NCBI GenBank assembly: GCA_028819575.1
Contig: JAPPLB010000049.1
Location: 1-56,006, forward strand
Source: Bryobacterales bacterium
GTDB lineage: Bacteria > Acidobacteriota > Terriglobia > Bryobacterales > UBA6623
Direction: 5' to 3'
Length of the DNA stretch: 56,006 bases
Both the position numbers and the translations under genes were made by a program. Below the pieces are notes generated by a model that saw nothing but the letters and a program-made list of their open reading frames with translations, had not been told where the DNA came from and did not search any database. The number at the start of each line of letters is the position of its first letter. Within the stretch, counting starts at the first letter, position 1. Positions 1 through 56,006 of the stretch are shown one piece after another.

Positions 1-48
1 ATAGAGTGGTCCCGCTCAGCAACGCTGCTTAAATAGGGGGATGTTTCA
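1..48 (-). repeat. R3 repeat, copy a (partial, cut by window edge)
   Basis: Read on the minus strand, this begins GAAACATCC within a few bases of the stop codon of the barrel-protein gene and continues through AAGCAGCGTTG. That matches the R3 copy at 17.12 kb for its first 30 or so bases and then diverges. It is one of four R3 copies in the window. The window edge prevents seeing its end. Confidence 0.5.
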
Positions 49-50
49 GG

Positions 51-782
51 TCAGAAACGATACCCGATGCCCGCTTCGAGAGATTTGGAGGCAGGCGCAT
101 CGAGGTAGGTAATGACGTGCGAGTAACCTACTCGCAAGACAATTCGCGGTGCAAGATTCAGCAGGATTCCGGCTTTGAGAATCAAGGGCGTGACCGATAC
201 TGCATCTCTGGATTCCACAAATTCTTCCTCGCGGACAAGGCTGGTGCTTCCATCAGGATTCTCTTGTTCGAAAGCCTGTTGATACCTGATATGTTGACGC
301 TGATGCTCTAGCCCGAGGCCACCGCCGGCATAGATCGAGAATCGATCCCTCCTCCACAGCCTGACGAAGGACGGCAGAATGGCAACCAGTCTTTGCGTCG
401 TAAGGTCATTATTCTGAACTCCGGGGTTCTGTCGGTAGAACTCTGAAAAAGGGTGGTAATCATAGGGTCCGTGCGGCCCCTCATTGACTTCCAGGTGGCT
501 TGTGACTCCATCGATCATCAACGCCCAATTCGATCTCACGGGAAACAGGGCCCCCACCCCGAAATGTGGCCTCCATTCCCGGTTCTTCAACACGTGCTGG
601 CTGTTCCCGAAGTAGTAGACCCCGGACATTCCGTAGATCTCCACCGCGGGATCTCGTTGCTGCGCTCGAAGCTGTTCCCAACCGCATAGGTGCAATGTTA
701 TCGCCGCCAGGATGAGACAGTAAGCACGGGCGCACCAAGGACGGGGGTTGACCGGGCTGATCAGGTTGCTCATGGGCTTCAT
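51..782 (-). CDS. Predicted outer-membrane beta-barrel protein
   Basis: A 243-residue exported protein of unknown role. Residues about 18-41 form a hydrophobic signal segment ending LRAQQ. The mature part has alternating hydrophobic and polar strands rich in Gly and aromatic residues ([20 protein letters not shown]). It ends in GIGYRF, and the terminal Phe is the usual recognition signal for outer-membrane barrel assembly. The pattern resembles small OmpA/OmpW-type eight-stranded barrels, but no specific family is recognisable. A second ATG at 773 (MSNL) has a closer ribosome site (AAGGGATG) and may be the true start. An R3 repeat follows the stop codon directly. What it transports or binds cannot be read from the sequence. 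Confidence 0.75.
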
Positions 783-958
783 CCCTTGTCGATCTCCAAG
801 TAGGTTTGGTGGACGGCATGTCCACGTGCTTTCGGATTCCAGTTTCGCCCGACATCATCCAGGATTGCACTCTTTGCGGTCCATGTGCCTCCCGGATTCC
901 CCCTGCCGGCCTCTCGAACCGGTTCCGGGCGAGTGGTAGGCTGAAAGTTAAGGAAATC

Positions 959-1162
959 ATGAAACTGAAAGTGGTGGTTCATGAAGCAGAGGAGGGCGGC
1001 TACTGGGCGGAAGTGCCATCCATCCCAGGATGTGCGACCCAGGGAGACTCGTTTGAGGACCTGCTGAGCAATCTCTACGAGGCGGTCGAGGGGTGTTTGT
1101 CCGTCGAAGTCCGGGATATTCCCGTTTCTGAGGCGGACAGGATCATCGAGATCGCCGTGTGA
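959..1162 (+). CDS. hicB: HicB-type antitoxin (short form)
   Basis: A 67-residue protein starting [16 protein letters not shown] and containing [19 protein letters not shown], the hallmark of the HicB partial RNase-H-like fold. It is expected to bind and neutralise the HicA RNase encoded immediately downstream. The ATG at 959 is preceded by AAGGAA and is preferred over longer in-frame starts, whose extra residues have no family similarity. It ends after the RNase-H-like fold, so it lacks the C-terminal helix-turn-helix or ribbon-helix-helix domain that longer HicB proteins use to repress their own promoter. Its TGA overlaps the hicA GTG start by four bases, which implies translational coupling. 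Confidence 0.88.
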
Positions 1163-1362
1163 GGGCCATTAGCGGAAAGCAGTTCTGTCGGCTGATCGAA
1201 TCTCGAGGCTGGCGGTTGAAGCGGGTCAGAGGCAGCCACCACATCTACGTGAAGACGGGGACCCCCGCCCGCGTCTCGGTCCCGGTGCATAGCGGCGTTC
1301 TGAAACGCGGCCTCCAGAAGCACTTGATGAAGATCGCGCAGATTCAGGATTACGAACTGTAG
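1159..1362 (+). CDS. hicA: HicA-type mRNA interferase toxin
   Basis: A 67-residue basic protein with the HicA double-stranded-RNA-binding-like fold. The key motif is [11 protein letters not shown] near residues 23-33; its His is the catalytic residue known for HicA mRNA cleavage. The C-terminal [20 protein letters not shown] is also typical. It starts at GTG overlapping the end of hicB, so the order is antitoxin first, the reverse of the E. coli hicA-hicB order but common elsewhere. Both genes look intact. HicA homologues cleave mRNA independently of the ribosome when the antitoxin is degraded. Confidence 0.9.
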
Positions 1363-1590
1363 CTTGTTGCTGGCTGTGGCCGAACCTCGTGACGATGTCG
1401 GAGTTATCGTTGGAATCCGAGCGATAAGGCCAAGACGCGCGCAGGTGTGCTTGGTCGTATATCGGGCACGGCAAGCAAGCGCATCGAAGTCACGGCGCCC
1501 GCCGGGACAGGCGGCGTTCTTGCGGGACTCTATGTTCCAGTCCAGGCGCAGGCCAACCAGACATGGGCAACTATACGGAAACGTGAGTGA
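1363..1590. repeat. Gene-free stretch with a degenerate R2-like segment
   Basis: No coding region is supported here. About 1431-1495 reads ACGCGCGCAGG..., GGGCACGGCAAGCAAGCGCATC and GAAGTCACGGC. This is a decayed version of the R2 interior (GAGCACGGCAAGCAAGCGCA, ACGAAGTCCTGGC) seen well preserved at 37.7 kb. Confidence 0.45.
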
Positions 1591-1666
1591 TGGTGGACCG
1601 CATGGGACTCGAACCCACGACCTCGGCATTGCGAACGCCGCGCTCTCCCAACTGAGCTAGCGGCCC
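1591..1666 (-). tRNA. tRNA-Ala (anticodon CGC)
   Basis: On the minus strand a full cloverleaf can be drawn. The acceptor stem is GGGCCGC with GCGGTCC, and the D arm is GCTCAGTTGGGAGAGC. The anticodon stem is CGGCG with TGCCG around the loop TTCGCAA, so the anticodon is CGC, reading the alanine codon GCG. The T arm is GTGGGTTCGAGTCCCAT. The 3' ACCA (discriminator A plus CCA) is encoded. A dedicated GCG reader fits a high-GC genome. There is no second tRNA next to it. Confidence 0.96.
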
Positions 1667-1766
1667 ACGGAAGGGACTACCTGAAAGCGAGTATATCACG
1701 GGGTTTTGCGGGCTTCCTTGGCTCGGAAAGGCTGCTTGCCGGCGCTGAAACGACGTTCCGGACGAC

Positions 1767-2369
1767 TCAGGCGGCCTCGATGGTCTTCACCACGTCCAGG
1801 TAGAGATGCCGTACCCGCACGACCCTGAATCCCGCCTTCCTGACGTTGCCGACGGTGTCCCGTATGACCTCGGGCCCCACCTTGCGGCTGATGGGATTCA
1901 TCATGTGGAGCACCACGTTGAAGGGAAACCAGCGGCTGCCGGTGTGCTCGAACATGCGCAGCTCTCCACCGGGTTTCACTACACGGCGGAGTTCGCGCAA
2001 GCCTTTGACCGGATCGGGTACGGAGCAGAACGTGCAGCTCGTGTAGGCCTGATCGAATGTGTCGTCGTCGAAGTCGAGATGCTGCGCGTCCATCTCGTGC
2101 AGTTCCAATCGGCCGTCGTACGCTGCTGCTCTTGGCCGGGCCTTCTCGAGCATGCGAGGACTGATGTCGATGGCCGTGATGTCCTGGTGAGGCGGAAAAA
2201 ACTGGATGTCGAGCCCGGTGCCGACAGCCAGAAAGAGCACTTTGCCTCGCATGGGAGCGAAGAATGCCTGCTTGTGGGGACTCCACCTCTTCTCGGGGCC
2301 GTGGGAATTGAAGAAGTCGAAGCCTCGCGCGGCCCCGTCCCATTTCTTTCGTGCTTCGGACGCGCTCAT
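1767..2369 (-). CDS. Class I SAM-dependent methyltransferase
   Basis: A 200-residue protein with a Methyltransf_11/UbiE-like Rossmann fold. Motif I is KVLFLAVGTGLDIQFF (about 43-58); the acidic residue binding the SAM ribose is in ITAIDISPRML; DAQHLDFDDDTFDQAY is the usual post-I region; LRRVVKPGGELRMFEH is motif IV/post-IV. The substrate is unknown; distant relatives methylate quinones or phospholipids. The ATG at 2369 overlaps the stop of the membrane-protein gene by four bases (ATGA), which decides the start over a longer frame and indicates coupled translation. The pairing with a membrane protein hints at a membrane substrate, but this is inference. Confidence 0.85.
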   Translation of the reverse strand: MSASEARKKWDGAARGFDFFNSHGPEKRWSPHKQAFFAPMRGKVLFLAVGTGLDIQFFPPHQDITAIDISPRMLEKARPRAAAYDGRLELHEMDAQHLDFDDDTFDQAYTSCTFCSVPDPVKGLRELRRVVKPGGELRMFEHTGSRWFPFNVVLHMMNPISRKVGPEVIRDTVGNVRKAGFRVVRVRHLYLDVVKTIEAA

Positions 2370-2737
2370 CGGGCATCTCCGGAAAGCACGGCGTTCGACA
2401 GATAGGTGAAGCCGAGGACAAACACCCCGATGCAGACACCCCATAGCGCTCCCGCGCCCCCCGCGGTCTCCTGCATCGAGGCTCTCATCGCAACCGCCAT
2501 GCCGGCCGTCATGGACGTGAGCATCATCGGAATCATCACTTCGAACGCGCCAAACAACAGGCTGCATGCGATCTGGATCGGCATGCCCAACAACATTCCC
2601 AGCGCCATCCCGGTGATCATCGCAACCGGCATCGGCCAGTTCACGGTGATGAGTGCGGCCGTGGCGCAGCCGACCGCCGCCCCGGCCAGCATGTTCGAGA
2701 TCAGATCTCCCAGGATGAAGTACGGCCGGGTTTCCAT
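2366..2737 (-). CDS. Small integral membrane protein, four predicted helices
   Basis: A 123-residue very hydrophobic protein with about four membrane segments: roughly residues 8-30, 35-55, 60-85 and 98-118. It is rich in Gly, Ala and Met (ITGMALGMLLGMPIQ, FEVMIPMMLTSMTAGM). Glycine-rich small-residue helices suggest tight packing or oligomerisation. No family is recognised. It overlaps the methyltransferase gene downstream by four bases and lies 60 bp after the aldolase gene on the same strand, so it is probably co-transcribed with both. Confidence 0.7.
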   Translation of the reverse strand: METRPYFILGDLISNMLAGAAVGCATAALITVNWPMPVAMITGMALGMLLGMPIQIACSLLFGAFEVMIPMMLTSMTAGMAVAMRASMQETAGGAGALWGVCIGVFVLGFTYLSNAVLSGDAR

Positions 2738-2797
2738 GTCAGTTCTCCCAGGACGAGGTGCGGGAGGCTTTGCATCCGAGATCCCGCTGGAAAAAAA

Positions 2798-3877
2798 CTA
2801 CTTCAACCAGTCGTCCAGGTGCTGCGCGACAAAGGTGTCGTCATTCAGGTGCGGATAGGCTTTGTGAACCCGGTCGATCTCGTCGAGCTGTCCCGGCGAG
2901 AGTGTTTCCTTGGGATTCAGGCACCATCGGCCCTCCAGCAGGCCTTGGCGGCGCAGAAGCTCGTGGATGCCCGGAATGCAGCCGGCGAACTGGTGTTGCG
3001 GGTCGAAGGCCGCGGCGTTTGCGTCGGTGATCTGCGCCCCCATGGTCAACATCCGTTGTGGGATGGGCGCCTGTGGTTCGGCCGCCAAACGGTGGCACTC
3101 CTGCAATTGCAGGACTGCCTGCCGCGTCCAGAACGCCCAATGACCGAGCAGGCCGCCGACAATGCGTATTCCTGTGGCACGCTGGTCTTGCGACAACCGG
3201 TAGTTGGTCAGCAGGTCGGCGATAATCGTGTCGTCATTGCCGGTATAGAGAGCAATGTCCTGCGCTCGGCCCGCTTCCTTCACGGCTCGCACGACATCCA
3301 GCGTCTGATAACGGTTGAACGGTGCGATCTTGATCGCCACCACGTTTTCGATCTCGGCGAAGCGCCGCCAGAACGCGTAGGGTAGAATGCGGCCTCCCAC
3401 CGAGGGTTGCAGGTAGAAGCCGAACACGGGAATGACTTCAGCCACCGCTTGCACATGAGCGATGAGCTGGTCGACGCTCGCGGCCGCCATGGCTCCGAGG
3501 CTCAGCAGTCCGGCGTGGTATCCGAGGTCCGACGCGGTCCGGGCTTCGGCGACAGCTTGCCGGGTCTGACCGCAAACGCCGGCGACTCGAATGAATCCCG
3601 CTTCGTATTTCGGCTCCTCGCCGCGCATCGTCTCGGCCGTGAGCTCGAGCACCGGTCGGAACAGGCCTGTTTCGGGCTCGCGGATCTCGAATTGCGTTGT
3701 GTGGACACCGATCGCGATGCCTCCCGACCCGGCCGCCATGTAGTAGCGGGTGAGGGCCCGCTGCCGGCGTTCGTCCAGCTTGCGCCGGTGGTTGAGTGCA
3801 AGCGGATGGGCCGGGATGACGCACCCCTTGCGGAGTCGCCGAAGTACGGCTGCGGGCGGCATGGGCGGGTTCGTCAT
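2798..3877 (-). CDS. DapA/DHDPS-family class I aldolase
   Basis: A 359-residue TIM-barrel protein of the dihydrodipicolinate synthase/N-acetylneuraminate lyase superfamily, which uses a Schiff-base lysine to make or cleave keto-acid carbon bonds. K183 in VVAIKIAPFN is the expected Schiff-base residue, and Y155 in VFGFYLQPSVGG fits the conserved tyrosine. It is longer than standard DapA (about 290 residues) and lacks the usual N-terminal GxxxALVTPF signature, showing instead GCVIPAHPLAL. Lysine biosynthesis is therefore unlikely; a sugar-acid or related catabolic substrate is more plausible. It lies 9 bp after the epimerase gene, so the two probably act in one pathway. Confidence 0.82.
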   Translation of the reverse strand: MTNPPMPPAAVLRRLRKGCVIPAHPLALNHRRKLDERRQRALTRYYMAAGSGGIAIGVHTTQFEIREPETGLFRPVLELTAETMRGEEPKYEAGFIRVAGVCGQTRQAVAEARTASDLGYHAGLLSLGAMAAASVDQLIAHVQAVAEVIPVFGFYLQPSVGGRILPYAFWRRFAEIENVVAIKIAPFNRYQTLDVVRAVKEAGRAQDIALYTGNDDTIIADLLTNYRLSQDQRATGIRIVGGLLGHWAFWTRQAVLQLQECHRLAAEPQAPIPQRMLTMGAQITDANAAAFDPQHQFAGCIPGIHELLRRQGLLEGRWCLNPKETLSPGQLDEIDRVHKAYPHLNDDTFVAQHLDDWLK

Positions 3878-3886
3878 GCGGAACGG

Positions 3887-4936
3887 CTAGAAGGAGCCTT
3901 GACGCTCCTCGAAGTGAGTCGGCTTGCCGAGGCTGCGGCCGCCGTGTTCGACCCAATGCGCGGTCCACGTGATCATCTGGTCGATCGAGACCGTTTCGGG
4001 ATCAAGCAACTCCCGGCAGTGGGCGGCATTGCTGAGCAGCGCCGTCTCGCTTTCTACGCCTTCAAAAACCGGCTCGATGCCCCAGTGTTCGCCGAACTGC
4101 TCTGCCAGCCGGCGCGTCGAAAGCGTTGCGGCCCCCGTCAAGTTGAGCACAAGGGCCGGCGAAGAGCAATGCGCGAACGAACGAAGCGCTGCGGAATTCG
4201 CATCCCGTTGCCAGATGACGTTGACATGGCCCATCACCAGTGAAACCGGCTTGCGGGCAAGTACTTTCTCGGCAATGTCGTGCAGCACGCCGTAGCGCAG
4301 GTCGATGGCGTAGTTGAGCCGCAGGATCGTGACGGCCGTGCCGTTGCAATTGCTGAAGTACTGAAAGATACGTTCACGGCCCAGGGCCGACTGCGCATAC
4401 TCGCCGATCGGCCCCGTCGGGTGCGACTCCACCGGCCCGCCGCTCGTAACGGGTGTGAACGGGTACACGTTGCCGGTCGAGAAGCTCACGATGCGCGAGT
4501 CGCGAAACCGATCGGCTACGATACCCGGCGCATGGGAGTTGATGGCCCAGGTGAGTGGTTGGTTATCCTGCGTTCCGAATTTCTGCCCGGCCATGAACAG
4601 CACGTTGCGGCAATCCGGCAGCTTGTCAACGGCCTCGCGGTCGAGTAGATCGCAGGCAACCGTTTCAACCCCCTCTTTTTCCAGTGGTTCGCGGCTGCCC
4701 GGATTCGAAAAACGGGCGGCTCCGATGATCCTCTTGCTCACTCCCGCTTTCTCGCAGGCGCGCCGCGCCAGCCGTATCAGGCTCGGTCCCATCTTGCCGG
4801 AAACGCCCAGGACGAGTAGATCGCCCTCCAACTCCGCCATCGCAGCCGCGTCCGCTGCGCTGGGACGAGACAGGGCTTCTTCGAGTTCACCTTCCGTTTC
4901 GATGACGGATGAACCTGCTGGGGATGTGGCCGGCAT
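3887..4936 (-). CDS. NAD(P)-dependent epimerase/dehydratase (extended SDR-like)
   Basis: A 349-residue Rossmann protein. LVLGVSGKMGPSLIRL (about 41-56) gives the GxxGxxG nucleotide loop, and SFSTGNVYPF is the active-site Ser/Thr strand. Tyr180 is in GEYAQSALGRE, but the usual Tyr-x-x-x-Lys catalytic pair reads Tyr-A-Q-S-Ala, so the lysine is missing. The first 35 residues are an unusual acidic leader. It lies between an unknown gene (20 bp upstream) and the DapA-like aldolase (9 bp downstream), which suggests oxidation or epimerisation of a sugar-like compound whose product is cleaved by the aldolase. The altered catalytic residue leaves open a different chemistry or a reductase-like binding role. 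Confidence 0.8.
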   Translation of the reverse strand: MPATSPAGSSVIETEGELEEALSRPSAADAAAMAELEGDLLVLGVSGKMGPSLIRLARRACEKAGVSKRIIGAARFSNPGSREPLEKEGVETVACDLLDREAVDKLPDCRNVLFMAGQKFGTQDNQPLTWAINSHAPGIVADRFRDSRIVSFSTGNVYPFTPVTSGGPVESHPTGPIGEYAQSALGRERIFQYFSNCNGTAVTILRLNYAIDLRYGVLHDIAEKVLARKPVSLVMGHVNVIWQRDANSAALRSFAHCSSPALVLNLTGAATLSTRRLAEQFGEHWGIEPVFEGVESETALLSNAAHCRELLDPETVSIDQMITWTAHWVEHGGRSLGKPTHFEERQGSF

Positions 4937-4956
4937 GGACGCAATGCGAAGTCCGG

Positions 4957-5727
4957 CTAAAGCTCTTCAGGAAAGAGCGCGAAGCCTTTGGGCGGTGGAA
5001 GCAGTTCTCTGAGAAGCTCGAGCCGCCGCCGCAGTGGACGGCTTGCCAACTGACGCGGTCCCGCCGCGATGTCAATATCGCAGCACAGCCCGTGCAAATA
5101 GAAAGTGAGAGTGTCGGTCATCGCTTGCCGCAGATAGGCCCGCACCGTCTTCGAATTGCGTTTCGGGTCGAGCCCCCGTTGCAGCAGGTCTTCCTTGAGA
5201 ACCCAGCTTGCCTCGTCGACTTCGCCGTGTGTTTCGCTTTCCAGTTCTTCACGGATCAGGGCGTAGAAGCGTTCGCGTAGTTCGTCGTCAAGTCCGGCCG
5301 TGATCAGGTTGGCCAAGCCGTTGAAGAGAACGTAGTGATAGTCTGCCAGGTCCTGATTCTCGACCGCCAGGAACAGGAAGGTGTTGTCGGATTCGTTGAG
5401 ATAGTGGGCCAGCAGTTGTCTCTTGGCCTCCGGCCGGCGGAAGGTGACCATCTCACTCCGGGAAGCGCTCGTTGGCCGTCTCGCTTTGGCAGGTTTCTTT
5501 TCGGCGATTGAGCCTTCGAGATAAGGGACCAGCACAAAACGAAGCCGCGGCAATACCTCGCCGACCTTGGGCGGCACCGCGGCGATGGGATCGAAGAGCC
5601 AGCGTCGAAGATCGCCTTCATCCACGGGCATCGCAGTGAAGTAACTGAACGAATTGTTGATGGGCACCATCTGCGAGTGGCATTGCGCTACCAGGGTGCC
5701 GACGGGGATCTTGGAGGAGGAGGGCAT
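4957..5727 (-). CDS. Conserved-looking protein of unknown function
   Basis: A 256-residue soluble protein without signal peptide or membrane segments. The N-terminal half is mixed with a basic linker (AEKKPAKARRPTSASRS). The C-terminal half is helical with acidic stretches (ERFYALIREELESETHGE) and a distinctive DLADYHYVLFNGLANLI segment. I do not recognise a family or catalytic motif. It is the first gene of the minus-strand run with the epimerase and aldolase (20 bp gap), so it may be a regulatory or accessory factor for that pathway. The gene is clearly coding: its codon pattern matches its neighbours and it fills the gap between the repeat region and the epimerase. Confidence 0.68.
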   Translation of the reverse strand: MPSSSKIPVGTLVAQCHSQMVPINNSFSYFTAMPVDEGDLRRWLFDPIAAVPPKVGEVLPRLRFVLVPYLEGSIAEKKPAKARRPTSASRSEMVTFRRPEAKRQLLAHYLNESDNTFLFLAVENQDLADYHYVLFNGLANLITAGLDDELRERFYALIREELESETHGEVDEASWVLKEDLLQRGLDPKRNSKTVRAYLRQAMTDTLTFYLHGLCCDIDIAAGPRQLASRPLRRRLELLRELLPPPKGFALFPEEL

Positions 5728-6151
5728 GTGAGGCGCGGCCGCGCGAGACTCATTCTAACAAAGGGCCTTGGCCGTCTGGACGCTGATTGACCGCGGCGCC
5801 CCCCCACAGCCGGACTCCTGCACATGCCGTAAATGCCGCTATCCGAAACACATGCCGGCCTGCCTCTCTCATCGCCTGCGAAGGCGAAGCGCGTGAGAGG
5901 CCGGCAGCACGAAACACGAGCCGGGCGGAGGAAAAAGGCGCGCGCAGGCGGAGCGGTCATATCGCCTCCTCTGGCCCTCGGGTCACGTAACAAGAGACAC
6001 GAATCACGAATCACCGCTCTTTTTGAGCCGCCGCCTTTCCCCCTTTCCCCCTTTTCCTGCCCGTCAGCGTTCCCTGGTTGAGCAACCCCAAGCCCGGCCA
6101 ACCGGGTTTTCACGAAACACGAATCACGGCCTTTGTGCTTTTCAATGCAGG
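5728..6151. repeat. Intergenic repeat block: R2 fragment plus H7 heptad arrays
   Basis: No gene is supported in these 424 bp. About 5850-5962 carries R2-derived pieces (GGCGAAGCGCGTGAGAGG, GCCGGGCGGAGGAAAAAGGC, GGTCATATCGCCTCC). H7 arrays with a 7-bp period occur at 5908-5920, 5983-6015 and 6109-6133 (CACGAAACACGAATCACGGC). Between them is a C/T-rich run (CCGCCTTTCCCCCTTTCCCC). It separates the start of the unknown gene from the end of the VTT gene. Confidence 0.7.
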
Positions 6152-6790
6152 CTATATCCGTCGAAACAGGCGTGCCGACAGCATGGCCAGCCCGGGCAGT
6201 AGAATCGAACCTGCGAACGCCAGCAGGAACGAGTCGGCCTCCACGGCGAATGCGCCGACCGACGCGTACGTTGCCGCAATCCCCAGGTTCGCAAGCCCCG
6301 TCAATATCAGGAAGCGGCGGATCGGCATTTCACTCAAACCTGCCATAACGACGGAAGCTTCGGCCAGAACCGGGACAGCCCGGAGCATGACGATCATCCA
6401 GTCACCGAACCGTTTACGGAATCTGGCGGCGCGTTCCAACTCGGCCTCGCCCATGAACCGCAGCGCCGCCGCGCGGCCATAGCAAGATCCGAGCACGTAG
6501 CCTGCCAGGGCTCCGGCCATCAGGCCCGACCAGGTCGCCGCGGTTCCGTACATCAGCCCGAGCAGGTAGCCGGAAGCCGTAGCCACAAAGCTCGATGGAA
6601 TCGGCAACAGGATGTCCGCGGCCAACAATCCGACGATCGCGCCGGACGCCGCCATGGGTGAACTCTGCTCATCGATGATCGCCTCGCTCCAGCTCGTAAT
6701 CCGCTCTTCGAAGATCACGAAGGGCGCAATGATCAACAGTAGTAAACCCAGACTGAGCAGTGACCATCGCCATGTCGGACTCATGGGCAT
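6152..6790 (-). CDS. VTT-domain (DedA/TVP38-like) inner-membrane protein
   Basis: A 212-residue polytopic membrane protein. Helices lie near residues 8-28, 44-62, 66-90, 95-110, 145-170 and 180-205. The VTT (SNARE-associated) domain is recognised from LLPIPSSFVATASGYLLG and from the second re-entrant motif LRAVPVLAEASVVMAGL. Both carry the conserved Pro and Gly residues of this fold, which in DedA-type proteins flips undecaprenyl phosphate or phospholipids. The start at 6790 is notable: an R2 terminal repeat lies 6 bp upstream, and its CAGG sits at Shine-Dalgarno distance. A second ATG lies two codons in. The specific lipid substrate is unknown. Confidence 0.85.
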   Translation of the reverse strand: MPMSPTWRWSLLSLGLLLLIIAPFVIFEERITSWSEAIIDEQSSPMAASGAIVGLLAADILLPIPSSFVATASGYLLGLMYGTAATWSGLMAGALAGYVLGSCYGRAAALRFMGEAELERAARFRKRFGDWMIVMLRAVPVLAEASVVMAGLSEMPIRRFLILTGLANLGIAATYASVGAFAVEADSFLLAFAGSILLPGLAMLSARLFRRI

Positions 6791-6796
6791 TGTTAG

Positions 6797-6835
6797 CCTG
6801 CCTTTCTCACCACGCGGCGAGGTGAGAAAGGCAGG
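6797..6835. repeat. Perfect 15-bp inverted repeat made of two R2 ends
   Basis: CCTGCCTTTCTCACC (6797-6811) and GGTGAGAAAGGCAGG (6821-6835) are exact inverse complements around the 9-base loop ACGCGGCGA. Both arms match the R2 terminal repeat with one base changed (CCTTTC for CATTTC), so this looks like an R2 copy that has lost its middle. It lies between divergent genes and forms a strong hairpin. Confidence 0.85.
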
Positions 6836-6879
6836 TTAGCCGCACTCCTCGGCGGAGCGCTTCATTCTAACGATGCATT

Positions 6880-6968
6880 GCAAGGGCGCCGTCAGGACGA
6901 GGTGCGGCGGCCATATCGCCTCATTCGACCCTCGGCTCGCGGAACACGAGACACGAATCACGGCCTTT
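6880..6968 (+). repeat. R2 interior fragment followed by an H7 array
   Basis: AGGGCGCCGTCAGGACGAGG then GGCCATATCGCCTC then GAACACGAGACACGAATCACGGCCTTTA. This order (GTCAGGACGAGG, GGCCATATCGCC, heptads, GGCCTTTA) is the same at 20.4-20.5 kb, so it is a composite unit. It sits just upstream of the MoxR gene. Confidence 0.65.
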
Positions 6969-7019
6969 ATCGCCTTGGCTGCGTCAGCGCAAATGAGGGT
7001 TTCGTCTATCATGTAGAGG

Positions 7020-7988
7020 ATGTCAGCGGGAGCTGTCGTAACGACCGGCCTGATCGAGCGCGTCGCGTCGCTGGAAGCGTCCGTGAGACGGGTGATTCGG
7101 GGCAAACCGGAGGCCGTGCGGCTGGCGGTCGCGTGCCTGTTGGCTCGTGGACATTTGTTGATTGAAGACGTCCCGGGTGTGGGCAAGACGACCTTGGCTC
7201 ACACCTTGGCGCGCAGCCTCGACAGCCAGTTTCAGCGCATCCAGTTCACCAGCGACATGCTGCCGGCCGACGTGGTCGGTGTTACGGTTTACAACAACAC
7301 CCGCCAGGATTTCGAGTTCAAACCGGGTCCGATCTTTACCAATTTCCTGTTGGCCGACGAGATCAACCGGACGACCCCCAAAACGCAGTCCGCTCTGCTC
7401 GAGGCCATGAACGAGCGCCAGGTCACGATCGAAGGCAACTCCTACCCCCTTCCGGACCCCTTTATGGTGATCGCGACCCAGAACCCGTCCGAATATCACG
7501 GAACCTATCCGTTGCCGGAATCCCAACTGGACCGTTTTCTGTTGCGGATCGAGATGGGGTATCCCGACGCTGCGAGCGAGCGCGAGATTCTCCGCTCGCA
7601 GCGGCAGGGTTCCATGGATAGTATCGAACTGACCCCGGTTGCGGACGGCGATGATGTCCTCGAGATGCAGCGGCAGGTGGATGACGTGCGAGTGGACGAG
7701 AGGGTGGTCGATTATCTGATGGAAATTGTCGAGAAGACGCGTGCGCACGAGCAGTTGGCGCTGGGCGTCAGCCCGCGCGGCTCCATGGCGCTCTTTCGGG
7801 GCGCGCAGGCATTGGCGCTGACGGAAGGGCTTACCTATACGACGCCCGATCACGTCAAGCGCCTGGTCAAGCCGGTGTTCGCTCACCGCCTGGTGCCTGA
7901 TGTTCGGCTGGGTCCCGGCTCCCGTCCTGCCGGACAGTGCTCGCAGATCCTGGAAGAAATCCTCCGTTCTGTTCCGGTGCCGATCTAG
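7020..7988 (+). CDS. MoxR-family AAA+ ATPase
   Basis: A 322-residue AAA+ ATPase. Walker A is [11 protein letters not shown] (about 50-60), Walker [10 protein letters not shown] (about 110-117), and sensor 1 [20 protein letters not shown] (about 152-171). The C-terminal lid has [20 protein letters not shown], typical of MoxR. These ATPases act as chaperones that insert metals or activate partner proteins, usually with von Willebrand factor A proteins encoded downstream. Here the DUF58/VWA partners are absent and the next gene is a YchF-like GTPase 9 bp away, so its client is not shown by context. The ATG at 7020 has only a weak upstream AGAGG. Confidence 0.92.
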
Positions 7989-7997
7989 GGAGGCGGT

Positions 7998-9071
7998 TTG
8001 CGCACCGCCATCATCGGCCTTCCGCAGGTCGGCAAGACGTCCCTCTTTACGATTCTGACTGGACAGGCGCATTCCGGTCGCATGGGAGCGGCGGCCGTGC
8101 AGATCGGGATGGCGGCGGTCCCCGACGCGCGCCTCCACCGCTTGGCGGAGGTTTTCCGTCCCTCCAGGCTGACTCACGCAACGGTCGAGTACGTCGACAT
8201 GCCTGCTCTCTCCAAGGAGAGCCTGGCGGACGCCGGCTACATCGGCGCCTTGCGTCTGGCGGACGCCTTCCTGCATGTTCTACGGCTTTTCGAGGAAGAC
8301 ACCGTGATGCACGTCGAGGGCGATCTGGACGCGGAACGCGATTGGGGGAACCTCGAGTTGGAGTTGCTGCTGAACGACCTCGTCGTCGTCGAGAAACGCC
8401 TGGAACGGGTCGAGAAAGACTTGGGCCGGATGAAAAATCCGGATCTGATCCTCGAACGCGGCCTCCTTCTTCGATGCAAGGAGGCTCTCGAGGCCGACCG
8501 GCCCTTGCGCGAGCTTGCCCTCAGCGCTGAAGACGAGAAGCGAATGCGGGGCTTTCAGTTCCTCTCGGCGAAACCGATGTTGTTGGTTCTGAATCTTGGC
8601 GAGTCGCAGGCGGACCGGCTCGAGGCGACCGAGAAACAGTACGAAGAGCAGTGGCTGGGCTCTCGACCGAACGTCGCGGTGACCGCGGTGTGCGGCGGCA
8701 TCGAGGCCGAGATCGCGGAACTGCCTGCCGAAGAGGCGCGCGAATATAGGACGAGCTATGGGCTGAAACAGTCAGGCCTTGAACGTCTCGTTCAGGCGAC
8801 GTACTCATTGTTGGGCCTGATGTCCTTCCTGACGGCGAGTGAGACCGAGGTAAGAGCCTGGACCATCCCCAGGAACACTCCGGCGGTGAAAGCCGCGGGC
8901 GTGGTCCACACGGACTTCGAAAAGAAGTTCATTCGAGCAGAGGTCATCCCGTGGAGGAAGCTGGTCGAACGAAACGGCTACGCCGGCGCCCGTGCGCATG
9001 GGGAATTGCGGCTCGAAGGCAAGGAGTACGTGGTTCAGGAAGGGGACGTGCTGATCATCCGACACGGGTAG
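7998..9071 (+). CDS. YchF/Obg-like GTPase, divergent
   Basis: A 357-residue P-loop protein. The P-loop is GLPQVGKTS (7-15). Base recognition uses NLGE (199-202), the NxxE form that marks YchF/OLA1 and explains its use of ATP as well as GTP. AEDEKRMRGFQFLSAKPMLLVLN is the YchF-specific segment before it, and residues 275-355 form a TGS domain (GVVHTDFEKKFIRAEVI). The switch II motif, normally DxAG, reads DMPA here, so it lacks the glycine that contacts the gamma phosphate. A TTG start at 7998 has a good AGGGAGGCGG site. Canonical YchF binds ribosomes and catalase; this copy is shorter in the helical insert and may be a paralogue. Confidence 0.86.
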   Translation: MRTAIIGLPQVGKTSLFTILTGQAHSGRMGAAAVQIGMAAVPDARLHRLAEVFRPSRLTHATVEYVDMPALSKESLADAGYIGALRLADAFLHVLRLFEEDTVMHVEGDLDAERDWGNLELELLLNDLVVVEKRLERVEKDLGRMKNPDLILERGLLLRCKEALEADRPLRELALSAEDEKRMRGFQFLSAKPMLLVLNLGESQADRLEATEKQYEEQWLGSRPNVAVTAVCGGIEAEIAELPAEEAREYRTSYGLKQSGLERLVQATYSLLGLMSFLTASETEVRAWTIPRNTPAVKAAGVVHTDFEKKFIRAEVIPWRKLVERNGYAGARAHGELRLEGKEYVVQEGDVLIIRHG

Positions 9072-9076
9072 CCGGC

Positions 9077-9140
9077 TTTTCTCGCCATGTGGCGGGGCGA
9101 AGTGCGTGCGGGTCACGAAACAAGAAACACGGCCGTTTGC
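9077..9140 (+). repeat. R2 end fragment plus H7 array
   Basis: TTTTCTCGCCATGTGGCGGGGCGAAGTGCGTGCGGGTCAC matches the first 35 bases of R2. It is followed directly by CACGAAACAAGAAACACGGCC, a 7-bp-period array ending in the common GGCC. It lies in the 100-bp gap before the esterase. Confidence 0.6.
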
Positions 9141-9174
9141 AATGGCCCCGGCCTTCTTGCCATACTCGGCCTGC

Positions 9175-10254
9175 ATGAAACAAGCCTGTGGTGTTCTCAT
9201 CCTGCTATTCGGCGTTGCCGCGGTGGCCGCCGAGCCGCCTTTCTATCACGACAAGTTCAACCTGCTGTACTACATCGATGCCGGCGGTGAGAGGCGCGAA
9301 GTGCGAACTCGGAAAGACTGGCAAAAGCGGCGTCAGCACATCCTCGAGAACATGCAGGTCGTGATGGGGCCTGTGCCCGGCGAGCCCAAACCTCCCCTCG
9401 ACGTCAAAGTGATCCGGGAAGACGACTGGCGCAGCGTGATTCGCCGCAAGATCACGTATCAGGCCAAGAAGGGCGATCGCGTCAATGCCTACCTGTTCAT
9501 TCCGAAGAATCGTAAGGGGCGGATGCCGGCCATGGTTGTGCCGCACCCGACGTCGACCAGGTTCGGCAAGGGGATCGTGGCGGGCGTGGGAGGACGTCCG
9601 CGCCGGGCCTCGGCGCTCGAGCTCGCCGAACGCGGCTACGTCACGATCGCGCCCGATTTCCCCTACATGGGAGAGCCGCAGATGAATCCCTACGATTTGG
9701 GATACGTCAGCAGCACGATGAAGGGCATCTATAACCACATGCGCGCCATTGATCTGCTGCAGTCGATGGACGAGGTCGACCCTGAGCGGATCGGAGCGAT
9801 CGGCCACTCGCTCGGCGGTCACAACTCGCTCTTCCTGGCGGCATTCGACGAGCGCGTGAAGGTGGCGGTGACCAGTTGCGGCTTCAACTCGTTTCCGCAG
9901 TACTATAACGGAGATCTGCGGGGCTGGAGTCAGGACAAGTACATGCCCCGCATCGCCGACCTTTACGACAACGACCCCGACAAGGTGCCGTTCGACTTCA
10001 CCGAAATTCTCGGGGCCATCGCTCCCCGTCCGGTTTTTATCAACGCGCCGATCAACGACGGTAACTTCGAGGTCTACGGCGTGCGGCAGTGCGTCGACGC
10101 GGCGTTGCCTGTCTACACCAGGATCTTCGGGGCGCACGACAGCCTCGTCGCCTACTATCCAACCGCCGGGCACGACTTCCCGGACGAGACGCGCTGGCGC
10201 GCCTACCATTTCCTGGACTGGTGGCTGAAGGGCCGCAAGGCGCCGGCGCCGTAG
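9175..10254 (+). CDS. Secreted alpha/beta-hydrolase (acetyl-xylan-esterase/dienelactone-hydrolase-like)
   Basis: A 359-residue exported hydrolase. Residues 1-19 (MKQACGVLILLFGVAAVAA) are a clean Sec signal peptide, which places the start at 9175 rather than at an upstream in-frame codon inside an H7 repeat. The nucleophile elbow is GHSLGG (210-215, Ser212). Candidate acid Asp295 lies in APINDGNF and the catalytic His333 in TAGHDFPDE. The N-terminal 100 residues resemble the cap of acetyl-esterase-like Abhydrolase_7 enzymes. The likely role is deacetylation or ester cleavage on plant or microbial polysaccharide in the periplasm or outside. No glycoside-hydrolase partner is adjacent. Confidence 0.85.
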   Translation: MKQACGVLILLFGVAAVAAEPPFYHDKFNLLYYIDAGGERREVRTRKDWQKRRQHILENMQVVMGPVPGEPKPPLDVKVIREDDWRSVIRRKITYQAKKGDRVNAYLFIPKNRKGRMPAMVVPHPTSTRFGKGIVAGVGGRPRRASALELAERGYVTIAPDFPYMGEPQMNPYDLGYVSSTMKGIYNHMRAIDLLQSMDEVDPERIGAIGHSLGGHNSLFLAAFDERVKVAVTSCGFNSFPQYYNGDLRGWSQDKYMPRIADLYDNDPDKVPFDFTEILGAIAPRPVFINAPINDGNFEVYGVRQCVDAALPVYTRIFGAHDSLVAYYPTAGHDFPDETRWRAYHFLDWWLKGRKAPAP

Positions 10255-10313
10255 AAAGTGGTCGAATCGTGCAACGAAGGCCGGGGCGGCCAATCAGCCG
10301 CGGCCGCGGTTCC

Positions 10314-10760
10314 TCAGCGGCCCGGCCATCCCTCGCCAATGGCCGATCGAATCGCGCTGCGGACGCGCTCGACGTGGGTCTCTCCGTCGTATCTCCGGCG
10401 CGGCCAGAAGAAGCCTTTCAGCCCGTCGCCTTTACGCCGGGGGACGATGTGCACGTGTAGATGAGGCACGCTCTGGCTTACGCGATTGTTGATCGCTGTG
10501 AAGATACCCTCGGCATGCATCGCTTGAGCGACGGCTCTTCCGAGCATCTGGGCGTTCTTGAACAGGGGGCCGACCAGTTCCGGCGGCAAGTCCATCAGCG
10601 TCTCGTGATGATCTTTGGGGACCAGCAGAGTATGTCCGGGGAAGAGAGGCCGCACGTCGAGAAAGGCGAGCGACACTTCATCCTCGAAGACGACGGCGGC
10701 ATCGAGTTCGCCCCGGATGATGCGGCAGAACGTACAATCCGATTCCTGGCTCGCCATCAT
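10314..10760 (-). CDS. HIT-family nucleotide hydrolase
   Basis: A 148-residue histidine-triad protein. The catalytic HLHVHIVPR has His100, His102 and His104. DVRPLFPGHTLLVPKDHHETL (35-55) is the first conserved block. Cys9 and Cys12 in CTFCRI, together with a downstream His, form the zinc site found in the bacterial Hint/Ap4A-hydrolase branch. Such enzymes cleave adenosine phosphoramidates or diadenosine polyphosphates in the cytoplasm. The C-terminal extension (GFFWPRRRYDGE) is typical of the longer HIT hydrolases. Two adjacent ATG codons (MMAS) mark the start. It has no operon partner. Confidence 0.92.
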   Translation of the reverse strand: MMASQESDCTFCRIIRGELDAAVVFEDEVSLAFLDVRPLFPGHTLLVPKDHHETLMDLPPELVGPLFKNAQMLGRAVAQAMHAEGIFTAINNRVSQSVPHLHVHIVPRRKGDGLKGFFWPRRRYDGETHVERVRSAIRSAIGEGWPGR

Positions 10761-11296
10761 GAAGTCAAGGTCCTTGGACGATTCCCGGCTTGATGGCCCG
10801 TAGTGAAAGTCGCGCGGGCCGAGTCATGCGCCCTGGAGGCCGATGGGCTCCTGCGCGTGGCCGAACAGAGTATCGAAAGCGGCGATGCCGTTGCAATGAG
10901 GAACTCGACACTGCCGTCGCAACGGGAGACGTTCCCCTTGGGTTTTTGGTGCTGGAGCCCTTCAGTCTTTTTCCCGCCCCGGCCGGCATGGCATGAGGAC
11001 AGGGAGGCGAAGTGCCTGCCTGCTGCAGGCAGGCGTGCGAGTCACAAAACACGAGACACGGCTTTAACGGTTCACTGGCGGTCAGACATTTTTCTGGAGC
11101 GAACCAGGCCCCGCCCATGGTTTTCACGAATCACGAGACACGGCCTTCTATATCACATCGCAAGTGCGGTTCCGATGGAATCCGCTGAGGTCCACCGGGC
11201 CCGGGCGTGTGTTCATAAAATATTCAAGGAGGCCGAAGCGAAACGCGTTGTCCGACCCGATGGCTCAGGCATCCGCTTCCCTCGTTCGACCAGCTC
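10761..11296. repeat. 536-bp gene-free block with composite repeats
   Basis: No gene is supported. From about 10,998 it reads GGAGGCGAAGTGCCTGCC, then the perfect inverted repeat GCCTGCCTGCAGCAGGCAGG-like core, then H7 arrays at 11,041-11,062 and 11,124-11,146. Between the arrays lies GTCAGACATTTTTCTGGAGC then GAACCAGGCCCCGCCCATGG, a block almost identical to 20,543-20,585. Both copies join to TTTTCACGA heptads. The first 200 bp show no repeats or clear signals. Confidence 0.65.
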
Positions 11297-12799
11297 ATGA
11301 CGAAGCCGACACGCAGCGCTAGACCATTCATCCGTTCTCTGCTTTGCGCCGGGATTGCCCTCTTCGCCGGCTGTGCTTCGTCGGTACCGGAGAACTACGA
11401 GCACTACCCGATACCGGCGCGTGAACGGCAGCTCTTCCTCGACGATTTGCTGCTTGGGGCCGTGCACAACGTGGAGCGAGTCATTCATCAGCCGGCAAAG
11501 TACGAGGGAAACCCCGTCCTGCGAGCGGATCGCCCATGGGAAGGCGCGTCCATCCAGATACGAAGCGCGCCCGTGTGGGACCGTGAGGATCAGCTCTACA
11601 AGATGTGGTATTTCGGCCCTCACAAGACAGGCCTTGCGACCTCGAGCGATGGACTGCACTGGCGGAAGCCCGTTCTGGGATTGCGCGAGCACGAAGGCTC
11701 GAAACAAAACAACATGGTTGTCGTCGAGGAAGATCCGGAAGCGTTCATCCAGCATGTCATCCTCGATCCGAACGCCCGGCCGGAGCGCCGCTACAAGGGC
11801 CTCACGGGATGGCGAAACCGCCGGCCGCTGGTTTCATCTGACGGGCTCGTGTTTCACTTGCTCGATGTGCCCGCCATCCCCAGCCAGGACGAATCGCATC
11901 TCAACTACGACGAGAAGGAACAACGCTACATCGCGACAGTCAAGCAGCGAGGCCCGTTCGGCAGGTCGGTTTATCTATCCACGAGCAGCGACTTTGAGAG
12001 TTGGACGCCGCCCATGCTGATCTTCCACGCCGATGGGCTGGATCAGGAACTGGGCCGGCAGCGCATCCGCGAGCACTTGGCGAATCCGAAGCTCTATACT
12101 CCCTTGATCAACCAGCCGGACGAATACAACGTCGAGATCTACAACATGCCCGTCTTCCCTTACGAGGGGACCTACATCGGCCTGCCCAACTTCTTCGAAT
12201 CCAGTGGCCGAACGCCGCCGCCTCACAACAATCAGGACGGGGTCAATTCCGTCAAGCTTGCCGCCAGCCGCGATCTCCTTCGTTGGACGAAGGTCGGCAA
12301 CCGCGGCTCGTTCATTCCGGTGTCTGATTTCAACGACCGGAACCTCGATAGTGTCCAGATCCTCGCCGCGTCCCGCCCCCTCGCCGTCGGCGAGGAGCTC
12401 TGGTTCTACTACACCGGGATCAACCGCCGCTACAACCCGGACGGCGGCGGTGAGGGCGGCATCCATCTGGCCAGGCTTCGCCGTGACGGCTTTGTCTCTT
12501 TCCACGCCGCTGACGAAGGCGGTTTTGTCGAAACCCGCGCCATCCGCTTCGAAGGCTCTCGTTTGTTCGTGAACGCCGATGCCTCCGAGGGAGAGGTCCG
12601 CGTCGCCGTCGTCAATGCGAGGGGCCGGGAAGTGCTTGCCGGCTGGGAGCCTGAGAAGTGCGCCCCTATTCGCGGCGATCATCCGCGAACCGAGGTGCAA
12701 TGGCAAGACAGGGAACTCCAATCACTGGCCGGAAAGACCGTCCGCTTCCGATTCCACCTGCGTGGCGCCCACCTCTACTCGTTCTGGCTGGAGCCATGA
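11297..12799 (+). CDS. Exported lipoprotein with GH32/GH43-like propeller
   Basis: A 500-residue protein. Residues 1-26 form a lipoprotein signal (ALFAGCASS, Cys26). The body carries repeated propeller motifs with Asp-Gly-x-x-Trp turns (SSDGLHWRKPV, LAASRDLLRWTKV, STSSDFESWTP), as in the five-bladed propellers of families GH32/43/130. The C-terminal 100 residues form a beta-sandwich ending LRGAHLYSFWLEP. A paralogue of the same architecture lies at 44.9-46.4 kb. Such proteins are frequent in Planctomycetes and Acidobacteria, mostly uncharacterised. Carbohydrate binding or hydrolysis is likely, but I cannot place catalytic acids. The exported oxidoreductase follows after 138 bp. Confidence 0.78.
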   Translation: MTKPTRSARPFIRSLLCAGIALFAGCASSVPENYEHYPIPARERQLFLDDLLLGAVHNVERVIHQPAKYEGNPVLRADRPWEGASIQIRSAPVWDREDQLYKMWYFGPHKTGLATSSDGLHWRKPVLGLREHEGSKQNNMVVVEEDPEAFIQHVILDPNARPERRYKGLTGWRNRRPLVSSDGLVFHLLDVPAIPSQDESHLNYDEKEQRYIATVKQRGPFGRSVYLSTSSDFESWTPPMLIFHADGLDQELGRQRIREHLANPKLYTPLINQPDEYNVEIYNMPVFPYEGTYIGLPNFFESSGRTPPPHNNQDGVNSVKLAASRDLLRWTKVGNRGSFIPVSDFNDRNLDSVQILAASRPLAVGEELWFYYTGINRRYNPDGGGEGGIHLARLRRDGFVSFHAADEGGFVETRAIRFEGSRLFVNADASEGEVRVAVVNARGREVLAGWEPEKCAPIRGDHPRTEVQWQDRELQSLAGKTVRFRFHLRGAHLYSFWLEP

Positions 12800-12937
12800 G
12801 GTTGGTTCGTAGGGAAGTGGAATGTGCGGCGGCGCATGTCCTGTCGGAGCGCGCGGGGTCGTCCTGCGTGACCCGATGGAGGAGATGGAAAGGACGATCA
12901 CATCGGCTTTTCGGACTTCCGTGAACCGGGAGGGAAC

Positions 12938-14149
12938 ATGAACGTATCGAGCCGTAGGGAGTTCATCGGAGCGGCAGCCCTAGGGTCGGCTGGGCTGGCG
13001 GCGGCGGCTGCGATGCCTCCGGGGGCGGTGGCTCCGGCGGATTCGTCGAAAAAGATCCGTATCGGGATTGTGGGAGGCGGGTTCGGAGCTACGTTTCAGT
13101 GGCACCTGCATCCCAACTGCGAGGTCGCCGCGGTCACGGACCTGCGCGCGGACCGCAGGAGGCGCCTTCGCGACACCTACCGCTGCGATACGTTTTTCGA
13201 TTCGCTCGAGCAGATGCTCGAACGGGCGTCCGGCCTCGACGCCGTTGCCGTCTTCACGGGCGCGACGGATCATTATCGGCACGTCGAGATGTGCATGAAC
13301 CGTGGTTTGCATGTCATTTCGGCGGTGCCGGCGTGCTTTTCGCTCGAAGAAGCCGGCAAGCTGAAGGAGTTGAAGGAAAGAACCGGCTTGCGCTACATGA
13401 TGGCCGAGACGAGTTATTACCGTCAGGCGTGCATCTTTGCGCGCAATCTGTATCGCGCCGGCGGCTTCGGTGAAGTCTTCTACAGCGAGGTCGAGTACTA
13501 CCATGATCGCGGCGACCTCCGGAAGCTCGTTACGAACAAGGCCACGCGCTTCTTTCATCCCGACGGCTCGAGAACGTGGCGTTGGGGCCTCGCGCCGCTG
13601 CACTATCCGACGCACTCGCTCGGGTTCGTGGTCGGAGTGACCGGCGAGCGCATCCGATCGGTGTCGGCGCTGGGTTGGGGTAGCTCGCATCCCTGGATTG
13701 ACGAAAACGTGTACGACAACCCGCACTGGAACCAGTCCGCGCTGATGCAGACGGACAAGGGGCACATGGTTCGCTGCAACGTCTTCTGGCTGACGGCCGA
13801 CGAGGGCGAGCGCGCGCAGTGGTTCGGAGACAAGGGATCGCTCTACATGGCGAAGGACGGCCTGCACCCCGACAAACAGCGGCAACGAATGCATGAGGCG
13901 GAGGAACTGAAAGTGCCGTCTTACTGGGATAGCGGCATGCTGCCCGAGCCGATGCGTGTTTCGTCGGGGCACGGCGGCAGCCATGCCTTCCTGACGGCGG
14001 AGTTCATCAACGCCCTGGTCGAGGATCGGGAGCCGGTGATTGACGTCTATGAATCGCTGGCGATGAACGTGCCCGGGATCGTGGGTCACCAATCGGCGCT
14101 CAACGACGGAGAACAGATGAAAGTGCCCGTGTTCGACAAGTCGGCTTAA
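12938..14149 (+). CDS. TAT-exported Gfo/Idh/MocA-family oxidoreductase
   Basis: A 403-residue protein. The twin-arginine leader SRREFIGAAALGSAGL (5-20) precedes a Rossmann domain with GIVGGGFGA (43-51). The usual CEKP-type motif that carries the catalytic lysine reads SAVPACF (128-134), so that lysine is absent. TSYYRQACIFARNLYRAGGFGE and the later PTHSLGF are typical of the C-terminal domain. Cytoplasmic relatives oxidise sugars or inositols with NAD(P); exported forms probably keep a tightly bound cofactor, as in glucose-fructose oxidoreductase. The start is fixed by a strong GGGAGGGAAC site. Its neighbour, a propeller lipoprotein, suggests periplasmic sugar handling. Confidence 0.87.
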   Translation: MNVSSRREFIGAAALGSAGLAAAAAMPPGAVAPADSSKKIRIGIVGGGFGATFQWHLHPNCEVAAVTDLRADRRRRLRDTYRCDTFFDSLEQMLERASGLDAVAVFTGATDHYRHVEMCMNRGLHVISAVPACFSLEEAGKLKELKERTGLRYMMAETSYYRQACIFARNLYRAGGFGEVFYSEVEYYHDRGDLRKLVTNKATRFFHPDGSRTWRWGLAPLHYPTHSLGFVVGVTGERIRSVSALGWGSSHPWIDENVYDNPHWNQSALMQTDKGHMVRCNVFWLTADEGERAQWFGDKGSLYMAKDGLHPDKQRQRMHEAEELKVPSYWDSGMLPEPMRVSSGHGGSHAFLTAEFINALVEDREPVIDVYESLAMNVPGIVGHQSALNDGEQMKVPVFDKSA

Positions 14150-14182
14150 AGGAGTAATTCCCAACTGCGGGGCGGAGGATGT

Positions 14183-14713
14183 ATGGCGGAGACGATGGTT
14201 TCGATGATCCAGGCGCAGCGGATCAGACAGAGAGTTGGGGAGTTGGGACGGGAGATATCGAACGACTACGGGCCCGACGGCATGCGGGCCGTGGTGGTTC
14301 TTGCGGGCGGTTTCATGTTTGCGAGCGACCTGTTGCGTGGCGTGGGTGAAGATGTGCGCTTGAGAGCGCAGGTGGATTTCGTGCGGGCAAGCAGTTATGG
14401 CGCCGGTACGACCTCATCCGGGGATGTTCGGATTGCGATGGATCCGGGTGCGAAGTTCGAGGGGCAGCACGTTCTCTTGATCGACGACGTGTTGGATACG
14501 GGCGAGACGCTATGGAAGTTGTACGGTGTGATGAAGAATGCCGGCGCCAGAACGGTGCGTACGGCGGTGCTTCTGCATAAGGTGGGCAAGCAGCGGCATC
14601 CTGTCATGCCGTCCTACGTCGGATTCGAGATCGAGGATGTGTTTGTCGTGGGCTATGGGATGGACAAGGCAGGACGGTATCGTGGCCTCCCCGACGTGCG
14701 GCGGCTCGTTTGA
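14183..14713 (+). CDS. hpt: Hypoxanthine phosphoribosyltransferase
   Basis: A 176-residue type I phosphoribosyltransferase. It converts hypoxanthine (and perhaps guanine) with PRPP to the nucleotide in the purine salvage pathway. The PRPP-binding loop is HVLLIDDVLDTGETL (96-110, Asp101-Asp102). The flexible loop is SSYGAGTTSSGDVRI (70-84) and the pyrophosphate loop is VLAGGFMFASDL. VGFEIEDVFVVGYGMD near the C-terminus is the base-recognition strand. GGAGGATGT precedes the ATG. It has 33 bp between it and the oxidoreductase gene, but the functions are unrelated. Confidence 0.93.
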   Translation: MAETMVSMIQAQRIRQRVGELGREISNDYGPDGMRAVVVLAGGFMFASDLLRGVGEDVRLRAQVDFVRASSYGAGTTSSGDVRIAMDPGAKFEGQHVLLIDDVLDTGETLWKLYGVMKNAGARTVRTAVLLHKVGKQRHPVMPSYVGFEIEDVFVVGYGMDKAGRYRGLPDVRRLV

Positions 14714-14980
14714 CGCGAAGAACTCGGACTCTCCTCAATCCGGTGCATGGTCTTCCTGTCTCACCATGCGGCGAAGCCCACTTGGCCCACGGCCGGTTGC
14801 GCTCGGTGTTCCTTCTGTGTTGTATTGCAAAGGCCCGGATCGCCCGTCTCATCTTTTATGGACAATGTTCTGAAAACGCAAGGCGGGGCGGGAAACCCGC
14901 AACCCGATCTTCTCTGAGGCATACGGTCTGCTTCGCCGTTTCCGGATCGCGCTCGGCAATCTCGTGCGGAAGGCGCATTG
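14714..14980. other. Intergenic region with weak R2 remnant
   Basis: No gene is seen. About 14,755-14,790 reads CTGTCTCACCATGCGGCGAAGCCCAC, which resembles the R2 start (TTTCTCACCACGCGGCGAGGCGAAG) with losses. The remainder shows no repeat or clear regulatory signal. Confidence 0.35.
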
Positions 14981-15967
14981 ATGCCGCAATTCCACATGAA
15001 CATCCGCTCGGAGGGGGCCGCGGGGTCTTGCCCTCGCTGCGCGGCCGACGCCTACCTGACACTCTTCCAGGCGGAGGACCGTCTTGGGTCGTCGCACGGT
15101 CGCCGTTTTCACATTGTCGAGTGCAGCCGGTGCGCGTTGATCCGGCTCGATCCGATGCCGAGCGCCTCCGAGGCTGCTTCGTTCTACCCGGACAGCTACT
15201 GGTGGAAGCCTGACGGCTCCACTTCGGGACGTCTCGCTGAGATCTATCGCCAACTCGTCCTCATCGACCACGCCCACTTTGTCACCCGCGGCATCGACCG
15301 CACGGGTTTGATCCTGGATGTCGGTTGCGGCGGCGGCTCGCTCGTGCATGCACTGAGGAAACGAGGATTGAAGGCTTTCGGTCTGGAACCGGCTGTCGGT
15401 GCGGCCCGCAGCGCCCACCAGCGCTATGGCCCTCATCTTGTGTGCGGCATGCTTCCCCAGGCCCCCTTCAGACCGGGGACGTTCAGCACGATAACGTTAT
15501 GCCGCGTGCTTGAGCATGTTTCCGACCCTATTAGGCTTCTCAAAGGCCTCGGGCGTCTGTTGAAGCCGGGCGGCAAGCTCTTTGTCCAAATCCCGAACGC
15601 CGCGTGCTGGCAGTTCCTGTTGCTGGGAAAGCGTTGGAGCGGACTGGACGCTCCGAGACACCGGATTCATTTTCGTACGGCCGATCTGGAGGAGATTCTC
15701 GAAGCTACGGGCTTTGAAGTCCTTCGAAGGAAGTTTTTTTCCTTGCGCGACAACCCCGCCGGTCTCGCTTCGAGCCTCTGTCCTGGCCTGGATCCCGCGC
15801 TCCGGCACATGCGCGGGCAGTCGGAAAACGCCGGCATGCGTATGCTGAAGGACTTGGCCTTTTTTGCGCTGGTCGTCGCCGCAACACCATTTACGCTGAT
15901 CGAGGCGGCCGGGGCGGCCGGTTCCACGGTCATGATCGAGACGGTGTGGCGGCGGGGCGCATCCTGA
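14981..15967 (+). CDS. SAM-dependent methyltransferase with N-terminal zinc ribbon
   Basis: A 328-residue protein. Cys17/Cys20 (CPRC) and Cys48/Cys51 (CSRC) form a zinc ribbon, as seen in sugar or lipid-linked C-methyltransferases. The Methyltransf_23 domain has motif I LILDVGCGGGS (110-120), LCRVLEHVSDPIRLLKGL and LLKPGGKLFVQIPN. A hydrophobic segment near residues 280-310 may attach it to the membrane. The ATG at 14,981 is chosen because GGAAGG lies seven bases upstream; an overlapping TTG one codon earlier is possible. Its substrate is unknown; modification of a surface glycan or lipid is plausible. Confidence 0.86.
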   Translation: MPQFHMNIRSEGAAGSCPRCAADAYLTLFQAEDRLGSSHGRRFHIVECSRCALIRLDPMPSASEAASFYPDSYWWKPDGSTSGRLAEIYRQLVLIDHAHFVTRGIDRTGLILDVGCGGGSLVHALRKRGLKAFGLEPAVGAARSAHQRYGPHLVCGMLPQAPFRPGTFSTITLCRVLEHVSDPIRLLKGLGRLLKPGGKLFVQIPNAACWQFLLLGKRWSGLDAPRHRIHFRTADLEEILEATGFEVLRRKFFSLRDNPAGLASSLCPGLDPALRHMRGQSENAGMRMLKDLAFFALVVAATPFTLIEAAGAAGSTVMIETVWRRGAS

Positions 15968-16076
15968 TCGTCGGCAAAGAGTCTTGCCCGCTTATCCCGC
16001 GATTGATACGCAACCCGAGGACTGATGCAGGCGGCGCTCGATAGACTGGACCGGTCGAAGGATTTCACTCTCATGT

Positions 16077-16191
16077 GAAACATCCCTTGTCCAGGCGGGG
16101 TAGACATCTGTTCGGAGGTTTCCCACTTGAGCGATCCGCGCGCGGGCGGCAAAAAACTGTAAATACTAAAACTGACAACTGAAAACTGACC
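16077..16191 (+). repeat. R3 repeat, copy b, with A-rich H7 tail
   Basis: GAAACATCCCTTGTCCAGGC starts the element; GCGATCCGCGCGCGGGCGGC ends its GC-rich part. It then passes into an A-rich 7-bp-period tract (AAAACTG ACAACTG AAAACTG ACC). The order matches copy c at 17.12 kb. It ends 5 bp before the M28 start codon and may replace the normal ribosome-binding region. Confidence 0.65.
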
Positions 16192-16196
16192 TGAAT

Positions 16197-17099
16197 ATGC
16201 GTTGTCGAACAGTAGCCGTCCTGAGCTTGCTCGGGGTTGGAGTGGCGAGTTGCTCTGAACCGCCTCCGGTTCCTTGGTTGCACGAAGGTGAGAGAGCGCT
16301 TGCCTGGACTGCGAAAGTCGTTGCTCTTGGTCCCCGTCCTCCGGGTTCGGAAGCGCACCGCAAGCAGCAGGCTCTGATCGCCGCAGCTCTGCGGGAAACA
16401 AGATGCCTGGTTGAAGAAGTCGCCTTCACGGGACAAACGCCGCTCGGTCCGATCGCAATGAAGAATATCATTGCGAAGTGCAGGGGAAACAGCGACCGCA
16501 TCGTCGTGATTTCGGGGCACTACGACACCTTGCACCAACCGGATATCGAGTTTGTCGGTGCGAATGACGGCGGGTCTTCCACCGGCTTCCTGCTGGCTCT
16601 GGCGGAGATTCTTTCGGAGCGCAGACTGCGCGACAACGTGTGGCTCGCATTCTTCGATGGGGAGGAAGCGATCGTGCGGTGGCAGGGCCGCGATCACACT
16701 TACGGCAGCAGGCGCCAGGCCGCGCAATGGTCCGTCGATGGAACCGCGGAGCGAATCGAGGCGCTCATCAACGTTGACATGATCGGCGATGCCGATCTGC
16801 GGCTCGTGTACGAAGAGCAATCAACCCCATGGCTGCGTGAGCTCATCTGGAGCACTGGCATGCAGCTTGGCTATGAAGACATCTTCGCGGACCGCCGGCC
16901 TGCGTTCATCGACGATGATCACGTTCCGTTCCTGGCCGTGGGCATCCCGGCTGTGAACTTGATCGACTTCAACTACGGTCTCGGGAACCGTTATTGGCAT
17001 ACCGAAGACGACACGATCGACAAGCTCAGCGAGAAGAGCTTCGCCGCTGTACTCCATGTCGTTCTGGAAACCCTGAACAAGCTGTCGCGGAGACCCTGA
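16197..17099 (+). CDS. M28-family metallopeptidase/glutaminyl cyclase-like lipoprotein
   Basis: A 300-residue zinc enzyme. The leader ends GVGVASCSEP with lipid-acceptor Cys19. Metal ligands follow the M28 pattern: His108 and Asp110 in SGHYDT, Asp124 in GANDGGSS, Glu156/157 in FFDGEEA, Asp194 in INVDMIGD, and a late His in DDDHVPFL. The FDGEEA...DHTYGS region resembles bacterial glutaminyl-peptide cyclotransferases of this fold as much as aminopeptidases. It is expected at the periplasmic membrane face. No Shine-Dalgarno sequence is visible because an R3/H7 repeat ends just before the ATG. Confidence 0.85.
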   Translation: MRCRTVAVLSLLGVGVASCSEPPPVPWLHEGERALAWTAKVVALGPRPPGSEAHRKQQALIAAALRETRCLVEEVAFTGQTPLGPIAMKNIIAKCRGNSDRIVVISGHYDTLHQPDIEFVGANDGGSSTGFLLALAEILSERRLRDNVWLAFFDGEEAIVRWQGRDHTYGSRRQAAQWSVDGTAERIEALINVDMIGDADLRLVYEEQSTPWLRELIWSTGMQLGYEDIFADRRPAFIDDDHVPFLAVGIPAVNLIDFNYGLGNRYWHTEDDTIDKLSEKSFAAVLHVVLETLNKLSRRP

Positions 17100-17123
17100 C
17101 GCAGGCCTGTACCTGCCTGAACT

Positions 17124-17231
17124 GAAACATCCTCCTGATCAAGCAGCGTTGACAGCGGTCCGGATGCTGCCCGCTTGGACGATCCGCCCACGAGCGGCGA
17201 AAAACGAAAAACCAAAAACTGAAATCTGAAC
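17124..17231 (+). repeat. R3 repeat, copy c, with A-rich H7 tail
   Basis: GAAACATCCTCCTGATCAAG is followed by CAGCGTTGACAGCGGTCCGG, then GATCCGCCCACGAGCGGC. The tail is CGAAAAA CGAAAAA CCAAAAA CTGAAAT, a clear 7-bp period. It lies 25 bp after the M28 stop and 14 bp from the end of the convergent S9 peptidase gene. Copy d at 53.2 kb shares most of its first 45 bases. Confidence 0.75.
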
Positions 17232-17244
17232 GGTAATCACGATA

Positions 17245-19479
17245 TTACAGATGCTCGTCGAGGTACTTTTCGATCGACCGGAACAGGTGCAAGCGTTCCT
17301 GCTCGCCGTGCAGGGAATGGGTCTTGCCGGGATAGAGCAGCAGGTCATATGACTTGCCGGCTTGAATCAAGGCGTCGATCATCTGGATGGTGTTTTGAAA
17401 ATGCACGTTGTCATCGACAGTGGGATGGACCAGCAGCAGTCGGCCGTGTAAGCGATCCGCTGCTTTCACGGCGGACGTTGCGTCATAGGCATCCCCGTTC
17501 TCGCTCGGCAATCCCATATACCGCTCGGTGTAGATCGAGTCGTAGAGCCTCCAGTCCGTCACGGGCGCCATCGCGATTCCCAGCTTGAAGAGCTTCGAAT
17601 GCGTCAGTGCGAAGCAGGTGCTGAACCCTCCGCCGCTCCAGCCCCAGATTCCGATACGCTCCGGATCGACAAAGTCCATCTTCTGGATCTGCCGTACGGC
17701 GAACTCATAGTCCTTGACCGCTACCGGTCCGTAGCGTTCGCGGGCAGCCGCTTCGTACTTGTGTCCGAGTCGCGAGGACGTCCGGTCGTCGACATAAAAC
17801 ACCGCATACCCCTTTTGCGCCAGGTATTGATGGAAGAGCGGTCTTCCGCGGCTGCCCCACGCGTCGCGGATCGTCGGTACATGCGGGCCGCCGTACACAT
17901 ACATCAAGACCGGGTGCCGGCGTCCCGGTTCCGACGTTCGAGGTCTGAGCAGCATGCCCCGTACCAAGGCATGGTCATCCGTGGTCCACTCGATCAGTTC
18001 GGGTTCGACGAGCCCGTAATCGCTCAGCGAGGGCGCCTCATGGATCGCTAAACTCTGGCCGCCCTCGATACTGCGGACCTCCGATCTTCCCGGCCTCCGG
18101 AGGCTTGAGTGAGAGTCGAGATAGGCGCTATGGGTTGGATTGACTTTGACGACGTGCGTTCCCGTCGTCTTCGTGAGGCGCTCCTTGCCCGTACCGTCTA
18201 TTCGAATCCGATACAGGTCTTTACCCAGCGGTTGATCTTCGTTCGACGTATAGTAAACCCAACCGTTGTCCTCGTCCACGCCTCGGATGGCGCTTACCTC
18301 CCACTCCCCCTTGGTGAGGACGGCTTCGCGTCTTCCATCGAAACCGTACACCTCAATGTGCCGGAACCCGGTCCTCTCGCTGGTCCAAAGAAACCGCCGG
18401 GATGCCCGAAGAAAAGTCAGGTCGTCGGTGACATTGATCCAATAGGGATCTGTTTCTTTGAGGATCCGCCGAGGACGGCCGCGGTGGGCATCCACAAATA
18501 GAAGTTGAAGTTCGTTCTGACGCCGGTTCAATCGCTGAATGGCGAGAGTCGTTGCATCCGCCCAGTCGATTCGCGGCGTATATTCGGCATGCCCTTTGAC
18601 CCAGACGTAGTCGGGCTGCCTGCCGGTCCGCGGCTTTGCCTCGACAATGCCCACGCGGGCGATCGGGTTCGGGTCGCCGGGCTTCGGGTAGTGCTGAAGT
18701 TCGAGCCGCGGCGCGGCCGGCGTGAGGTAAGTGATCGGGAACTCGGGGACATGCTCCTGATTCAGTTCGAGAAAGGCGATCCGAGCGGAATCCGGAGACC
18801 AGTGATACCCCGTACGCACCCCGAATTCCTCGGGGTAGATCCAATCGAGATCACCGTGAAGCAAACTGTCGGATGCCCCGCTCGTAAGCGCTCGCTCGGC
18901 GCCTCCGGCGGCTGGCGCGAGCCAGATGTCGTGCTCGTAGAGAAACGAGATCCAGCGCCCGTTCGGCGAAAACCTGGCATCGCGGACTCCCTGCTTCTCC
19001 GGGGCGATGGGCCGCGCCTTTTGCGTGTCCGGATGATAGAGATAGAGACGGCCGTCATTCGTGAACAGCAGGGACTTCGAGTCGGGAGACCAAAGATACG
19101 AAGCCACCGCGTAGCGCAGCAATCGCTCTTTCTCGCGTTCGTCCTGTGTCGAAGCTGCTCTCTCCGCCAAATTCCGTAGTTGTTCGTAACTGACAACGAT
19201 CTTCTTCTCGCCGCTCTCGGCCGAAGCTGCCCAGAGATTCCGCCGGCCACTCTCTTCCTCGGCCAGGATGTAGCTGAGCCAGTGCCCGTCTGGACTCCAC
19301 TGGAACTGGGTTGGAGTGGGACCTTCCAGTCCGTGCTCCGAGAAAATGTCTTCGAGTCGCAAGGGCTGGGCTGCCAGTCCGTGTGATGGTTGGATGGTCA
19401 CGATTACGATCTTTAGAAATAACAAGAGCGCGGCGACGGAATATCCGCAGCGCCGACAAGCCTGGCCCCGTTTTGGCAT
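17245..19479 (-). CDS. S9-family dipeptidyl peptidase IV-like serine peptidase
   Basis: A 744-residue exported peptidase. The start at 19,479 (MPKRGQ) is chosen over a longer frame because it follows AGGGGAAAC and begins a leader with a hydrophobic core at about 14-35. The N-terminal two thirds form a DPPIV-type beta-propeller (SPDGHWLSYIL, SPDSKSLLFTN, SPNGRWISFLY). The C-terminal alpha/beta hydrolase has Ser615 in GWSGGGFS, Asp690 in PTVDDN and His721 in YPGKTHSLHG. The motif DWIYPEEFGVRTGYHWSPD contains the double Glu region that binds the peptide amino terminus. It should remove dipeptides from peptides in the periplasm, next to another peptidase-like gene. Confidence 0.93.
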   Translation of the reverse strand: MPKRGQACRRCGYSVAALLLFLKIVIVTIQPSHGLAAQPLRLEDIFSEHGLEGPTPTQFQWSPDGHWLSYILAEEESGRRNLWAASAESGEKKIVVSYEQLRNLAERAASTQDEREKERLLRYAVASYLWSPDSKSLLFTNDGRLYLYHPDTQKARPIAPEKQGVRDARFSPNGRWISFLYEHDIWLAPAAGGAERALTSGASDSLLHGDLDWIYPEEFGVRTGYHWSPDSARIAFLELNQEHVPEFPITYLTPAAPRLELQHYPKPGDPNPIARVGIVEAKPRTGRQPDYVWVKGHAEYTPRIDWADATTLAIQRLNRRQNELQLLFVDAHRGRPRRILKETDPYWINVTDDLTFLRASRRFLWTSERTGFRHIEVYGFDGRREAVLTKGEWEVSAIRGVDEDNGWVYYTSNEDQPLGKDLYRIRIDGTGKERLTKTTGTHVVKVNPTHSAYLDSHSSLRRPGRSEVRSIEGGQSLAIHEAPSLSDYGLVEPELIEWTTDDHALVRGMLLRPRTSEPGRRHPVLMYVYGGPHVPTIRDAWGSRGRPLFHQYLAQKGYAVFYVDDRTSSRLGHKYEAAARERYGPVAVKDYEFAVRQIQKMDFVDPERIGIWGWSGGGFSTCFALTHSKLFKLGIAMAPVTDWRLYDSIYTERYMGLPSENGDAYDATSAVKAADRLHGRLLLVHPTVDDNVHFQNTIQMIDALIQAGKSYDLLLYPGKTHSLHGEQERLHLFRSIEKYLDEHL

Positions 19480-19526
19480 ATGTGTTTCCCCTGCCCAAGC
19501 GGCAGCAAGTGACTGAGTCCCCATCG

Positions 19527-20240
19527 TTATACGCTGCCCGCCTGCGGAGCTTGACCCTGACGAGGGTTCATGCCGGTTTTGCCCGCCAGCCCCACCGCCG
19601 TGAACGATTTCGTGAGGCCGAGAAACTTCTCGCAGATGATCGTTGCTCCGGGAAACAGAAGCTCGAACTCACGCCGGTCGATCAGCTTGGTCAGCCCCAG
19701 GAAACCGGACGCTTCCGCCGGTGTCGGCCGCGCAATCCAGCCCCACAGCGTGAAGTTGCGCACGAGCTTCTTCTGCAACCGGCGCGGAAGGAAATGAATC
19801 AGCGGCGTCATCAGGTGCGGTTCGATGGGAAACCGGCGATTGGGGGTCTGTACGCAAAAACGACGGCCAACGCGCCGCACCTCGTCCGCGAAGGCATTGC
19901 GGTCGGAGTCGCCGATGATGTGCTCGATGAGAGAGTTTGAGAAGACGACGTCAAATGCCTCGTTTCGGAAAGGCAGCCGGGTCGCATCCGCCACCACCCA
20001 TCTCGACGAACCTGCGCCCTCGACAGGGGGCTCGAGGTTGATGATGGTCACCGCCGGAGGCTCATCCAGGAAATCCCAATAATAGGCCAATCCTCCCAAG
20101 TCAAGAACTCGTGTTGTCGATTTGACGTCAAACACGGATGTGAACCAACGCAGCCGTTTCGTTCGGAAGTAGCGGGCGACCGGCTTGTGCAAGCGCAAGA
20201 GCTTTGCTCGACCCGTGTGGGGTGTGGCATCTCGGTCCAT
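19527..20240 (-). CDS. Class I methyltransferase (Methyltransf_11-like)
   Basis: A 237-residue cytoplasmic protein. Motif I is atypical, TRVLDLGGLAYYWDFL (about 43-58), with GG-x-A in place of GxGxG. VVADATRLPFRNEAFDVVFS and NSLIEHI are the usual substrate-side motifs. FCVQTPNRRFPIEPHLMTPL is shared with methyltransferases found in polysaccharide-related clusters. The C-terminal PRQGQAPQAGSV is an unstructured tail. It lies 47 bp upstream of the S9 peptidase start on the same strand, but the two functions do not suggest one pathway. Substrate unknown. Confidence 0.82.
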   Translation of the reverse strand: MDRDATPHTGRAKLLRLHKPVARYFRTKRLRWFTSVFDVKSTTRVLDLGGLAYYWDFLDEPPAVTIINLEPPVEGAGSSRWVVADATRLPFRNEAFDVVFSNSLIEHIIGDSDRNAFADEVRRVGRRFCVQTPNRRFPIEPHLMTPLIHFLPRRLQKKLVRNFTLWGWIARPTPAEASGFLGLTKLIDRREFELLFPGATIICEKFLGLTKSFTAVGLAGKTGMNPRQGQAPQAGSV

Positions 20241-20395
20241 GAGTCCGGCGGGCAGACTTTATTGTTTCAGACCGGCCCTCGGATCGGACAGGCAACTGCC
20301 GTTTTGTCAGCGCCGCGCATGTTAGTCTCGTGGATGGAAAGCGCTTCTCGGCACTGGCCCGGCTGCCGGGAAATTCCCATGGCATTGGGCCTGCA

Positions 20396-20633
20396 TTTCT
20401 CGCCGTGTGGCGAGGCGAAGTGTGTGACAGGGCCGTCAGGACGAGGCGCGCCCCGCTGGGCGCGCAGGTCTAGTGGCCATATCGCCTCCTTAAGCCCTCG
20501 GTTCACGAAACTCGAAACACGCCCTTTACGCTTCACCGCCCCTTAGACATTTCTTCTGAAGCGAACCCAGTCCCCGCCCATGGTTTTCACGAGACACGAA
20601 ACACGAATCACCGCCTTTAATGCAGGTTAGGAG
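20396..20633 (+). repeat. Composite repeat: R2 left half, H7 arrays, R2 end
   Basis: TTTCTCGCCGTGTGGCGAGG starts it. GTCAGGACGAGGCGCGCC, GGCCATATCGCCTCC and GGTTCACGAAACTCGAAACA follow. Then comes the 45-bp block shared with 11.1 kb (TTAGACATTTCTTCTGAAGC, CCCCGCCCATGG), a second H7 array (CACGAGACACGAAACACGAA) and AATGCAGGTTAGG, which matches the R2 terminal repeat. This is the most complete copy of the composite form. It ends at the ribosome-binding site of the next gene. Confidence 0.75.
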
Positions 20634-20641
20634 CCTTGCAC

Positions 20642-21541
20642 ATGCCTCGCCCCCAGATCCGCCTCATGGTAGCCCGTCACTCGGCATTCTACAGTCCACT
20701 GATCTCGACGATCGCCGCAGGTTTTCTGCACAAGGAGGGCATTGAATCGAGATACGACGCCCTGCCTCCCGGAGTGCGCTCACACGCCTTGTTGCAAAAC
20801 GGGTCTGTGGACATCATGCAGTCCGCTCCCGGATCGAACTTCGGTCCCATGGAGCGTGGCGAGAGCGGTCTGCCGGTTCATTTCGCGCTGATTAATCGCC
20901 GCGACGGGTTCTTCCTCACAGGCAGGCGGCGGGACAGGGACTTCGACTGGAAAAAGCTGGAGGGATCGACCCTTCTCGCTGATCATGGCCGTCAACCGCT
21001 TCTCATGCTGCGGTACGCCGCCCAGGTGCAAGGGGTCGATTGGGACAAGCTGAACATAGTCGACGCCGGCGATACGGAAGCAATGGATCAAGCGTTTCGA
21101 TCCGGGCAAGGTGACTTCATCCATCAACAGGGGCCGGCTCCGCAGCGACTTGAGCACGACGGCATCGGCCGCGCTGTCGCATCTGTGGGAGCGGCCATGC
21201 CTGAGGTGGCGTTCAGTTCTCTTATGGCGACGCGTGAGTTTCTCAGTCGCCCTCTCGCAAAGACCTTCATGCAGGCGTATCGGCAAGCCCGCCGCTGGGT
21301 TCAAGAGAGCGCCCCGGAAGAGATAGCGGAAAAGGAAGCTTCCTGGTTCGAGGGGGTCGGGCGTGAGAGCCTGGTCCGTGCGATCCGGCGCTATCAGCAA
21401 CTCGGCTGCTGGAGCGGTCAAATCCGAATTCAACGCGATCTCTACGAGCAGGCCCTTGCAGTCTTTCTTCAAGGCGGCGCCGTCAGGCTCCGGCACGCTT
21501 ACGAAGATGTGGTCGTGGACCCACCCGACGGACAGGTGTAA
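20642..21541 (+). CDS. ABC-type substrate-binding protein (NMT1/SsuA-like)
   Basis: A 299-residue periplasmic-binding-protein fold of the NMT1/THI5 or nitrate/sulfonate type. It begins IRLMVARHSAFYSPLISTIAAGFLHKEGI, the typical first strand and helix. GSVDIMQSAPGSNF is the ligand loop, and ADHGRQPLLMLRYA and VAFSSLMATREFL are hinge regions. There is no signal peptide, and no ABC permease or ATPase gene is nearby, so it may be a cytoplasmic ligand binder or enzyme, as for THI5-like proteins. The ATG at 20,642 follows AGGAG at 20,628, which is adjacent to an R2 terminal repeat; an overlapping TTG at 20,636 is less likely. Confidence 0.8.
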   Translation: MPRPQIRLMVARHSAFYSPLISTIAAGFLHKEGIESRYDALPPGVRSHALLQNGSVDIMQSAPGSNFGPMERGESGLPVHFALINRRDGFFLTGRRRDRDFDWKKLEGSTLLADHGRQPLLMLRYAAQVQGVDWDKLNIVDAGDTEAMDQAFRSGQGDFIHQQGPAPQRLEHDGIGRAVASVGAAMPEVAFSSLMATREFLSRPLAKTFMQAYRQARRWVQESAPEEIAEKEASWFEGVGRESLVRAIRRYQQLGCWSGQIRIQRDLYEQALAVFLQGGAVRLRHAYEDVVVDPPDGQV

Positions 21542-21679
21542 TACCCCGGAGAAGAGATCCCGTTGTCAAACTCTCCACGGTGAGGAACGGGACGGGCCGC
21601 TGCCCGGTGCTCATCGTCCGGCCGCAGCATCCTCCCAACCCGTATCTGCTGCGCCCTCCGCGTGATACACTTCTCCGCA

Positions 21680-23392
21680 ATGTTGAATAAACGTTCCTTT
21701 ACCCATGGATGCCTGCTGTCGGGGGTTGTTGCGGGACTGGTTCTCGGCGCCTCTTGTTCTGCTCCGGCGGAGTACGATGTCATCCTCCGTAACGGCCTGG
21801 TCTACGACGGAAGCGGTGGCGCGCCGCTTCAGGCTGATGTCGCTATCCGCGGCGATACGATAGCGGCTATTGGTCAACTTGCCGATCACGGAGCCAAGAC
21901 GGAAATCGATGTGAGCGGACTGGCCGTCGCTCCAGGGTTCATCAACATGATGAGCCACGCTCAGGAAACCATCGTCGTCGATGGGCGCGCCCAGAGCGAC
22001 ATCTATCAGGGCATTACGCTCGAAGTGATGGGCGAGGGCCGTTCGATGGGGCCCGTGAACGAGGCGGTCAGGCAGGACATGCAGGAGCGAGGCGATGACC
22101 TGCCGTACGACATCGCTTGGACTACGTTGGCCGAATACCTCCAACACTTGGAGACGCGGGGCGTATCCCCCAACGTGGCCTCGTTCATCGGTGCTACCAC
22201 CGTCCGCATTCACGAGTTGGGTCAGGAGAACCGTCCGCCCACGCCCGAGGAACTCGGCCGGATGCAGGCGCTTACGCGAACGGCCATGGAGGAAGGCGCG
22301 ATAGGAGTCGCGTCGGCTCTGATGCAAGTGCCCGGCCCCTATGCCAAGACGGATGAGCTGATCGCACTCGCCTCGATAGCCGCGGAGTACGACGGCCTCT
22401 ACGCCTCCCACATGCGCTTCTCCGGCCCGCGGTTGCTCGACGGCATTGCGGAGGTGATCACCATTGCAAAAGAGGCGGACATTCGTGCCGAGGTTTATCA
22501 CTTGAAGGCCGTGGGCCGCGAGAACGTGGGGAATCTCGACAAGGCGGTCGCCATGATCGAGAAGGCCCGTTCCGACGGCCTCCAAATCACGGCCGATACC
22601 TACCCTTACAACGCCGGTTCCGGTGGTCTGACCGCTGCGATGCCGCCGTGGGTCGGCGAAGGCGGACAGCAGGAGCGAGTCCGCCGGCTGAAAGATCCTG
22701 CGCTCCGCAAACGGATCGCCCGTGAGATGCTGACGCCGGCCGATGACTGGGAAAACCTCTATCTCGGTGTCGGAGGTCCTACCGGCTACCTGGTCGTGGG
22801 GCTGCAGAAACCCGAACTCAAGCACTTGAACGGCAAGACGGTCGCGGAGATCGCCGAGCTATGGGGCACCTCACCCGAAGAAGCGGCGATGGACCTGATC
22901 ATCAAAGACGACAGCCGCGTCATGTCGGTCGGATTCTCGATGGCCGAAGAGAACATTCGCAAGAAGATCCCGCTGCCCTGGATGAGCTTCTGCACGGACT
23001 CTCCGGCTGTGGCGCCCGAAGGCATCTTTCTCAAGACGCACATCCACCCCCGCGCCTACGGTAGCTACCCGCGCATCCTGGCCAAGTACGTTCGTGAGGA
23101 AAAGGTGGTGAGCCTCGAGGAGGCCCTGCACAGGATGACTGCGTTTCCGGCCCAGGTCCTGAAGATCGACCGTCGGGGAATGCTCAAGGAGGGCTACTAC
23201 GCCGACATCGTCGCCTTCGACCCCGAGACGATTCAGGACCGCGCCACCTATACCGAGCCGCACCAGTTCTCGACCGGCATGATCCACGTCTTCGTCAATG
23301 GCGGCCACGTTCTCAAAGACGGCGAACACACCGGCGCCACGCCGGGACGCTTCGTGCGCGGGCCGGGCTGGAAGCCGTCAGCCGGCGGTTGA
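21680..23392 (+). CDS. N-acyl-D-amino-acid deacylase-like amidohydrolase, exported
   Basis: A 570-residue amidohydrolase. The leader has a hydrophobic core at 12-25 and a weak lipobox (LGASC, Cys26). The N- and C-terminal strands form the small beta-sandwich (YDVILRNGLVYDGSG; GYYADIVAFDPETI). D-aminoacylase metal residues are partly kept: His in YASHMR, His in VYHLKAVGR and Asp in FCTDSPAVAP. The first-strand HxH motif is replaced by NMMSHAQ (89-95), and the bridging-Cys region reads VMGEGRS rather than GNCG. The chemistry may therefore differ from D-aminoacylase. Upstream ATG/GTG options exist; 21,680 is chosen for its leader. It acts in the periplasm. Confidence 0.83.
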   Translation: MLNKRSFTHGCLLSGVVAGLVLGASCSAPAEYDVILRNGLVYDGSGGAPLQADVAIRGDTIAAIGQLADHGAKTEIDVSGLAVAPGFINMMSHAQETIVVDGRAQSDIYQGITLEVMGEGRSMGPVNEAVRQDMQERGDDLPYDIAWTTLAEYLQHLETRGVSPNVASFIGATTVRIHELGQENRPPTPEELGRMQALTRTAMEEGAIGVASALMQVPGPYAKTDELIALASIAAEYDGLYASHMRFSGPRLLDGIAEVITIAKEADIRAEVYHLKAVGRENVGNLDKAVAMIEKARSDGLQITADTYPYNAGSGGLTAAMPPWVGEGGQQERVRRLKDPALRKRIAREMLTPADDWENLYLGVGGPTGYLVVGLQKPELKHLNGKTVAEIAELWGTSPEEAAMDLIIKDDSRVMSVGFSMAEENIRKKIPLPWMSFCTDSPAVAPEGIFLKTHIHPRAYGSYPRILAKYVREEKVVSLEEALHRMTAFPAQVLKIDRRGMLKEGYYADIVAFDPETIQDRATYTEPHQFSTGMIHVFVNGGHVLKDGEHTGATPGRFVRGPGWKPSAGG

Positions 23393-23516
23393 AGCCTGCT
23401 TCGCAAAGCAGGATCATCCCTTTCTCGTTATGGGCTCGCGAGGTAGCCGATTCCGCCAAGCGCGAAAAAGCGGCGCCTCCCGAGAGAAGACCGGCGATGG
23501 GACTCCGTGATGCGCA

Positions 23517-25805
23517 TTACCAGTTGGTGGTCAGGCTGAGGTAAACGGCGCGGCCCGGCTCGGGAATCCGTTGGCGGGTGAATGGGTTGGGTGAGTTCAG
23601 GTGCTCGAAATAGTGCTTGTCGCCCAGGTTCTCGACTCCGAAGTGCAGCGTGATCTTTTTGTGCACTTCCGCTCCAAACCGCAGGTCGTGCGTGGTGAAG
23701 CCCGGTGACGGGGTTTCCAGGCGTCTGATCGAGACCCGCTGCTGGTCCCAGACATTGCGGACCGAATACTCGCTCCAGAATCGCCCTGAAGGTTTGAGAA
23801 TGCGTACGCTGGAGTAGACCTCGAAGGGCGCGATGCCAAGGACGGGCTCGTTGAGCTCGTGGTCGTCGGCGATGACCTTGGCGGCGCGGCTGCGGAACTG
23901 GAACCAACGAGAACCACGGTATTCCGCGCCCAACTGATATCCGCGGAACGTCGCGTAGTCGCCGTTGATGTACCGGAAGACGACAGGAGGGCTGAGCGGC
24001 AGGCGTTTCGGCAGGTCTGGGGCAGGGCGGACCGTGATGTAGTCGTTGATGCGGCGCAGGAAACCGCCGGCGCTGAACCGGAAGTCGCGAACGGTGAGGT
24101 CGACGTTCAGGTTGCCTTGCGTGCTGGATTCCGGCTGGATCGCCGGCAGGCCCATGAACTCGGCCGCGACCTGGAAACGAGTGCTCGGAAAGCGGTCGGA
24201 GAAGCGCTCCAGCGCGTTCGCCGTGCGCCGCACGTTGCCCACTCCGGCGGAGAGAGAGACGCCGTCGATGAGGCGGTAGCGGCCCGCGAGGCTGGCGTTG
24301 AAATTCGTTTCGTTCCGGCCGATCCCTTGGCCGGCGTAGGCGAGAAAGAAGTCCGAAGGGCGGCCGGCGTCGACCTGCACGAAATCGGCGCGCGCGCCGG
24401 CGGCAATCTCGCCGCGCTCGAACGCGCCCACGGTCTGCACGTATACGCCCTGGTCGTTGATCGTGGAGTCGGGCCAAACGGCATCGCTGAAGAGCAGCCG
24501 GCCGTCGCGCTGACGGGCGACGTAGCGCTGGGCGTCCTGGTTGAGATGGTAGAAGTCGAAGCCCGTCTGCAGCCGCCACGTCTCGGTGAGGGAGAACTCG
24601 ACACTACCGGAGCCGCCCAGGGTATCGGCTTCCGTGGGGAGTGCGACATCGAGTGCGAAGGGGGGCATTCGGCCCATCATCGGGCGCGCGGTTGGCTTTT
24701 CGCGGTTGCTCATGCGGTGGCTTTTCTTGTTGAGATAGATGTTGCCCTTGATGGCGGTGATGCCGTCAGCCGGGTTTGCGGCGTAGTAGTTGCCGGAGAA
24801 CGATCGCAGAATGAAGTGCTCGGCGGTGAGCAGGCGGCCGGGGTAGTCGACCCCGGTCTGCTCGTCGTAGAAACCGCCAAGCGCGATCTCCTGGTTGCCG
24901 GCCGGATTGAAGCGCAGCTTGCCGCCGAACTGGTGATTGCTGAAGTCGCCGGGCACGGTGATGTCCTTGACCGGTCCACGGTCGCCGGCCCGGTAGTCAT
25001 TGCCCTGGTTTCCCGCGGCGCGCAAGCTGAACCCGAAGCGGTTGTCTCCCGCGAACAGGCGAGCGCGTCCGTAGCGGCCGGAGCCGTTGCTGCGATAGCC
25101 GCTGCCGGTTCCGCCTCCGAACTGCCAGCGGTCAAAGCGCGGAACCTGTGGCGAGTGCACCAGAATGGCGCCGAGCGCGCCGGCGGCCTTGGTGAGGGCG
25201 TAGGGTCCGGTGACGACTTCCACGCTGCTGATGTGGCCCGGCTCGACGTGACTCAGCTCGGAGTCCATGCGGGCAGGACCGGCTGCGAAGGTGCGGGTGC
25301 CGTCGACGACCATGGCGAGCTGGGTTTCGCGCAGTCCTTGCACGACCGGCTCGATGTTGGTGGCGCCTCGGCGCAGCACGTTCACTCCGGGCGTGGCGCG
25401 CAGGTTTTCGATGAGATCGGTGGAGGGGATCGCTGCCAGCTCGGAGGCGCCGGTCTCCTGAACGGCGACGGTGGGCTCCGCTTCCGCTTCGACTTCGATC
25501 GTGGTGGCCACGGTCGCGATCGCCAGGCGGACGACAAGTGTTTTGTCGTCTGAAATGAGAACGAGCTGGGGCTCGAAGCCGTCGGCGGCGACTTCGACGA
25601 TACGGCCGGCTTGATTTCCCTCGAAGGAGGCTTCACCAGCGTCGGAAGTACGGCGCGTTTCGATCTCACGCCCGACGGATGTTTGCAGAGAGACTCGCGC
25701 GCCCGCGATGCGGTCACCGCCGGGATCTTCCACAACGACGGTCACGCTTGCCGCGGCAAGTGTGCAAAACACTAAATGCAATACGAACCCGACTCCGGGT
25801 TTCAT
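23517..25805 (-). CDS. TonB-dependent outer-membrane receptor
   Basis: A 762-residue receptor. A signal peptide (1-20) is followed by a carboxypeptidase-regulatory-like domain (about 22-100, VTVVVEDPGGDRIAGARVSL), then a plug (about 115-230, LIENLRATPGVNVLRRGATN, SVEVVTGPYALTKAAGALGA) and a 22-strand barrel ending in Trp (SLTTNW). A Met-rich loop (ARPMMGRMPPF, near 375) recalls the methionine-rich loops of copper receptors such as OprC/NosA. GGGAGG before the ATG at 25,805 sets the start. A Cys/His-rich exported protein is encoded immediately upstream, supporting metal uptake, probably copper or iron. The substrate assignment is inference. Confidence 0.92.
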   Translation of the reverse strand: MKPGVGFVLHLVFCTLAAASVTVVVEDPGGDRIAGARVSLQTSVGREIETRRTSDAGEASFEGNQAGRIVEVAADGFEPQLVLISDDKTLVVRLAIATVATTIEVEAEAEPTVAVQETGASELAAIPSTDLIENLRATPGVNVLRRGATNIEPVVQGLRETQLAMVVDGTRTFAAGPARMDSELSHVEPGHISSVEVVTGPYALTKAAGALGAILVHSPQVPRFDRWQFGGGTGSGYRSNGSGRYGRARLFAGDNRFGFSLRAAGNQGNDYRAGDRGPVKDITVPGDFSNHQFGGKLRFNPAGNQEIALGGFYDEQTGVDYPGRLLTAEHFILRSFSGNYYAANPADGITAIKGNIYLNKKSHRMSNREKPTARPMMGRMPPFALDVALPTEADTLGGSGSVEFSLTETWRLQTGFDFYHLNQDAQRYVARQRDGRLLFSDAVWPDSTINDQGVYVQTVGAFERGEIAAGARADFVQVDAGRPSDFFLAYAGQGIGRNETNFNASLAGRYRLIDGVSLSAGVGNVRRTANALERFSDRFPSTRFQVAAEFMGLPAIQPESSTQGNLNVDLTVRDFRFSAGGFLRRINDYITVRPAPDLPKRLPLSPPVVFRYINGDYATFRGYQLGAEYRGSRWFQFRSRAAKVIADDHELNEPVLGIAPFEVYSSVRILKPSGRFWSEYSVRNVWDQQRVSIRRLETPSPGFTTHDLRFGAEVHKKITLHFGVENLGDKHYFEHLNSPNPFTRQRIPEPGRAVYLSLTTNW

Positions 25806-25898
25806 GAGTGGAAACCTCCCCAAACTGAACTGATTGTGAATAGCCGAAACCGGTCCCGCCGTTGACGGGTCGGCCGTTGACGATGCGGCGGAATCAGG

Positions 25899-26309
25899 TC
25901 AGGCTCTGGGGGGAGGGTGAGGCGGGGCGGCGAATGCCGGGGCCTCGGATTCGGCGCCGGCGGGCAGGGCTTGTTCGGAAGCCCTGGGGACGGCCAGCTC
26001 GTGCTGCGGAAGCGGTGGTGTCGAGGGGTCGGAGCTTTGAGCCCGCGTCGCGTCATCGGTGCCGCAACGGGTCATGCGGCAACCCTGTTCCGGCTTGGGT
26101 GTTGCTGTGCGCTGTTGGGTTTCGCGATGGCAGCTTGGCGCCTCGGCTTTGGTGTGGTGCTCTTTCTCTTCGAGCCGGCACATCTCGACGCATTGGCAAC
26201 TGCGGCCATGGCGTTCGCAGCGGTCGTCGTCAGAGGCGGCGGCGCTGAGGAGTCCCGGCCACGGAAGCAGCGCGCTGATCACGACGAGCGCGATCACACG
26301 CGTGAGCAT
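25899..26309 (-). CDS. Exported Cys/His-rich small protein
   Basis: A 136-residue protein from the chosen ATG, with a signal peptide at 1-25 (RVIALVVISALLPWPG). The mature N-terminal half has seven Cys (31, 38, 40, 44, 60, 77, 82) and four His (34, 51, 52, 61) in CERHGRSCQCVEMC, EHHTKAEAPSCH and GCRMTRCG. The second half is Pro/Ala-rich and disordered. This composition points to metal binding or disulfide-linked folding. The gene lies 93 bp upstream of the TonB receptor on the same strand, so the two are probably an operon for metal handling. The frame is open for another 60 codons upstream, so an earlier start is possible. No family is recognised. Confidence 0.65.
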   Translation of the reverse strand: MLTRVIALVVISALLPWPGLLSAAASDDDRCERHGRSCQCVEMCRLEEKEHHTKAEAPSCHRETQQRTATPKPEQGCRMTRCGTDDATRAQSSDPSTPPLPQHELAVPRASEQALPAGAESEAPAFAAPPHPPPRA

Positions 26310-26408
26310 GCTTTGGAGTCCGTGGCTCATGTCCTGGCAGTCCGTGGTGAAACCCCGCGTAGAACCGAGAGCGGTGAGGCGCCCGGCTGACAAGGCGCGA
26401 CGAGGGAG

Positions 26409-26423
26409 CATATTGAACATATT
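26409..26423 (-). promoter_or_regulatory. Candidate operator: CATATT direct repeat
   Basis: CATATT-GAA-CATATT lies in an otherwise GC-rich region about 100 bp upstream of the Cys/His-rich protein and the TonB receptor. The direct repeat with a 9-bp period and its AT-rich content could be a regulator or promoter site. No known metal-regulator box can be matched. Confidence 0.25.
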
Positions 26424-26476
26424 TGACCGAGGAGCAACGCTGTTCAGCCGGGATGCATCGCCGCTTGAATGCAGCG

Positions 26477-26500
26477 GGGCTTTTGCCACGGGCTGTCTAG
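26477..26500 (+). repeat. Solo R4 terminal repeat
   Basis: GGGCTTTTGCCACGGGCTGTC matches the right end of the R4 element at 33,120-33,144 (GGGACTTTTGCCACGGGCTG) over about 20 bases with one or two differences. No partner end is visible within several hundred bases. The surrounding 26,310-26,710 otherwise holds no supported gene. Confidence 0.6.
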
Positions 26501-26710
26501 TTTACAAGTTAGCAGACGGGTTGGGAGTGGCAGGTAGAAAACTGATTGTTTTCCGCGTCTGATAGAAGCGTGTCTGTGGATTGACATCCCCGGCTCCGTT
26601 TCTTCCTGTGAGTGTCCCTGTGGATGGGTGCGTCAAAGAATCCGCGATCCGGCAACGAGCTCGATGTCTGAGGTGACGGAGATCCATGGCTTCGACGATA
26701 AACTAGAGGC

Positions 26711-28663
26711 ATGATTCAGATTTCCGGCGGGGCGATGCGCTACGGCGGGCAGGCTTTGTTCGCGGGGCTGGACTGGCTCGTCGGACCGCAAGACCGCATT
26801 GGCATCGTCGGCGAGAACGGCAGCGGCAAGACGACGCTGCTGAAAATCCTTGCCGGGGCCGAGCGCCTCGATGCAGGCGGGATGACGCGGCAGAGGGGCT
26901 TGCAGATCGGCTATCTGCCGCAAGATGGGCTGAGCCTGGCCGGGCGGAAGCTGTTCGACGAGTGCCTGAGCGTGTTTGACGAGGCCATTGCGCTTGAGAA
27001 AGAGCAGGAAGACCTGGCCCACAAGATGAGTGAACTGGACCCGGACAGCGCCGAGTACGGCGCCGTGACGGATCGGTTCCAGTGGGTGATCGACCGCTAT
27101 CAGGCGCTCGACGGCTACGCGAAGGAAGCGCAGGTGGGGACCGTCCTCGACGGGTTGGCGTTTCCCAAGCATGACTGGGAGCGGCCGATCGAGGAGTTTT
27201 CCGGTGGTTGGCAGATGCGCATCGCGCTGGCCAAGCTGCTGCTCGAGAAACCCAACCTGCTGCTGCTCGACGAGCCGACGAACCACCTGGATCTCGAAGC
27301 GCGGAACTGGCTGGAAGAGTACCTGGGGGGTTACCCTTACGCGTTTCTGGTGGTCTCGCACGACCGTTACTTTCTCGATGTGACGGTCAGGAAGATCATC
27401 GAGGTGTGGAACCGGAAGGTCAACTTCTACACGGGCAACTACTCCAAGTATCAGACCCAGAAACGCGAGCGGCTCGAGCAGATCAAGGCGGCGTACAGGA
27501 ATCAGCAGGACCGGATTCACCACCTCGAAACGTTTATCAACCGCTTCCGGTACCAGGCGACGAAGGCGGCGCAAGTGCAGAGCCGGATCAAGGAACTGGA
27601 GAAGATCGAGCGCATCGAGGTGCCGCGGGAAACGCAGACGATTCACTTCAAGTTTCCTCAGCCGGCAGGCAGCGGCCGCGTCGTGGCGCAGTTTCACGGT
27701 GCGGCGAAAAGCTACGGTTCGCTGGAAGTGCTGAAGGACGTGAACTTCACGATCGAACGCGGCGACCGGATCGCCCTGGTGGGAGAAAACGGCGCGGGGA
27801 AGTCCACCTTGATACGGATGCTTGCCGGCGAGGAGCCCTTGACGGCGGGAGCGCAAACGTTCGGTCACAAGGTCGAGATCGATTACTTCGCGCAGGATCA
27901 ATACAAGGCGCTCGACCCGGAGGCGCGTATTCTCGACGATTTGACGCGGCTCGTGCCGCGCTCGAGTGACAGCGAGTTGCGGGGGCTGTTGGGCTGCTTT
28001 CTGTTTTCGGGAGATGACGTCTACAAGCCGATCGGAGTGCTGTCGGGCGGCGAACGGAATCGCTATGCCCTGGCGCGGGTGCTGGTCAAGCCGAGCAACT
28101 TTCTGCTTCTTGACGAGCCGACGAACCATCTCGACATGCGCGCCAAGGACGTTCTGCTCAACGCGCTGCTTGACTTTACCGGGACGGTGGCGTTTGTTTC
28201 CCACGACCGGTACTTCATCGACAGGCTGGCGACAAAAGTGTTCGCGATCGGCGGCGGCGAGGTCGTGGCCTATCTGGGCAACTACGAGGACTACCTGTGG
28301 CAGGCCGGGCGCGCGGCGGAGCCGGGCGAACGTACGCCAGGCGAAGCCGTCAGCGAGTCGCTCAAGGCCGCGCTGCGGTTCAGCGAGGATGAGCAGGCCC
28401 GCCGGAACGGCGCCGCGCCGAAAAAGCGGCGCATGAACCCGATCCAGGCGGAGAAGCTGCGGACGCGTGTCGCCAACCTGGAAGACGAGATCAGCCGTAT
28501 CGAGAGCGAGATCGGCGAGCTGCAGGAAAGCCTCGTGGCGAACTCGAAGAACCACGAGCGATCGGCAGGCATCGTGACGCGGATGCAAGAGCTGCGAGCC
28601 ACGGCGGAGGACCGTGAACAGGAGTGGGCGCAGCTCACCGAAAAGTTGGAATCGGAAGCGTGA
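26711..28663 (+). CDS. ABC-F family ATPase (Uup/EttA-like)
   Basis: A 650-residue protein with two ABC domains and no membrane segments. Domain 1 has Walker A GENGSGKTT (34-42), signature FSGGWQMRIALAKLLL and Walker B LLLLDEPTNHLD. Domain 2 has Walker A GENGAGKST (near 357), signature LSGGERNRYALARVLV and LLLDEPTNHLDM. The linker RYQATKAAQVQSRIKELEKIE is the P-site tRNA interaction motif of ABC-F factors. The last 80 residues form a coiled coil (EKLRTRVANLEDEISRIESEI) as in Uup. It acts on ribosomes in translation or in antibiotic protection; context does not tell which. A very long antisense frame covers it and is not a gene. Confidence 0.94.
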   Translation: MIQISGGAMRYGGQALFAGLDWLVGPQDRIGIVGENGSGKTTLLKILAGAERLDAGGMTRQRGLQIGYLPQDGLSLAGRKLFDECLSVFDEAIALEKEQEDLAHKMSELDPDSAEYGAVTDRFQWVIDRYQALDGYAKEAQVGTVLDGLAFPKHDWERPIEEFSGGWQMRIALAKLLLEKPNLLLLDEPTNHLDLEARNWLEEYLGGYPYAFLVVSHDRYFLDVTVRKIIEVWNRKVNFYTGNYSKYQTQKRERLEQIKAAYRNQQDRIHHLETFINRFRYQATKAAQVQSRIKELEKIERIEVPRETQTIHFKFPQPAGSGRVVAQFHGAAKSYGSLEVLKDVNFTIERGDRIALVGENGAGKSTLIRMLAGEEPLTAGAQTFGHKVEIDYFAQDQYKALDPEARILDDLTRLVPRSSDSELRGLLGCFLFSGDDVYKPIGVLSGGERNRYALARVLVKPSNFLLLDEPTNHLDMRAKDVLLNALLDFTGTVAFVSHDRYFIDRLATKVFAIGGGEVVAYLGNYEDYLWQAGRAAEPGERTPGEAVSESLKAALRFSEDEQARRNGAAPKKRRMNPIQAEKLRTRVANLEDEISRIESEIGELQESLVANSKNHERSAGIVTRMQELRATAEDREQEWAQLTEKLESEA

Positions 28664-29133
28664 CAAAGCCCCTGTGGCTCTGGTGGAGGTGTGCTGCCTA
28701 TTGAAATCGCCAACTCGCACAAGGCCGTGCGGTTCGTCATGTGCATGAACGAGATGCCTGGGTCGTCTTGGTAACGTAGCATTGCTTCGCAGGCGGCGAG
28801 AAAAAGCTATCGTGCGCCGGCGTGCAGAAACCGAAGATACGATTCTGTCGTGACTTTTTCCGAGGGCCGTTCCAGTGGAATTCGCAAGATCCGTGTCGAG
28901 GTCGGTGGTTGGAGCGACATCGTCGCAGATCTCGACGGCTTGAAGGCGAGGGTTGGTTTCTAGCGGCAGCTTGTTGTGCGGGTCCGTGAGAGAGATTGAT
29001 TCCTTGCCCTGAGCCTCGCTATGGAGTCTGCAGGAAATTCCTCGGGCATCGAGGCGGTGAGGCGATTCCAGACCTGACGATATAGGGTCAACCGGTTGGT
29101 CAACCCGGCGCGTACAACGATACAATCCCTCAC
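28664..29133. other. 470-bp intergenic region
   Basis: No gene is supported on either strand and no R2/H7 repeat is present. A short + strand open stretch near 28,860-28,971 has coding-like composition but no start or family match. The only clear structure is the GGTCAACC direct repeat near 29,090. Confidence 0.4.
29086..29105 (+). promoter_or_regulatory. Candidate operator: GGTCAACC direct repeat
   Basis: GGTCAACC occurs twice with a 4-bp spacer (GGTCAACCGGTTGGTCAACC), with the inner palindrome CAACCGGTTG. It lies 28 bp before the start of the galactonate-dehydratase-like gene, the usual place for a repressor site. LacI/GntR-type regulators bind similar symmetric sites, but no regulator gene is adjacent. 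Confidence 0.35.
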
Positions 29134-30360
29134 ATGCAACGTCGGTCGCTGTTGAAATCATCCGCCTTGGCGGCAGGTGCGCTTCTGGGCGGGGGGGAGC
29201 CGGCGCGGGGCGCGATGCCGAAGATGAAGATTACGCGCATCCGCTATTACCACGACCCTCGGGGCCGGCCGATCTTCAATCAGAGCAGCAACGTGATCAC
29301 GGTGGAGACCGATCAGGGTATCACCGGGATCGGCGAGGGCGGCTCGAAGGATACGGTCGAGCAACTCGGGGCCATGATCATCGGTGAGGATCCGGCACGT
29401 ATCGAGCACCTCTGGCAAGTCATGTATCGCGGCTATTTCTATCCGCCCGGCCGCGAGAAGGTTCATGCTCTGGGCGGTCTCGACATGGCCCTGTGGGACA
29501 TCAAGGGCAAGGCGCTCGGCGTCCCGGTCCACGAACTATTGGGCGGTTTGACGCGCGACCATATCGAGTGCTACTCGACCGGATTCCCGCGCCAGGGGAG
29601 CCTCAAGGAAACGGCTCGCGCCTGCATGGAAGCAGGCTTCCGCGCTTTCCGCACGAGCGTGGCAGGACCCGCTGTCGATTCCAACGAGGGGTTCATCTCC
29701 CAGCGTATGGTGGACGAGACGCACCGGCGCTGCCAGCAGATCCGCGAAGGTGTCGGGGCCGACGGCGACTGGGCGATTGACTATCACACTCGCTTGGACG
29801 TGGCGGACGCGGTACGGTTGAGCTCGCTGATCGAAGATCTGACGCCCTATTTCGTGGAGGACCTGATTCGCTCGGAAAACGTCGCCGTGTATGAGACGAT
29901 CCGCGAGAAGGTCAATGTGCCGATCGCTGTGGGTGAGCATTTTGGTGATCGCTGGGACGTGAACGAGCTGATCGAAAACAACTGGATGGACTATTCGCGC
30001 GTGAGCATCCCGAACTCGGGAGGCATCACGGAGTTCATGAAGATCGCAGCCTTGTGCGAGACGCACTATGTGGGGCTGATCCCCCACTTCACCGGACCGA
30101 TTGGCGAGGCGGCGCTTGTGCATTGTTGCGGGGCCTTCTCGGGGCCGGTGATGATGGAGATGACCGGCGATGGCAAGTCCGAACTGCCTCACTTGCCGCA
30201 GTGCTACGACTTCCGTGACGGCAAGATGTGGCCGAACGACCGGCCGGGGCTTGGGGTGGAGTTCGATGCGGAGCGGCTGGATCTGGTGTCTGAGATAACC
30301 GAGTACGCGCGGCCGATTCCGATGTACTTTCGGCCGGATGGGTCGGTGACGAACTGGTAA
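29134..30360 (+). CDS. TAT-exported enolase-superfamily dehydratase (galactonate-dehydratase-like)
   Basis: A 408-residue mandelate-racemase-group enzyme. The leader QRRSLLKSSALAAGALLGG (2-20) is twin-arginine. Metal ligands are Asp216 in AIDYHTRLD, Glu242 in FVEDLI and Glu268 in AVGEHFG. His218 (Asp-Tyr-His) and His318 (IPHFTGPIG) match the acid/base pair of D-galactonate dehydratase, and there is no KxK motif as in mandelate racemase. The likely reaction is dehydration of a sugar acid to a 2-keto-3-deoxy acid, here outside the cytoplasm. The start has no strong ribosome site. The upstream GGTCAACC repeat suggests substrate-dependent control. The exact sugar acid is not determined. Confidence 0.9.
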   Translation: MQRRSLLKSSALAAGALLGGGEPARGAMPKMKITRIRYYHDPRGRPIFNQSSNVITVETDQGITGIGEGGSKDTVEQLGAMIIGEDPARIEHLWQVMYRGYFYPPGREKVHALGGLDMALWDIKGKALGVPVHELLGGLTRDHIECYSTGFPRQGSLKETARACMEAGFRAFRTSVAGPAVDSNEGFISQRMVDETHRRCQQIREGVGADGDWAIDYHTRLDVADAVRLSSLIEDLTPYFVEDLIRSENVAVYETIREKVNVPIAVGEHFGDRWDVNELIENNWMDYSRVSIPNSGGITEFMKIAALCETHYVGLIPHFTGPIGEAALVHCCGAFSGPVMMEMTGDGKSELPHLPQCYDFRDGKMWPNDRPGLGVEFDAERLDLVSEITEYARPIPMYFRPDGSVTNW

Positions 30361-30603
30361 ACACAGCCGGAGCGTAGCTGCAGGTTTCGAGCCGAGCCGG
30401 TGCTCAGCCGATGGAGCAAGCCCAAGGGAAACCCGTGGACCCCGAAGGCGGGGGCCATGCTGCAGTTCCCCCGTATTGACCGTCACGGTTGGAGACCGTA
30501 GGTCTGTTATTCTTAGACCAGCGAACGAGCCTGCGCAACAGGGAAGCATCCCAACCCCGAAGACACTTCAGTCTGAGCTGTCTCCCCGACTCTTCGGCCG
30601 GCC
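30361..30603. other. Intergenic region before lptCA
   Basis: A 243-bp gap between the dehydratase and the LPS-export cluster. No gene, dispersed repeat or convincing promoter is visible to me. Confidence 0.3.
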
Positions 30604-32880
30604 ATGAAGACCCTCCGATTCCTCCTGCTGCTCGGTGTCGGGGTGATGGTCGCCGCGGTCATCTCTGATTACATCGATACTCGAGAGACAAACCTCAGGA
30701 TCCGCGTCGCCGAACCGGATACGATTCCGTCGAACCTCAACACGCAGTCGGGCCGGTGGAGCTGGTCACAGTCGTCAGGGAGCGAACGGGCGATCGAGAT
30801 CACGGCGGGGGGCCTGCGTCAATCGAACGACAGCCTTGTGTTGGACCTGGAGGACGTAGAGCTCAGGATTCTGCACGGCGACCGCGGCACATACGATCTT
30901 GTGGAGACTCCCGCGGCCCTGTTCGATACCCGTAAGGAGCAACTCTACAGCGAAGGCGATGTGTCGATTACGCTGGCGATCCCTTCTCAATCCCGGCAGG
31001 CCGGCCACGTACCGACGCGCATCCACACGTCCGGAGTGACATTCGAGAGCAAGACGGGCATCTGTGTTACGGAGAGGCGCGCCGAGTACGAGTTCGCCGG
31101 AGGACGGGGACATTCGACGGGAGCGTTCTATGATCCGGCTCGGCGCTTCTTTCGGATGGAATCGGACGTGTTTCTCGAGCGTTTCGGCGAGGACGGGCGT
31201 CCGCCGGCCCGAGTGCGAGCCGGGACGATGATCTTCCGCGAGGATTCTCAGATCGTTGATCTGAACGGCGCCGTCTCCGTTGAGCGAGGCTCTGAGCGGC
31301 TCGAGGCCAAACGAGCCTTCGTGCACCTTGACCAAGGCCGGGCACGATGGGTGGACGCCAGGGAGGTGAAGGGCTCGGACCATCAAGGGAACCGGACGGT
31401 GCAGTACGCCTCCCGGCGGCTCTACGTGGCCCTGACGGAAGACCAGATGCTTGACAAGGTCAGGGCCACGGGAGCCGCCACGCTGCAGTCCCGAAGCGGG
31501 TCTTCGCGGATGCGCGCCTGGGGAGATCGCATCGAACTTTACTACGAAACGCGTCCCGGATCGATGGAAAGCCTGCTGCGAAGGGTAAATTTGCGCAATC
31601 AAGCACAGGTGGAAGAACACCCTGCGGCTTCCCGGGGAATCGGTCTTCGCCGCTTGCAGGCCGACTCGATCGAGCTGCGCATGGCCGACAACGGTGAAGA
31701 CCTGCAAACGCTCTCTGCCCTCACTCGCGGCCGCCTCGATTTGGAGCCGGCCGACGAGACAGGCGTTCGTCGGCAACTGGAAGCGGACCGCATCCAGGGC
31801 ATCTACGGGGAGGGCAACCGCCTCGAGTATCTGAAGGCAAACGGCAAGGTCATGGTGGAGAGCATCCCCGGTGCTGATGAGGGGAACGCCGAACACCCAC
31901 CGTTGAAGACCTGGAGTGAGGCGTTCGAGAGCAGTTTCGATCCTGGAACCGGTGAGGCGCGGCTCCTGAAGCAGTGGAACGGATTCGGCTTCCAGCGGGG
32001 GCGCCGCCAGGGCCGTGCGGGCGCGGCGGTATTTGATCCGGCCGGCAATGAAATCGCGTTGAGCACTGATGCGCATGTTTGGGATCTTTCGGGCGCGATT
32101 CGGGCCGACCGCATCCTGTTCGACGAGAATACGGGTGACTACGAGGCTCGCGGCCGAGCCTCATCGAGCTTCACCGAAGCCTCGACTGAAACGGCGTCCC
32201 GAGAGGAGGCGAACGGTTTCTTCGCTCCTGGCCAACCCGTTTTCTCGAGCGCCGAAGAGATCACCTCCCTGCGGGATTCCGGCGTTCTCATCCTCAGTGG
32301 ACAAGCACGTCTTTGGCAGGAACAGAACCGGCTCGAGGCCGACATGATTCGGATTGACAAACCGGCGAAGATTCTGCGGGCGGAAGGGAATGTAGTCAAC
32401 TACCTGACCGAACCGGCGAACGGCGGCAGGCCGGCTGCGAATGACAGACCCGCCGTGGAACAGGTCCGTATTCGTTCGGCTTCCCTCGACTACGACGAGG
32501 AGGAGAAGCTGATGGTCTACGTCGGTTCGGCGGAGTTGCGGCGCGCCGACCTGACCGTTACTTCGGATCGACTGGAGGGGCATCTGGGCTCCGACGAAGA
32601 AACCGGCTCTCGGAACCGGCTCGAGAAAGCGTTCGCGACGGGAAACGTTCGGATCGTCCGGAGAGGCGCCTCCGATGCCCGCCAAGGCGCCGGTCGGAAT
32701 GCGGAATACTACCCCAGGGAATCAAAGGTGATCCTCATCGGAGCACCGGCTTCTGTTCAGGATGGACGCCGTGGGCGGACCGAAGGGGCGCGATTGACCT
32801 ACTATCTCGACGATGATAGGCTGCTCGTTCAGGGCAGCTCACAGGAGCGCGCCCGCACCTTGAGGCGCAAAGCGCCCTAG
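30604..32880 (+). CDS. LPS-export protein, LptC/LptA (OstA-like) fusion
   Basis: A 758-residue bitopic protein. One N-terminal helix (3-22, LRFLLLLGVGVMVAAVI) precedes an LptC-like domain (about 40-190) and then several OstA/LptA-type beta-jellyroll repeats (ADRIQGIYGEGNRLEYLKANGKV; LEADMIRIDKPAKILRAEGNV; TSDRLEGHLGSDEETGSRNR; EYYPRESKVILIG). The pattern 'variable acid-base turn, Ala-x-Gly-x-Val' recurs. It would bridge the inner membrane to the periplasm and carry lipopolysaccharide from LptB2FG towards the outer membrane. E. coli LptC is 191 and LptA 185 residues, so this protein is a fused and expanded version. lptB follows, separated by an R4 element. Confidence 0.82.
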   Translation: MKTLRFLLLLGVGVMVAAVISDYIDTRETNLRIRVAEPDTIPSNLNTQSGRWSWSQSSGSERAIEITAGGLRQSNDSLVLDLEDVELRILHGDRGTYDLVETPAALFDTRKEQLYSEGDVSITLAIPSQSRQAGHVPTRIHTSGVTFESKTGICVTERRAEYEFAGGRGHSTGAFYDPARRFFRMESDVFLERFGEDGRPPARVRAGTMIFREDSQIVDLNGAVSVERGSERLEAKRAFVHLDQGRARWVDAREVKGSDHQGNRTVQYASRRLYVALTEDQMLDKVRATGAATLQSRSGSSRMRAWGDRIELYYETRPGSMESLLRRVNLRNQAQVEEHPAASRGIGLRRLQADSIELRMADNGEDLQTLSALTRGRLDLEPADETGVRRQLEADRIQGIYGEGNRLEYLKANGKVMVESIPGADEGNAEHPPLKTWSEAFESSFDPGTGEARLLKQWNGFGFQRGRRQGRAGAAVFDPAGNEIALSTDAHVWDLSGAIRADRILFDENTGDYEARGRASSSFTEASTETASREEANGFFAPGQPVFSSAEEITSLRDSGVLILSGQARLWQEQNRLEADMIRIDKPAKILRAEGNVVNYLTEPANGGRPAANDRPAVEQVRIRSASLDYDEEEKLMVYVGSAELRRADLTVTSDRLEGHLGSDEETGSRNRLEKAFATGNVRIVRRGASDARQGAGRNAEYYPRESKVILIGAPASVQDGRRGRTEGARLTYYLDDDRLLVQGSSQERARTLRRKAP

Positions 32881-33144
32881 CAGCCCGTGGCAAAAGTCAC
32901 GCAGGCGGCGTTACGCGCCTCGGGGCCGATAACGTAATGTGTGGCCGCTTCAGGAACGCAGTGACGCAATCTTCGCAGAGTCAGCCGGAAGCGGCGCGTA
33001 ACCCTACGGGCGACAGACGTTTGCAGCCGTCGGCTTTGTCGTTCGTCGGAGGAGATCACCCGGATCGTCATCCTCCTCACTCCGCTCCGAGCGACCGCAG
33101 GAGCCCGCCGCGCCTCCCACGGGACTTTTGCCACGGGCTGCCAG
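32877..33144. mobile_element. R4 element: 268 bp with ~25-bp terminal inverted repeats
   Basis: The left end is CTAGCAGCCCGTGGCAAAAG (then TCACG) and the right end CGGGACTTTTGCCACGGGCT (then GCCAG). These are inverse complements over 25 bases with two mismatches. The interior is non-coding. The left end includes the TAG stop codon of the lptCA gene. Size and ends suggest a non-autonomous MITE; a solo end occurs at 26.48 kb. Target-site duplication is not clear. Confidence 0.72.
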
Positions 33145-33163
33145 GTTTCTACTGCTCCTTCGG

Positions 33164-33967
33164 ATGAGCCGCCTCGGTACGGAAAGAGTATCCAAGAGCT
33201 ATCGCGGCCGCCGCGTGGTGCGAGAGGTCTCTCTCAGCGTCCATCCGGGGGAAGTCGTCGGCCTGCTGGGGCCGAACGGCGCCGGAAAGACCACCTCGTT
33301 CCACATGATTGTGGGACTCATCAGCCCCGATTCGGGCCGGGTTATCTATGACGGCAAGGACATCGCGGATGCGCCGATGTACGAGCGCGCCCGACTCGGA
33401 ATCAGCTATCTGCCGCAGGAGCCGTCGATTTTTCGCAAGCTCACCGTCGAAGAAAACATCCTGGCAATCCTGCAAACGCTCAAGATAAGCCGTCGTGAAC
33501 GGCGGCTGCGTCTCGACGGCCTCATTGACGAACTCGGTTTGGAGACGGTTCGGCGCAACCGAGGGTATCAACTCTCCGGTGGCGAGCGGCGACGCGTCGA
33601 GATTGCGCGTTCGCTGGTGATCTCTCCCCGATTCCTGTTGCTGGACGAACCTTTCTCCGGCATCGACCCCAAGCAGGTGCTGGAACTGCAAAAAATCATA
33701 TCGAGGCTCAGAGAGTCCGGGATCGGCATTCTGGTCACCGATCACAACGTACGAGAGACGCTCACCGTAACGGATCGGGCATACATCATCCACAATGGTG
33801 AAGTCTTCCGCTCGGGCACCCCCGAGAACCTGGAGTCCGATCCGGAAGTGCGCCGCGTCTACCTGGGGGAATCGTTCCGTTTCGGTATTCGTCCGATGAT
33901 GGATCAAGATCAGGCCGAAGACGAGGCGTCCTGGAGCCAGGAAACGCCGGCCCGAAGAGGCCCCTGA
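33164..33967 (+). CDS. lptB: LPS export ABC transporter ATPase LptB
   Basis: A 267-residue ABC ATPase. Walker A is GPNGAGKTT (36-44), the Q-loop is [19 protein letters not shown] (LptB-type), the signature is [15 protein letters not shown], Walker B is [16 protein letters not shown], and the switch His is in [10 protein letters not shown]. The [12 protein letters not shown] and DHNVRETL segments identify LptB rather than branched amino-acid transporters. It powers extraction of LPS from the inner membrane with LptFG. The ATG at 33,164 is used; an in-frame TTG at 33,128 lies inside the R4 repeat end and would add non-conserved residues. The C-terminal 25 residues ([20 protein letters not shown]) are an extra acidic tail. 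Confidence 0.94.
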
Positions 33968-33993
33968 GTGGACAGCGGCAAGTGCCGCGGACC

Positions 33994-34200
33994 TAACCTG
34001 CATTTCTCACCACCCGACGGTCGAAGCACACGATACGAGCGCCAGGACTTCGTTGCGCTTGCTTGCCGTGCTCAACGTACGGTTCAAGTACGCCTGCGCG
34101 CGCCAAGCGGCTCGCGCCTTTTTCCTCCGCCCGGCTTGCGCCTCGTCCTGACGGCCCTCTCACGCACTTCGCCTCGCCGCGTGGTGAGAAATGCAGGTTA
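33994..34200 (-). mobile_element. R2 element: 207-bp MITE-like repeat, best copy
   Basis: TAACCTGCATTTCTCACCAC at 33,994-34,013 and its exact inverse complement at 34,181-34,200 form perfect 20-bp terminal inverted repeats. The interior is non-coding and holds secondary palindromes (GTACGGTTCAAGTAC; GCGCGCGCCAAGCGGCTCGC). Interior segments recur at 1.4, 5.9, 20.4, 36.6, 37.6 and 55.9 kb. There is no transposase gene in the window. The strand given follows the orientation of the other well-preserved copies. Confidence 0.85.
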
Positions 34201-34433
34201 AGATTCGAGGCCGCGCGGAGGGTTTTCCTCTTCGTGCAGGCTGGCCGGCCCCTCCTGTTTCCACTTGTACTTCTCAGGCGGTCACAGCAAGCGATGTTGT
34301 AAGACCTGAAGCCGTGGCGGTCCGCTGTATTTTTTGTGTAGTGCGGCCTCTTGTCTGCAGCTCTGTGCTCTCAGGTTCGTTCTGAGGTGATTGGTATACT
34401 AATTGCTACTTACCGTGCGCGACCGGCCCTCTC
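34201..34433 (+). other. Leader region of rpoN
   Basis: No gene is seen. It is less GC-rich than its surroundings just before rpoN, which fits a promoter region. Confidence 0.35.
34395..34400 (+). promoter_or_regulatory. Possible -10 element (TATACT) for rpoN
   Basis: TATACT lies in TTGGTATACTAATTG, 34 bp before the rpoN ATG. A good -35 hexamer at 16-18 bp spacing is not visible (AGGTTC region), so this is tentative. Confidence 0.25.
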
Positions 34434-35924
34434 ATGTTGATGCAGCAAAGGCTCGGCCTTAGACTCGCCCAAAAGCCGGTTCTAACTCAAAGCCTGCGTC
34501 AGTTGGTCAAACTGCTGGCGCTCAACAAGCTGGATCTCAAGGCGGAAATCAACCAGGAGTTGTCCGAGAACCCGATTCTCGAAATCAGCGAGGAGGCAGA
34601 GGGCGACCCCGAGGAGTATGACGAATCCTCGGAGGCGGGCCTTGACGAGGAGGTCGGCTCATCGGACTCAGCCGGCGAGAGTGGCGATTCCGATACGGAT
34701 GACGAGACGATCGGGGAGGTCAGCGACGACCCTTTCAGCGAGATCAATCTGGGCTCGTTCTTCGATGACTATCTCGACTCTGGACCAAGGGCGCCGGCGG
34801 AAGAAATAGCAGAACGGCCTTCGTTTGAAATCTTCCTGGCTGAACCCTTGACGTTAGTCAACCACCTGGAGTGGCAGTTCAGCATGTCGCAGGGATCGGC
34901 CGCCGTGCTGGAGGCGGCGGCCGCCGTGCTGGGCAACCTCAACGAAGATGGCTATTTGACGGCGAGCCTGGAAGAGATTCGGGAAACGTCCGGCGTATCC
35001 GCTGAAGACGCGCAGAAGGCTGTGGAGTTGGTACAGACCTTCGATCCTCTCGGCGTAGCGGCGCGTGATCTCCAGGAGTGCCTGTTGATTCAGCTTCGCG
35101 AATGTGAGACTGAAGACGGCATGGCCACCACGATCGTCAAGGATTTCATAACCGAACTCGAGAACAAGGAATTCGAGGCCATTGCACACAAGACCGGCAG
35201 GTCGCTGGAGGAGGTTGAGCGAGGGGTGGAGTTGATCCGGACGCTCGACCCACGCCCCGGACAGCGATACGCAGCATCGGAGAGTCGCCTGGTCGAGCCT
35301 GACGTCTATTTCGTCAAGTCGCCGAATGGTTTTCGCGTTGTGCTCGACGAAGAAGACCTGCCTGAGTTGAGGCTCAACCGCAGCTATCGCCGGCTTCTCG
35401 ACCGAAGGAATGCAAGCAAGGAAGTACGCAGCTACGTTCGTGAGCGCTATCATTCGGCTCTTCAATTGCTCCGAAACATAGAGCAGAGGCGACAGACAAT
35501 TCGCTCCGTGTGTGAATCGATCGTTCGACGCCAGCGAGATTTCCTTTCAAATGGCGTGGAGTATTTGCGCCCAATGATGATCAAGGATGTCGCGGAGGAA
35601 ATCGGCGTTCACCCGTCGACAGTCAGTCGAGCGGTCGCCAACAAATACGGCCACACGGAACATGGCATTTACGAACTTCGTTTCTTTTTCTCCGAGGCGG
35701 TGCAAGGTCCCGCGGGCGCCACGATGCCGCTGATGCTGTTGAAGCTCAAGGTGAAGAAGATGATCGAGCAGGAAGACTTGGCTCATCCGCTTACTGACGA
35801 TTACATCAGCAAGGTTCTCAGCCAGAATGGTATCTCGGTGACGCGCAGGACGGTAGCGAAGTACCGAGGGGATATGAACATTCCTTCTACTCACCGCAGG
35901 AGGAAGAAGAGAGTTGTTTCTTGA
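34434..35924 (+). CDS. rpoN: RNA polymerase sigma-54 factor
   Basis: A 496-residue sigma-54 protein. Region I is QRLGLRLAQKPVLTQSLRQL (Gln-rich, activator responsive). Region II is a long acidic stretch at about 50-110 (EAEGDPEEYDESSEAGLDEE). The core-binding domain follows (FDPLGVAARDLQECLLIQL; LDPRPGQRY). The helix-turn-helix is KDVAEEIGVHPSTVSRAVAN, and the RpoN box near 469-478 reads TRRTVAKYRG (canonical ARRTVAKYRE). It directs transcription from -24/-12 promoters with enhancer-binding proteins. Position between lptB and hpf is the classical arrangement. The sequence looks complete and functional. Confidence 0.97.
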   Translation: MLMQQRLGLRLAQKPVLTQSLRQLVKLLALNKLDLKAEINQELSENPILEISEEAEGDPEEYDESSEAGLDEEVGSSDSAGESGDSDTDDETIGEVSDDPFSEINLGSFFDDYLDSGPRAPAEEIAERPSFEIFLAEPLTLVNHLEWQFSMSQGSAAVLEAAAAVLGNLNEDGYLTASLEEIRETSGVSAEDAQKAVELVQTFDPLGVAARDLQECLLIQLRECETEDGMATTIVKDFITELENKEFEAIAHKTGRSLEEVERGVELIRTLDPRPGQRYAASESRLVEPDVYFVKSPNGFRVVLDEEDLPELRLNRSYRRLLDRRNASKEVRSYVRERYHSALQLLRNIEQRRQTIRSVCESIVRRQRDFLSNGVEYLRPMMIKDVAEEIGVHPSTVSRAVANKYGHTEHGIYELRFFFSEAVQGPAGATMPLMLLKLKVKKMIEQEDLAHPLTDDYISKVLSQNGISVTRRTVAKYRGDMNIPSTHRRRKKRVVS

Positions 35925-35942
35925 CGGAGGTCAGATTATTGC

Positions 35943-36494
35943 ATGAGGGTTCACTACACAGGCCGCCCTGCTCGTTTCTCGGCGGCGCAAGAGCGCAAGC
36001 TCGATGCGAAATTCCAAAAGTGCCACAAGATTCTCGGGCGAAAGAGGGATCTTGAGGCTCACGTCAAGATGTCTCGGCAAAGACATCTCTTTGACGCGGA
36101 GATTACGCTGCGGGCACTGAGTCATACGCTGGTTGTGAGCGGCTCGAGCATGGATGCCTTCCTTGCCGTGCAGTCGGCAGTGGAGAAACTCGAGCGACAG
36201 GTGATCCGCAACAAGCACAAGCTGATCGACGTGCGGCGGCACCAGAGCCAGAGGGCTGCTCAGGCGGTAGCGCCTGTTCCTCGGGACGTCGTGACCGCTT
36301 CCGAAGCGCCTGTCCGGAGACGGCTCGTGCGGTCGAACAGCGTAGCTCCCAAGCCGCTGACTGTCGAAGAGGCCATGATGCAGATCGACGAGTTGGGCAA
36401 GGATCATCTGACGTATCGGGACATGGAAAGTGGAGAGTTGCGTGTTCTGGTGCGACGGCGGGACGGCAAACTCGAACTCATCGAAGCAAGTTGA
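35943..36494 (+). CDS. hpf: Ribosome hibernation promoting factor, long form
   Basis: A 183-residue HPF/RaiA protein. The N-terminal domain (1-95) has MRVHYTGRPARFSAAQERKL, LEAHVKMSRQRHLFDAEITL and MDAFLAVQSAVEKLERQVIR, which sit in the mRNA/tRNA channel of the 30S subunit. After a linker (105-130), the C-terminal domain (KPLTVEEAMMQIDELGKDHL) is the dimerisation module of the long form that makes 100S ribosomes. The family motif ends here with VLVRRRDGKLELIE. It begins 18 bp after rpoN and is probably co-transcribed. Confidence 0.93.
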   Translation: MRVHYTGRPARFSAAQERKLDAKFQKCHKILGRKRDLEAHVKMSRQRHLFDAEITLRALSHTLVVSGSSMDAFLAVQSAVEKLERQVIRNKHKLIDVRRHQSQRAAQAVAPVPRDVVTASEAPVRRRLVRSNSVAPKPLTVEEAMMQIDELGKDHLTYRDMESGELRVLVRRRDGKLELIEAS

Positions 36495-36546
36495 GCACTC
36501 TTCGCAGCCATTATGAGCGCTTATCGTCACAAGACGGAGCCGGCTG

Positions 36547-36727
36547 GCCGACCCTTCTCAACACGTGGGGAGGTGAAGTGCATGGAAGGTCCGTCAGGAC
36601 GAGGCGCGAGCGGCTTGGCGCGCGGAGGTGCACCAGCCCCTGCATGGAGCACAGATAGCATGTGCAATGAACTCATGAACGTCGCATGGCATGCTTCTGC
36701 AGTCAGGTGTGTGAGAAATGCCGGCTG
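36547..36727 (+). repeat. R2 element, degenerate full-length copy
   Basis: The left end CCCTTCTCAACACGTGGGGAGG resembles the R2 end in relaxed form. The interior GTCCGTCAGGACGAGGCGCG and GCGGCTTGGCGCGCGGAGG matches well. The right end GTGTGAGAAATGCCGGCTGA matches the terminal repeat over TGAGAAATGC. The ATG of rapZ lies inside that right end. Confidence 0.65.
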
Positions 36728-37614
36728 AGACAAGCAGCGCGGGGGAAACGCCGAGCGGGGCATACGAACTCGTCATCCTGACCGGACTTAGCGGCTCGGG
36801 CAAAGTCTCTGTGCTGAAGGTCTTTGAGGATATGGGGTTCTATGCGGTCGACAACCTGCCGATTGACTTGATTCCGACCTTCGCCGAGCTCTGCAGACAC
36901 TCTCCGGAGATCTCCCGGGCCGCTCTGGTGGTCGATATTCGTGAAGGCGGGGCGCTCAAGAAATTCCCCGGAATCTTTCAGGAACTGAGGAAGCAGAATC
37001 GTGTGTTTCTGCTGTTTCTTGAAGCCGCGGACGATGTTCTACAAAGGCGCTTCAGTGAGACACGCCGGCCACACCCGCTGGGCACGGGTACGTCCGTCCT
37101 CAACAGCATCCGGGCGGAGAGGCAGGCGCTGCGATCCATTCAAAAGCTTGCGGATTTGATTCTCGATACCTCGCAGTTCAACATTCACGATCTGAGGCGT
37201 CTGATCGTAACGCGATTCCAGAGCGCTCAAGACAGACCGCAACTGCTCGTCACGGTGAACAGCTTCGGTTTCAAACACGGCTTGCCAACCGACAGCGACT
37301 TGGTTTTCGATGTCCGGTTCCTGCCGAATCCGCACTATGTGCCAGGTTGCAAGAATCTTTCCGGCAAGCATCCGAAGGTCATTCGGTACGTACGGTCGTT
37401 TCCGCAGACCGGGGAGTTCATCGGCCGGATTTCCGACCTGCTGCTGTATCTCGTCCCCCATTACGTGCGTGAAGGCAAGAGCTACCTGACGATCGCATTC
37501 GGTTGCACGGGGGGCAAGCATCGCTCGGTGATGATCGCGGATGCGGTCGGCCGCAACCTCACGGGCGCTGGGTGCGAAGTGAAGGTCTCGCATAGAGACA
37601 TCCGCAAAACGTAG
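36718..37614 (+). CDS. rapZ: RapZ-type nucleotide-binding protein
   Basis: A 298-residue RapZ/YvcJ protein. The N-terminal P-loop is GLSGSGKV (23-30), in which Val replaces the usual Ser/Thr after Lys. FEDMGFYAVDNLPIDLIPTF is the next conserved block. The C-terminal domain has SFGFKHGLPTDSDLVFDVRFLPNPHY, GCTGGKHRSVMIAD and RNLTGAGCEVKVSHRDI, which bind sRNA and glucosamine-6-phosphate in E. coli. RapZ there directs GlmZ sRNA to RNase E; elsewhere its RNA targets are unknown. The only plausible start (36,718) lies in an R2 terminal repeat. An R2 copy also follows the stop codon. It closes the lpt-rpoN-hpf cluster. Confidence 0.93.
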   Translation: MPAETSSAGETPSGAYELVILTGLSGSGKVSVLKVFEDMGFYAVDNLPIDLIPTFAELCRHSPEISRAALVVDIREGGALKKFPGIFQELRKQNRVFLLFLEAADDVLQRRFSETRRPHPLGTGTSVLNSIRAERQALRSIQKLADLILDTSQFNIHDLRRLIVTRFQSAQDRPQLLVTVNSFGFKHGLPTDSDLVFDVRFLPNPHYVPGCKNLSGKHPKVIRYVRSFPQTGEFIGRISDLLLYLVPHYVREGKSYLTIAFGCTGGKHRSVMIADAVGRNLTGAGCEVKVSHRDIRKT

Positions 37615-37615
37615 A

Positions 37616-37752
37616 TAGCCTGCATTTCTCACCACGCGGCGAGGCGAAGTGAGTGAGAGGGCCGTCAGGACAAGGCGCGCGCCGCTTGGCGCGCGCAGGC
37701 GTACTTGACAGTACGTTGAGCACGGCAAGCAAGCGCAACGAAGTCCTGGCGG
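37616..37752 (+). repeat. R2 element, well-preserved 5' part
   Basis: AGCCTGCATTTCTCACCACG starts one base after the rapZ stop codon. GGCGAAGTGAGTGAGAGGGC, CGTCAGGACAAGGCGCGC, a strong palindrome GCGCGCGCCGCTTGGCGCGC and GAGCACGGCAAGCAAGCGCA follow. The right terminal repeat is absent. Its orientation is opposite to the copy at 34.0 kb. Confidence 0.8.
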
Positions 37753-37786
37753 TCTGCGGCCTGCCGTGAATAGCGAGAACTCGTGG

Positions 37787-38137
37787 TTACCTGGCCGACT
37801 TGATGTAGTCGACGATCAGGTCGATCTGCTGAGGAGTGAGTCTGCCCGTGAAGGCGGGCATGACGTCGCCGCCCAATTGGATTTTGAAGTTCACGTATTC
37901 TTCGCTGGGCGTGCCTCCGGAGAACGGCAGCTTCTCGTTCTGAAAGAGGCGGAACATCGAGGGCCCGATCTTCCTGGTTTCGGCTTTGTCGATATCGTGG
38001 CAGACGATGCAGTTTTCGCGATAGAGGTCGCGGCCTTTGGCAAGGGGCTTCTCCCAAGGCGGAGGCTTGCGTTCGGTGGCGGACGAGGCAAGGGAGATCG
38101 TGATTGCCGCCAACGCGAGCAGCAGGCGCGCCGTCAT
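37787..38137 (-). CDS. actE: Monohaem cytochrome c, ActE-like subunit of alternative complex III
   Basis: A 116-residue exported cytochrome. Signal peptide 1-20 (LLLALAAITISLASSA). Haem site CIVCH (43-47), with Met in GGDVMPAFTGRL as the probable sixth ligand. The C-terminal helix is LTPQQIDLIVDYIKS, as in class I c-type cytochromes. It is the last gene of the Act operon, overlapping actD by four bases, and so is taken as the ActE-type electron acceptor of the complex. The start at 38,137 is decided by this overlap and by the leader; a longer frame has no support. Confidence 0.85.
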   Translation of the reverse strand: MTARLLLALAAITISLASSATERKPPPWEKPLAKGRDLYRENCIVCHDIDKAETRKIGPSMFRLFQNEKLPFSGGTPSEEYVNFKIQLGGDVMPAFTGRLTPQQIDLIVDYIKSAR

Positions 38138-38637
38138 GAGGCATCCTCGACACGCGTGGTTGTGATGGCGCCCGAGTCGGTGAGCAGCCGGACGAGTCGC
38201 TCGGCCCCTTCCTGGTCGCAACGGACTTGCATCGTGATGACGTCGTCGCGAATCGCGGGGGCAGGCGAACGGTTTTTGCGAAGAAGCCCCGATTCCCAAA
38301 GAAAGACCCCGACGGTGCCGAGGATGGCGCCCAACATCGTAAGTTCGAAAGTAATCACGCCCGTAGCCCAGCCGGAATTGAGGGGCATGCCTCCGGTGAT
38401 GAGCGGGTAGTCGAGTTGCGTGTAGAACATCAGGGCGGTAGAGCCGCTTCCCACGACAACGGCGGAAAAGACTGCCAATAATGACATGCGGCTGGGCCTG
38501 TCGAGAATGCCGGGCTCGAATACGACCGGGCGCGCCGAGAAGACCTCGACGTCACGCTTGTCCACACCGGCGCCGGACACCGTTTGAACGGCGGCGGCGG
38601 CCGCTTCGACGTCGGAGAATTCAGCTCGCAGATACAT
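38134..38637 (-). CDS. actD: Alternative complex III subunit ActD
   Basis: A 167-residue DUF3341 protein. The N-terminal soluble part (LRAEFSDVEAAAAAVQTV) resembles a small ferredoxin-like fold. Two membrane helices follow at about 52-75 (LLAVFSAVVVGSGSTALMFY) and 88-112 (VITFELTMLGAILGTVGVFL), the latter with FELTML as in ActD. Its role is structural, in the membrane part of the quinol-oxidising complex. Its start overlaps actC by 17 bases and its end overlaps actE by four, so the genes are translated together. Confidence 0.9.
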   Translation of the reverse strand: MYLRAEFSDVEAAAAAVQTVSGAGVDKRDVEVFSARPVVFEPGILDRPSRMSLLAVFSAVVVGSGSTALMFYTQLDYPLITGGMPLNSGWATGVITFELTMLGAILGTVGVFLWESGLLRKNRSPAPAIRDDVITMQVRCDQEGAERLVRLLTDSGAITTTRVEDAS

Positions 38638-39940
38638 CTTCGTCGTATTCCCAGATGGCGATGATCGGAAAGATCTTCGCGAAGATCATGTAGAACAGAG
38701 CCATTGCCGCAAAGGTGCCTGCCGTGATCGACAGCTCCACCCAACTCGCTTCGTAAGGCCCCCATGCGGCGGGCAGGGCCGAATAGCTCAACGTCGGGAT
38801 GACGATCAGAAAACGCTCCAGCCACATCCCGATCAACACCGCCACGGAGGAAACAGCGATGGTACCGAGAGTCCGTAGCCGGCGAATGCCCAGCAATATG
38901 AAGGGAATCAGGAAGTTGCAGGCGACCATCAACCAGAAGTAAGGCGCGTATTCGCCATGGACACGGGCGTTGAAAACGGCCATCTCGATGTGCTCGTTGC
39001 CGTACCAGACGGTCAGGTGCTCTGAAGCCGAGAAGTAGAGCCAGACGAGGCACATCAGCAGCAGAAGCTTGGACAGATTGTGGAAGTGCACAGGGCGGAG
39101 ATAGCGTCCCAAGTTCAGGAACTTCCGCAGAGCGAACATCACCAGGATGAGCGCGGCGATGCCGCTGAAGATCGCTCCCGCTACGAAGTAGGGAGCAAAG
39201 ATGGTGCTGTGCCACATCGGCGCAATGGACATCGAGAAATCGTATGACACTACGGAATGAACGGACACCGCGACAGCGAGAATCATGGCGGCCATCAGTT
39301 TCATTGCGCGCTCCAGGGAGTGCCACTGGCGGTCACTGCCGGTCCAACCGATCGACAGGAGCCGGTAGACCCTGCTCTTCCAGCCCTGGCTGCGAGAGGC
39401 CATTTCCGCGAGGTCAGGGATGAGAGGCAGATAGAGATACAGGACGCTGCCTGTGATGTAGGTGAAGATGGCGGTCATGTCCCAGACCAGCGGCGATCGG
39501 AAATTGGGCCACAACAATCGATCATTCGGGTACGGGATCAGCCAATAAAAAAGCCAGACGCGCCCCAAGTGAATCAAGGGGAACATGCCTCCGATCATGA
39601 GCGCGAACACGGTGATCGCTTCGGCGGCTCGGGTCACGGGCTTGCGCCATCCGGCATCCGTAAGGCGAAGAATTGCGGAGATCAAGGTGCCGGCGTGTGA
39701 GATGCCGATCCAAAAAACGAAGTTGACGATGTAGAGGCCCCAGAACACGGGCCGACGAATGCCCGCGACGCCGATACCCAAAAAAATTTGACAGCCCCAG
39801 GCGAACAACGCCCAAACCACAAGGGCACTGAAAAACGCTGCCGACGCCAGGTACCAGAAACTGAGGCCTTCGAGTGGGTGGAGGACATCTTCGCGCACTC
39901 TACGGTGCGGACCGTTCAATGTCGTGGCGAGCGTGGTCAT
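38621..39940 (-). CDS. actC: Alternative complex III subunit ActC (NrfD family)
   Basis: A 439-residue membrane protein with about ten helices. NrfD/PsrC-type features include FVFWIGISHAGTLISAILRL and VHSVVSYDFSMSIAPMWHST, the conserved region of the quinol site and proton path. TSEHLTVWYGNE-like segment SASEHLTVWYGNE is typical of ActC/ActF. The start at 39,940 (MTTLATTL) follows AGGA and replaces a longer frame of unlikely sequence. ActC oxidises quinol and passes electrons to the iron-sulfur subunit encoded 28 bp upstream. Only one NrfD-like gene (no ActF) is present. Confidence 0.92.
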   Translation of the reverse strand: MTTLATTLNGPHRRVREDVLHPLEGLSFWYLASAAFFSALVVWALFAWGCQIFLGIGVAGIRRPVFWGLYIVNFVFWIGISHAGTLISAILRLTDAGWRKPVTRAAEAITVFALMIGGMFPLIHLGRVWLFYWLIPYPNDRLLWPNFRSPLVWDMTAIFTYITGSVLYLYLPLIPDLAEMASRSQGWKSRVYRLLSIGWTGSDRQWHSLERAMKLMAAMILAVAVSVHSVVSYDFSMSIAPMWHSTIFAPYFVAGAIFSGIAALILVMFALRKFLNLGRYLRPVHFHNLSKLLLLMCLVWLYFSASEHLTVWYGNEHIEMAVFNARVHGEYAPYFWLMVACNFLIPFILLGIRRLRTLGTIAVSSVAVLIGMWLERFLIVIPTLSYSALPAAWGPYEASWVELSITAGTFAAMALFYMIFAKIFPIIAIWEYDEDVSAS

Positions 39941-39968
39941 TCCTGTTGTTGAACTGGGGAGGACTCGA

Positions 39969-40703
39969 TCAGTCAGACTTTTCCAAATAGAAGACTTTCG
40001 GTTTCGTGCCCAACTCTCCGAGAAGCTGTGTCGAGCGCCCAACGCCGGCCCACTGAGAGACTTTGCTCTCGGGGTCGGTCAAGTCGCCAAAGGCCATGGC
40101 CTCGGCGGGGCATCCCTGAACGCAAGCGGGTTGGATATCGCCGTCTCCGACTTTCCTGTCCTCGGCTTGGGCATCGAGCTTGCCGCGCTGGATTCGCTGT
40201 ACGCAGAAGGTGCACTTTTCCATGACGCCGCCGGGGCGAACCGAAACGTCGGGGTTCAACTGCAGCTCGAGAGGTTCGGGCCATTCCGGATCGAACCAGT
40301 TGAAGACACGCACCTGATACGGACAGTTGTTGGCGCAATAGCGCGTTCCCACACAGCGGTTATAGACCTGTACGTTCAGGCCCTCGGCGTTCTGATAAGT
40401 CGCGTACACCGGACAGACGGGTTCGCATGGCGCATCGTCGCACTGCTGGCACAGGACCGGGCGGTACTTGACCTTGATGTCGGGGAACGTACCTTCGTAA
40501 TAACGATCGATGCGAATCCAGTGCGAGGAGCGGCCCATCGCGGCTTCATCTTCGGTCGCGACAGGGATGTTGTTCTCGACATGGCAGGCGACGACGCAGG
40601 CCTCGCAGCCGGTGCAGCGATCGAGGTCGATCGCCATGCCCCAGCGGGGCACGTTGTCATCGGTGCTCTGGATCTCGCTGACCGGGACCAGTTGCTCTGA
40701 CAC
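39969..40703 (-). CDS. Alternative complex III iron-sulfur subunit (ActB2)
   Basis: A 244-residue ferredoxin-like protein with four cysteine groups: CTGCEACVVAC, CQQCDDAPCEPVC, CVGTRYCANNC and CTFC...CVQGC. These predict three or four FeS clusters (DmsB/NrfC type). There is no signal peptide; it would be exported with its partner. In Rhodothermus this domain is the C-terminal half of ActB; here it is a separate gene 11 bp after the molybdopterin-like part. It carries electrons between the quinol site in ActC and the haems. Confidence 0.93.
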   Translation of the reverse strand: MSEQLVPVSEIQSTDDNVPRWGMAIDLDRCTGCEACVVACHVENNIPVATEDEAAMGRSSHWIRIDRYYEGTFPDIKVKYRPVLCQQCDDAPCEPVCPVYATYQNAEGLNVQVYNRCVGTRYCANNCPYQVRVFNWFDPEWPEPLELQLNPDVSVRPGGVMEKCTFCVQRIQRGKLDAQAEDRKVGDGDIQPACVQGCPAEAMAFGDLTDPESKVSQWAGVGRSTQLLGELGTKPKVFYLEKSD

Positions 40704-40714
40704 TCTCTCCTCCT

Positions 40715-42868
40715 CTAACGATGCGGGTGCGGCTGACGATCCACCGCCGCATATTGCACCAGTCGCTGCTTCGTCGTTCCCTTTTCAAGTCGAACGCGAG
40801 TAGCGCCGAACGCGGGCACGCCCGTCTCTTGCTCCGGGACGGGATCGACGATCGATAGCGGGTTTGCGCCCTGGCCCGAGGCATAGCGTCCGAAGGTTCC
40901 GTGACCCTGTCCGATCGGCATGCTCACGACACCGGGAATCGCGGCGGGGTTGACGTAGACGGGCGCTTCAAGCTCGCCGCTCGGAGAAATGACTCTGAGC
41001 GTGTCGCCGTTTCTGACGTCGAGTTGCTCCGCTGTTGCCGGATCAACCTCGACGGGCAGGTTCCAAACGGCGCTCGAAGCTGGATCCGGCAACTGTTGCA
41101 GCCAAGGGAGATGCGACTCCCCACCAAAGCCGAACTGCAGTGTTGGATAGGGCTGAAAGGCGAAGGGATAGGCCGGGTCGGAGACGGGCGGGTCCCAATC
41201 ACCGAGAGGCTCTGTTCGTGTGCGGTGGGCATCGGCAGGCCGCTCCCGCTCCCACCATCCTCCCTGCCGCCGTGCCTGGTCGATGAAGTCGGCGGGAGTG
41301 GATTCCTCGTCAGTGCCCTGCCCGTGGAGCGATGCATAGGCGCTGTCGAGGGTGACCGGCTCGATGGCTGCGTCGAGTCGCCGGGCAAGGTCGACTAGAA
41401 CGTCAGGGGTTGCGCGTGTCTCGTGGAGAGGCTTCACGAACGCCGGCGCCCCAGTGAGGGCCGGCGTTGGTGACATGAGCGGGATGACACCCGCGGAGGC
41501 TTCAAGCTCGTGGTGGTCCGGCAGAATCCAGTCCGCATGCGCGGCGCTGTCGTCAAGGAAGCCGGCGAAGCTGATCACCAACTCAACCTTGGCGAGAGAG
41601 CCGGCGAGCCATGGCGCGGCGTAGAGCGGGTTGACGCCGTCAATCATCACGACTTCAGCCTTGCCGATCTGTTCCTCCAAGGGGCGGTACGCAGGCCTTT
41701 CAGCCGTCAGGCCGCCGGGCAGGGAGGCGGGCGGCATGACGCCACCCTTGGCGCCGATGTTTCCGAGCAAGAGATTGAGCTCATTCGCGGCGGTCACGGC
41801 CCTCGATGAGCCGGGACGCACAATGCTCGCCCCGGCCAGAACCAGAGGGGACATGGAGGATGCCAACTCACGAGCTACGTCTCGAATGCGCTTTTCTTCA
41901 AGGCCCGAGGCCTTGCACGCCGCCGAGAAATCGGTAGCCACGAATGCCTGCCGCAACGACTCGCCGGCTTGATCGCTTTCGCGCAGTTTATCGCTGACGA
42001 TCACGTGGCCGATCGCCATGGCGAGGGCGTGTTCACCGCCAGGAGCGACAGGCAACCAGCGGTCGGCGCTCCAGGCCGTTTGTGAAAAGCGGGACTCGGC
42101 ATGAACAAGCTTGCCTCGAATGCCCGGACGACCGCGGCGCATATGTCCGAATCGCCGGCTGTAGAAGACGGGCGAAGCCCAGCCACCCAGAAAGTCGGCC
42201 CCGATGCTCAGGACATAGGTCGCATCCTGGATCTCGTAAACCGGCAGCCCATCCCAGCCGAACGCGAGTTGACTCGCGCGCCGCTCGACCGTGAAGTCAT
42301 TCACGCCGATTGTGGTGGCAGGGGGCGCCCCGATCGAATCCAGGAAACGGGCGGCGGTGGCGCTTCCTGTTCCCATCCCGGCCGACGTCAGGTAGACGAT
42401 CCGCCTGCGATCGACGCCCGCGAGTACAGCCGCCACTTCCGACAAAGCGGTTTCCCAGTCGACGAGTTCGAAGTCTCCGGATCCGCGAGCTCCGGCTCGC
42501 CGGCGCGGCCCCGTCAGCCGATCGGGATGGTAGAGGCCCTGGACGGCAGCCTGGCCGCGGGCGCACAGTCGCCCTCCTGAGACCGGATCGAGCGGGTTGC
42601 CCTCGATCTTCTTGATGGCCGCGATTGGCTGGCGGACGGTCTCGCCTTCGACTTCAATCTTGCGCTCGGCCTGCATCACGCGGACGATCGTTCCGCAACC
42701 GGCGGCGCAACTGCTGCAGACGCTTGGATGCCATTCCTCCGCACCGGGGACAATCTCCGTTGCCGGTACCAGCAAAGGGATCAGCTCCTGCGCCTGCTTC
42801 CCGCACGCCCCGGTGAGCGCTCCACCCGATGCGGTTCCGACCAGTTTGAAGAAATTACGGCGATCCAT
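40715..42868 (-). CDS. actB: Alternative complex III molybdopterin-oxidoreductase-like subunit (ActB1)
   Basis: A 717-residue protein with TAT leader DRRNFFKLVGTASGGALTG (2-20). It has the MoPterin oxidoreductase fold (GSGDFELVDWETALSEVAAV; FSQTAWSADRWLPVAPGGEHALAMAIGH; NLPVEVDPATAEQLDVRNGD). FeS ligands CSSCAAGC (about 52-59) and a fourth Cys in GRLCARGQ are kept. In known complexes this subunit has lost the cofactor; here too it appears shortened. It is the N-terminal half of the usual fused ActB, the C-terminal half being the next gene. The TAT leader carries the pair to the periplasmic side. Confidence 0.92.
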   Translation of the reverse strand: MDRRNFFKLVGTASGGALTGACGKQAQELIPLLVPATEIVPGAEEWHPSVCSSCAAGCGTIVRVMQAERKIEVEGETVRQPIAAIKKIEGNPLDPVSGGRLCARGQAAVQGLYHPDRLTGPRRRAGARGSGDFELVDWETALSEVAAVLAGVDRRRIVYLTSAGMGTGSATAARFLDSIGAPPATTIGVNDFTVERRASQLAFGWDGLPVYEIQDATYVLSIGADFLGGWASPVFYSRRFGHMRRGRPGIRGKLVHAESRFSQTAWSADRWLPVAPGGEHALAMAIGHVIVSDKLRESDQAGESLRQAFVATDFSAACKASGLEEKRIRDVARELASSMSPLVLAGASIVRPGSSRAVTAANELNLLLGNIGAKGGVMPPASLPGGLTAERPAYRPLEEQIGKAEVVMIDGVNPLYAAPWLAGSLAKVELVISFAGFLDDSAAHADWILPDHHELEASAGVIPLMSPTPALTGAPAFVKPLHETRATPDVLVDLARRLDAAIEPVTLDSAYASLHGQGTDEESTPADFIDQARRQGGWWERERPADAHRTRTEPLGDWDPPVSDPAYPFAFQPYPTLQFGFGGESHLPWLQQLPDPASSAVWNLPVEVDPATAEQLDVRNGDTLRVISPSGELEAPVYVNPAAIPGVVSMPIGQGHGTFGRYASGQGANPLSIVDPVPEQETGVPAFGATRVRLEKGTTKQRLVQYAAVDRQPHPHR

Positions 42869-42886
42869 GGTTTGAGATCCGGTCTT

Positions 42887-43387
42887 CTAGAAATGACACA
42901 CGGCGCAATCGTCGCTCGCCTGCGTCTGGCGGTGGCAACTGACACACGTTCCCATGGTGTGCTCGACCGCCTTTTGGGCGACTGTCATCGCAGCCACATT
43001 TCCGTGGCAGGCGGAGCACTCGATCTTGGCGCGGATGTGCGGGGCGTGCCGGAACTTGACGTTTGCAGCGCGTTCGAAGCGGTACACCCGCTGCCAGGGC
43101 ACCTCACGTTTCCGATTCCAGAACTCGATCAGCAGTTTTACTCCGGGTCCTTCGTTGGCGAGCCGCTCGTGGCACAGCATGCACTTGTTGATCGACGGGA
43201 TCGTCGCCGCGGAACGTACGTCAGCTCCGCTGTGGCAGTCGATGCAGTCGACACCCGCGGCCACGTGTTTATCGTGCGGGAACTCGATTGGCTGCTGTTG
43301 GCCCCAGAGCAGCCCGCCAGCAACTACCGACAGCGAGACTGCGAGCAGGCGGCTCGATGAGAGCCTTGGTCGTGGTGCAGCGAGCAT
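42887..43387 (-). CDS. actA: Alternative complex III pentahaem cytochrome ActA
   Basis: A 166-residue exported multihaem cytochrome. Signal segment 11-30 (SSRLLAVSLSVVAGGLLWGQ). Five CxxCH motifs: CIDCH (48), CMLCH (69), CSACH (124), CVSCH (148) and CAVCH (161, the C-terminal end). PHDKHVAAGVDC and KFRHAPHIRA supply distal His ligands. It is the first gene of the operon, as in Chloroflexus/Rhodothermus actA, and takes electrons from the iron-sulfur subunit to ActE. The ATG at 43,387 is preceded by an overlapping TTG. Confidence 0.92.
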   Translation of the reverse strand: MLAAPRPRLSSSRLLAVSLSVVAGGLLWGQQQPIEFPHDKHVAAGVDCIDCHSGADVRSAATIPSINKCMLCHERLANEGPGVKLLIEFWNRKREVPWQRVYRFERAANVKFRHAPHIRAKIECSACHGNVAAMTVAQKAVEHTMGTCVSCHRQTQASDDCAVCHF

Positions 43388-43711
43388 CAAGTGTTTCGGC
43401 GAGGTGTTCGTTGCAGCGTTTCAGGCGTGCCTGCGGAGACCGGGCTCCTTGAGACAGGTTGCTTCCGTGCGAGTTTCGGCGGCCTCCCGGACTGATTCCG
43501 GCCCGCCGCTGCTCAGGCTCGTACTATCTTACGCAGCCCTGCCCCTTGCATGACCGTCGGGAACGAACCCGGCGCGCGTCGAGAGAACCGTGCCGGCCGA
43601 AACTAGAGAGTGTACAACGTAGGCTGTCCGATTCGCATCGGCCGCTCTGTTCCTCGGAGGCAGAGTTCGTTTTGCCCGGATGTGACTTCGGTAAGATGAG
43701 GTGCGCCTCCC
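43388..43711. other. Divergent intergenic region (act operon / unknown gene)
   Basis: A 324-bp gap between diverging genes, where promoters of both should lie. I see no dispersed repeat, no clear -35/-10 pair and no reading frame with support. Confidence 0.3.
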
Positions 43712-44866
43712 GTGAGCCATTCCTTTCAACAGTTCGAGATGCTTCTTGCCGAGCACGAGCCCGCGGCAGTGTTCGACTTCCTGCTGGAGCGCTATCGCGC
43801 CGAAGAGAACTTTCCACTCGTCTTCGAGACGCACTTGATGAAGAAGCGACACGAACTCGGACTGCCGCTGATTCCAACCGAACCTCTCAACGGCCTGGAC
43901 GTCGAGACGCAGCGAGCCTACGACGAAGGGTCGATAGCGGCGGCGCGCGAGGTGGGCGGCTTGTTCCTTGCGAAGGGAGATATCGGCCGCGCCTGGCCTT
44001 ACTACCGGGCCGTTGGAGACATCGAAACGATCCGCAAGGTGATCGACGAAGTCCCGCCCTCGGACGATCTGGATGACGTAATCCAGGTAGCGTTTCACGA
44101 GCGGGTTCACCCCAGGAAGGGTTTCGAGCTGATCTTGTCAAACCACGGCACCTGCCGCGCCATTACGTGCTTCGGCCAGTACCCGAGTGTCGAAGGCCGC
44201 GAGGAGAGCGCAAGGCTGCTGATCGAGACGCTTCACACGGAGATCATCGACAACATGAAGCGGGTGATCGTACGCAATGAAGGCGAGGCTCCCGACACGG
44301 GATCTCTTCCCGAGCTGATGCAGGGACGGGATTGGCTCTTCGAGGGCAACAGCTATTACGTCGATACATCGCATGTGGGCTCGTGCATTCAGTTCGGACC
44401 GGATTTGCATGATCAAAAGAGCCTGAGCCTGCTGATCGAACTCACGGAGTACGGCAAGCGGCTTTCAGAACTGTTTCAATATCCGGGCGAGCCTCCGTTC
44501 GAGGACATCTACCAGGATTACAGCGTGTATCTTCGTTGCCTGGCAGGCGAGGACGTGGACGAGGGAATCCGCTACTTTCGCGAGAAGATAGCGAGTTACA
44601 ACCCCGACGACATCGGGAGCGCACCGGGTCAGGTGCTCGTCAAGCTTCTGGTGCGGCTCGGGCGGTTCGACGAAGCCATTCGGGCTTTCGATGATTTCCT
44701 CACGGACGCCGACCCTGCTTATCTGAGTTGTCCGAATCGAGTCCAGCTTTGCCAAATGGGCAAGCGGTTCGATGAGCTTCAGAAGACGGCCAAGGCGACA
44801 GGCGACCTGCTCACCTTCGCGGCTGCGACATTGCAATCGAGAAGCGCGAATCGACCGGCCTCCTGA
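43712..44866 (+). CDS. Unknown helical-repeat protein
   Basis: A 384-residue soluble protein starting at GTG. It has no signal peptide. Helical segments of TPR-like character occur (FLAKGDIGRAWPYYRAVGDI; LVKLLVRLGRFDEAIRAFDD; LCQMGKRFDELQKTAKATGD). The central part contains FHERVHPRKGFELILSNHGT, GRDWLFEGNSYYVDTSHVGS and FEDIYQDYSVYLRCLAGEDV, with several conserved-looking His and Asp residues. I do not recognise the family. It stands alone between the act operon (divergent) and the exported-protein block (convergent). Confidence 0.7.
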   Translation: MSHSFQQFEMLLAEHEPAAVFDFLLERYRAEENFPLVFETHLMKKRHELGLPLIPTEPLNGLDVETQRAYDEGSIAAAREVGGLFLAKGDIGRAWPYYRAVGDIETIRKVIDEVPPSDDLDDVIQVAFHERVHPRKGFELILSNHGTCRAITCFGQYPSVEGREESARLLIETLHTEIIDNMKRVIVRNEGEAPDTGSLPELMQGRDWLFEGNSYYVDTSHVGSCIQFGPDLHDQKSLSLLIELTEYGKRLSELFQYPGEPPFEDIYQDYSVYLRCLAGEDVDEGIRYFREKIASYNPDDIGSAPGQVLVKLLVRLGRFDEAIRAFDDFLTDADPAYLSCPNRVQLCQMGKRFDELQKTAKATGDLLTFAAATLQSRSANRPAS

Positions 44867-44889
44867 AGCGCCCCGCAAGGCCCGGCGAT

Positions 44890-46359
44890 TCAGCGAAAGC
44901 GGAACGAAAACAGGTCGGCGTCTTTCAGCTCGAAGAGCAGACGAACGTCTTTGCCGGCGAGGGAACCCACATCGGCTCCTTGCTTCCATGCGACAGGCCG
45001 CTCGATGGAGTCACCGTAGATCTCGATCGAGTCAGCGAGGGAAAATCCGTCGAAGGGCCTTCCCTTGCCGTCTTGCATCTCGACCCGGATGCTACCGGCG
45101 GCGGAAGTCGAGAAATTGATCACCAACTCCTTGCCATCGAAGAGGAGGGGTTTCGTGAGCAACGCACCGCCTGACAGCGGGGCCTCGACAGAAACGAACC
45201 CGTCGATGCGGAGCGTATAGCGCCGCAGGCTGATTCCGGGACCCTCCCAGCCATCGCCTTCCGTGGCGTAGATCGAGAGCTCGTTCGGTGCGCCTTCGAG
45301 GGCCGGCTTCGTTTCGATCAAGCCCCAGTTCTGATAGTTGGCGCCATAGCTCCAACGGCCTTCTTCGATCGGGCCGGGACGGATGAAGGCTTCACCCCAC
45401 ACCTTGAATGTTTCCCGGTCGCGGCTCGCCATGAACCCGCCGTCGGTGTAATCGGCGCCATAGCGTTTGCTGACCCGCGCGAGCCTTTCGTTGAACGGCG
45501 TCAGCAGGCCGCGGCCCGCGATGTAACGGGTCGGGAAACCGAGCAGCACGTGCGGCGCGCGATGGTAAGGGGTGACCTGGTTGGTATAGAGTTCAGTGAG
45601 TCGGCCGGGTGAGTACTTGAGAAAGGCGGGCTCGGTCCAGTCGAGAAAGTCGGAGGAGGTCGAGGTCATGATGTCGCGACCCTCGCGAAACTCACGATGG
45701 TACTCGCGGTATTCGCGCCGCTCGGCGTCCCAGAAGGCAAGGTTCTGCGAGTCGAAGTAGCCATCGGTCACAACGGGCTCCTCCCGCATCTTCGACCAGC
45801 GAATGCCATCCGATGACTGAAAGGCGTACAAGCCTCCCTCGCTCTTGATCCCGCCAAGCGCCTTGTAACGGGCTTCCGGGGCAGCGTCCGGATTGGCGTC
45901 CTTGAACGGCGCGAAGTTGTGAGAACCCTCGCGGTTCCAGATGATGTTGTTCTTTTTCGAGCCCTGGAACTCGAAGAGTCCGAGGTTCGGCTTGTTCCAG
46001 TGAATGCCGTCAGTGCTTTCCGCGTAGCAGTACACCTGGCCATGGACAAACTTGAGCTTGTCACCGCTCAAGTCCATTTGGCGGCCGCGGTAGTACATGC
46101 GGTAGACCGAGCCGTCACGGAAAACCGTGACGTAGTTGGAGTTGTTGCCCTCCCAGGGAGCATCGAGGACGATCGCAATCTCACGAGGCGTCGGCCGGTG
46201 AAGACGCAGCCGCGCGCCGCTGGTCAGGTTTTCGATGACATGGCCGTCGACGAACAATTCGAGCCGCGAACCGATCCGGATCGGGTCCGCTTGTGCGGAG
46301 GGGAGGGCTAAGACGGCGGAGAGAACCGCCGGCAGCAGGAAACGGATGAGGAGCGTCAT
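44890..46359 (-). CDS. Exported GH32/GH43-like propeller protein (paralogue of the 11.3-kb gene)
   Basis: A 489-residue protein with signal peptide 1-24 (LLPAVLSAVLALPSAQA). Propeller motifs include STDGIHWNKPN, SSDGIRWSKM, TSSDFLDWTEP and ASRDRETFKVWGE. It ends with a beta-sandwich (LAGKDVRLLFELKDADLFSF). It shares architecture and motif order with the lipoprotein at 11.3 kb (STDGIHWNKP versus SSDGLHWRKP; EGSKKNN versus EGSKQNN-type; RYKAL versus RYKGL) but has no lipobox. A carbohydrate-active role is likely; active-site acids are not clear. Its start lies 12 bp after the end of the transpeptidase gene, so it is probably the last gene of that operon. Confidence 0.8.
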   Translation of the reverse strand: MTLLIRFLLPAVLSAVLALPSAQADPIRIGSRLELFVDGHVIENLTSGARLRLHRPTPREIAIVLDAPWEGNNSNYVTVFRDGSVYRMYYRGRQMDLSGDKLKFVHGQVYCYAESTDGIHWNKPNLGLFEFQGSKKNNIIWNREGSHNFAPFKDANPDAAPEARYKALGGIKSEGGLYAFQSSDGIRWSKMREEPVVTDGYFDSQNLAFWDAERREYREYHREFREGRDIMTSTSSDFLDWTEPAFLKYSPGRLTELYTNQVTPYHRAPHVLLGFPTRYIAGRGLLTPFNERLARVSKRYGADYTDGGFMASRDRETFKVWGEAFIRPGPIEEGRWSYGANYQNWGLIETKPALEGAPNELSIYATEGDGWEGPGISLRRYTLRIDGFVSVEAPLSGGALLTKPLLFDGKELVINFSTSAAGSIRVEMQDGKGRPFDGFSLADSIEIYGDSIERPVAWKQGADVGSLAGKDVRLLFELKDADLFSFRFR

Positions 46360-46371
46360 GGCAGTAACCCT

Positions 46372-48012
46372 TTAGCGGAATGCCGCGGCCGCTTTTCCCG
46401 TACGCGGATCGAAAGAGGCGGCGCTCAGCAAAGCGACTCCGCCGCGGGAGACTCGATACCCGATCTCTTTGAAAAAACCGACGTCTTCGGCTTTCCACGG
46501 GTTATCGAGAGTAAGGTTCATGTTGCCGAGGGTGTGCATCCGGGGGCCGTTGACGGATTCAACCATGGAACGATCTTCCCCGACGAAGTGCAACAGGGCC
46601 GAGTAGAGCATGTTGGGAATGCGGCGTCCGCCCCGCCCGCCGATGGCGAGGATGGGACGGCCATCGCGCAGAACGACGGTGGGAGTCATATTGTTCAGGG
46701 GGCGCTTGCGCGGGGCGATCGAATTCGCGCGGCCGGGGCGGGGGTCGAAGCGCGAAACGCCGTGTCCGAGAGTGAGTCCAAGACCCTCCACGGTAACGTG
46801 CGCGCCGAAACCGCCGCCGTGGGAGAGCGTGACAGCCACGACGTTGCCTTCCCGGTCGGACGAGCTGATGTGAATGGTGCCCCTCTGCTCGTAGGAGTCG
46901 AAGTCCTGCTCGATGGGGCGACCGGCTTTCACGGAGCTTTCGACTTTGTCCGCGAGCTCTCGGACGTAATCGTCAGAGAGCAGGCGCGCAACGGGGACAT
47001 CGACGTGTTCCGGGTCACCGAAATACCGAAAGCGGTCGGCCCAGACGAGCCGCAGAGCCTCGAGCGCGGCGTGGTTCTTTTTGTACCTTGCCGTCCACTC
47101 TTCCCACTTCAGAGCCTTCACGATGGCCAGCGCCTGCAAGGTCGAAAGGCCGCCGGCGCTGACGGGAGCGGTGTGCATCGAGTAGCCGCGCCACGAGAGT
47201 TGGTTGGTTTCGACCTGCCTGGCTTCGTAGGCCGCAAAATCATCAGCCGTAGCGATGCCGCCATGCTTTTGAAATGCAGCAGCGATCCGGCGGCCGATGT
47301 CGCCTCGGTAGAAGGAATCGGCCGTGCCGCGGCCGGCCAGCGTTTCGAGCATGGAGGCGAGGTCCGGGTTGCGATACCTCTGCCCTGCGCGGATCGGCTC
47401 ATCGCCGTGGAAGTAGAGCTTCTTCGAGGCCGGGTCGCGGCGGAAGTGGTCGGCAGAGCCTTGAAACGATCCGGCAACACGTTCATTCACGACGAACCCG
47501 TCGCGGGCGTAACGGATCGCCGATGCGGCCACGTCGCCCAGCTTCTTCTCGCCGTAGCCGTCGAGAGCCGCCTGGAGTCCGGCCATAACGCCCGGGATGC
47601 CGGCGGCAAGCCAGCCGTAGTAGTTGACCTTGCCGGGAACCTGCCCTGTGCCGTCGTGCTTGAACATGTCAGGCCGCGCGGCCTGAGGCGCCATGGAGTT
47701 GGCGTCGATGCAAGCGACCTTGCCGTCGGCCCGTCCGATCGTGATGTGCGTGCCGTATCCGGCAATGCCGCACGAGGCGGGCTCGACGACGGCCGCGGTC
47801 AGGGCCGCGGCGACGGCCGCGTCCACGGCATTGCCGCCTTGCGCGAAGATGTCATGCCCGGCGCGGGCGGCCGTCGGCGCGTGCCCGACGGCGATGGCGC
47901 CGAGCTCGCTGATGATGACATCGCCGGATTCGCCTTGCGCTGCCAACGCCTGAACCGCCGCGGCGCTTCCAGACAGCTTCAATAGGGTTCTGCGTCTCAT
48001 GCGCCGAGTCAT
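46372..48012 (-). CDS. Gamma-glutamyltranspeptidase-family Ntn hydrolase
   Basis: A 546-residue protein. Leader TRRMRRRTLLKLSGSAAAVQ (2-21) is TAT-like. GGT features: GHDIFAQGGNAVDAAVAAAL, EPASCGIAGYG, and the nucleophile Thr379 in GTIHISSSD (TTHxSxxD in classical enzymes), at which the proenzyme would cut itself into two subunits. RPLNNMTPTVVLRDGRPILA and GGRGGRRIPNML follow as in the small subunit. It cleaves gamma-glutamyl bonds such as glutathione or acts as a cephalosporin-acylase-like enzyme. AGGAG before the ATG at 48,012 sets the start. It lies between the propeller gene and the PD40 protein in the exported-protein block. Confidence 0.92.
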   Translation of the reverse strand: MTRRMRRRTLLKLSGSAAAVQALAAQGESGDVIISELGAIAVGHAPTAARAGHDIFAQGGNAVDAAVAAALTAAVVEPASCGIAGYGTHITIGRADGKVACIDANSMAPQAARPDMFKHDGTGQVPGKVNYYGWLAAGIPGVMAGLQAALDGYGEKKLGDVAASAIRYARDGFVVNERVAGSFQGSADHFRRDPASKKLYFHGDEPIRAGQRYRNPDLASMLETLAGRGTADSFYRGDIGRRIAAAFQKHGGIATADDFAAYEARQVETNQLSWRGYSMHTAPVSAGGLSTLQALAIVKALKWEEWTARYKKNHAALEALRLVWADRFRYFGDPEHVDVPVARLLSDDYVRELADKVESSVKAGRPIEQDFDSYEQRGTIHISSSDREGNVVAVTLSHGGGFGAHVTVEGLGLTLGHGVSRFDPRPGRANSIAPRKRPLNNMTPTVVLRDGRPILAIGGRGGRRIPNMLYSALLHFVGEDRSMVESVNGPRMHTLGNMNLTLDNPWKAEDVGFFKEIGYRVSRGGVALLSAASFDPRTGKAAAAFR

Positions 48013-48081
48013 CGGTTGCTCCTTCGTCACTCCGATCGACCGCGCCTTCCCACCGGCGCGGAGCATCCCGTCAACTCTACT

Positions 48082-50598
48082 TTACCGCGCCTCGTCCCGG
48101 CGCTTTTCGAACACTGCCAGGGCCTCGCGGAACTGCCCGAGGACGTGCTCCTTCTCACGGTCCGATCTCCAGTACTCGTAGCCGTCCCAGAGCGTGACCA
48201 GGTCGTTGATCCACTGGATGAAGTATTCGGCATCTTCTTTCGAGCGGATGGGCTGGTCGCCGACATAAACGTAGATCGGACTCGTTTCAGCGACAGGATA
48301 GGCATCGTCGATGGGGTGCTTGATGCCGGCGCCGGCGGCCTTGAGCGTATACCAGCCGCTTTCGGTCACTTCGATCCGTTTCTCGAAGACCGCTTTCTGA
48401 TTGTCGAAGTCCAGAGGAATCGACTCGATGACTTCGCCGTTGCGGATGATCTCGAACGTTTCGAGCGGAACGATCGACTCGAGCGTCGCGCGCACCTCGA
48501 CCGAGCCGCCATCCGCAGGCAAACGAATCTCCGCCCCAGGGATCTCGCCGTTGATCGTGAACTGGATCAGCGGGCCATTGGTGACGAACGTCCAGCCCTC
48601 CCGGACCGCTTCCACCCATCCATCCCAGGTGAGTTTTTCTCCCAGGTAGGCATACATTCGGGCGGCGCCGATCGGCGGCGTGGCCTGCAGGTTCAGGATC
48701 GAATCTTCACCGGCTGAAGCCGTCACCTTGAAGCCGCAGTTCAGCGAGCGATGCCAGACCTTCGACGTCGCCGTGTAGTGCCTGGCGCTGGTCAGCACTT
48801 CGAGGAACTCGAACGAGCCGAGGGCGACGTCCACGGCGTAGGTCTGGGCAACGCGGTATTCCGAGTCCATCGAAGGTTCGCGTGAAAACGGGTGGACGTG
48901 CCCGCCGAGGGCCCCCTGCTTGCGCGCCAGGGCGAACATGTCGGTATTGCTCGGATAGAGGCTGGCGATGCCGGTGTCCTGGTAAGCGGTCGTGAACGGC
49001 GAAATGAGGTGCTTGGTGAGATTGATGAAGTTGATGTGGCCGTACCAGGCTGGACGGTATTCCTCACCGAACGAGATCAGGTACTGGCCGTCGGAGAGGG
49101 GGTGCAGCGGTTCTCCCTTGTAGTACTGCGTGTCGAAGACGCGGTTGTCCTTGTTGGCGATCTTCCAGCCGACGTGGTCCAGGTCTTCCGCCTTGGCCTC
49201 GAACAACATGTACTCGGGCGTGTTGTTGAGGTTGCCACCGTAGTTCATATGGACATGGTCCGAGCCGCTCCACCATCCCATGGCGTTCATGTTGGCCATC
49301 CGCGTGAGTTCGAGCTCGATTCGCGTGACGCCTTTCGGGTGGACGTAGAAGTTGCCTTGGGACGGCCAGTACTCAGGCCCCTTTGTGGCTTCGAGGATCA
49401 GCTCGCCGATCGGCACCTCGACGATAAAGTGCCCGGGGGCGTGGAAGAAGTCTTCTTTGGCGGCGCGGGCGGCGACTCGCTGGTAGGTGTTCTCCGGCGC
49501 GTAGATCTTGCCGTCGGAGGCTTTCATGTAGACCCGCGATTCGGTGAGCTCGCCGGTCGTGTCGTCTTTGACGAACACTTCGATGCGGCCCATCGGGCGG
49601 CGCCAGACGCGGCGCTTGATCTCGACTTTCTCGTCGGTCCCGCCGAAGGTCTTGAGCAAGCGGAGCTCGGAGAGACCGTGCTCGTTCGAGATGTAGGCGA
49701 TCCATTCGCCGTCGGGGGACCAGGCCGGGTCGAAGTGGTCCCAGGGATTGCGCGTGAGTTGCAGCGGCTCGCCTTCATGCACGGGATGGACGTAGAGGTT
49801 GGTGTATTGGCTGCCGCGATGCGAGGCGTAGAGGATGCGCTTGCCGTCGTGCGACCAGTTCGGCCTGGTGCGATAGAGCGTCTCTTCGCGCAGGATGCGA
49901 TTGGCTTTCGACATGGCGTCCGGTTCGAGCGGCGCGCGCCAGATCGCGCCGGAGCCCAGCGTGATGCCGCGGTTGGAAACGAGGATGATCTCCTTGCCGT
50001 CGGGCGAGAACGTGGGCTGAATGTGGTCGTCGTAGCGCCCGAAATAGAGGCGCCCGCGTCCGAAGTCGTTAGGCTCGGTGATACGGACCTGTTCGCCGAA
50101 GGAGCCGTTGTCGAACGAACGCGTGTAGATGTGGAAGCGGCTCCGGGGTTCGTTGTGAACGTAGGCCAGCGTGTTGCCGTCCGGCGACCAGACGGGGTCG
50201 GCGTACAGTTGGCCGCCCTCGGTGACGGTGGTGCTTTCGCCGGTGGCGACGTTGTAGAGCATCAAGTTGATGCCCTGGCCGTCTTCGGCTGTATAAACGA
50301 TCCAGCGGCCGTCGGGCGACCACGCCGGGGCGGAGTCGTAGGTCTTGTTCGCGGTCAGCTCGTAGGCAGTGGTGTCGCCGACCTTGATCTTCCACAGCGA
50401 GCCCGACATGGAGAAAGCGATCTCCTTGCCGTCGGGCGACCACGCCGGCCGCCAGGGCGTGCTGGCGCTCGGCGGCATGTAGAAGTTGTACATGTACCCT
50501 CCGGCATAGCGGTTCCTGGCCGGGAACTGCGCCAACCCGGAGGTGATGCAAACGGTCAGGCAAAGAAGGGCGACAACACTGCGGCGATAGCGATTCAT
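48082..50598 (-). CDS. PD40 propeller plus CehA/McbA-like metallohydrolase domain, exported
   Basis: An 838-residue protein with signal peptide 1-23 (SVVALLCLTVCITSGLA). Residues 40-400 hold about seven TolB-type blades (WSPDGKEIAFSMSG, WSPDGRWIVYTAEDG, FSPDGKEIILVSN, WSHDGKRILYASHRG, WSPDGEWIAYISNE). The second half begins a PHP/CehA-McbA-like domain with WWSGSDHVHMNYGG, GGHVHPFSREPS and SFEFLEVLTSAR. The usual AD-x-H-x-H appears as SDHVHMN. CehA/McbA relatives hydrolyse carbamate esters; here the natural substrate is unknown. The C-terminal region is a beta-sandwich. It precedes the transpeptidase gene by 69 bp. Confidence 0.85.
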   Translation of the reverse strand: MNRYRRSVVALLCLTVCITSGLAQFPARNRYAGGYMYNFYMPPSASTPWRPAWSPDGKEIAFSMSGSLWKIKVGDTTAYELTANKTYDSAPAWSPDGRWIVYTAEDGQGINLMLYNVATGESTTVTEGGQLYADPVWSPDGNTLAYVHNEPRSRFHIYTRSFDNGSFGEQVRITEPNDFGRGRLYFGRYDDHIQPTFSPDGKEIILVSNRGITLGSGAIWRAPLEPDAMSKANRILREETLYRTRPNWSHDGKRILYASHRGSQYTNLYVHPVHEGEPLQLTRNPWDHFDPAWSPDGEWIAYISNEHGLSELRLLKTFGGTDEKVEIKRRVWRRPMGRIEVFVKDDTTGELTESRVYMKASDGKIYAPENTYQRVAARAAKEDFFHAPGHFIVEVPIGELILEATKGPEYWPSQGNFYVHPKGVTRIELELTRMANMNAMGWWSGSDHVHMNYGGNLNNTPEYMLFEAKAEDLDHVGWKIANKDNRVFDTQYYKGEPLHPLSDGQYLISFGEEYRPAWYGHINFINLTKHLISPFTTAYQDTGIASLYPSNTDMFALARKQGALGGHVHPFSREPSMDSEYRVAQTYAVDVALGSFEFLEVLTSARHYTATSKVWHRSLNCGFKVTASAGEDSILNLQATPPIGAARMYAYLGEKLTWDGWVEAVREGWTFVTNGPLIQFTINGEIPGAEIRLPADGGSVEVRATLESIVPLETFEIIRNGEVIESIPLDFDNQKAVFEKRIEVTESGWYTLKAAGAGIKHPIDDAYPVAETSPIYVYVGDQPIRSKEDAEYFIQWINDLVTLWDGYEYWRSDREKEHVLGQFREALAVFEKRRDEAR

Positions 50599-50642
50599 AG
50601 CGACTCCCGGGAATTTTCTACATCCCGATCCCATACGACCGG

Positions 50643-51902
50643 TCAGGATAACGCATCCAGCAACTGGTCCACGTCGGCCATCGTATTGAAGACGGAGGGC
50701 GAGACGCGCATCTGTTTCCACTTGACCTTGGCGGCGACTTTGGCGGCTTTCAGTCTGGCGCTGGTTTCTTCGGGGTTCTCGACGAGAAAAGCCGTGATGG
50801 GCGTTGGGCTGCCCGGCGGTGTGATGCAGGGGTAGCCGAGTTTCGGCAACTCCTCGATCAGCTTGTCGCACATGGGCCTGGCGTGGGCGAGGATGTTGTC
50901 GACACCGAGCTTGAGGATGTACTTGAGAGCCTCGCGCTGCGCCGCGCCGGCGATGTTCGAGACGTTGCCGACCTCATACATTTGCGCCCCGCCGCGCGGT
51001 TGATAGCTGATCGGCGTCTCTCCCGGCGGGCTCCCCGGGAAGTTGTGGAACTCGAAGTTCGAGTATTGCTTGTCCCCGTACATCATCGGCTTGAGCACGT
51101 CGCCCTGAAGCTCTTCCCGCACGTAGAACAGCCCGATGCCGCGCATCCCCATCAGCCACTTGTAGGTCGAAGCCGAGCAGAAGTCGATCCCCATGGCCCG
51201 CATGTCCACGGGAACGCAGCCGGCCGCCTGGACGACGTCGGCATATACGTAGGCGCCGTTGGCGTGCGCGATCTCGCTGATGGCCTTGGAGTCGTAGAGG
51301 AACCCGTTGATGTTCGAAACGAGGGTCAGCGAGACGAGCTTGGTGTCGTTGTCGATCGCCCGCTCGTACTCCTCGGGGGCGACCTGCCAGTCCTTCTGCT
51401 TGATGATCCGCAATTCGAGCCCGGCATCCTGCAGGCGGCGATAGATATAGCTTCCTCCGTGATAGTGCAGCTCGTCGGTGACGACGTTACCCTTGCCGTC
51501 GTGCAGGCCCAGACCGAGAGCGACGAGGTTCTCGCCGATCAGCGTGCTTTGCACGAGCGCGATTTCCGACGCCTTGGCGTTGATGAGTTCGCCGTACAGC
51601 GCCTTCACTTCGTGGAATTGCTTTTCGCCGAAGCCGGCGCCGTCTCCCGGACCGTCAAGGATGTAGTCGAGATACCTGCGGGCCGCGTTGACGGAGTGGA
51701 CGCCGCAGGGATGCCGGCCGGCGTTGTTGAGAAAGGCCTGCTTCGTTGACCAGGGGAAAGCAGCCCGGGCGGTTGCGAAGTCGGCATTTTCCGCGGTGAG
51801 CGCAGCGTCGGCGATCTTGGAATCCGCCGCGCTGCAACCAAAGAACATGCCGGAGCCGAGCGCGGCGGAACCGGCCAGGAAATCGCGTCGATCAAAGTTC
51901 AT
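50643..51902 (-). CDS. TAT-exported class V aminotransferase, paralogue 1
   Basis: A 419-residue PLP enzyme of the NifS/IscS/isopenicillin-N-epimerase fold type I. The leader is FDRRDFLAGSAALGSGMFFG with Cys after it, a TAT plus lipoprotein signal. PLP-lysine is K248 in SASTYKWLMG. GAYVYADVVQAAG gives the Asp/Gln pair that holds the cofactor ring, and TDELHYHGG is the conserved loop. The Cys of the desulfurase active-site loop is not visible, so racemase, epimerase or lyase activity is more likely than desulfuration. It shares its motif order with the next two genes and is probably co-transcribed with them (36 bp gap upstream). Confidence 0.88.
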   Translation of the reverse strand: MNFDRRDFLAGSAALGSGMFFGCSAADSKIADAALTAENADFATARAAFPWSTKQAFLNNAGRHPCGVHSVNAARRYLDYILDGPGDGAGFGEKQFHEVKALYGELINAKASEIALVQSTLIGENLVALGLGLHDGKGNVVTDELHYHGGSYIYRRLQDAGLELRIIKQKDWQVAPEEYERAIDNDTKLVSLTLVSNINGFLYDSKAISEIAHANGAYVYADVVQAAGCVPVDMRAMGIDFCSASTYKWLMGMRGIGLFYVREELQGDVLKPMMYGDKQYSNFEFHNFPGSPPGETPISYQPRGGAQMYEVGNVSNIAGAAQREALKYILKLGVDNILAHARPMCDKLIEELPKLGYPCITPPGSPTPITAFLVENPEETSARLKAAKVAAKVKWKQMRVSPSVFNTMADVDQLLDALS

Positions 51903-51938
51903 AGGGTTTCTCCGTCGATCGAGTCGGTCTCGCTTCGT

Positions 51939-53207
51939 CTAGGCCAGCGCCGCCACCAAAGCCTCGACGTCCTGCTGGTTGTTCATCACCGACACCGATA
52001 CGCGCATCTGATTCCCGAACCGCAGTGTGACCTCGATATGGGCTTCCTTGAGCCGCCGCTCGGCCTCTTTCGGATCAGGGACGCGAAAGGTCGTGATCGG
52101 GCTTCGATTGCCACTCGGGGTGATCGAAGCGTACCCGATCTTCGGCATCTCCTCTTGCAGGAACCCGGTCAAGGAGGCCGCGTGCGCCTGAATCTCATCC
52201 ACGCCGACCCGGTGGATGAAGTTCAGCGCCTCCTGTTGGCAAACGCATCCGACACTCGAGACGTTACCCACTTCGTACTGTGAAGCCTTCTGCTTCGGCC
52301 GGTAGACGATCTCGCCCTTGCCGGAGTCGGGATCTTCGACCCAGGGCTCGTAGTTGAAGCTCACGCCACCTCCGAACTGCACAGGCTGCACGACGGTTCC
52401 CTGCAGGTCCTCCTTGATATAGAGGTATGCGAAACCGCGCAGTCCCATCAGCCACTTGTAGGTCGAGCAGGCGGCAAAGTCGATTCCCATGGCCTGCACG
52501 TCGATGGGCACGGCTCCGCAGGCCTGGATGATGTCGGCGTAGACATAAGCGCCGTTGCGATGCGCGATGTCGGCGATCTCCTTCACCGGAGCGAGCAGCC
52601 CATTGACGTTCGAAACCAGCGTCAGCGCGACGAGCTTCGTCTTGTCGTCGATGACCTTTTCGAAGTCGGCCGGGTCGAGGCGCCAGTCGCGGTGCTTGAC
52701 AATGCGCACGTCGAGACCCCGCTGCTGGCGCATCTTGTAGTTGTACAGGCAACTCGAATAGTGCAGATCGTTCGTCACGACATTGCCGCCGGACTCCTGA
52801 ATGCCCATGCCGTTCACGACCATGTTCTCGCCGACGGTCGTACTCAGGCAGAAGGCGATCTCAGACGGCCGGGCATTGATCAGCCTGGCGAACAGCTCCT
52901 TGACTTCGCGCTTGTATGCGCCGCCAAGCGCCTTCGCTTCGTCCGACACCTCGTACCAGCCGGCTCGCGAGCACTCGTTCGCGAGGTAGTCGGCGTACTG
53001 CCGCATGGCCCGCGCCGATTGCGCGCTGAGGGGGTGCTGCGAGGCGTGATTCATGTACACGCCGTTCTCGGACCGCGGGAAGTCGCGGCGGGCGCTGTCG
53101 AGGTCGCCGAGCACCGGCGCGGCATCGCTTTCCTGGCCGCATCCGAGCTGCGACGCCACGGACGCCGCGACGCCTCCCGCAAGAAACGATCTTCGATTGA
53201 AGTTCAT
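51939..53207 (-). CDS. TAT-exported class V aminotransferase, paralogue 2
   Basis: A 422-residue fold-type I PLP enzyme. Leader FNRRSFLAGGVAASVASQLG followed by Cys. PLP-lysine K251 in CSTYKWLMGLRG; cofactor residues in GAYVYADIIQACG; conserved TNDLHYSSCLYNYK. The start at 53,207 follows GGAGGGA; a longer frame runs through an R3 repeat and is rejected. Compared with paralogue 1 it differs most in the C-terminal small domain (FGGGVSFNYEPWVEDPDSG). The three copies probably arose by tandem duplication and then diverged, so they may act on different amino-acid-like substrates. Confidence 0.88.
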   Translation of the reverse strand: MNFNRRSFLAGGVAASVASQLGCGQESDAAPVLGDLDSARRDFPRSENGVYMNHASQHPLSAQSARAMRQYADYLANECSRAGWYEVSDEAKALGGAYKREVKELFARLINARPSEIAFCLSTTVGENMVVNGMGIQESGGNVVTNDLHYSSCLYNYKMRQQRGLDVRIVKHRDWRLDPADFEKVIDDKTKLVALTLVSNVNGLLAPVKEIADIAHRNGAYVYADIIQACGAVPIDVQAMGIDFAACSTYKWLMGLRGFAYLYIKEDLQGTVVQPVQFGGGVSFNYEPWVEDPDSGKGEIVYRPKQKASQYEVGNVSSVGCVCQQEALNFIHRVGVDEIQAHAASLTGFLQEEMPKIGYASITPSGNRSPITTFRVPDPKEAERRLKEAHIEVTLRFGNQMRVSVSVMNNQQDVEALVAALA

Positions 53208-53214
53208 GGTCCCT

Positions 53215-53305
53215 CCGTTTATTTTTTTCTCCGCCCGCACACGGATGATACCAACAGGAAACATCCGGACCGCTGTCAATGCCGCTTGATCAAGAGGATG
53301 TTTCC
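53215..53305 (-). repeat. R3 repeat, copy d, with 10-bp hairpin
   Basis: On the minus strand: GGAAACATCC, then a loop with the perfect palindrome CTTGATCAAG, then GGATGTTTCC, the exact inverse complement of the first 10 bases. It is followed by GTGCGGGCGGAG and an A-rich run. It begins two or three bases after the stop of aminotransferase 3 and ends just before the ribosome-binding site of aminotransferase 2, so it could modulate expression between them. Confidence 0.78.
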
Positions 53306-53307
53306 GG

Positions 53308-54549
53308 TCAGACCAGGGCGTCGAGCAGCTTGTCGACATCTTCCTGGTTGTTGTAGATGTTGGGCGAGATCCGCAAACGATTCCCCGTCATGGTCGCCTG
53401 AACGTTCGCCTGTTTCAGCCGGGCTTGCGTTCCCTCGTAGTCCGCCGGGATGAAGACGAGGATCGGACTTCGAGCGCCCTCGGGCGTGATGCACCGATAC
53501 CTGCTCTCGGGAAGCTCCTTGCGGACGCGGTCGACGAGGGCCATCGTATGCACCAGCATGTTTTCGACTCCGATCGCTTCCATCACCTTGAACGACTCAT
53601 ACTGGCCGCAGTAACCCTCGCGGGCCGTATTGCCCGGCTGGTATCGGCCGGCGTTCGTGGGCGGGGAAAAGGGCATGGGATCTTCGTCGCCGTCGGCGGG
53701 GTCCACCCAGGGCGGGTAGTTGAAGCGAACGTAGCCGGGGAAGAGCAGGTCTCTCACCGCCGTGCCTTGCAGTTCATCGCGGACGTACAGAAAGCCTGAG
53801 CCGCGGCAACCCTGGAGCCACTTGTAATTCGAGCAAGCGGCGAAATCAAGGCCGAGCGCCTTGACATCGATCGGGATGGCGCCCGCTGCCTGAATGATGT
53901 CGGCGTAGACATACCCACCGTTCGCGTGCGCCATCCCGGTGATGGCCTTGGCGTCTTCGACGTGTCCGTTGACGTTGGAGACCAACGTGATCGCGACGAG
54001 CCGGGTCTTCTTGTCGATCGCGGCTTCCATGGCGTCAAGGTCGGTGACCCAGTTCTTCGACTTGACGATCCGAACATCCATGCCGGCTTTCCTGCGGCCG
54101 AGGAAGCTGTGGATCGAGCCGGCGTAGTGCAGGTCGTTCGTGACGACGTTGCCGCCCGCGGCCTGAATGTCCAGGCCGTTCACCACGATGTCCTCACCGG
54201 CCTTGGTGTTCTGGACGAAGGCGATCTCCGACGGCTTCGCGCCGATCATGCGCGCGAACTGCGGCTTGACGGCACGCATCGCCTCACCGGCGTACTCGCC
54301 GCGGCCTTCTCCGCCGCCGTACATGTGGAAGTCCATGTACTTCTGCATCCCCTCGCGGGTATGGATGCTCAGCGGGCAGTGCGCCGCCGTGTCGAGGTAC
54401 GGCTGCCGCATCACCCGCGGGTACCGCTCACGAATCGAAGCGATGTCGGAAAGCGTGGGGGAAGCACCCCCCTGGCTTTCGCATGCCGTGTGGACCGCGG
54501 CCGCGGCGGCGCCCGCCGCACCCAGGAACTGACGTCGATTGATTGGCAT
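53308..54549 (-). CDS. TAT-exported class V aminotransferase, paralogue 3
   Basis: A 413-residue fold-type I PLP enzyme, first gene of the exported block. Leader INRRQFLGAAGAAAAAVHTA followed by Cys. PLP-lysine K243 in CSNYKWLQGCRG; GGYVYADIIQAAG; TNDLHYAGSIHSFLGRRK. The N-terminal YLDTAAHCPLSIHTREGMQ is the substrate loop. TNAGRYQPGNTAREGYCG replaces the YEVGNVS segment of the other two copies, pointing to a different substrate. The region upstream is repeat-rich and no clear promoter is visible. Confidence 0.88.
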   Translation of the reverse strand: MPINRRQFLGAAGAAAAAVHTACESQGGASPTLSDIASIRERYPRVMRQPYLDTAAHCPLSIHTREGMQKYMDFHMYGGGEGRGEYAGEAMRAVKPQFARMIGAKPSEIAFVQNTKAGEDIVVNGLDIQAAGGNVVTNDLHYAGSIHSFLGRRKAGMDVRIVKSKNWVTDLDAMEAAIDKKTRLVAITLVSNVNGHVEDAKAITGMAHANGGYVYADIIQAAGAIPIDVKALGLDFAACSNYKWLQGCRGSGFLYVRDELQGTAVRDLLFPGYVRFNYPPWVDPADGDEDPMPFSPPTNAGRYQPGNTAREGYCGQYESFKVMEAIGVENMLVHTMALVDRVRKELPESRYRCITPEGARSPILVFIPADYEGTQARLKQANVQATMTGNRLRISPNIYNNQEDVDKLLDALV

Positions 54550-54863
54550 AAACTCCCCTCCCCGGGAAGGCCGGAACAGACGGCCCTCCAGCGTACCTCT
54601 ACTCTAAGCCTCCCAGCGCAAAGTGTCCACGCCTCCCGTCAATGCAATAGAAAAGCCGTGATTCGTGACTCGTGATTCGCACGCACTTCGAAGGGCCGAC
54701 CGAGAACGGCGGACGGGGCAAGGACACTGGCTTACCCCCACTCCCCCCCCCCCCGCGCAGGCCGCGCGATAGCCGCTCGCAGCCGCGCCATGCCGAGCGA
54801 ACGCGCCCAGCGAAGCAGCGACCGGGCGGCGCGGGGACACTGGCGCAGAACAATATTTTTAGG

Positions 54864-54918
54864 TGAACAATGGCGAACAATGGCGAACAATCGTGAACAA
54901 TGGCGAACAACGATGAAC
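54864..54918 (+). repeat. Decamer tandem repeat, about five units
   Basis: GAACAATGGC GAACAATGGC GAACAATCGT GAACAATGGC GAACAACGAT: a clear 10-bp period with small differences. It follows CAATATTTTTAG. A related decamer array (GGGCAATAGT GGGCAATGCC GGGAAATCGT GGGCAACAGC) lies at 55,319-55,360 after ACATTTTTTTAG. Confidence 0.8.
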
Positions 54919-55003
54919 CGGGAAACAGTGACTTGCCGGCGGGCGCAGTGGTCCGGACGGCGGTTTCCGGTGGCGCCACCCTGGCCACCCACGGAGAAAG
55001 GCC

Positions 55004-55037
55004 GTGATTCGTGTTTCGTGACTCGTGATTCGTGAAA
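55004..55037 (+). repeat. H7 array, clearest copy
   Basis: GTGATTC GTGTTTC GTGACTC GTGATTC GTGAAAA: the 7-bp period is exact over four units, with change confined to two positions. It is preceded by AAAGGCC, as in most other H7 arrays (GGCCTTT on the other strand). The same array occurs again at 55,800-55,835. Confidence 0.85.
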
Positions 55038-55885
55038 ACCTCAAAACCTGTTTTTAGTTTTTTGTTTTTAGTTTTTCGTGAAAACCTTGGATTTCGCGCT
55101 GGCTCGCGCGGCGCGCGAGGAAAGGCCGTGTTTCGTGATTCGTGAAGACCTCGGAATTCGCGCCGGCTTGCGCCGCGCGCCAGGAAAGACCTTGGTTCAT
55201 GATTCGTTTGCTCAACCGTGCAGCCGGGCTGTCGCGGAGCGGCTCGCGGGACACGTCCAGGGCCGCGAGATCCACGGCCGTATTGCGAGGCCACCAGGGC
55301 TTGCGACATTTTTTTAGCGGGCAATAGTGGGCAATGCCGGGAAATCGTGGGCAACAGCAGGCAGGAAAGGTCCTTGAACAAGGCGAGATGATGCCGGAAC
55401 GACATTTCCTTCGCAGGCGCTCCCAGGCCACGGATCAAGCTTATTTCACGAACCATGATCCTCATGCTACGCAGCCCGGGCCGGAAAAAAAAGACTGAAG
55501 GGCTTCAGTACCAACAGGTACCAAAGAGACCATGTTTCGTGTCCCGTGTTTCGTGAAAAACACAAAGCCGTGAGTCGTGTTTCGTGCCTCGTGATTCGCG
55601 AAGAACATAAAGGCCGTGACTCGTGTCTCGTGATTCGTTTTTCGTAAAGACCTTAGAATCAGTGGGTTGCGGTCAGTGAGCGCCTGGGGAGCCCCGATTC
55701 GCGACCCGCACGGACTGCGCCTCCCTGTGCTGTTGCCTAGCAGACCGGGGCAGAAAAAACAAGACTGAAGGGCTTCAGTACTCCATGCACCAAAAAAGCC
55801 GTGATTCGTGTTTCGTGACTCGTGATTCGTGAAAAACCTTAATGGCCGTCTTGCGCGCGCCTTTTTCCTCCGCCCGGCTTGCGCC

Positions 55886-56006
55886 TAGCCTGCCTTTCTC
55901 ACCACCCGACGGTCGAAGCACGCGATACGGCCAGGACTTCGTTGCGCTTGCATGCCGTGCTCAACGTACTGTTCAAGTACGCCTGCGCGCGCCAAGCGGC
56001 TCGCGC
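55886..56006 (-). repeat. R2 element, truncated by window edge
   Basis: GCCTGCCTTTCTCACCACCC then GACGGTCGAAGCACGCGATA and GTTGCGCTTGCATGCCGTGC, continuing to the end of the window. It matches 33,996-34,120 closely and in the same orientation. Confidence 0.8.

Follow-up and report, generated by a model that had tools for sequence, protein, structure and literature searches.

Heptamer arrays in the window

The window (the whole stretch of DNA that was analysed, 56,006 nucleotides) is contig C23 of a Bryobacterales draft genome of 5.37 Mb in 200 contigs (G000). It harbors 11 arrays of at least two CGTG[A/T][T/C]T units, distributed on both strands between positions 6112 and 55830, and an extra array of CACGAAT (2.4 copies) at 5998–6014; the only known RNA family found in the window was a tRNA. 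The array named in the original prediction, recovered by pattern match on the plus strand at 55003–55033, consists of four units (ATT, TTT, ACT, ATT) and reads CGTGATT, CGTGTTT, CGTGACT and CGTGATT followed by the CGT of the next unit. The units are composed of CGTG and then ATT, TTT, TCT or ACT, listed here from most to least abundant in the sampled genome, which agrees with the earlier claim of variation at two unit positions; CGTGTCT, the fourth common unit, had been overlooked. Four-unit arrays favor the order ATT, TTT, TCT/ACT, ATT. The edges of the arrays are also recurrent, AAAGGC on the left and GTGAAAACC on the right, and the GGCCTTT previously noticed beside the arrays is indeed their neighbor, being the reverse complement of the conserved left edge AAAGGCC.

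On the plus strand, the array at 55003–55033 is accompanied by arrays of three units (54657–54680), two units (55127–55143, within a 64-bp tandem duplication at 55075–55207), two units (55538–55554), four units (55569–55599), three units (55615–55638) and four units (55800–55830, followed by the module CCTTAATGGCCGTCTTGCGCGCGCC), and by an adjoining array of another unit type, four copies of GTTTTTA at 55050–55076 with the same GTGAAAACC edge. The minus-strand arrays are more dispersed: two units at 6112–6128, directly inside a shortened terminal repeat (AATGCAGG at 6144), three units at 6939–6962, two units at 11126–11142 with a downstream MITE module, and an array at 20589–20605 that lies within a MITE and has more units in its orthologue. 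Arrays gather at contig ends, the 54.6–55.8 kb cluster being located at one of them, and draft assemblies break at repeats. Additional repeats were observed in the window. A recurrent palindrome, GACTGAAGGGCTTCAGTACC, forms an upstream module of arrays (for example at 55490–55510), 10-bp tandem repeats of the GAACAATGGC and TAGCGGGCAA types adjoin the heptamer cluster (54865–54910 and 55315–55363), and further heptamer arrays, built from ACTGAAA and CGAAAAA, are found at 16159–16190 and 17189–17224.

The arrays are real and not a product of chance. The array pattern gave 294 matches genome-wide compared to 0 for a reversed-pattern control, and scanning of intergenic DNA for periods of 4 to 15 bp in two genomes (about 0.8–1.0 Mb sampled per genome, partly selected for containing arrays) revealed 85 and 91 loci of period 7, at most 11 loci for any other period, or at most 5 in the genome with 85 period-7 loci, and 0 period-7 loci in first-order Markov shuffles. 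Both the strict 7-bp period and the scattering of arrays over the window that had been proposed were recovered. Of 285 sampled arrays, 284 were intergenic according to gene calls made by a simple in-house script, although coding sequence makes up about 80% of the DNA.

Placement relative to genes

A position upstream of genes, and with it a regulatory function, had been proposed for the arrays; the position was not borne out. Arrays lay in co-directional, divergent and convergent gaps in 116, 64 and 43 cases respectively, compared to 113, 72 and 39 expected from gap length, and array position along co-directional gaps was uniform (KS p = 0.15). No enrichment at promoters or gene ends was found in the sampled genome gaps, arrays were not concentrated just upstream of start codons, and they did not lie in or upstream of switchable genes. 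Strand bias was considered as well: arrays tended to be opposite to the flanking genes, a weak effect when gaps were the unit of counting (26 on the same strand, 48 on the opposite one, p = 0.014). Since placement is indifferent to promoters, the regulatory reading is weak, and the positions of the arrays can be explained without such a role.

A MITE family that carries arrays

A search with window positions 3001–21500 led to a dispersed repeat of about 230 bp (20389–20621) that spans the array at 20589 and is present in dozens of copies in a sister genome (G002). The complete element, a MITE of about 237 bp on the minus strand (20390–20626), carries its array next to a shortened left end and has an orthologue in G002. 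Alignment of 40 copies defined terminal inverted repeats of about 20 bp, CCTGCATTTCTCACCAC and GTGGTGAGAAATGCAGG, flanking a short element that occupies a 4-bp YTAR-like insertion slot and contains no gene, transposase or other. Element lengths cluster near 35–40, 160–200 and 260–300 bp; the window holds a minimal 39-bp element in which the two terminal repeats stand almost back to back with TTAG on both sides (6797–6835), a full-length MITE without an array that is absent at the orthologous G002 site (33997–34197, plus strand) and, at 55889–55905 on the plus strand, a terminal inverted repeat with one mismatch whose MITE runs off the contig end. A second family of inverted-repeat elements (CAGCCCGTGG...CCACGGGCTG, window 32880–33143) is also polymorphic between the sister genomes.

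In the module table, 187 of 284 arrays are flanked on one or both sides by a MITE module, and nearly every pairing of an upstream with a downstream module occurs, because the arrays have their edges (AAAGGC...GTGAAAACC) in common. A minority of arrays are strictly inside an intact pair of terminal repeats (37/123 and 41/166), and no terminal repeat was present within 600 bp of 55 of 123 arrays. About one third of the arrays have no recognisable MITE module, including 55003–55033 and most of the 54.6–55.8 kb cluster, for which a MITE link would rest on what is seen elsewhere in the genome. MITE carriage, which the original prediction missed, accounts for much of the scatter of the arrays and for their AAAGGCC neighbor. 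Arrays of other units (TTAGTGG, GTTTTTA) sit in the same frame as the CGTG arrays. In a genome of the same genus (G001), where arrays are few, the MITE copy examined carries none; since this copy and that at 33997–34197 are array-less, the array may be a later addition to the element.

When 194 kb shared in synteny by G000 and G002 (94% identical) were compared, about 12 elements proved to be present in one genome and absent from the other, at least five of them with arrays. The array-bearing elements missing from the sister genome, with intact flanks, are located at C121:10638, C121:11628, C153:7760 and C110:13256 in G000 and at C30:14707 in G002; to judge from these alignments, array-bearing elements arrive at sites that are otherwise intact. 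An exact 4-bp slot was recovered at the empty site for 10 of 17 automatically listed insertions, yet the check for target-site duplication found the two flanking 4-mers unequal in most fresh insertions, and in four of the 10 slot insertions the empty-site sequence is matched by a single one of the two 4-mers. Overall, the outer and inner flank bases show an excess of agreement over expectation (permutation p = 0.004 and 0.04), and complementarity tends to be seen between the innermost bases of the two MITE ends. The piggyBac transposon retains at its end a 4-nt overhang that comes from the donor flank (PMC7351741), a behavior that would give unequal 4-bp flanks such as these. The few sites available suggest either a carry-over of the donor overhang or palindrome correction.

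Two IS1380 elements with MITE-like ends were found in G000, one of them with an intact transposase ORF of 487 aa (NCBIfam NF033539, E = 3e-115; PF13701, E = 8e-147). The ends of the intact element (C121) match those of the MITE at 16 of 17 positions on the left and 13 of 17 on the right, so that a full-length IS1380 with the same ends resides in the same genome; this element is inserted into a MITE module and has CTAG on both sides. The IS1380 transposase is likely to move the MITEs. Other vehicles were considered and rejected. No Y1 transposase (PF01797), expected for a RAYT/REP origin, was detected in the array-rich G000 or G002, and nine were found in G001, which has few arrays. The IS630-type loci (PF13358) are mostly fragments and none of those examined has matching ends around the gene. 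No plasmid match was obtained for the array plus first module, and two IMG/VR viral contigs contain arrays but no modules around them.

Origin and upkeep of the arrays

The reading that we favor, with a probability of roughly 0.7, is that the arrays are a fast-changing internal module of IS1380-type MITEs, together with copies left in mosaics of repeat modules. MITEs with CCTGCATTTCTCACCAC...GTGGTGAGAAATGCAGG ends enter intergenic 4-bp YTAR-like slots and bring the array along, as the sister genomes show; the IS1380 transposase of the same genome would move them, a step supported by an element whose ends match and which is bordered by a CTAG duplication; and the placed arrays would gain, lose or exchange 7-bp units via replication slippage or short-repeat recombination, a step that also has support. 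Concerning the last of these, whole-unit differences between G000 and G002 were seen in about six of the eight orthologous arrays that aligned cleanly, as the suggestion of a variable unit number implied. Hypervariability holds between species, the level at which unit number was seen to vary. Few arrays reach five units or more, whether MITE-linked or not, a scarcity that differs from the prediction of simple slippage. Furthermore, the unit sequence can switch wholesale in the same element while frame and length are kept.

The last two observations, and a period and CGTG core that are conserved while two positions vary, would also fit a regulator, or a nucleoid protein, that covers 7 bp of DNA (e.g., ribbon-helix-helix, tandem heptads), a candidate binder of four to five CGTG cores whose sites the MITE only spreads. 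We regard this as improbable: arrays are not enriched at promoters or at either end of the gaps, and a complete change of unit (CGTG, TAGTG and TTTTTA types) would be intolerable to a sequence-specific binder. Local birth of the arrays through replication slippage that favors steps of 7 nt, the MITE link being incidental to both being intergenic, has as little in its favor overall. Heptamers are reported to be over-represented in bacteria and have tentatively been tied to polymerase geometry (PMC4692102), and CGTG-type arrays recur patchily among 396 Acidobacteriota genomes, in others of which the reversed control pattern matches strongly; one such genome sampled (G367) contains long GTGCTNN-type heptamer arrays, and many different 7-bp arrays occur in sampled stretches of other, unrelated Acidobacteriota (G143, G347 and G192). 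The 7-bp period is thus more general than the IS1380-type MITE, and MITE carriage need not explain it. However, identical edges, the consistent order ATT-TTT-TCT/ACT-ATT and common flanks need copying rather than independent birth, and polymorphic insertions carry arrays; slippage is disfavored as the sole cause of the arrays here and likely holds for their upkeep. The stretches of G143 and G347 (L200–L204) also contain about 10 period-6 loci each.

Far less probable than either is that the arrays are contingency loci in which changes of unit number switch neighboring genes on or off: unit number does differ between species, but the arrays number hundreds of sites placed at random relative to genes with no position preference, and they are nearly absent from coding sequence. 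They seem to be mobile, fast-changing DNA rather than gene switches. There is a small chance that the arrays are rewritten and not merely slipped, with units (CGTGATT, TAGTGGT, TTTTTAG) changing wholesale in one transposon frame but the step of 7 bp and the number of units, about four, kept constant; if so, a dedicated or structurally constrained 7-nt process would operate across Acidobacteriota.

Relation to known repeats and elements

The STRR heptamers of heterocystous cyanobacteria are tandem 7-bp units scattered over the genome. The resemblance originally drawn to them is sound insofar as the CGTG arrays are also tandem, 7-bp and scattered, with another unit sequence; a specific binding protein would be a further trait of STRR heptamers. 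Calothrix heptamers are mentioned together with the GGGNATC and GGGGA(C/T)T heptamers of Xanthomonas and Nostoc, which are dispersed, over-represented in non-coding DNA and show a four-unit preference (PMC4692102). The CGTG arrays share with the GGGNATC repeats the 7-bp unit, the dispersed non-coding location, the four-unit preference and a unit number that varies between relatives, but they are MITE-carried, show no placement bias toward gene ends and have no G-tracts. Since the common CGTG units contain no GG, the four G-tracts of a G-quadruplex are absent and none is expected, which makes the arrays a test case for a four-unit preference without G-quadruplex-forming sequence.

IS1380 has been described as an outgroup, with TTAA-like duplications (PMC10813416). 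As in MITEs driven by IS1380 or piggyBac-like elements, the present family has terminal inverted repeats starting with CC, a 4-bp TA-centred slot, a short length, no ORF and a full-length relative in the same genome; unlike them, it has a variable heptamer array aboard and its fresh insertions often have two different 4-bp flanks. This ties bacterial heptamer repeats to a mobile carrier, an IS1380-type MITE, and the unequal flanks suggest that an IS1380-type element of a bacterium may, like eukaryotic piggyBac, take along an overhang from the donor, a directly testable idea. Finally, the TAACTGA repeats of marine Beggiatoaceae are located just upstream of start codons (PMC4679880), unlike the CGTG arrays, which are likewise intergenic and made of 7-bp units in short runs of two to six. 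The ACTGAAA array of the window (16159–16190) also resembles these TAACTGA repeats.
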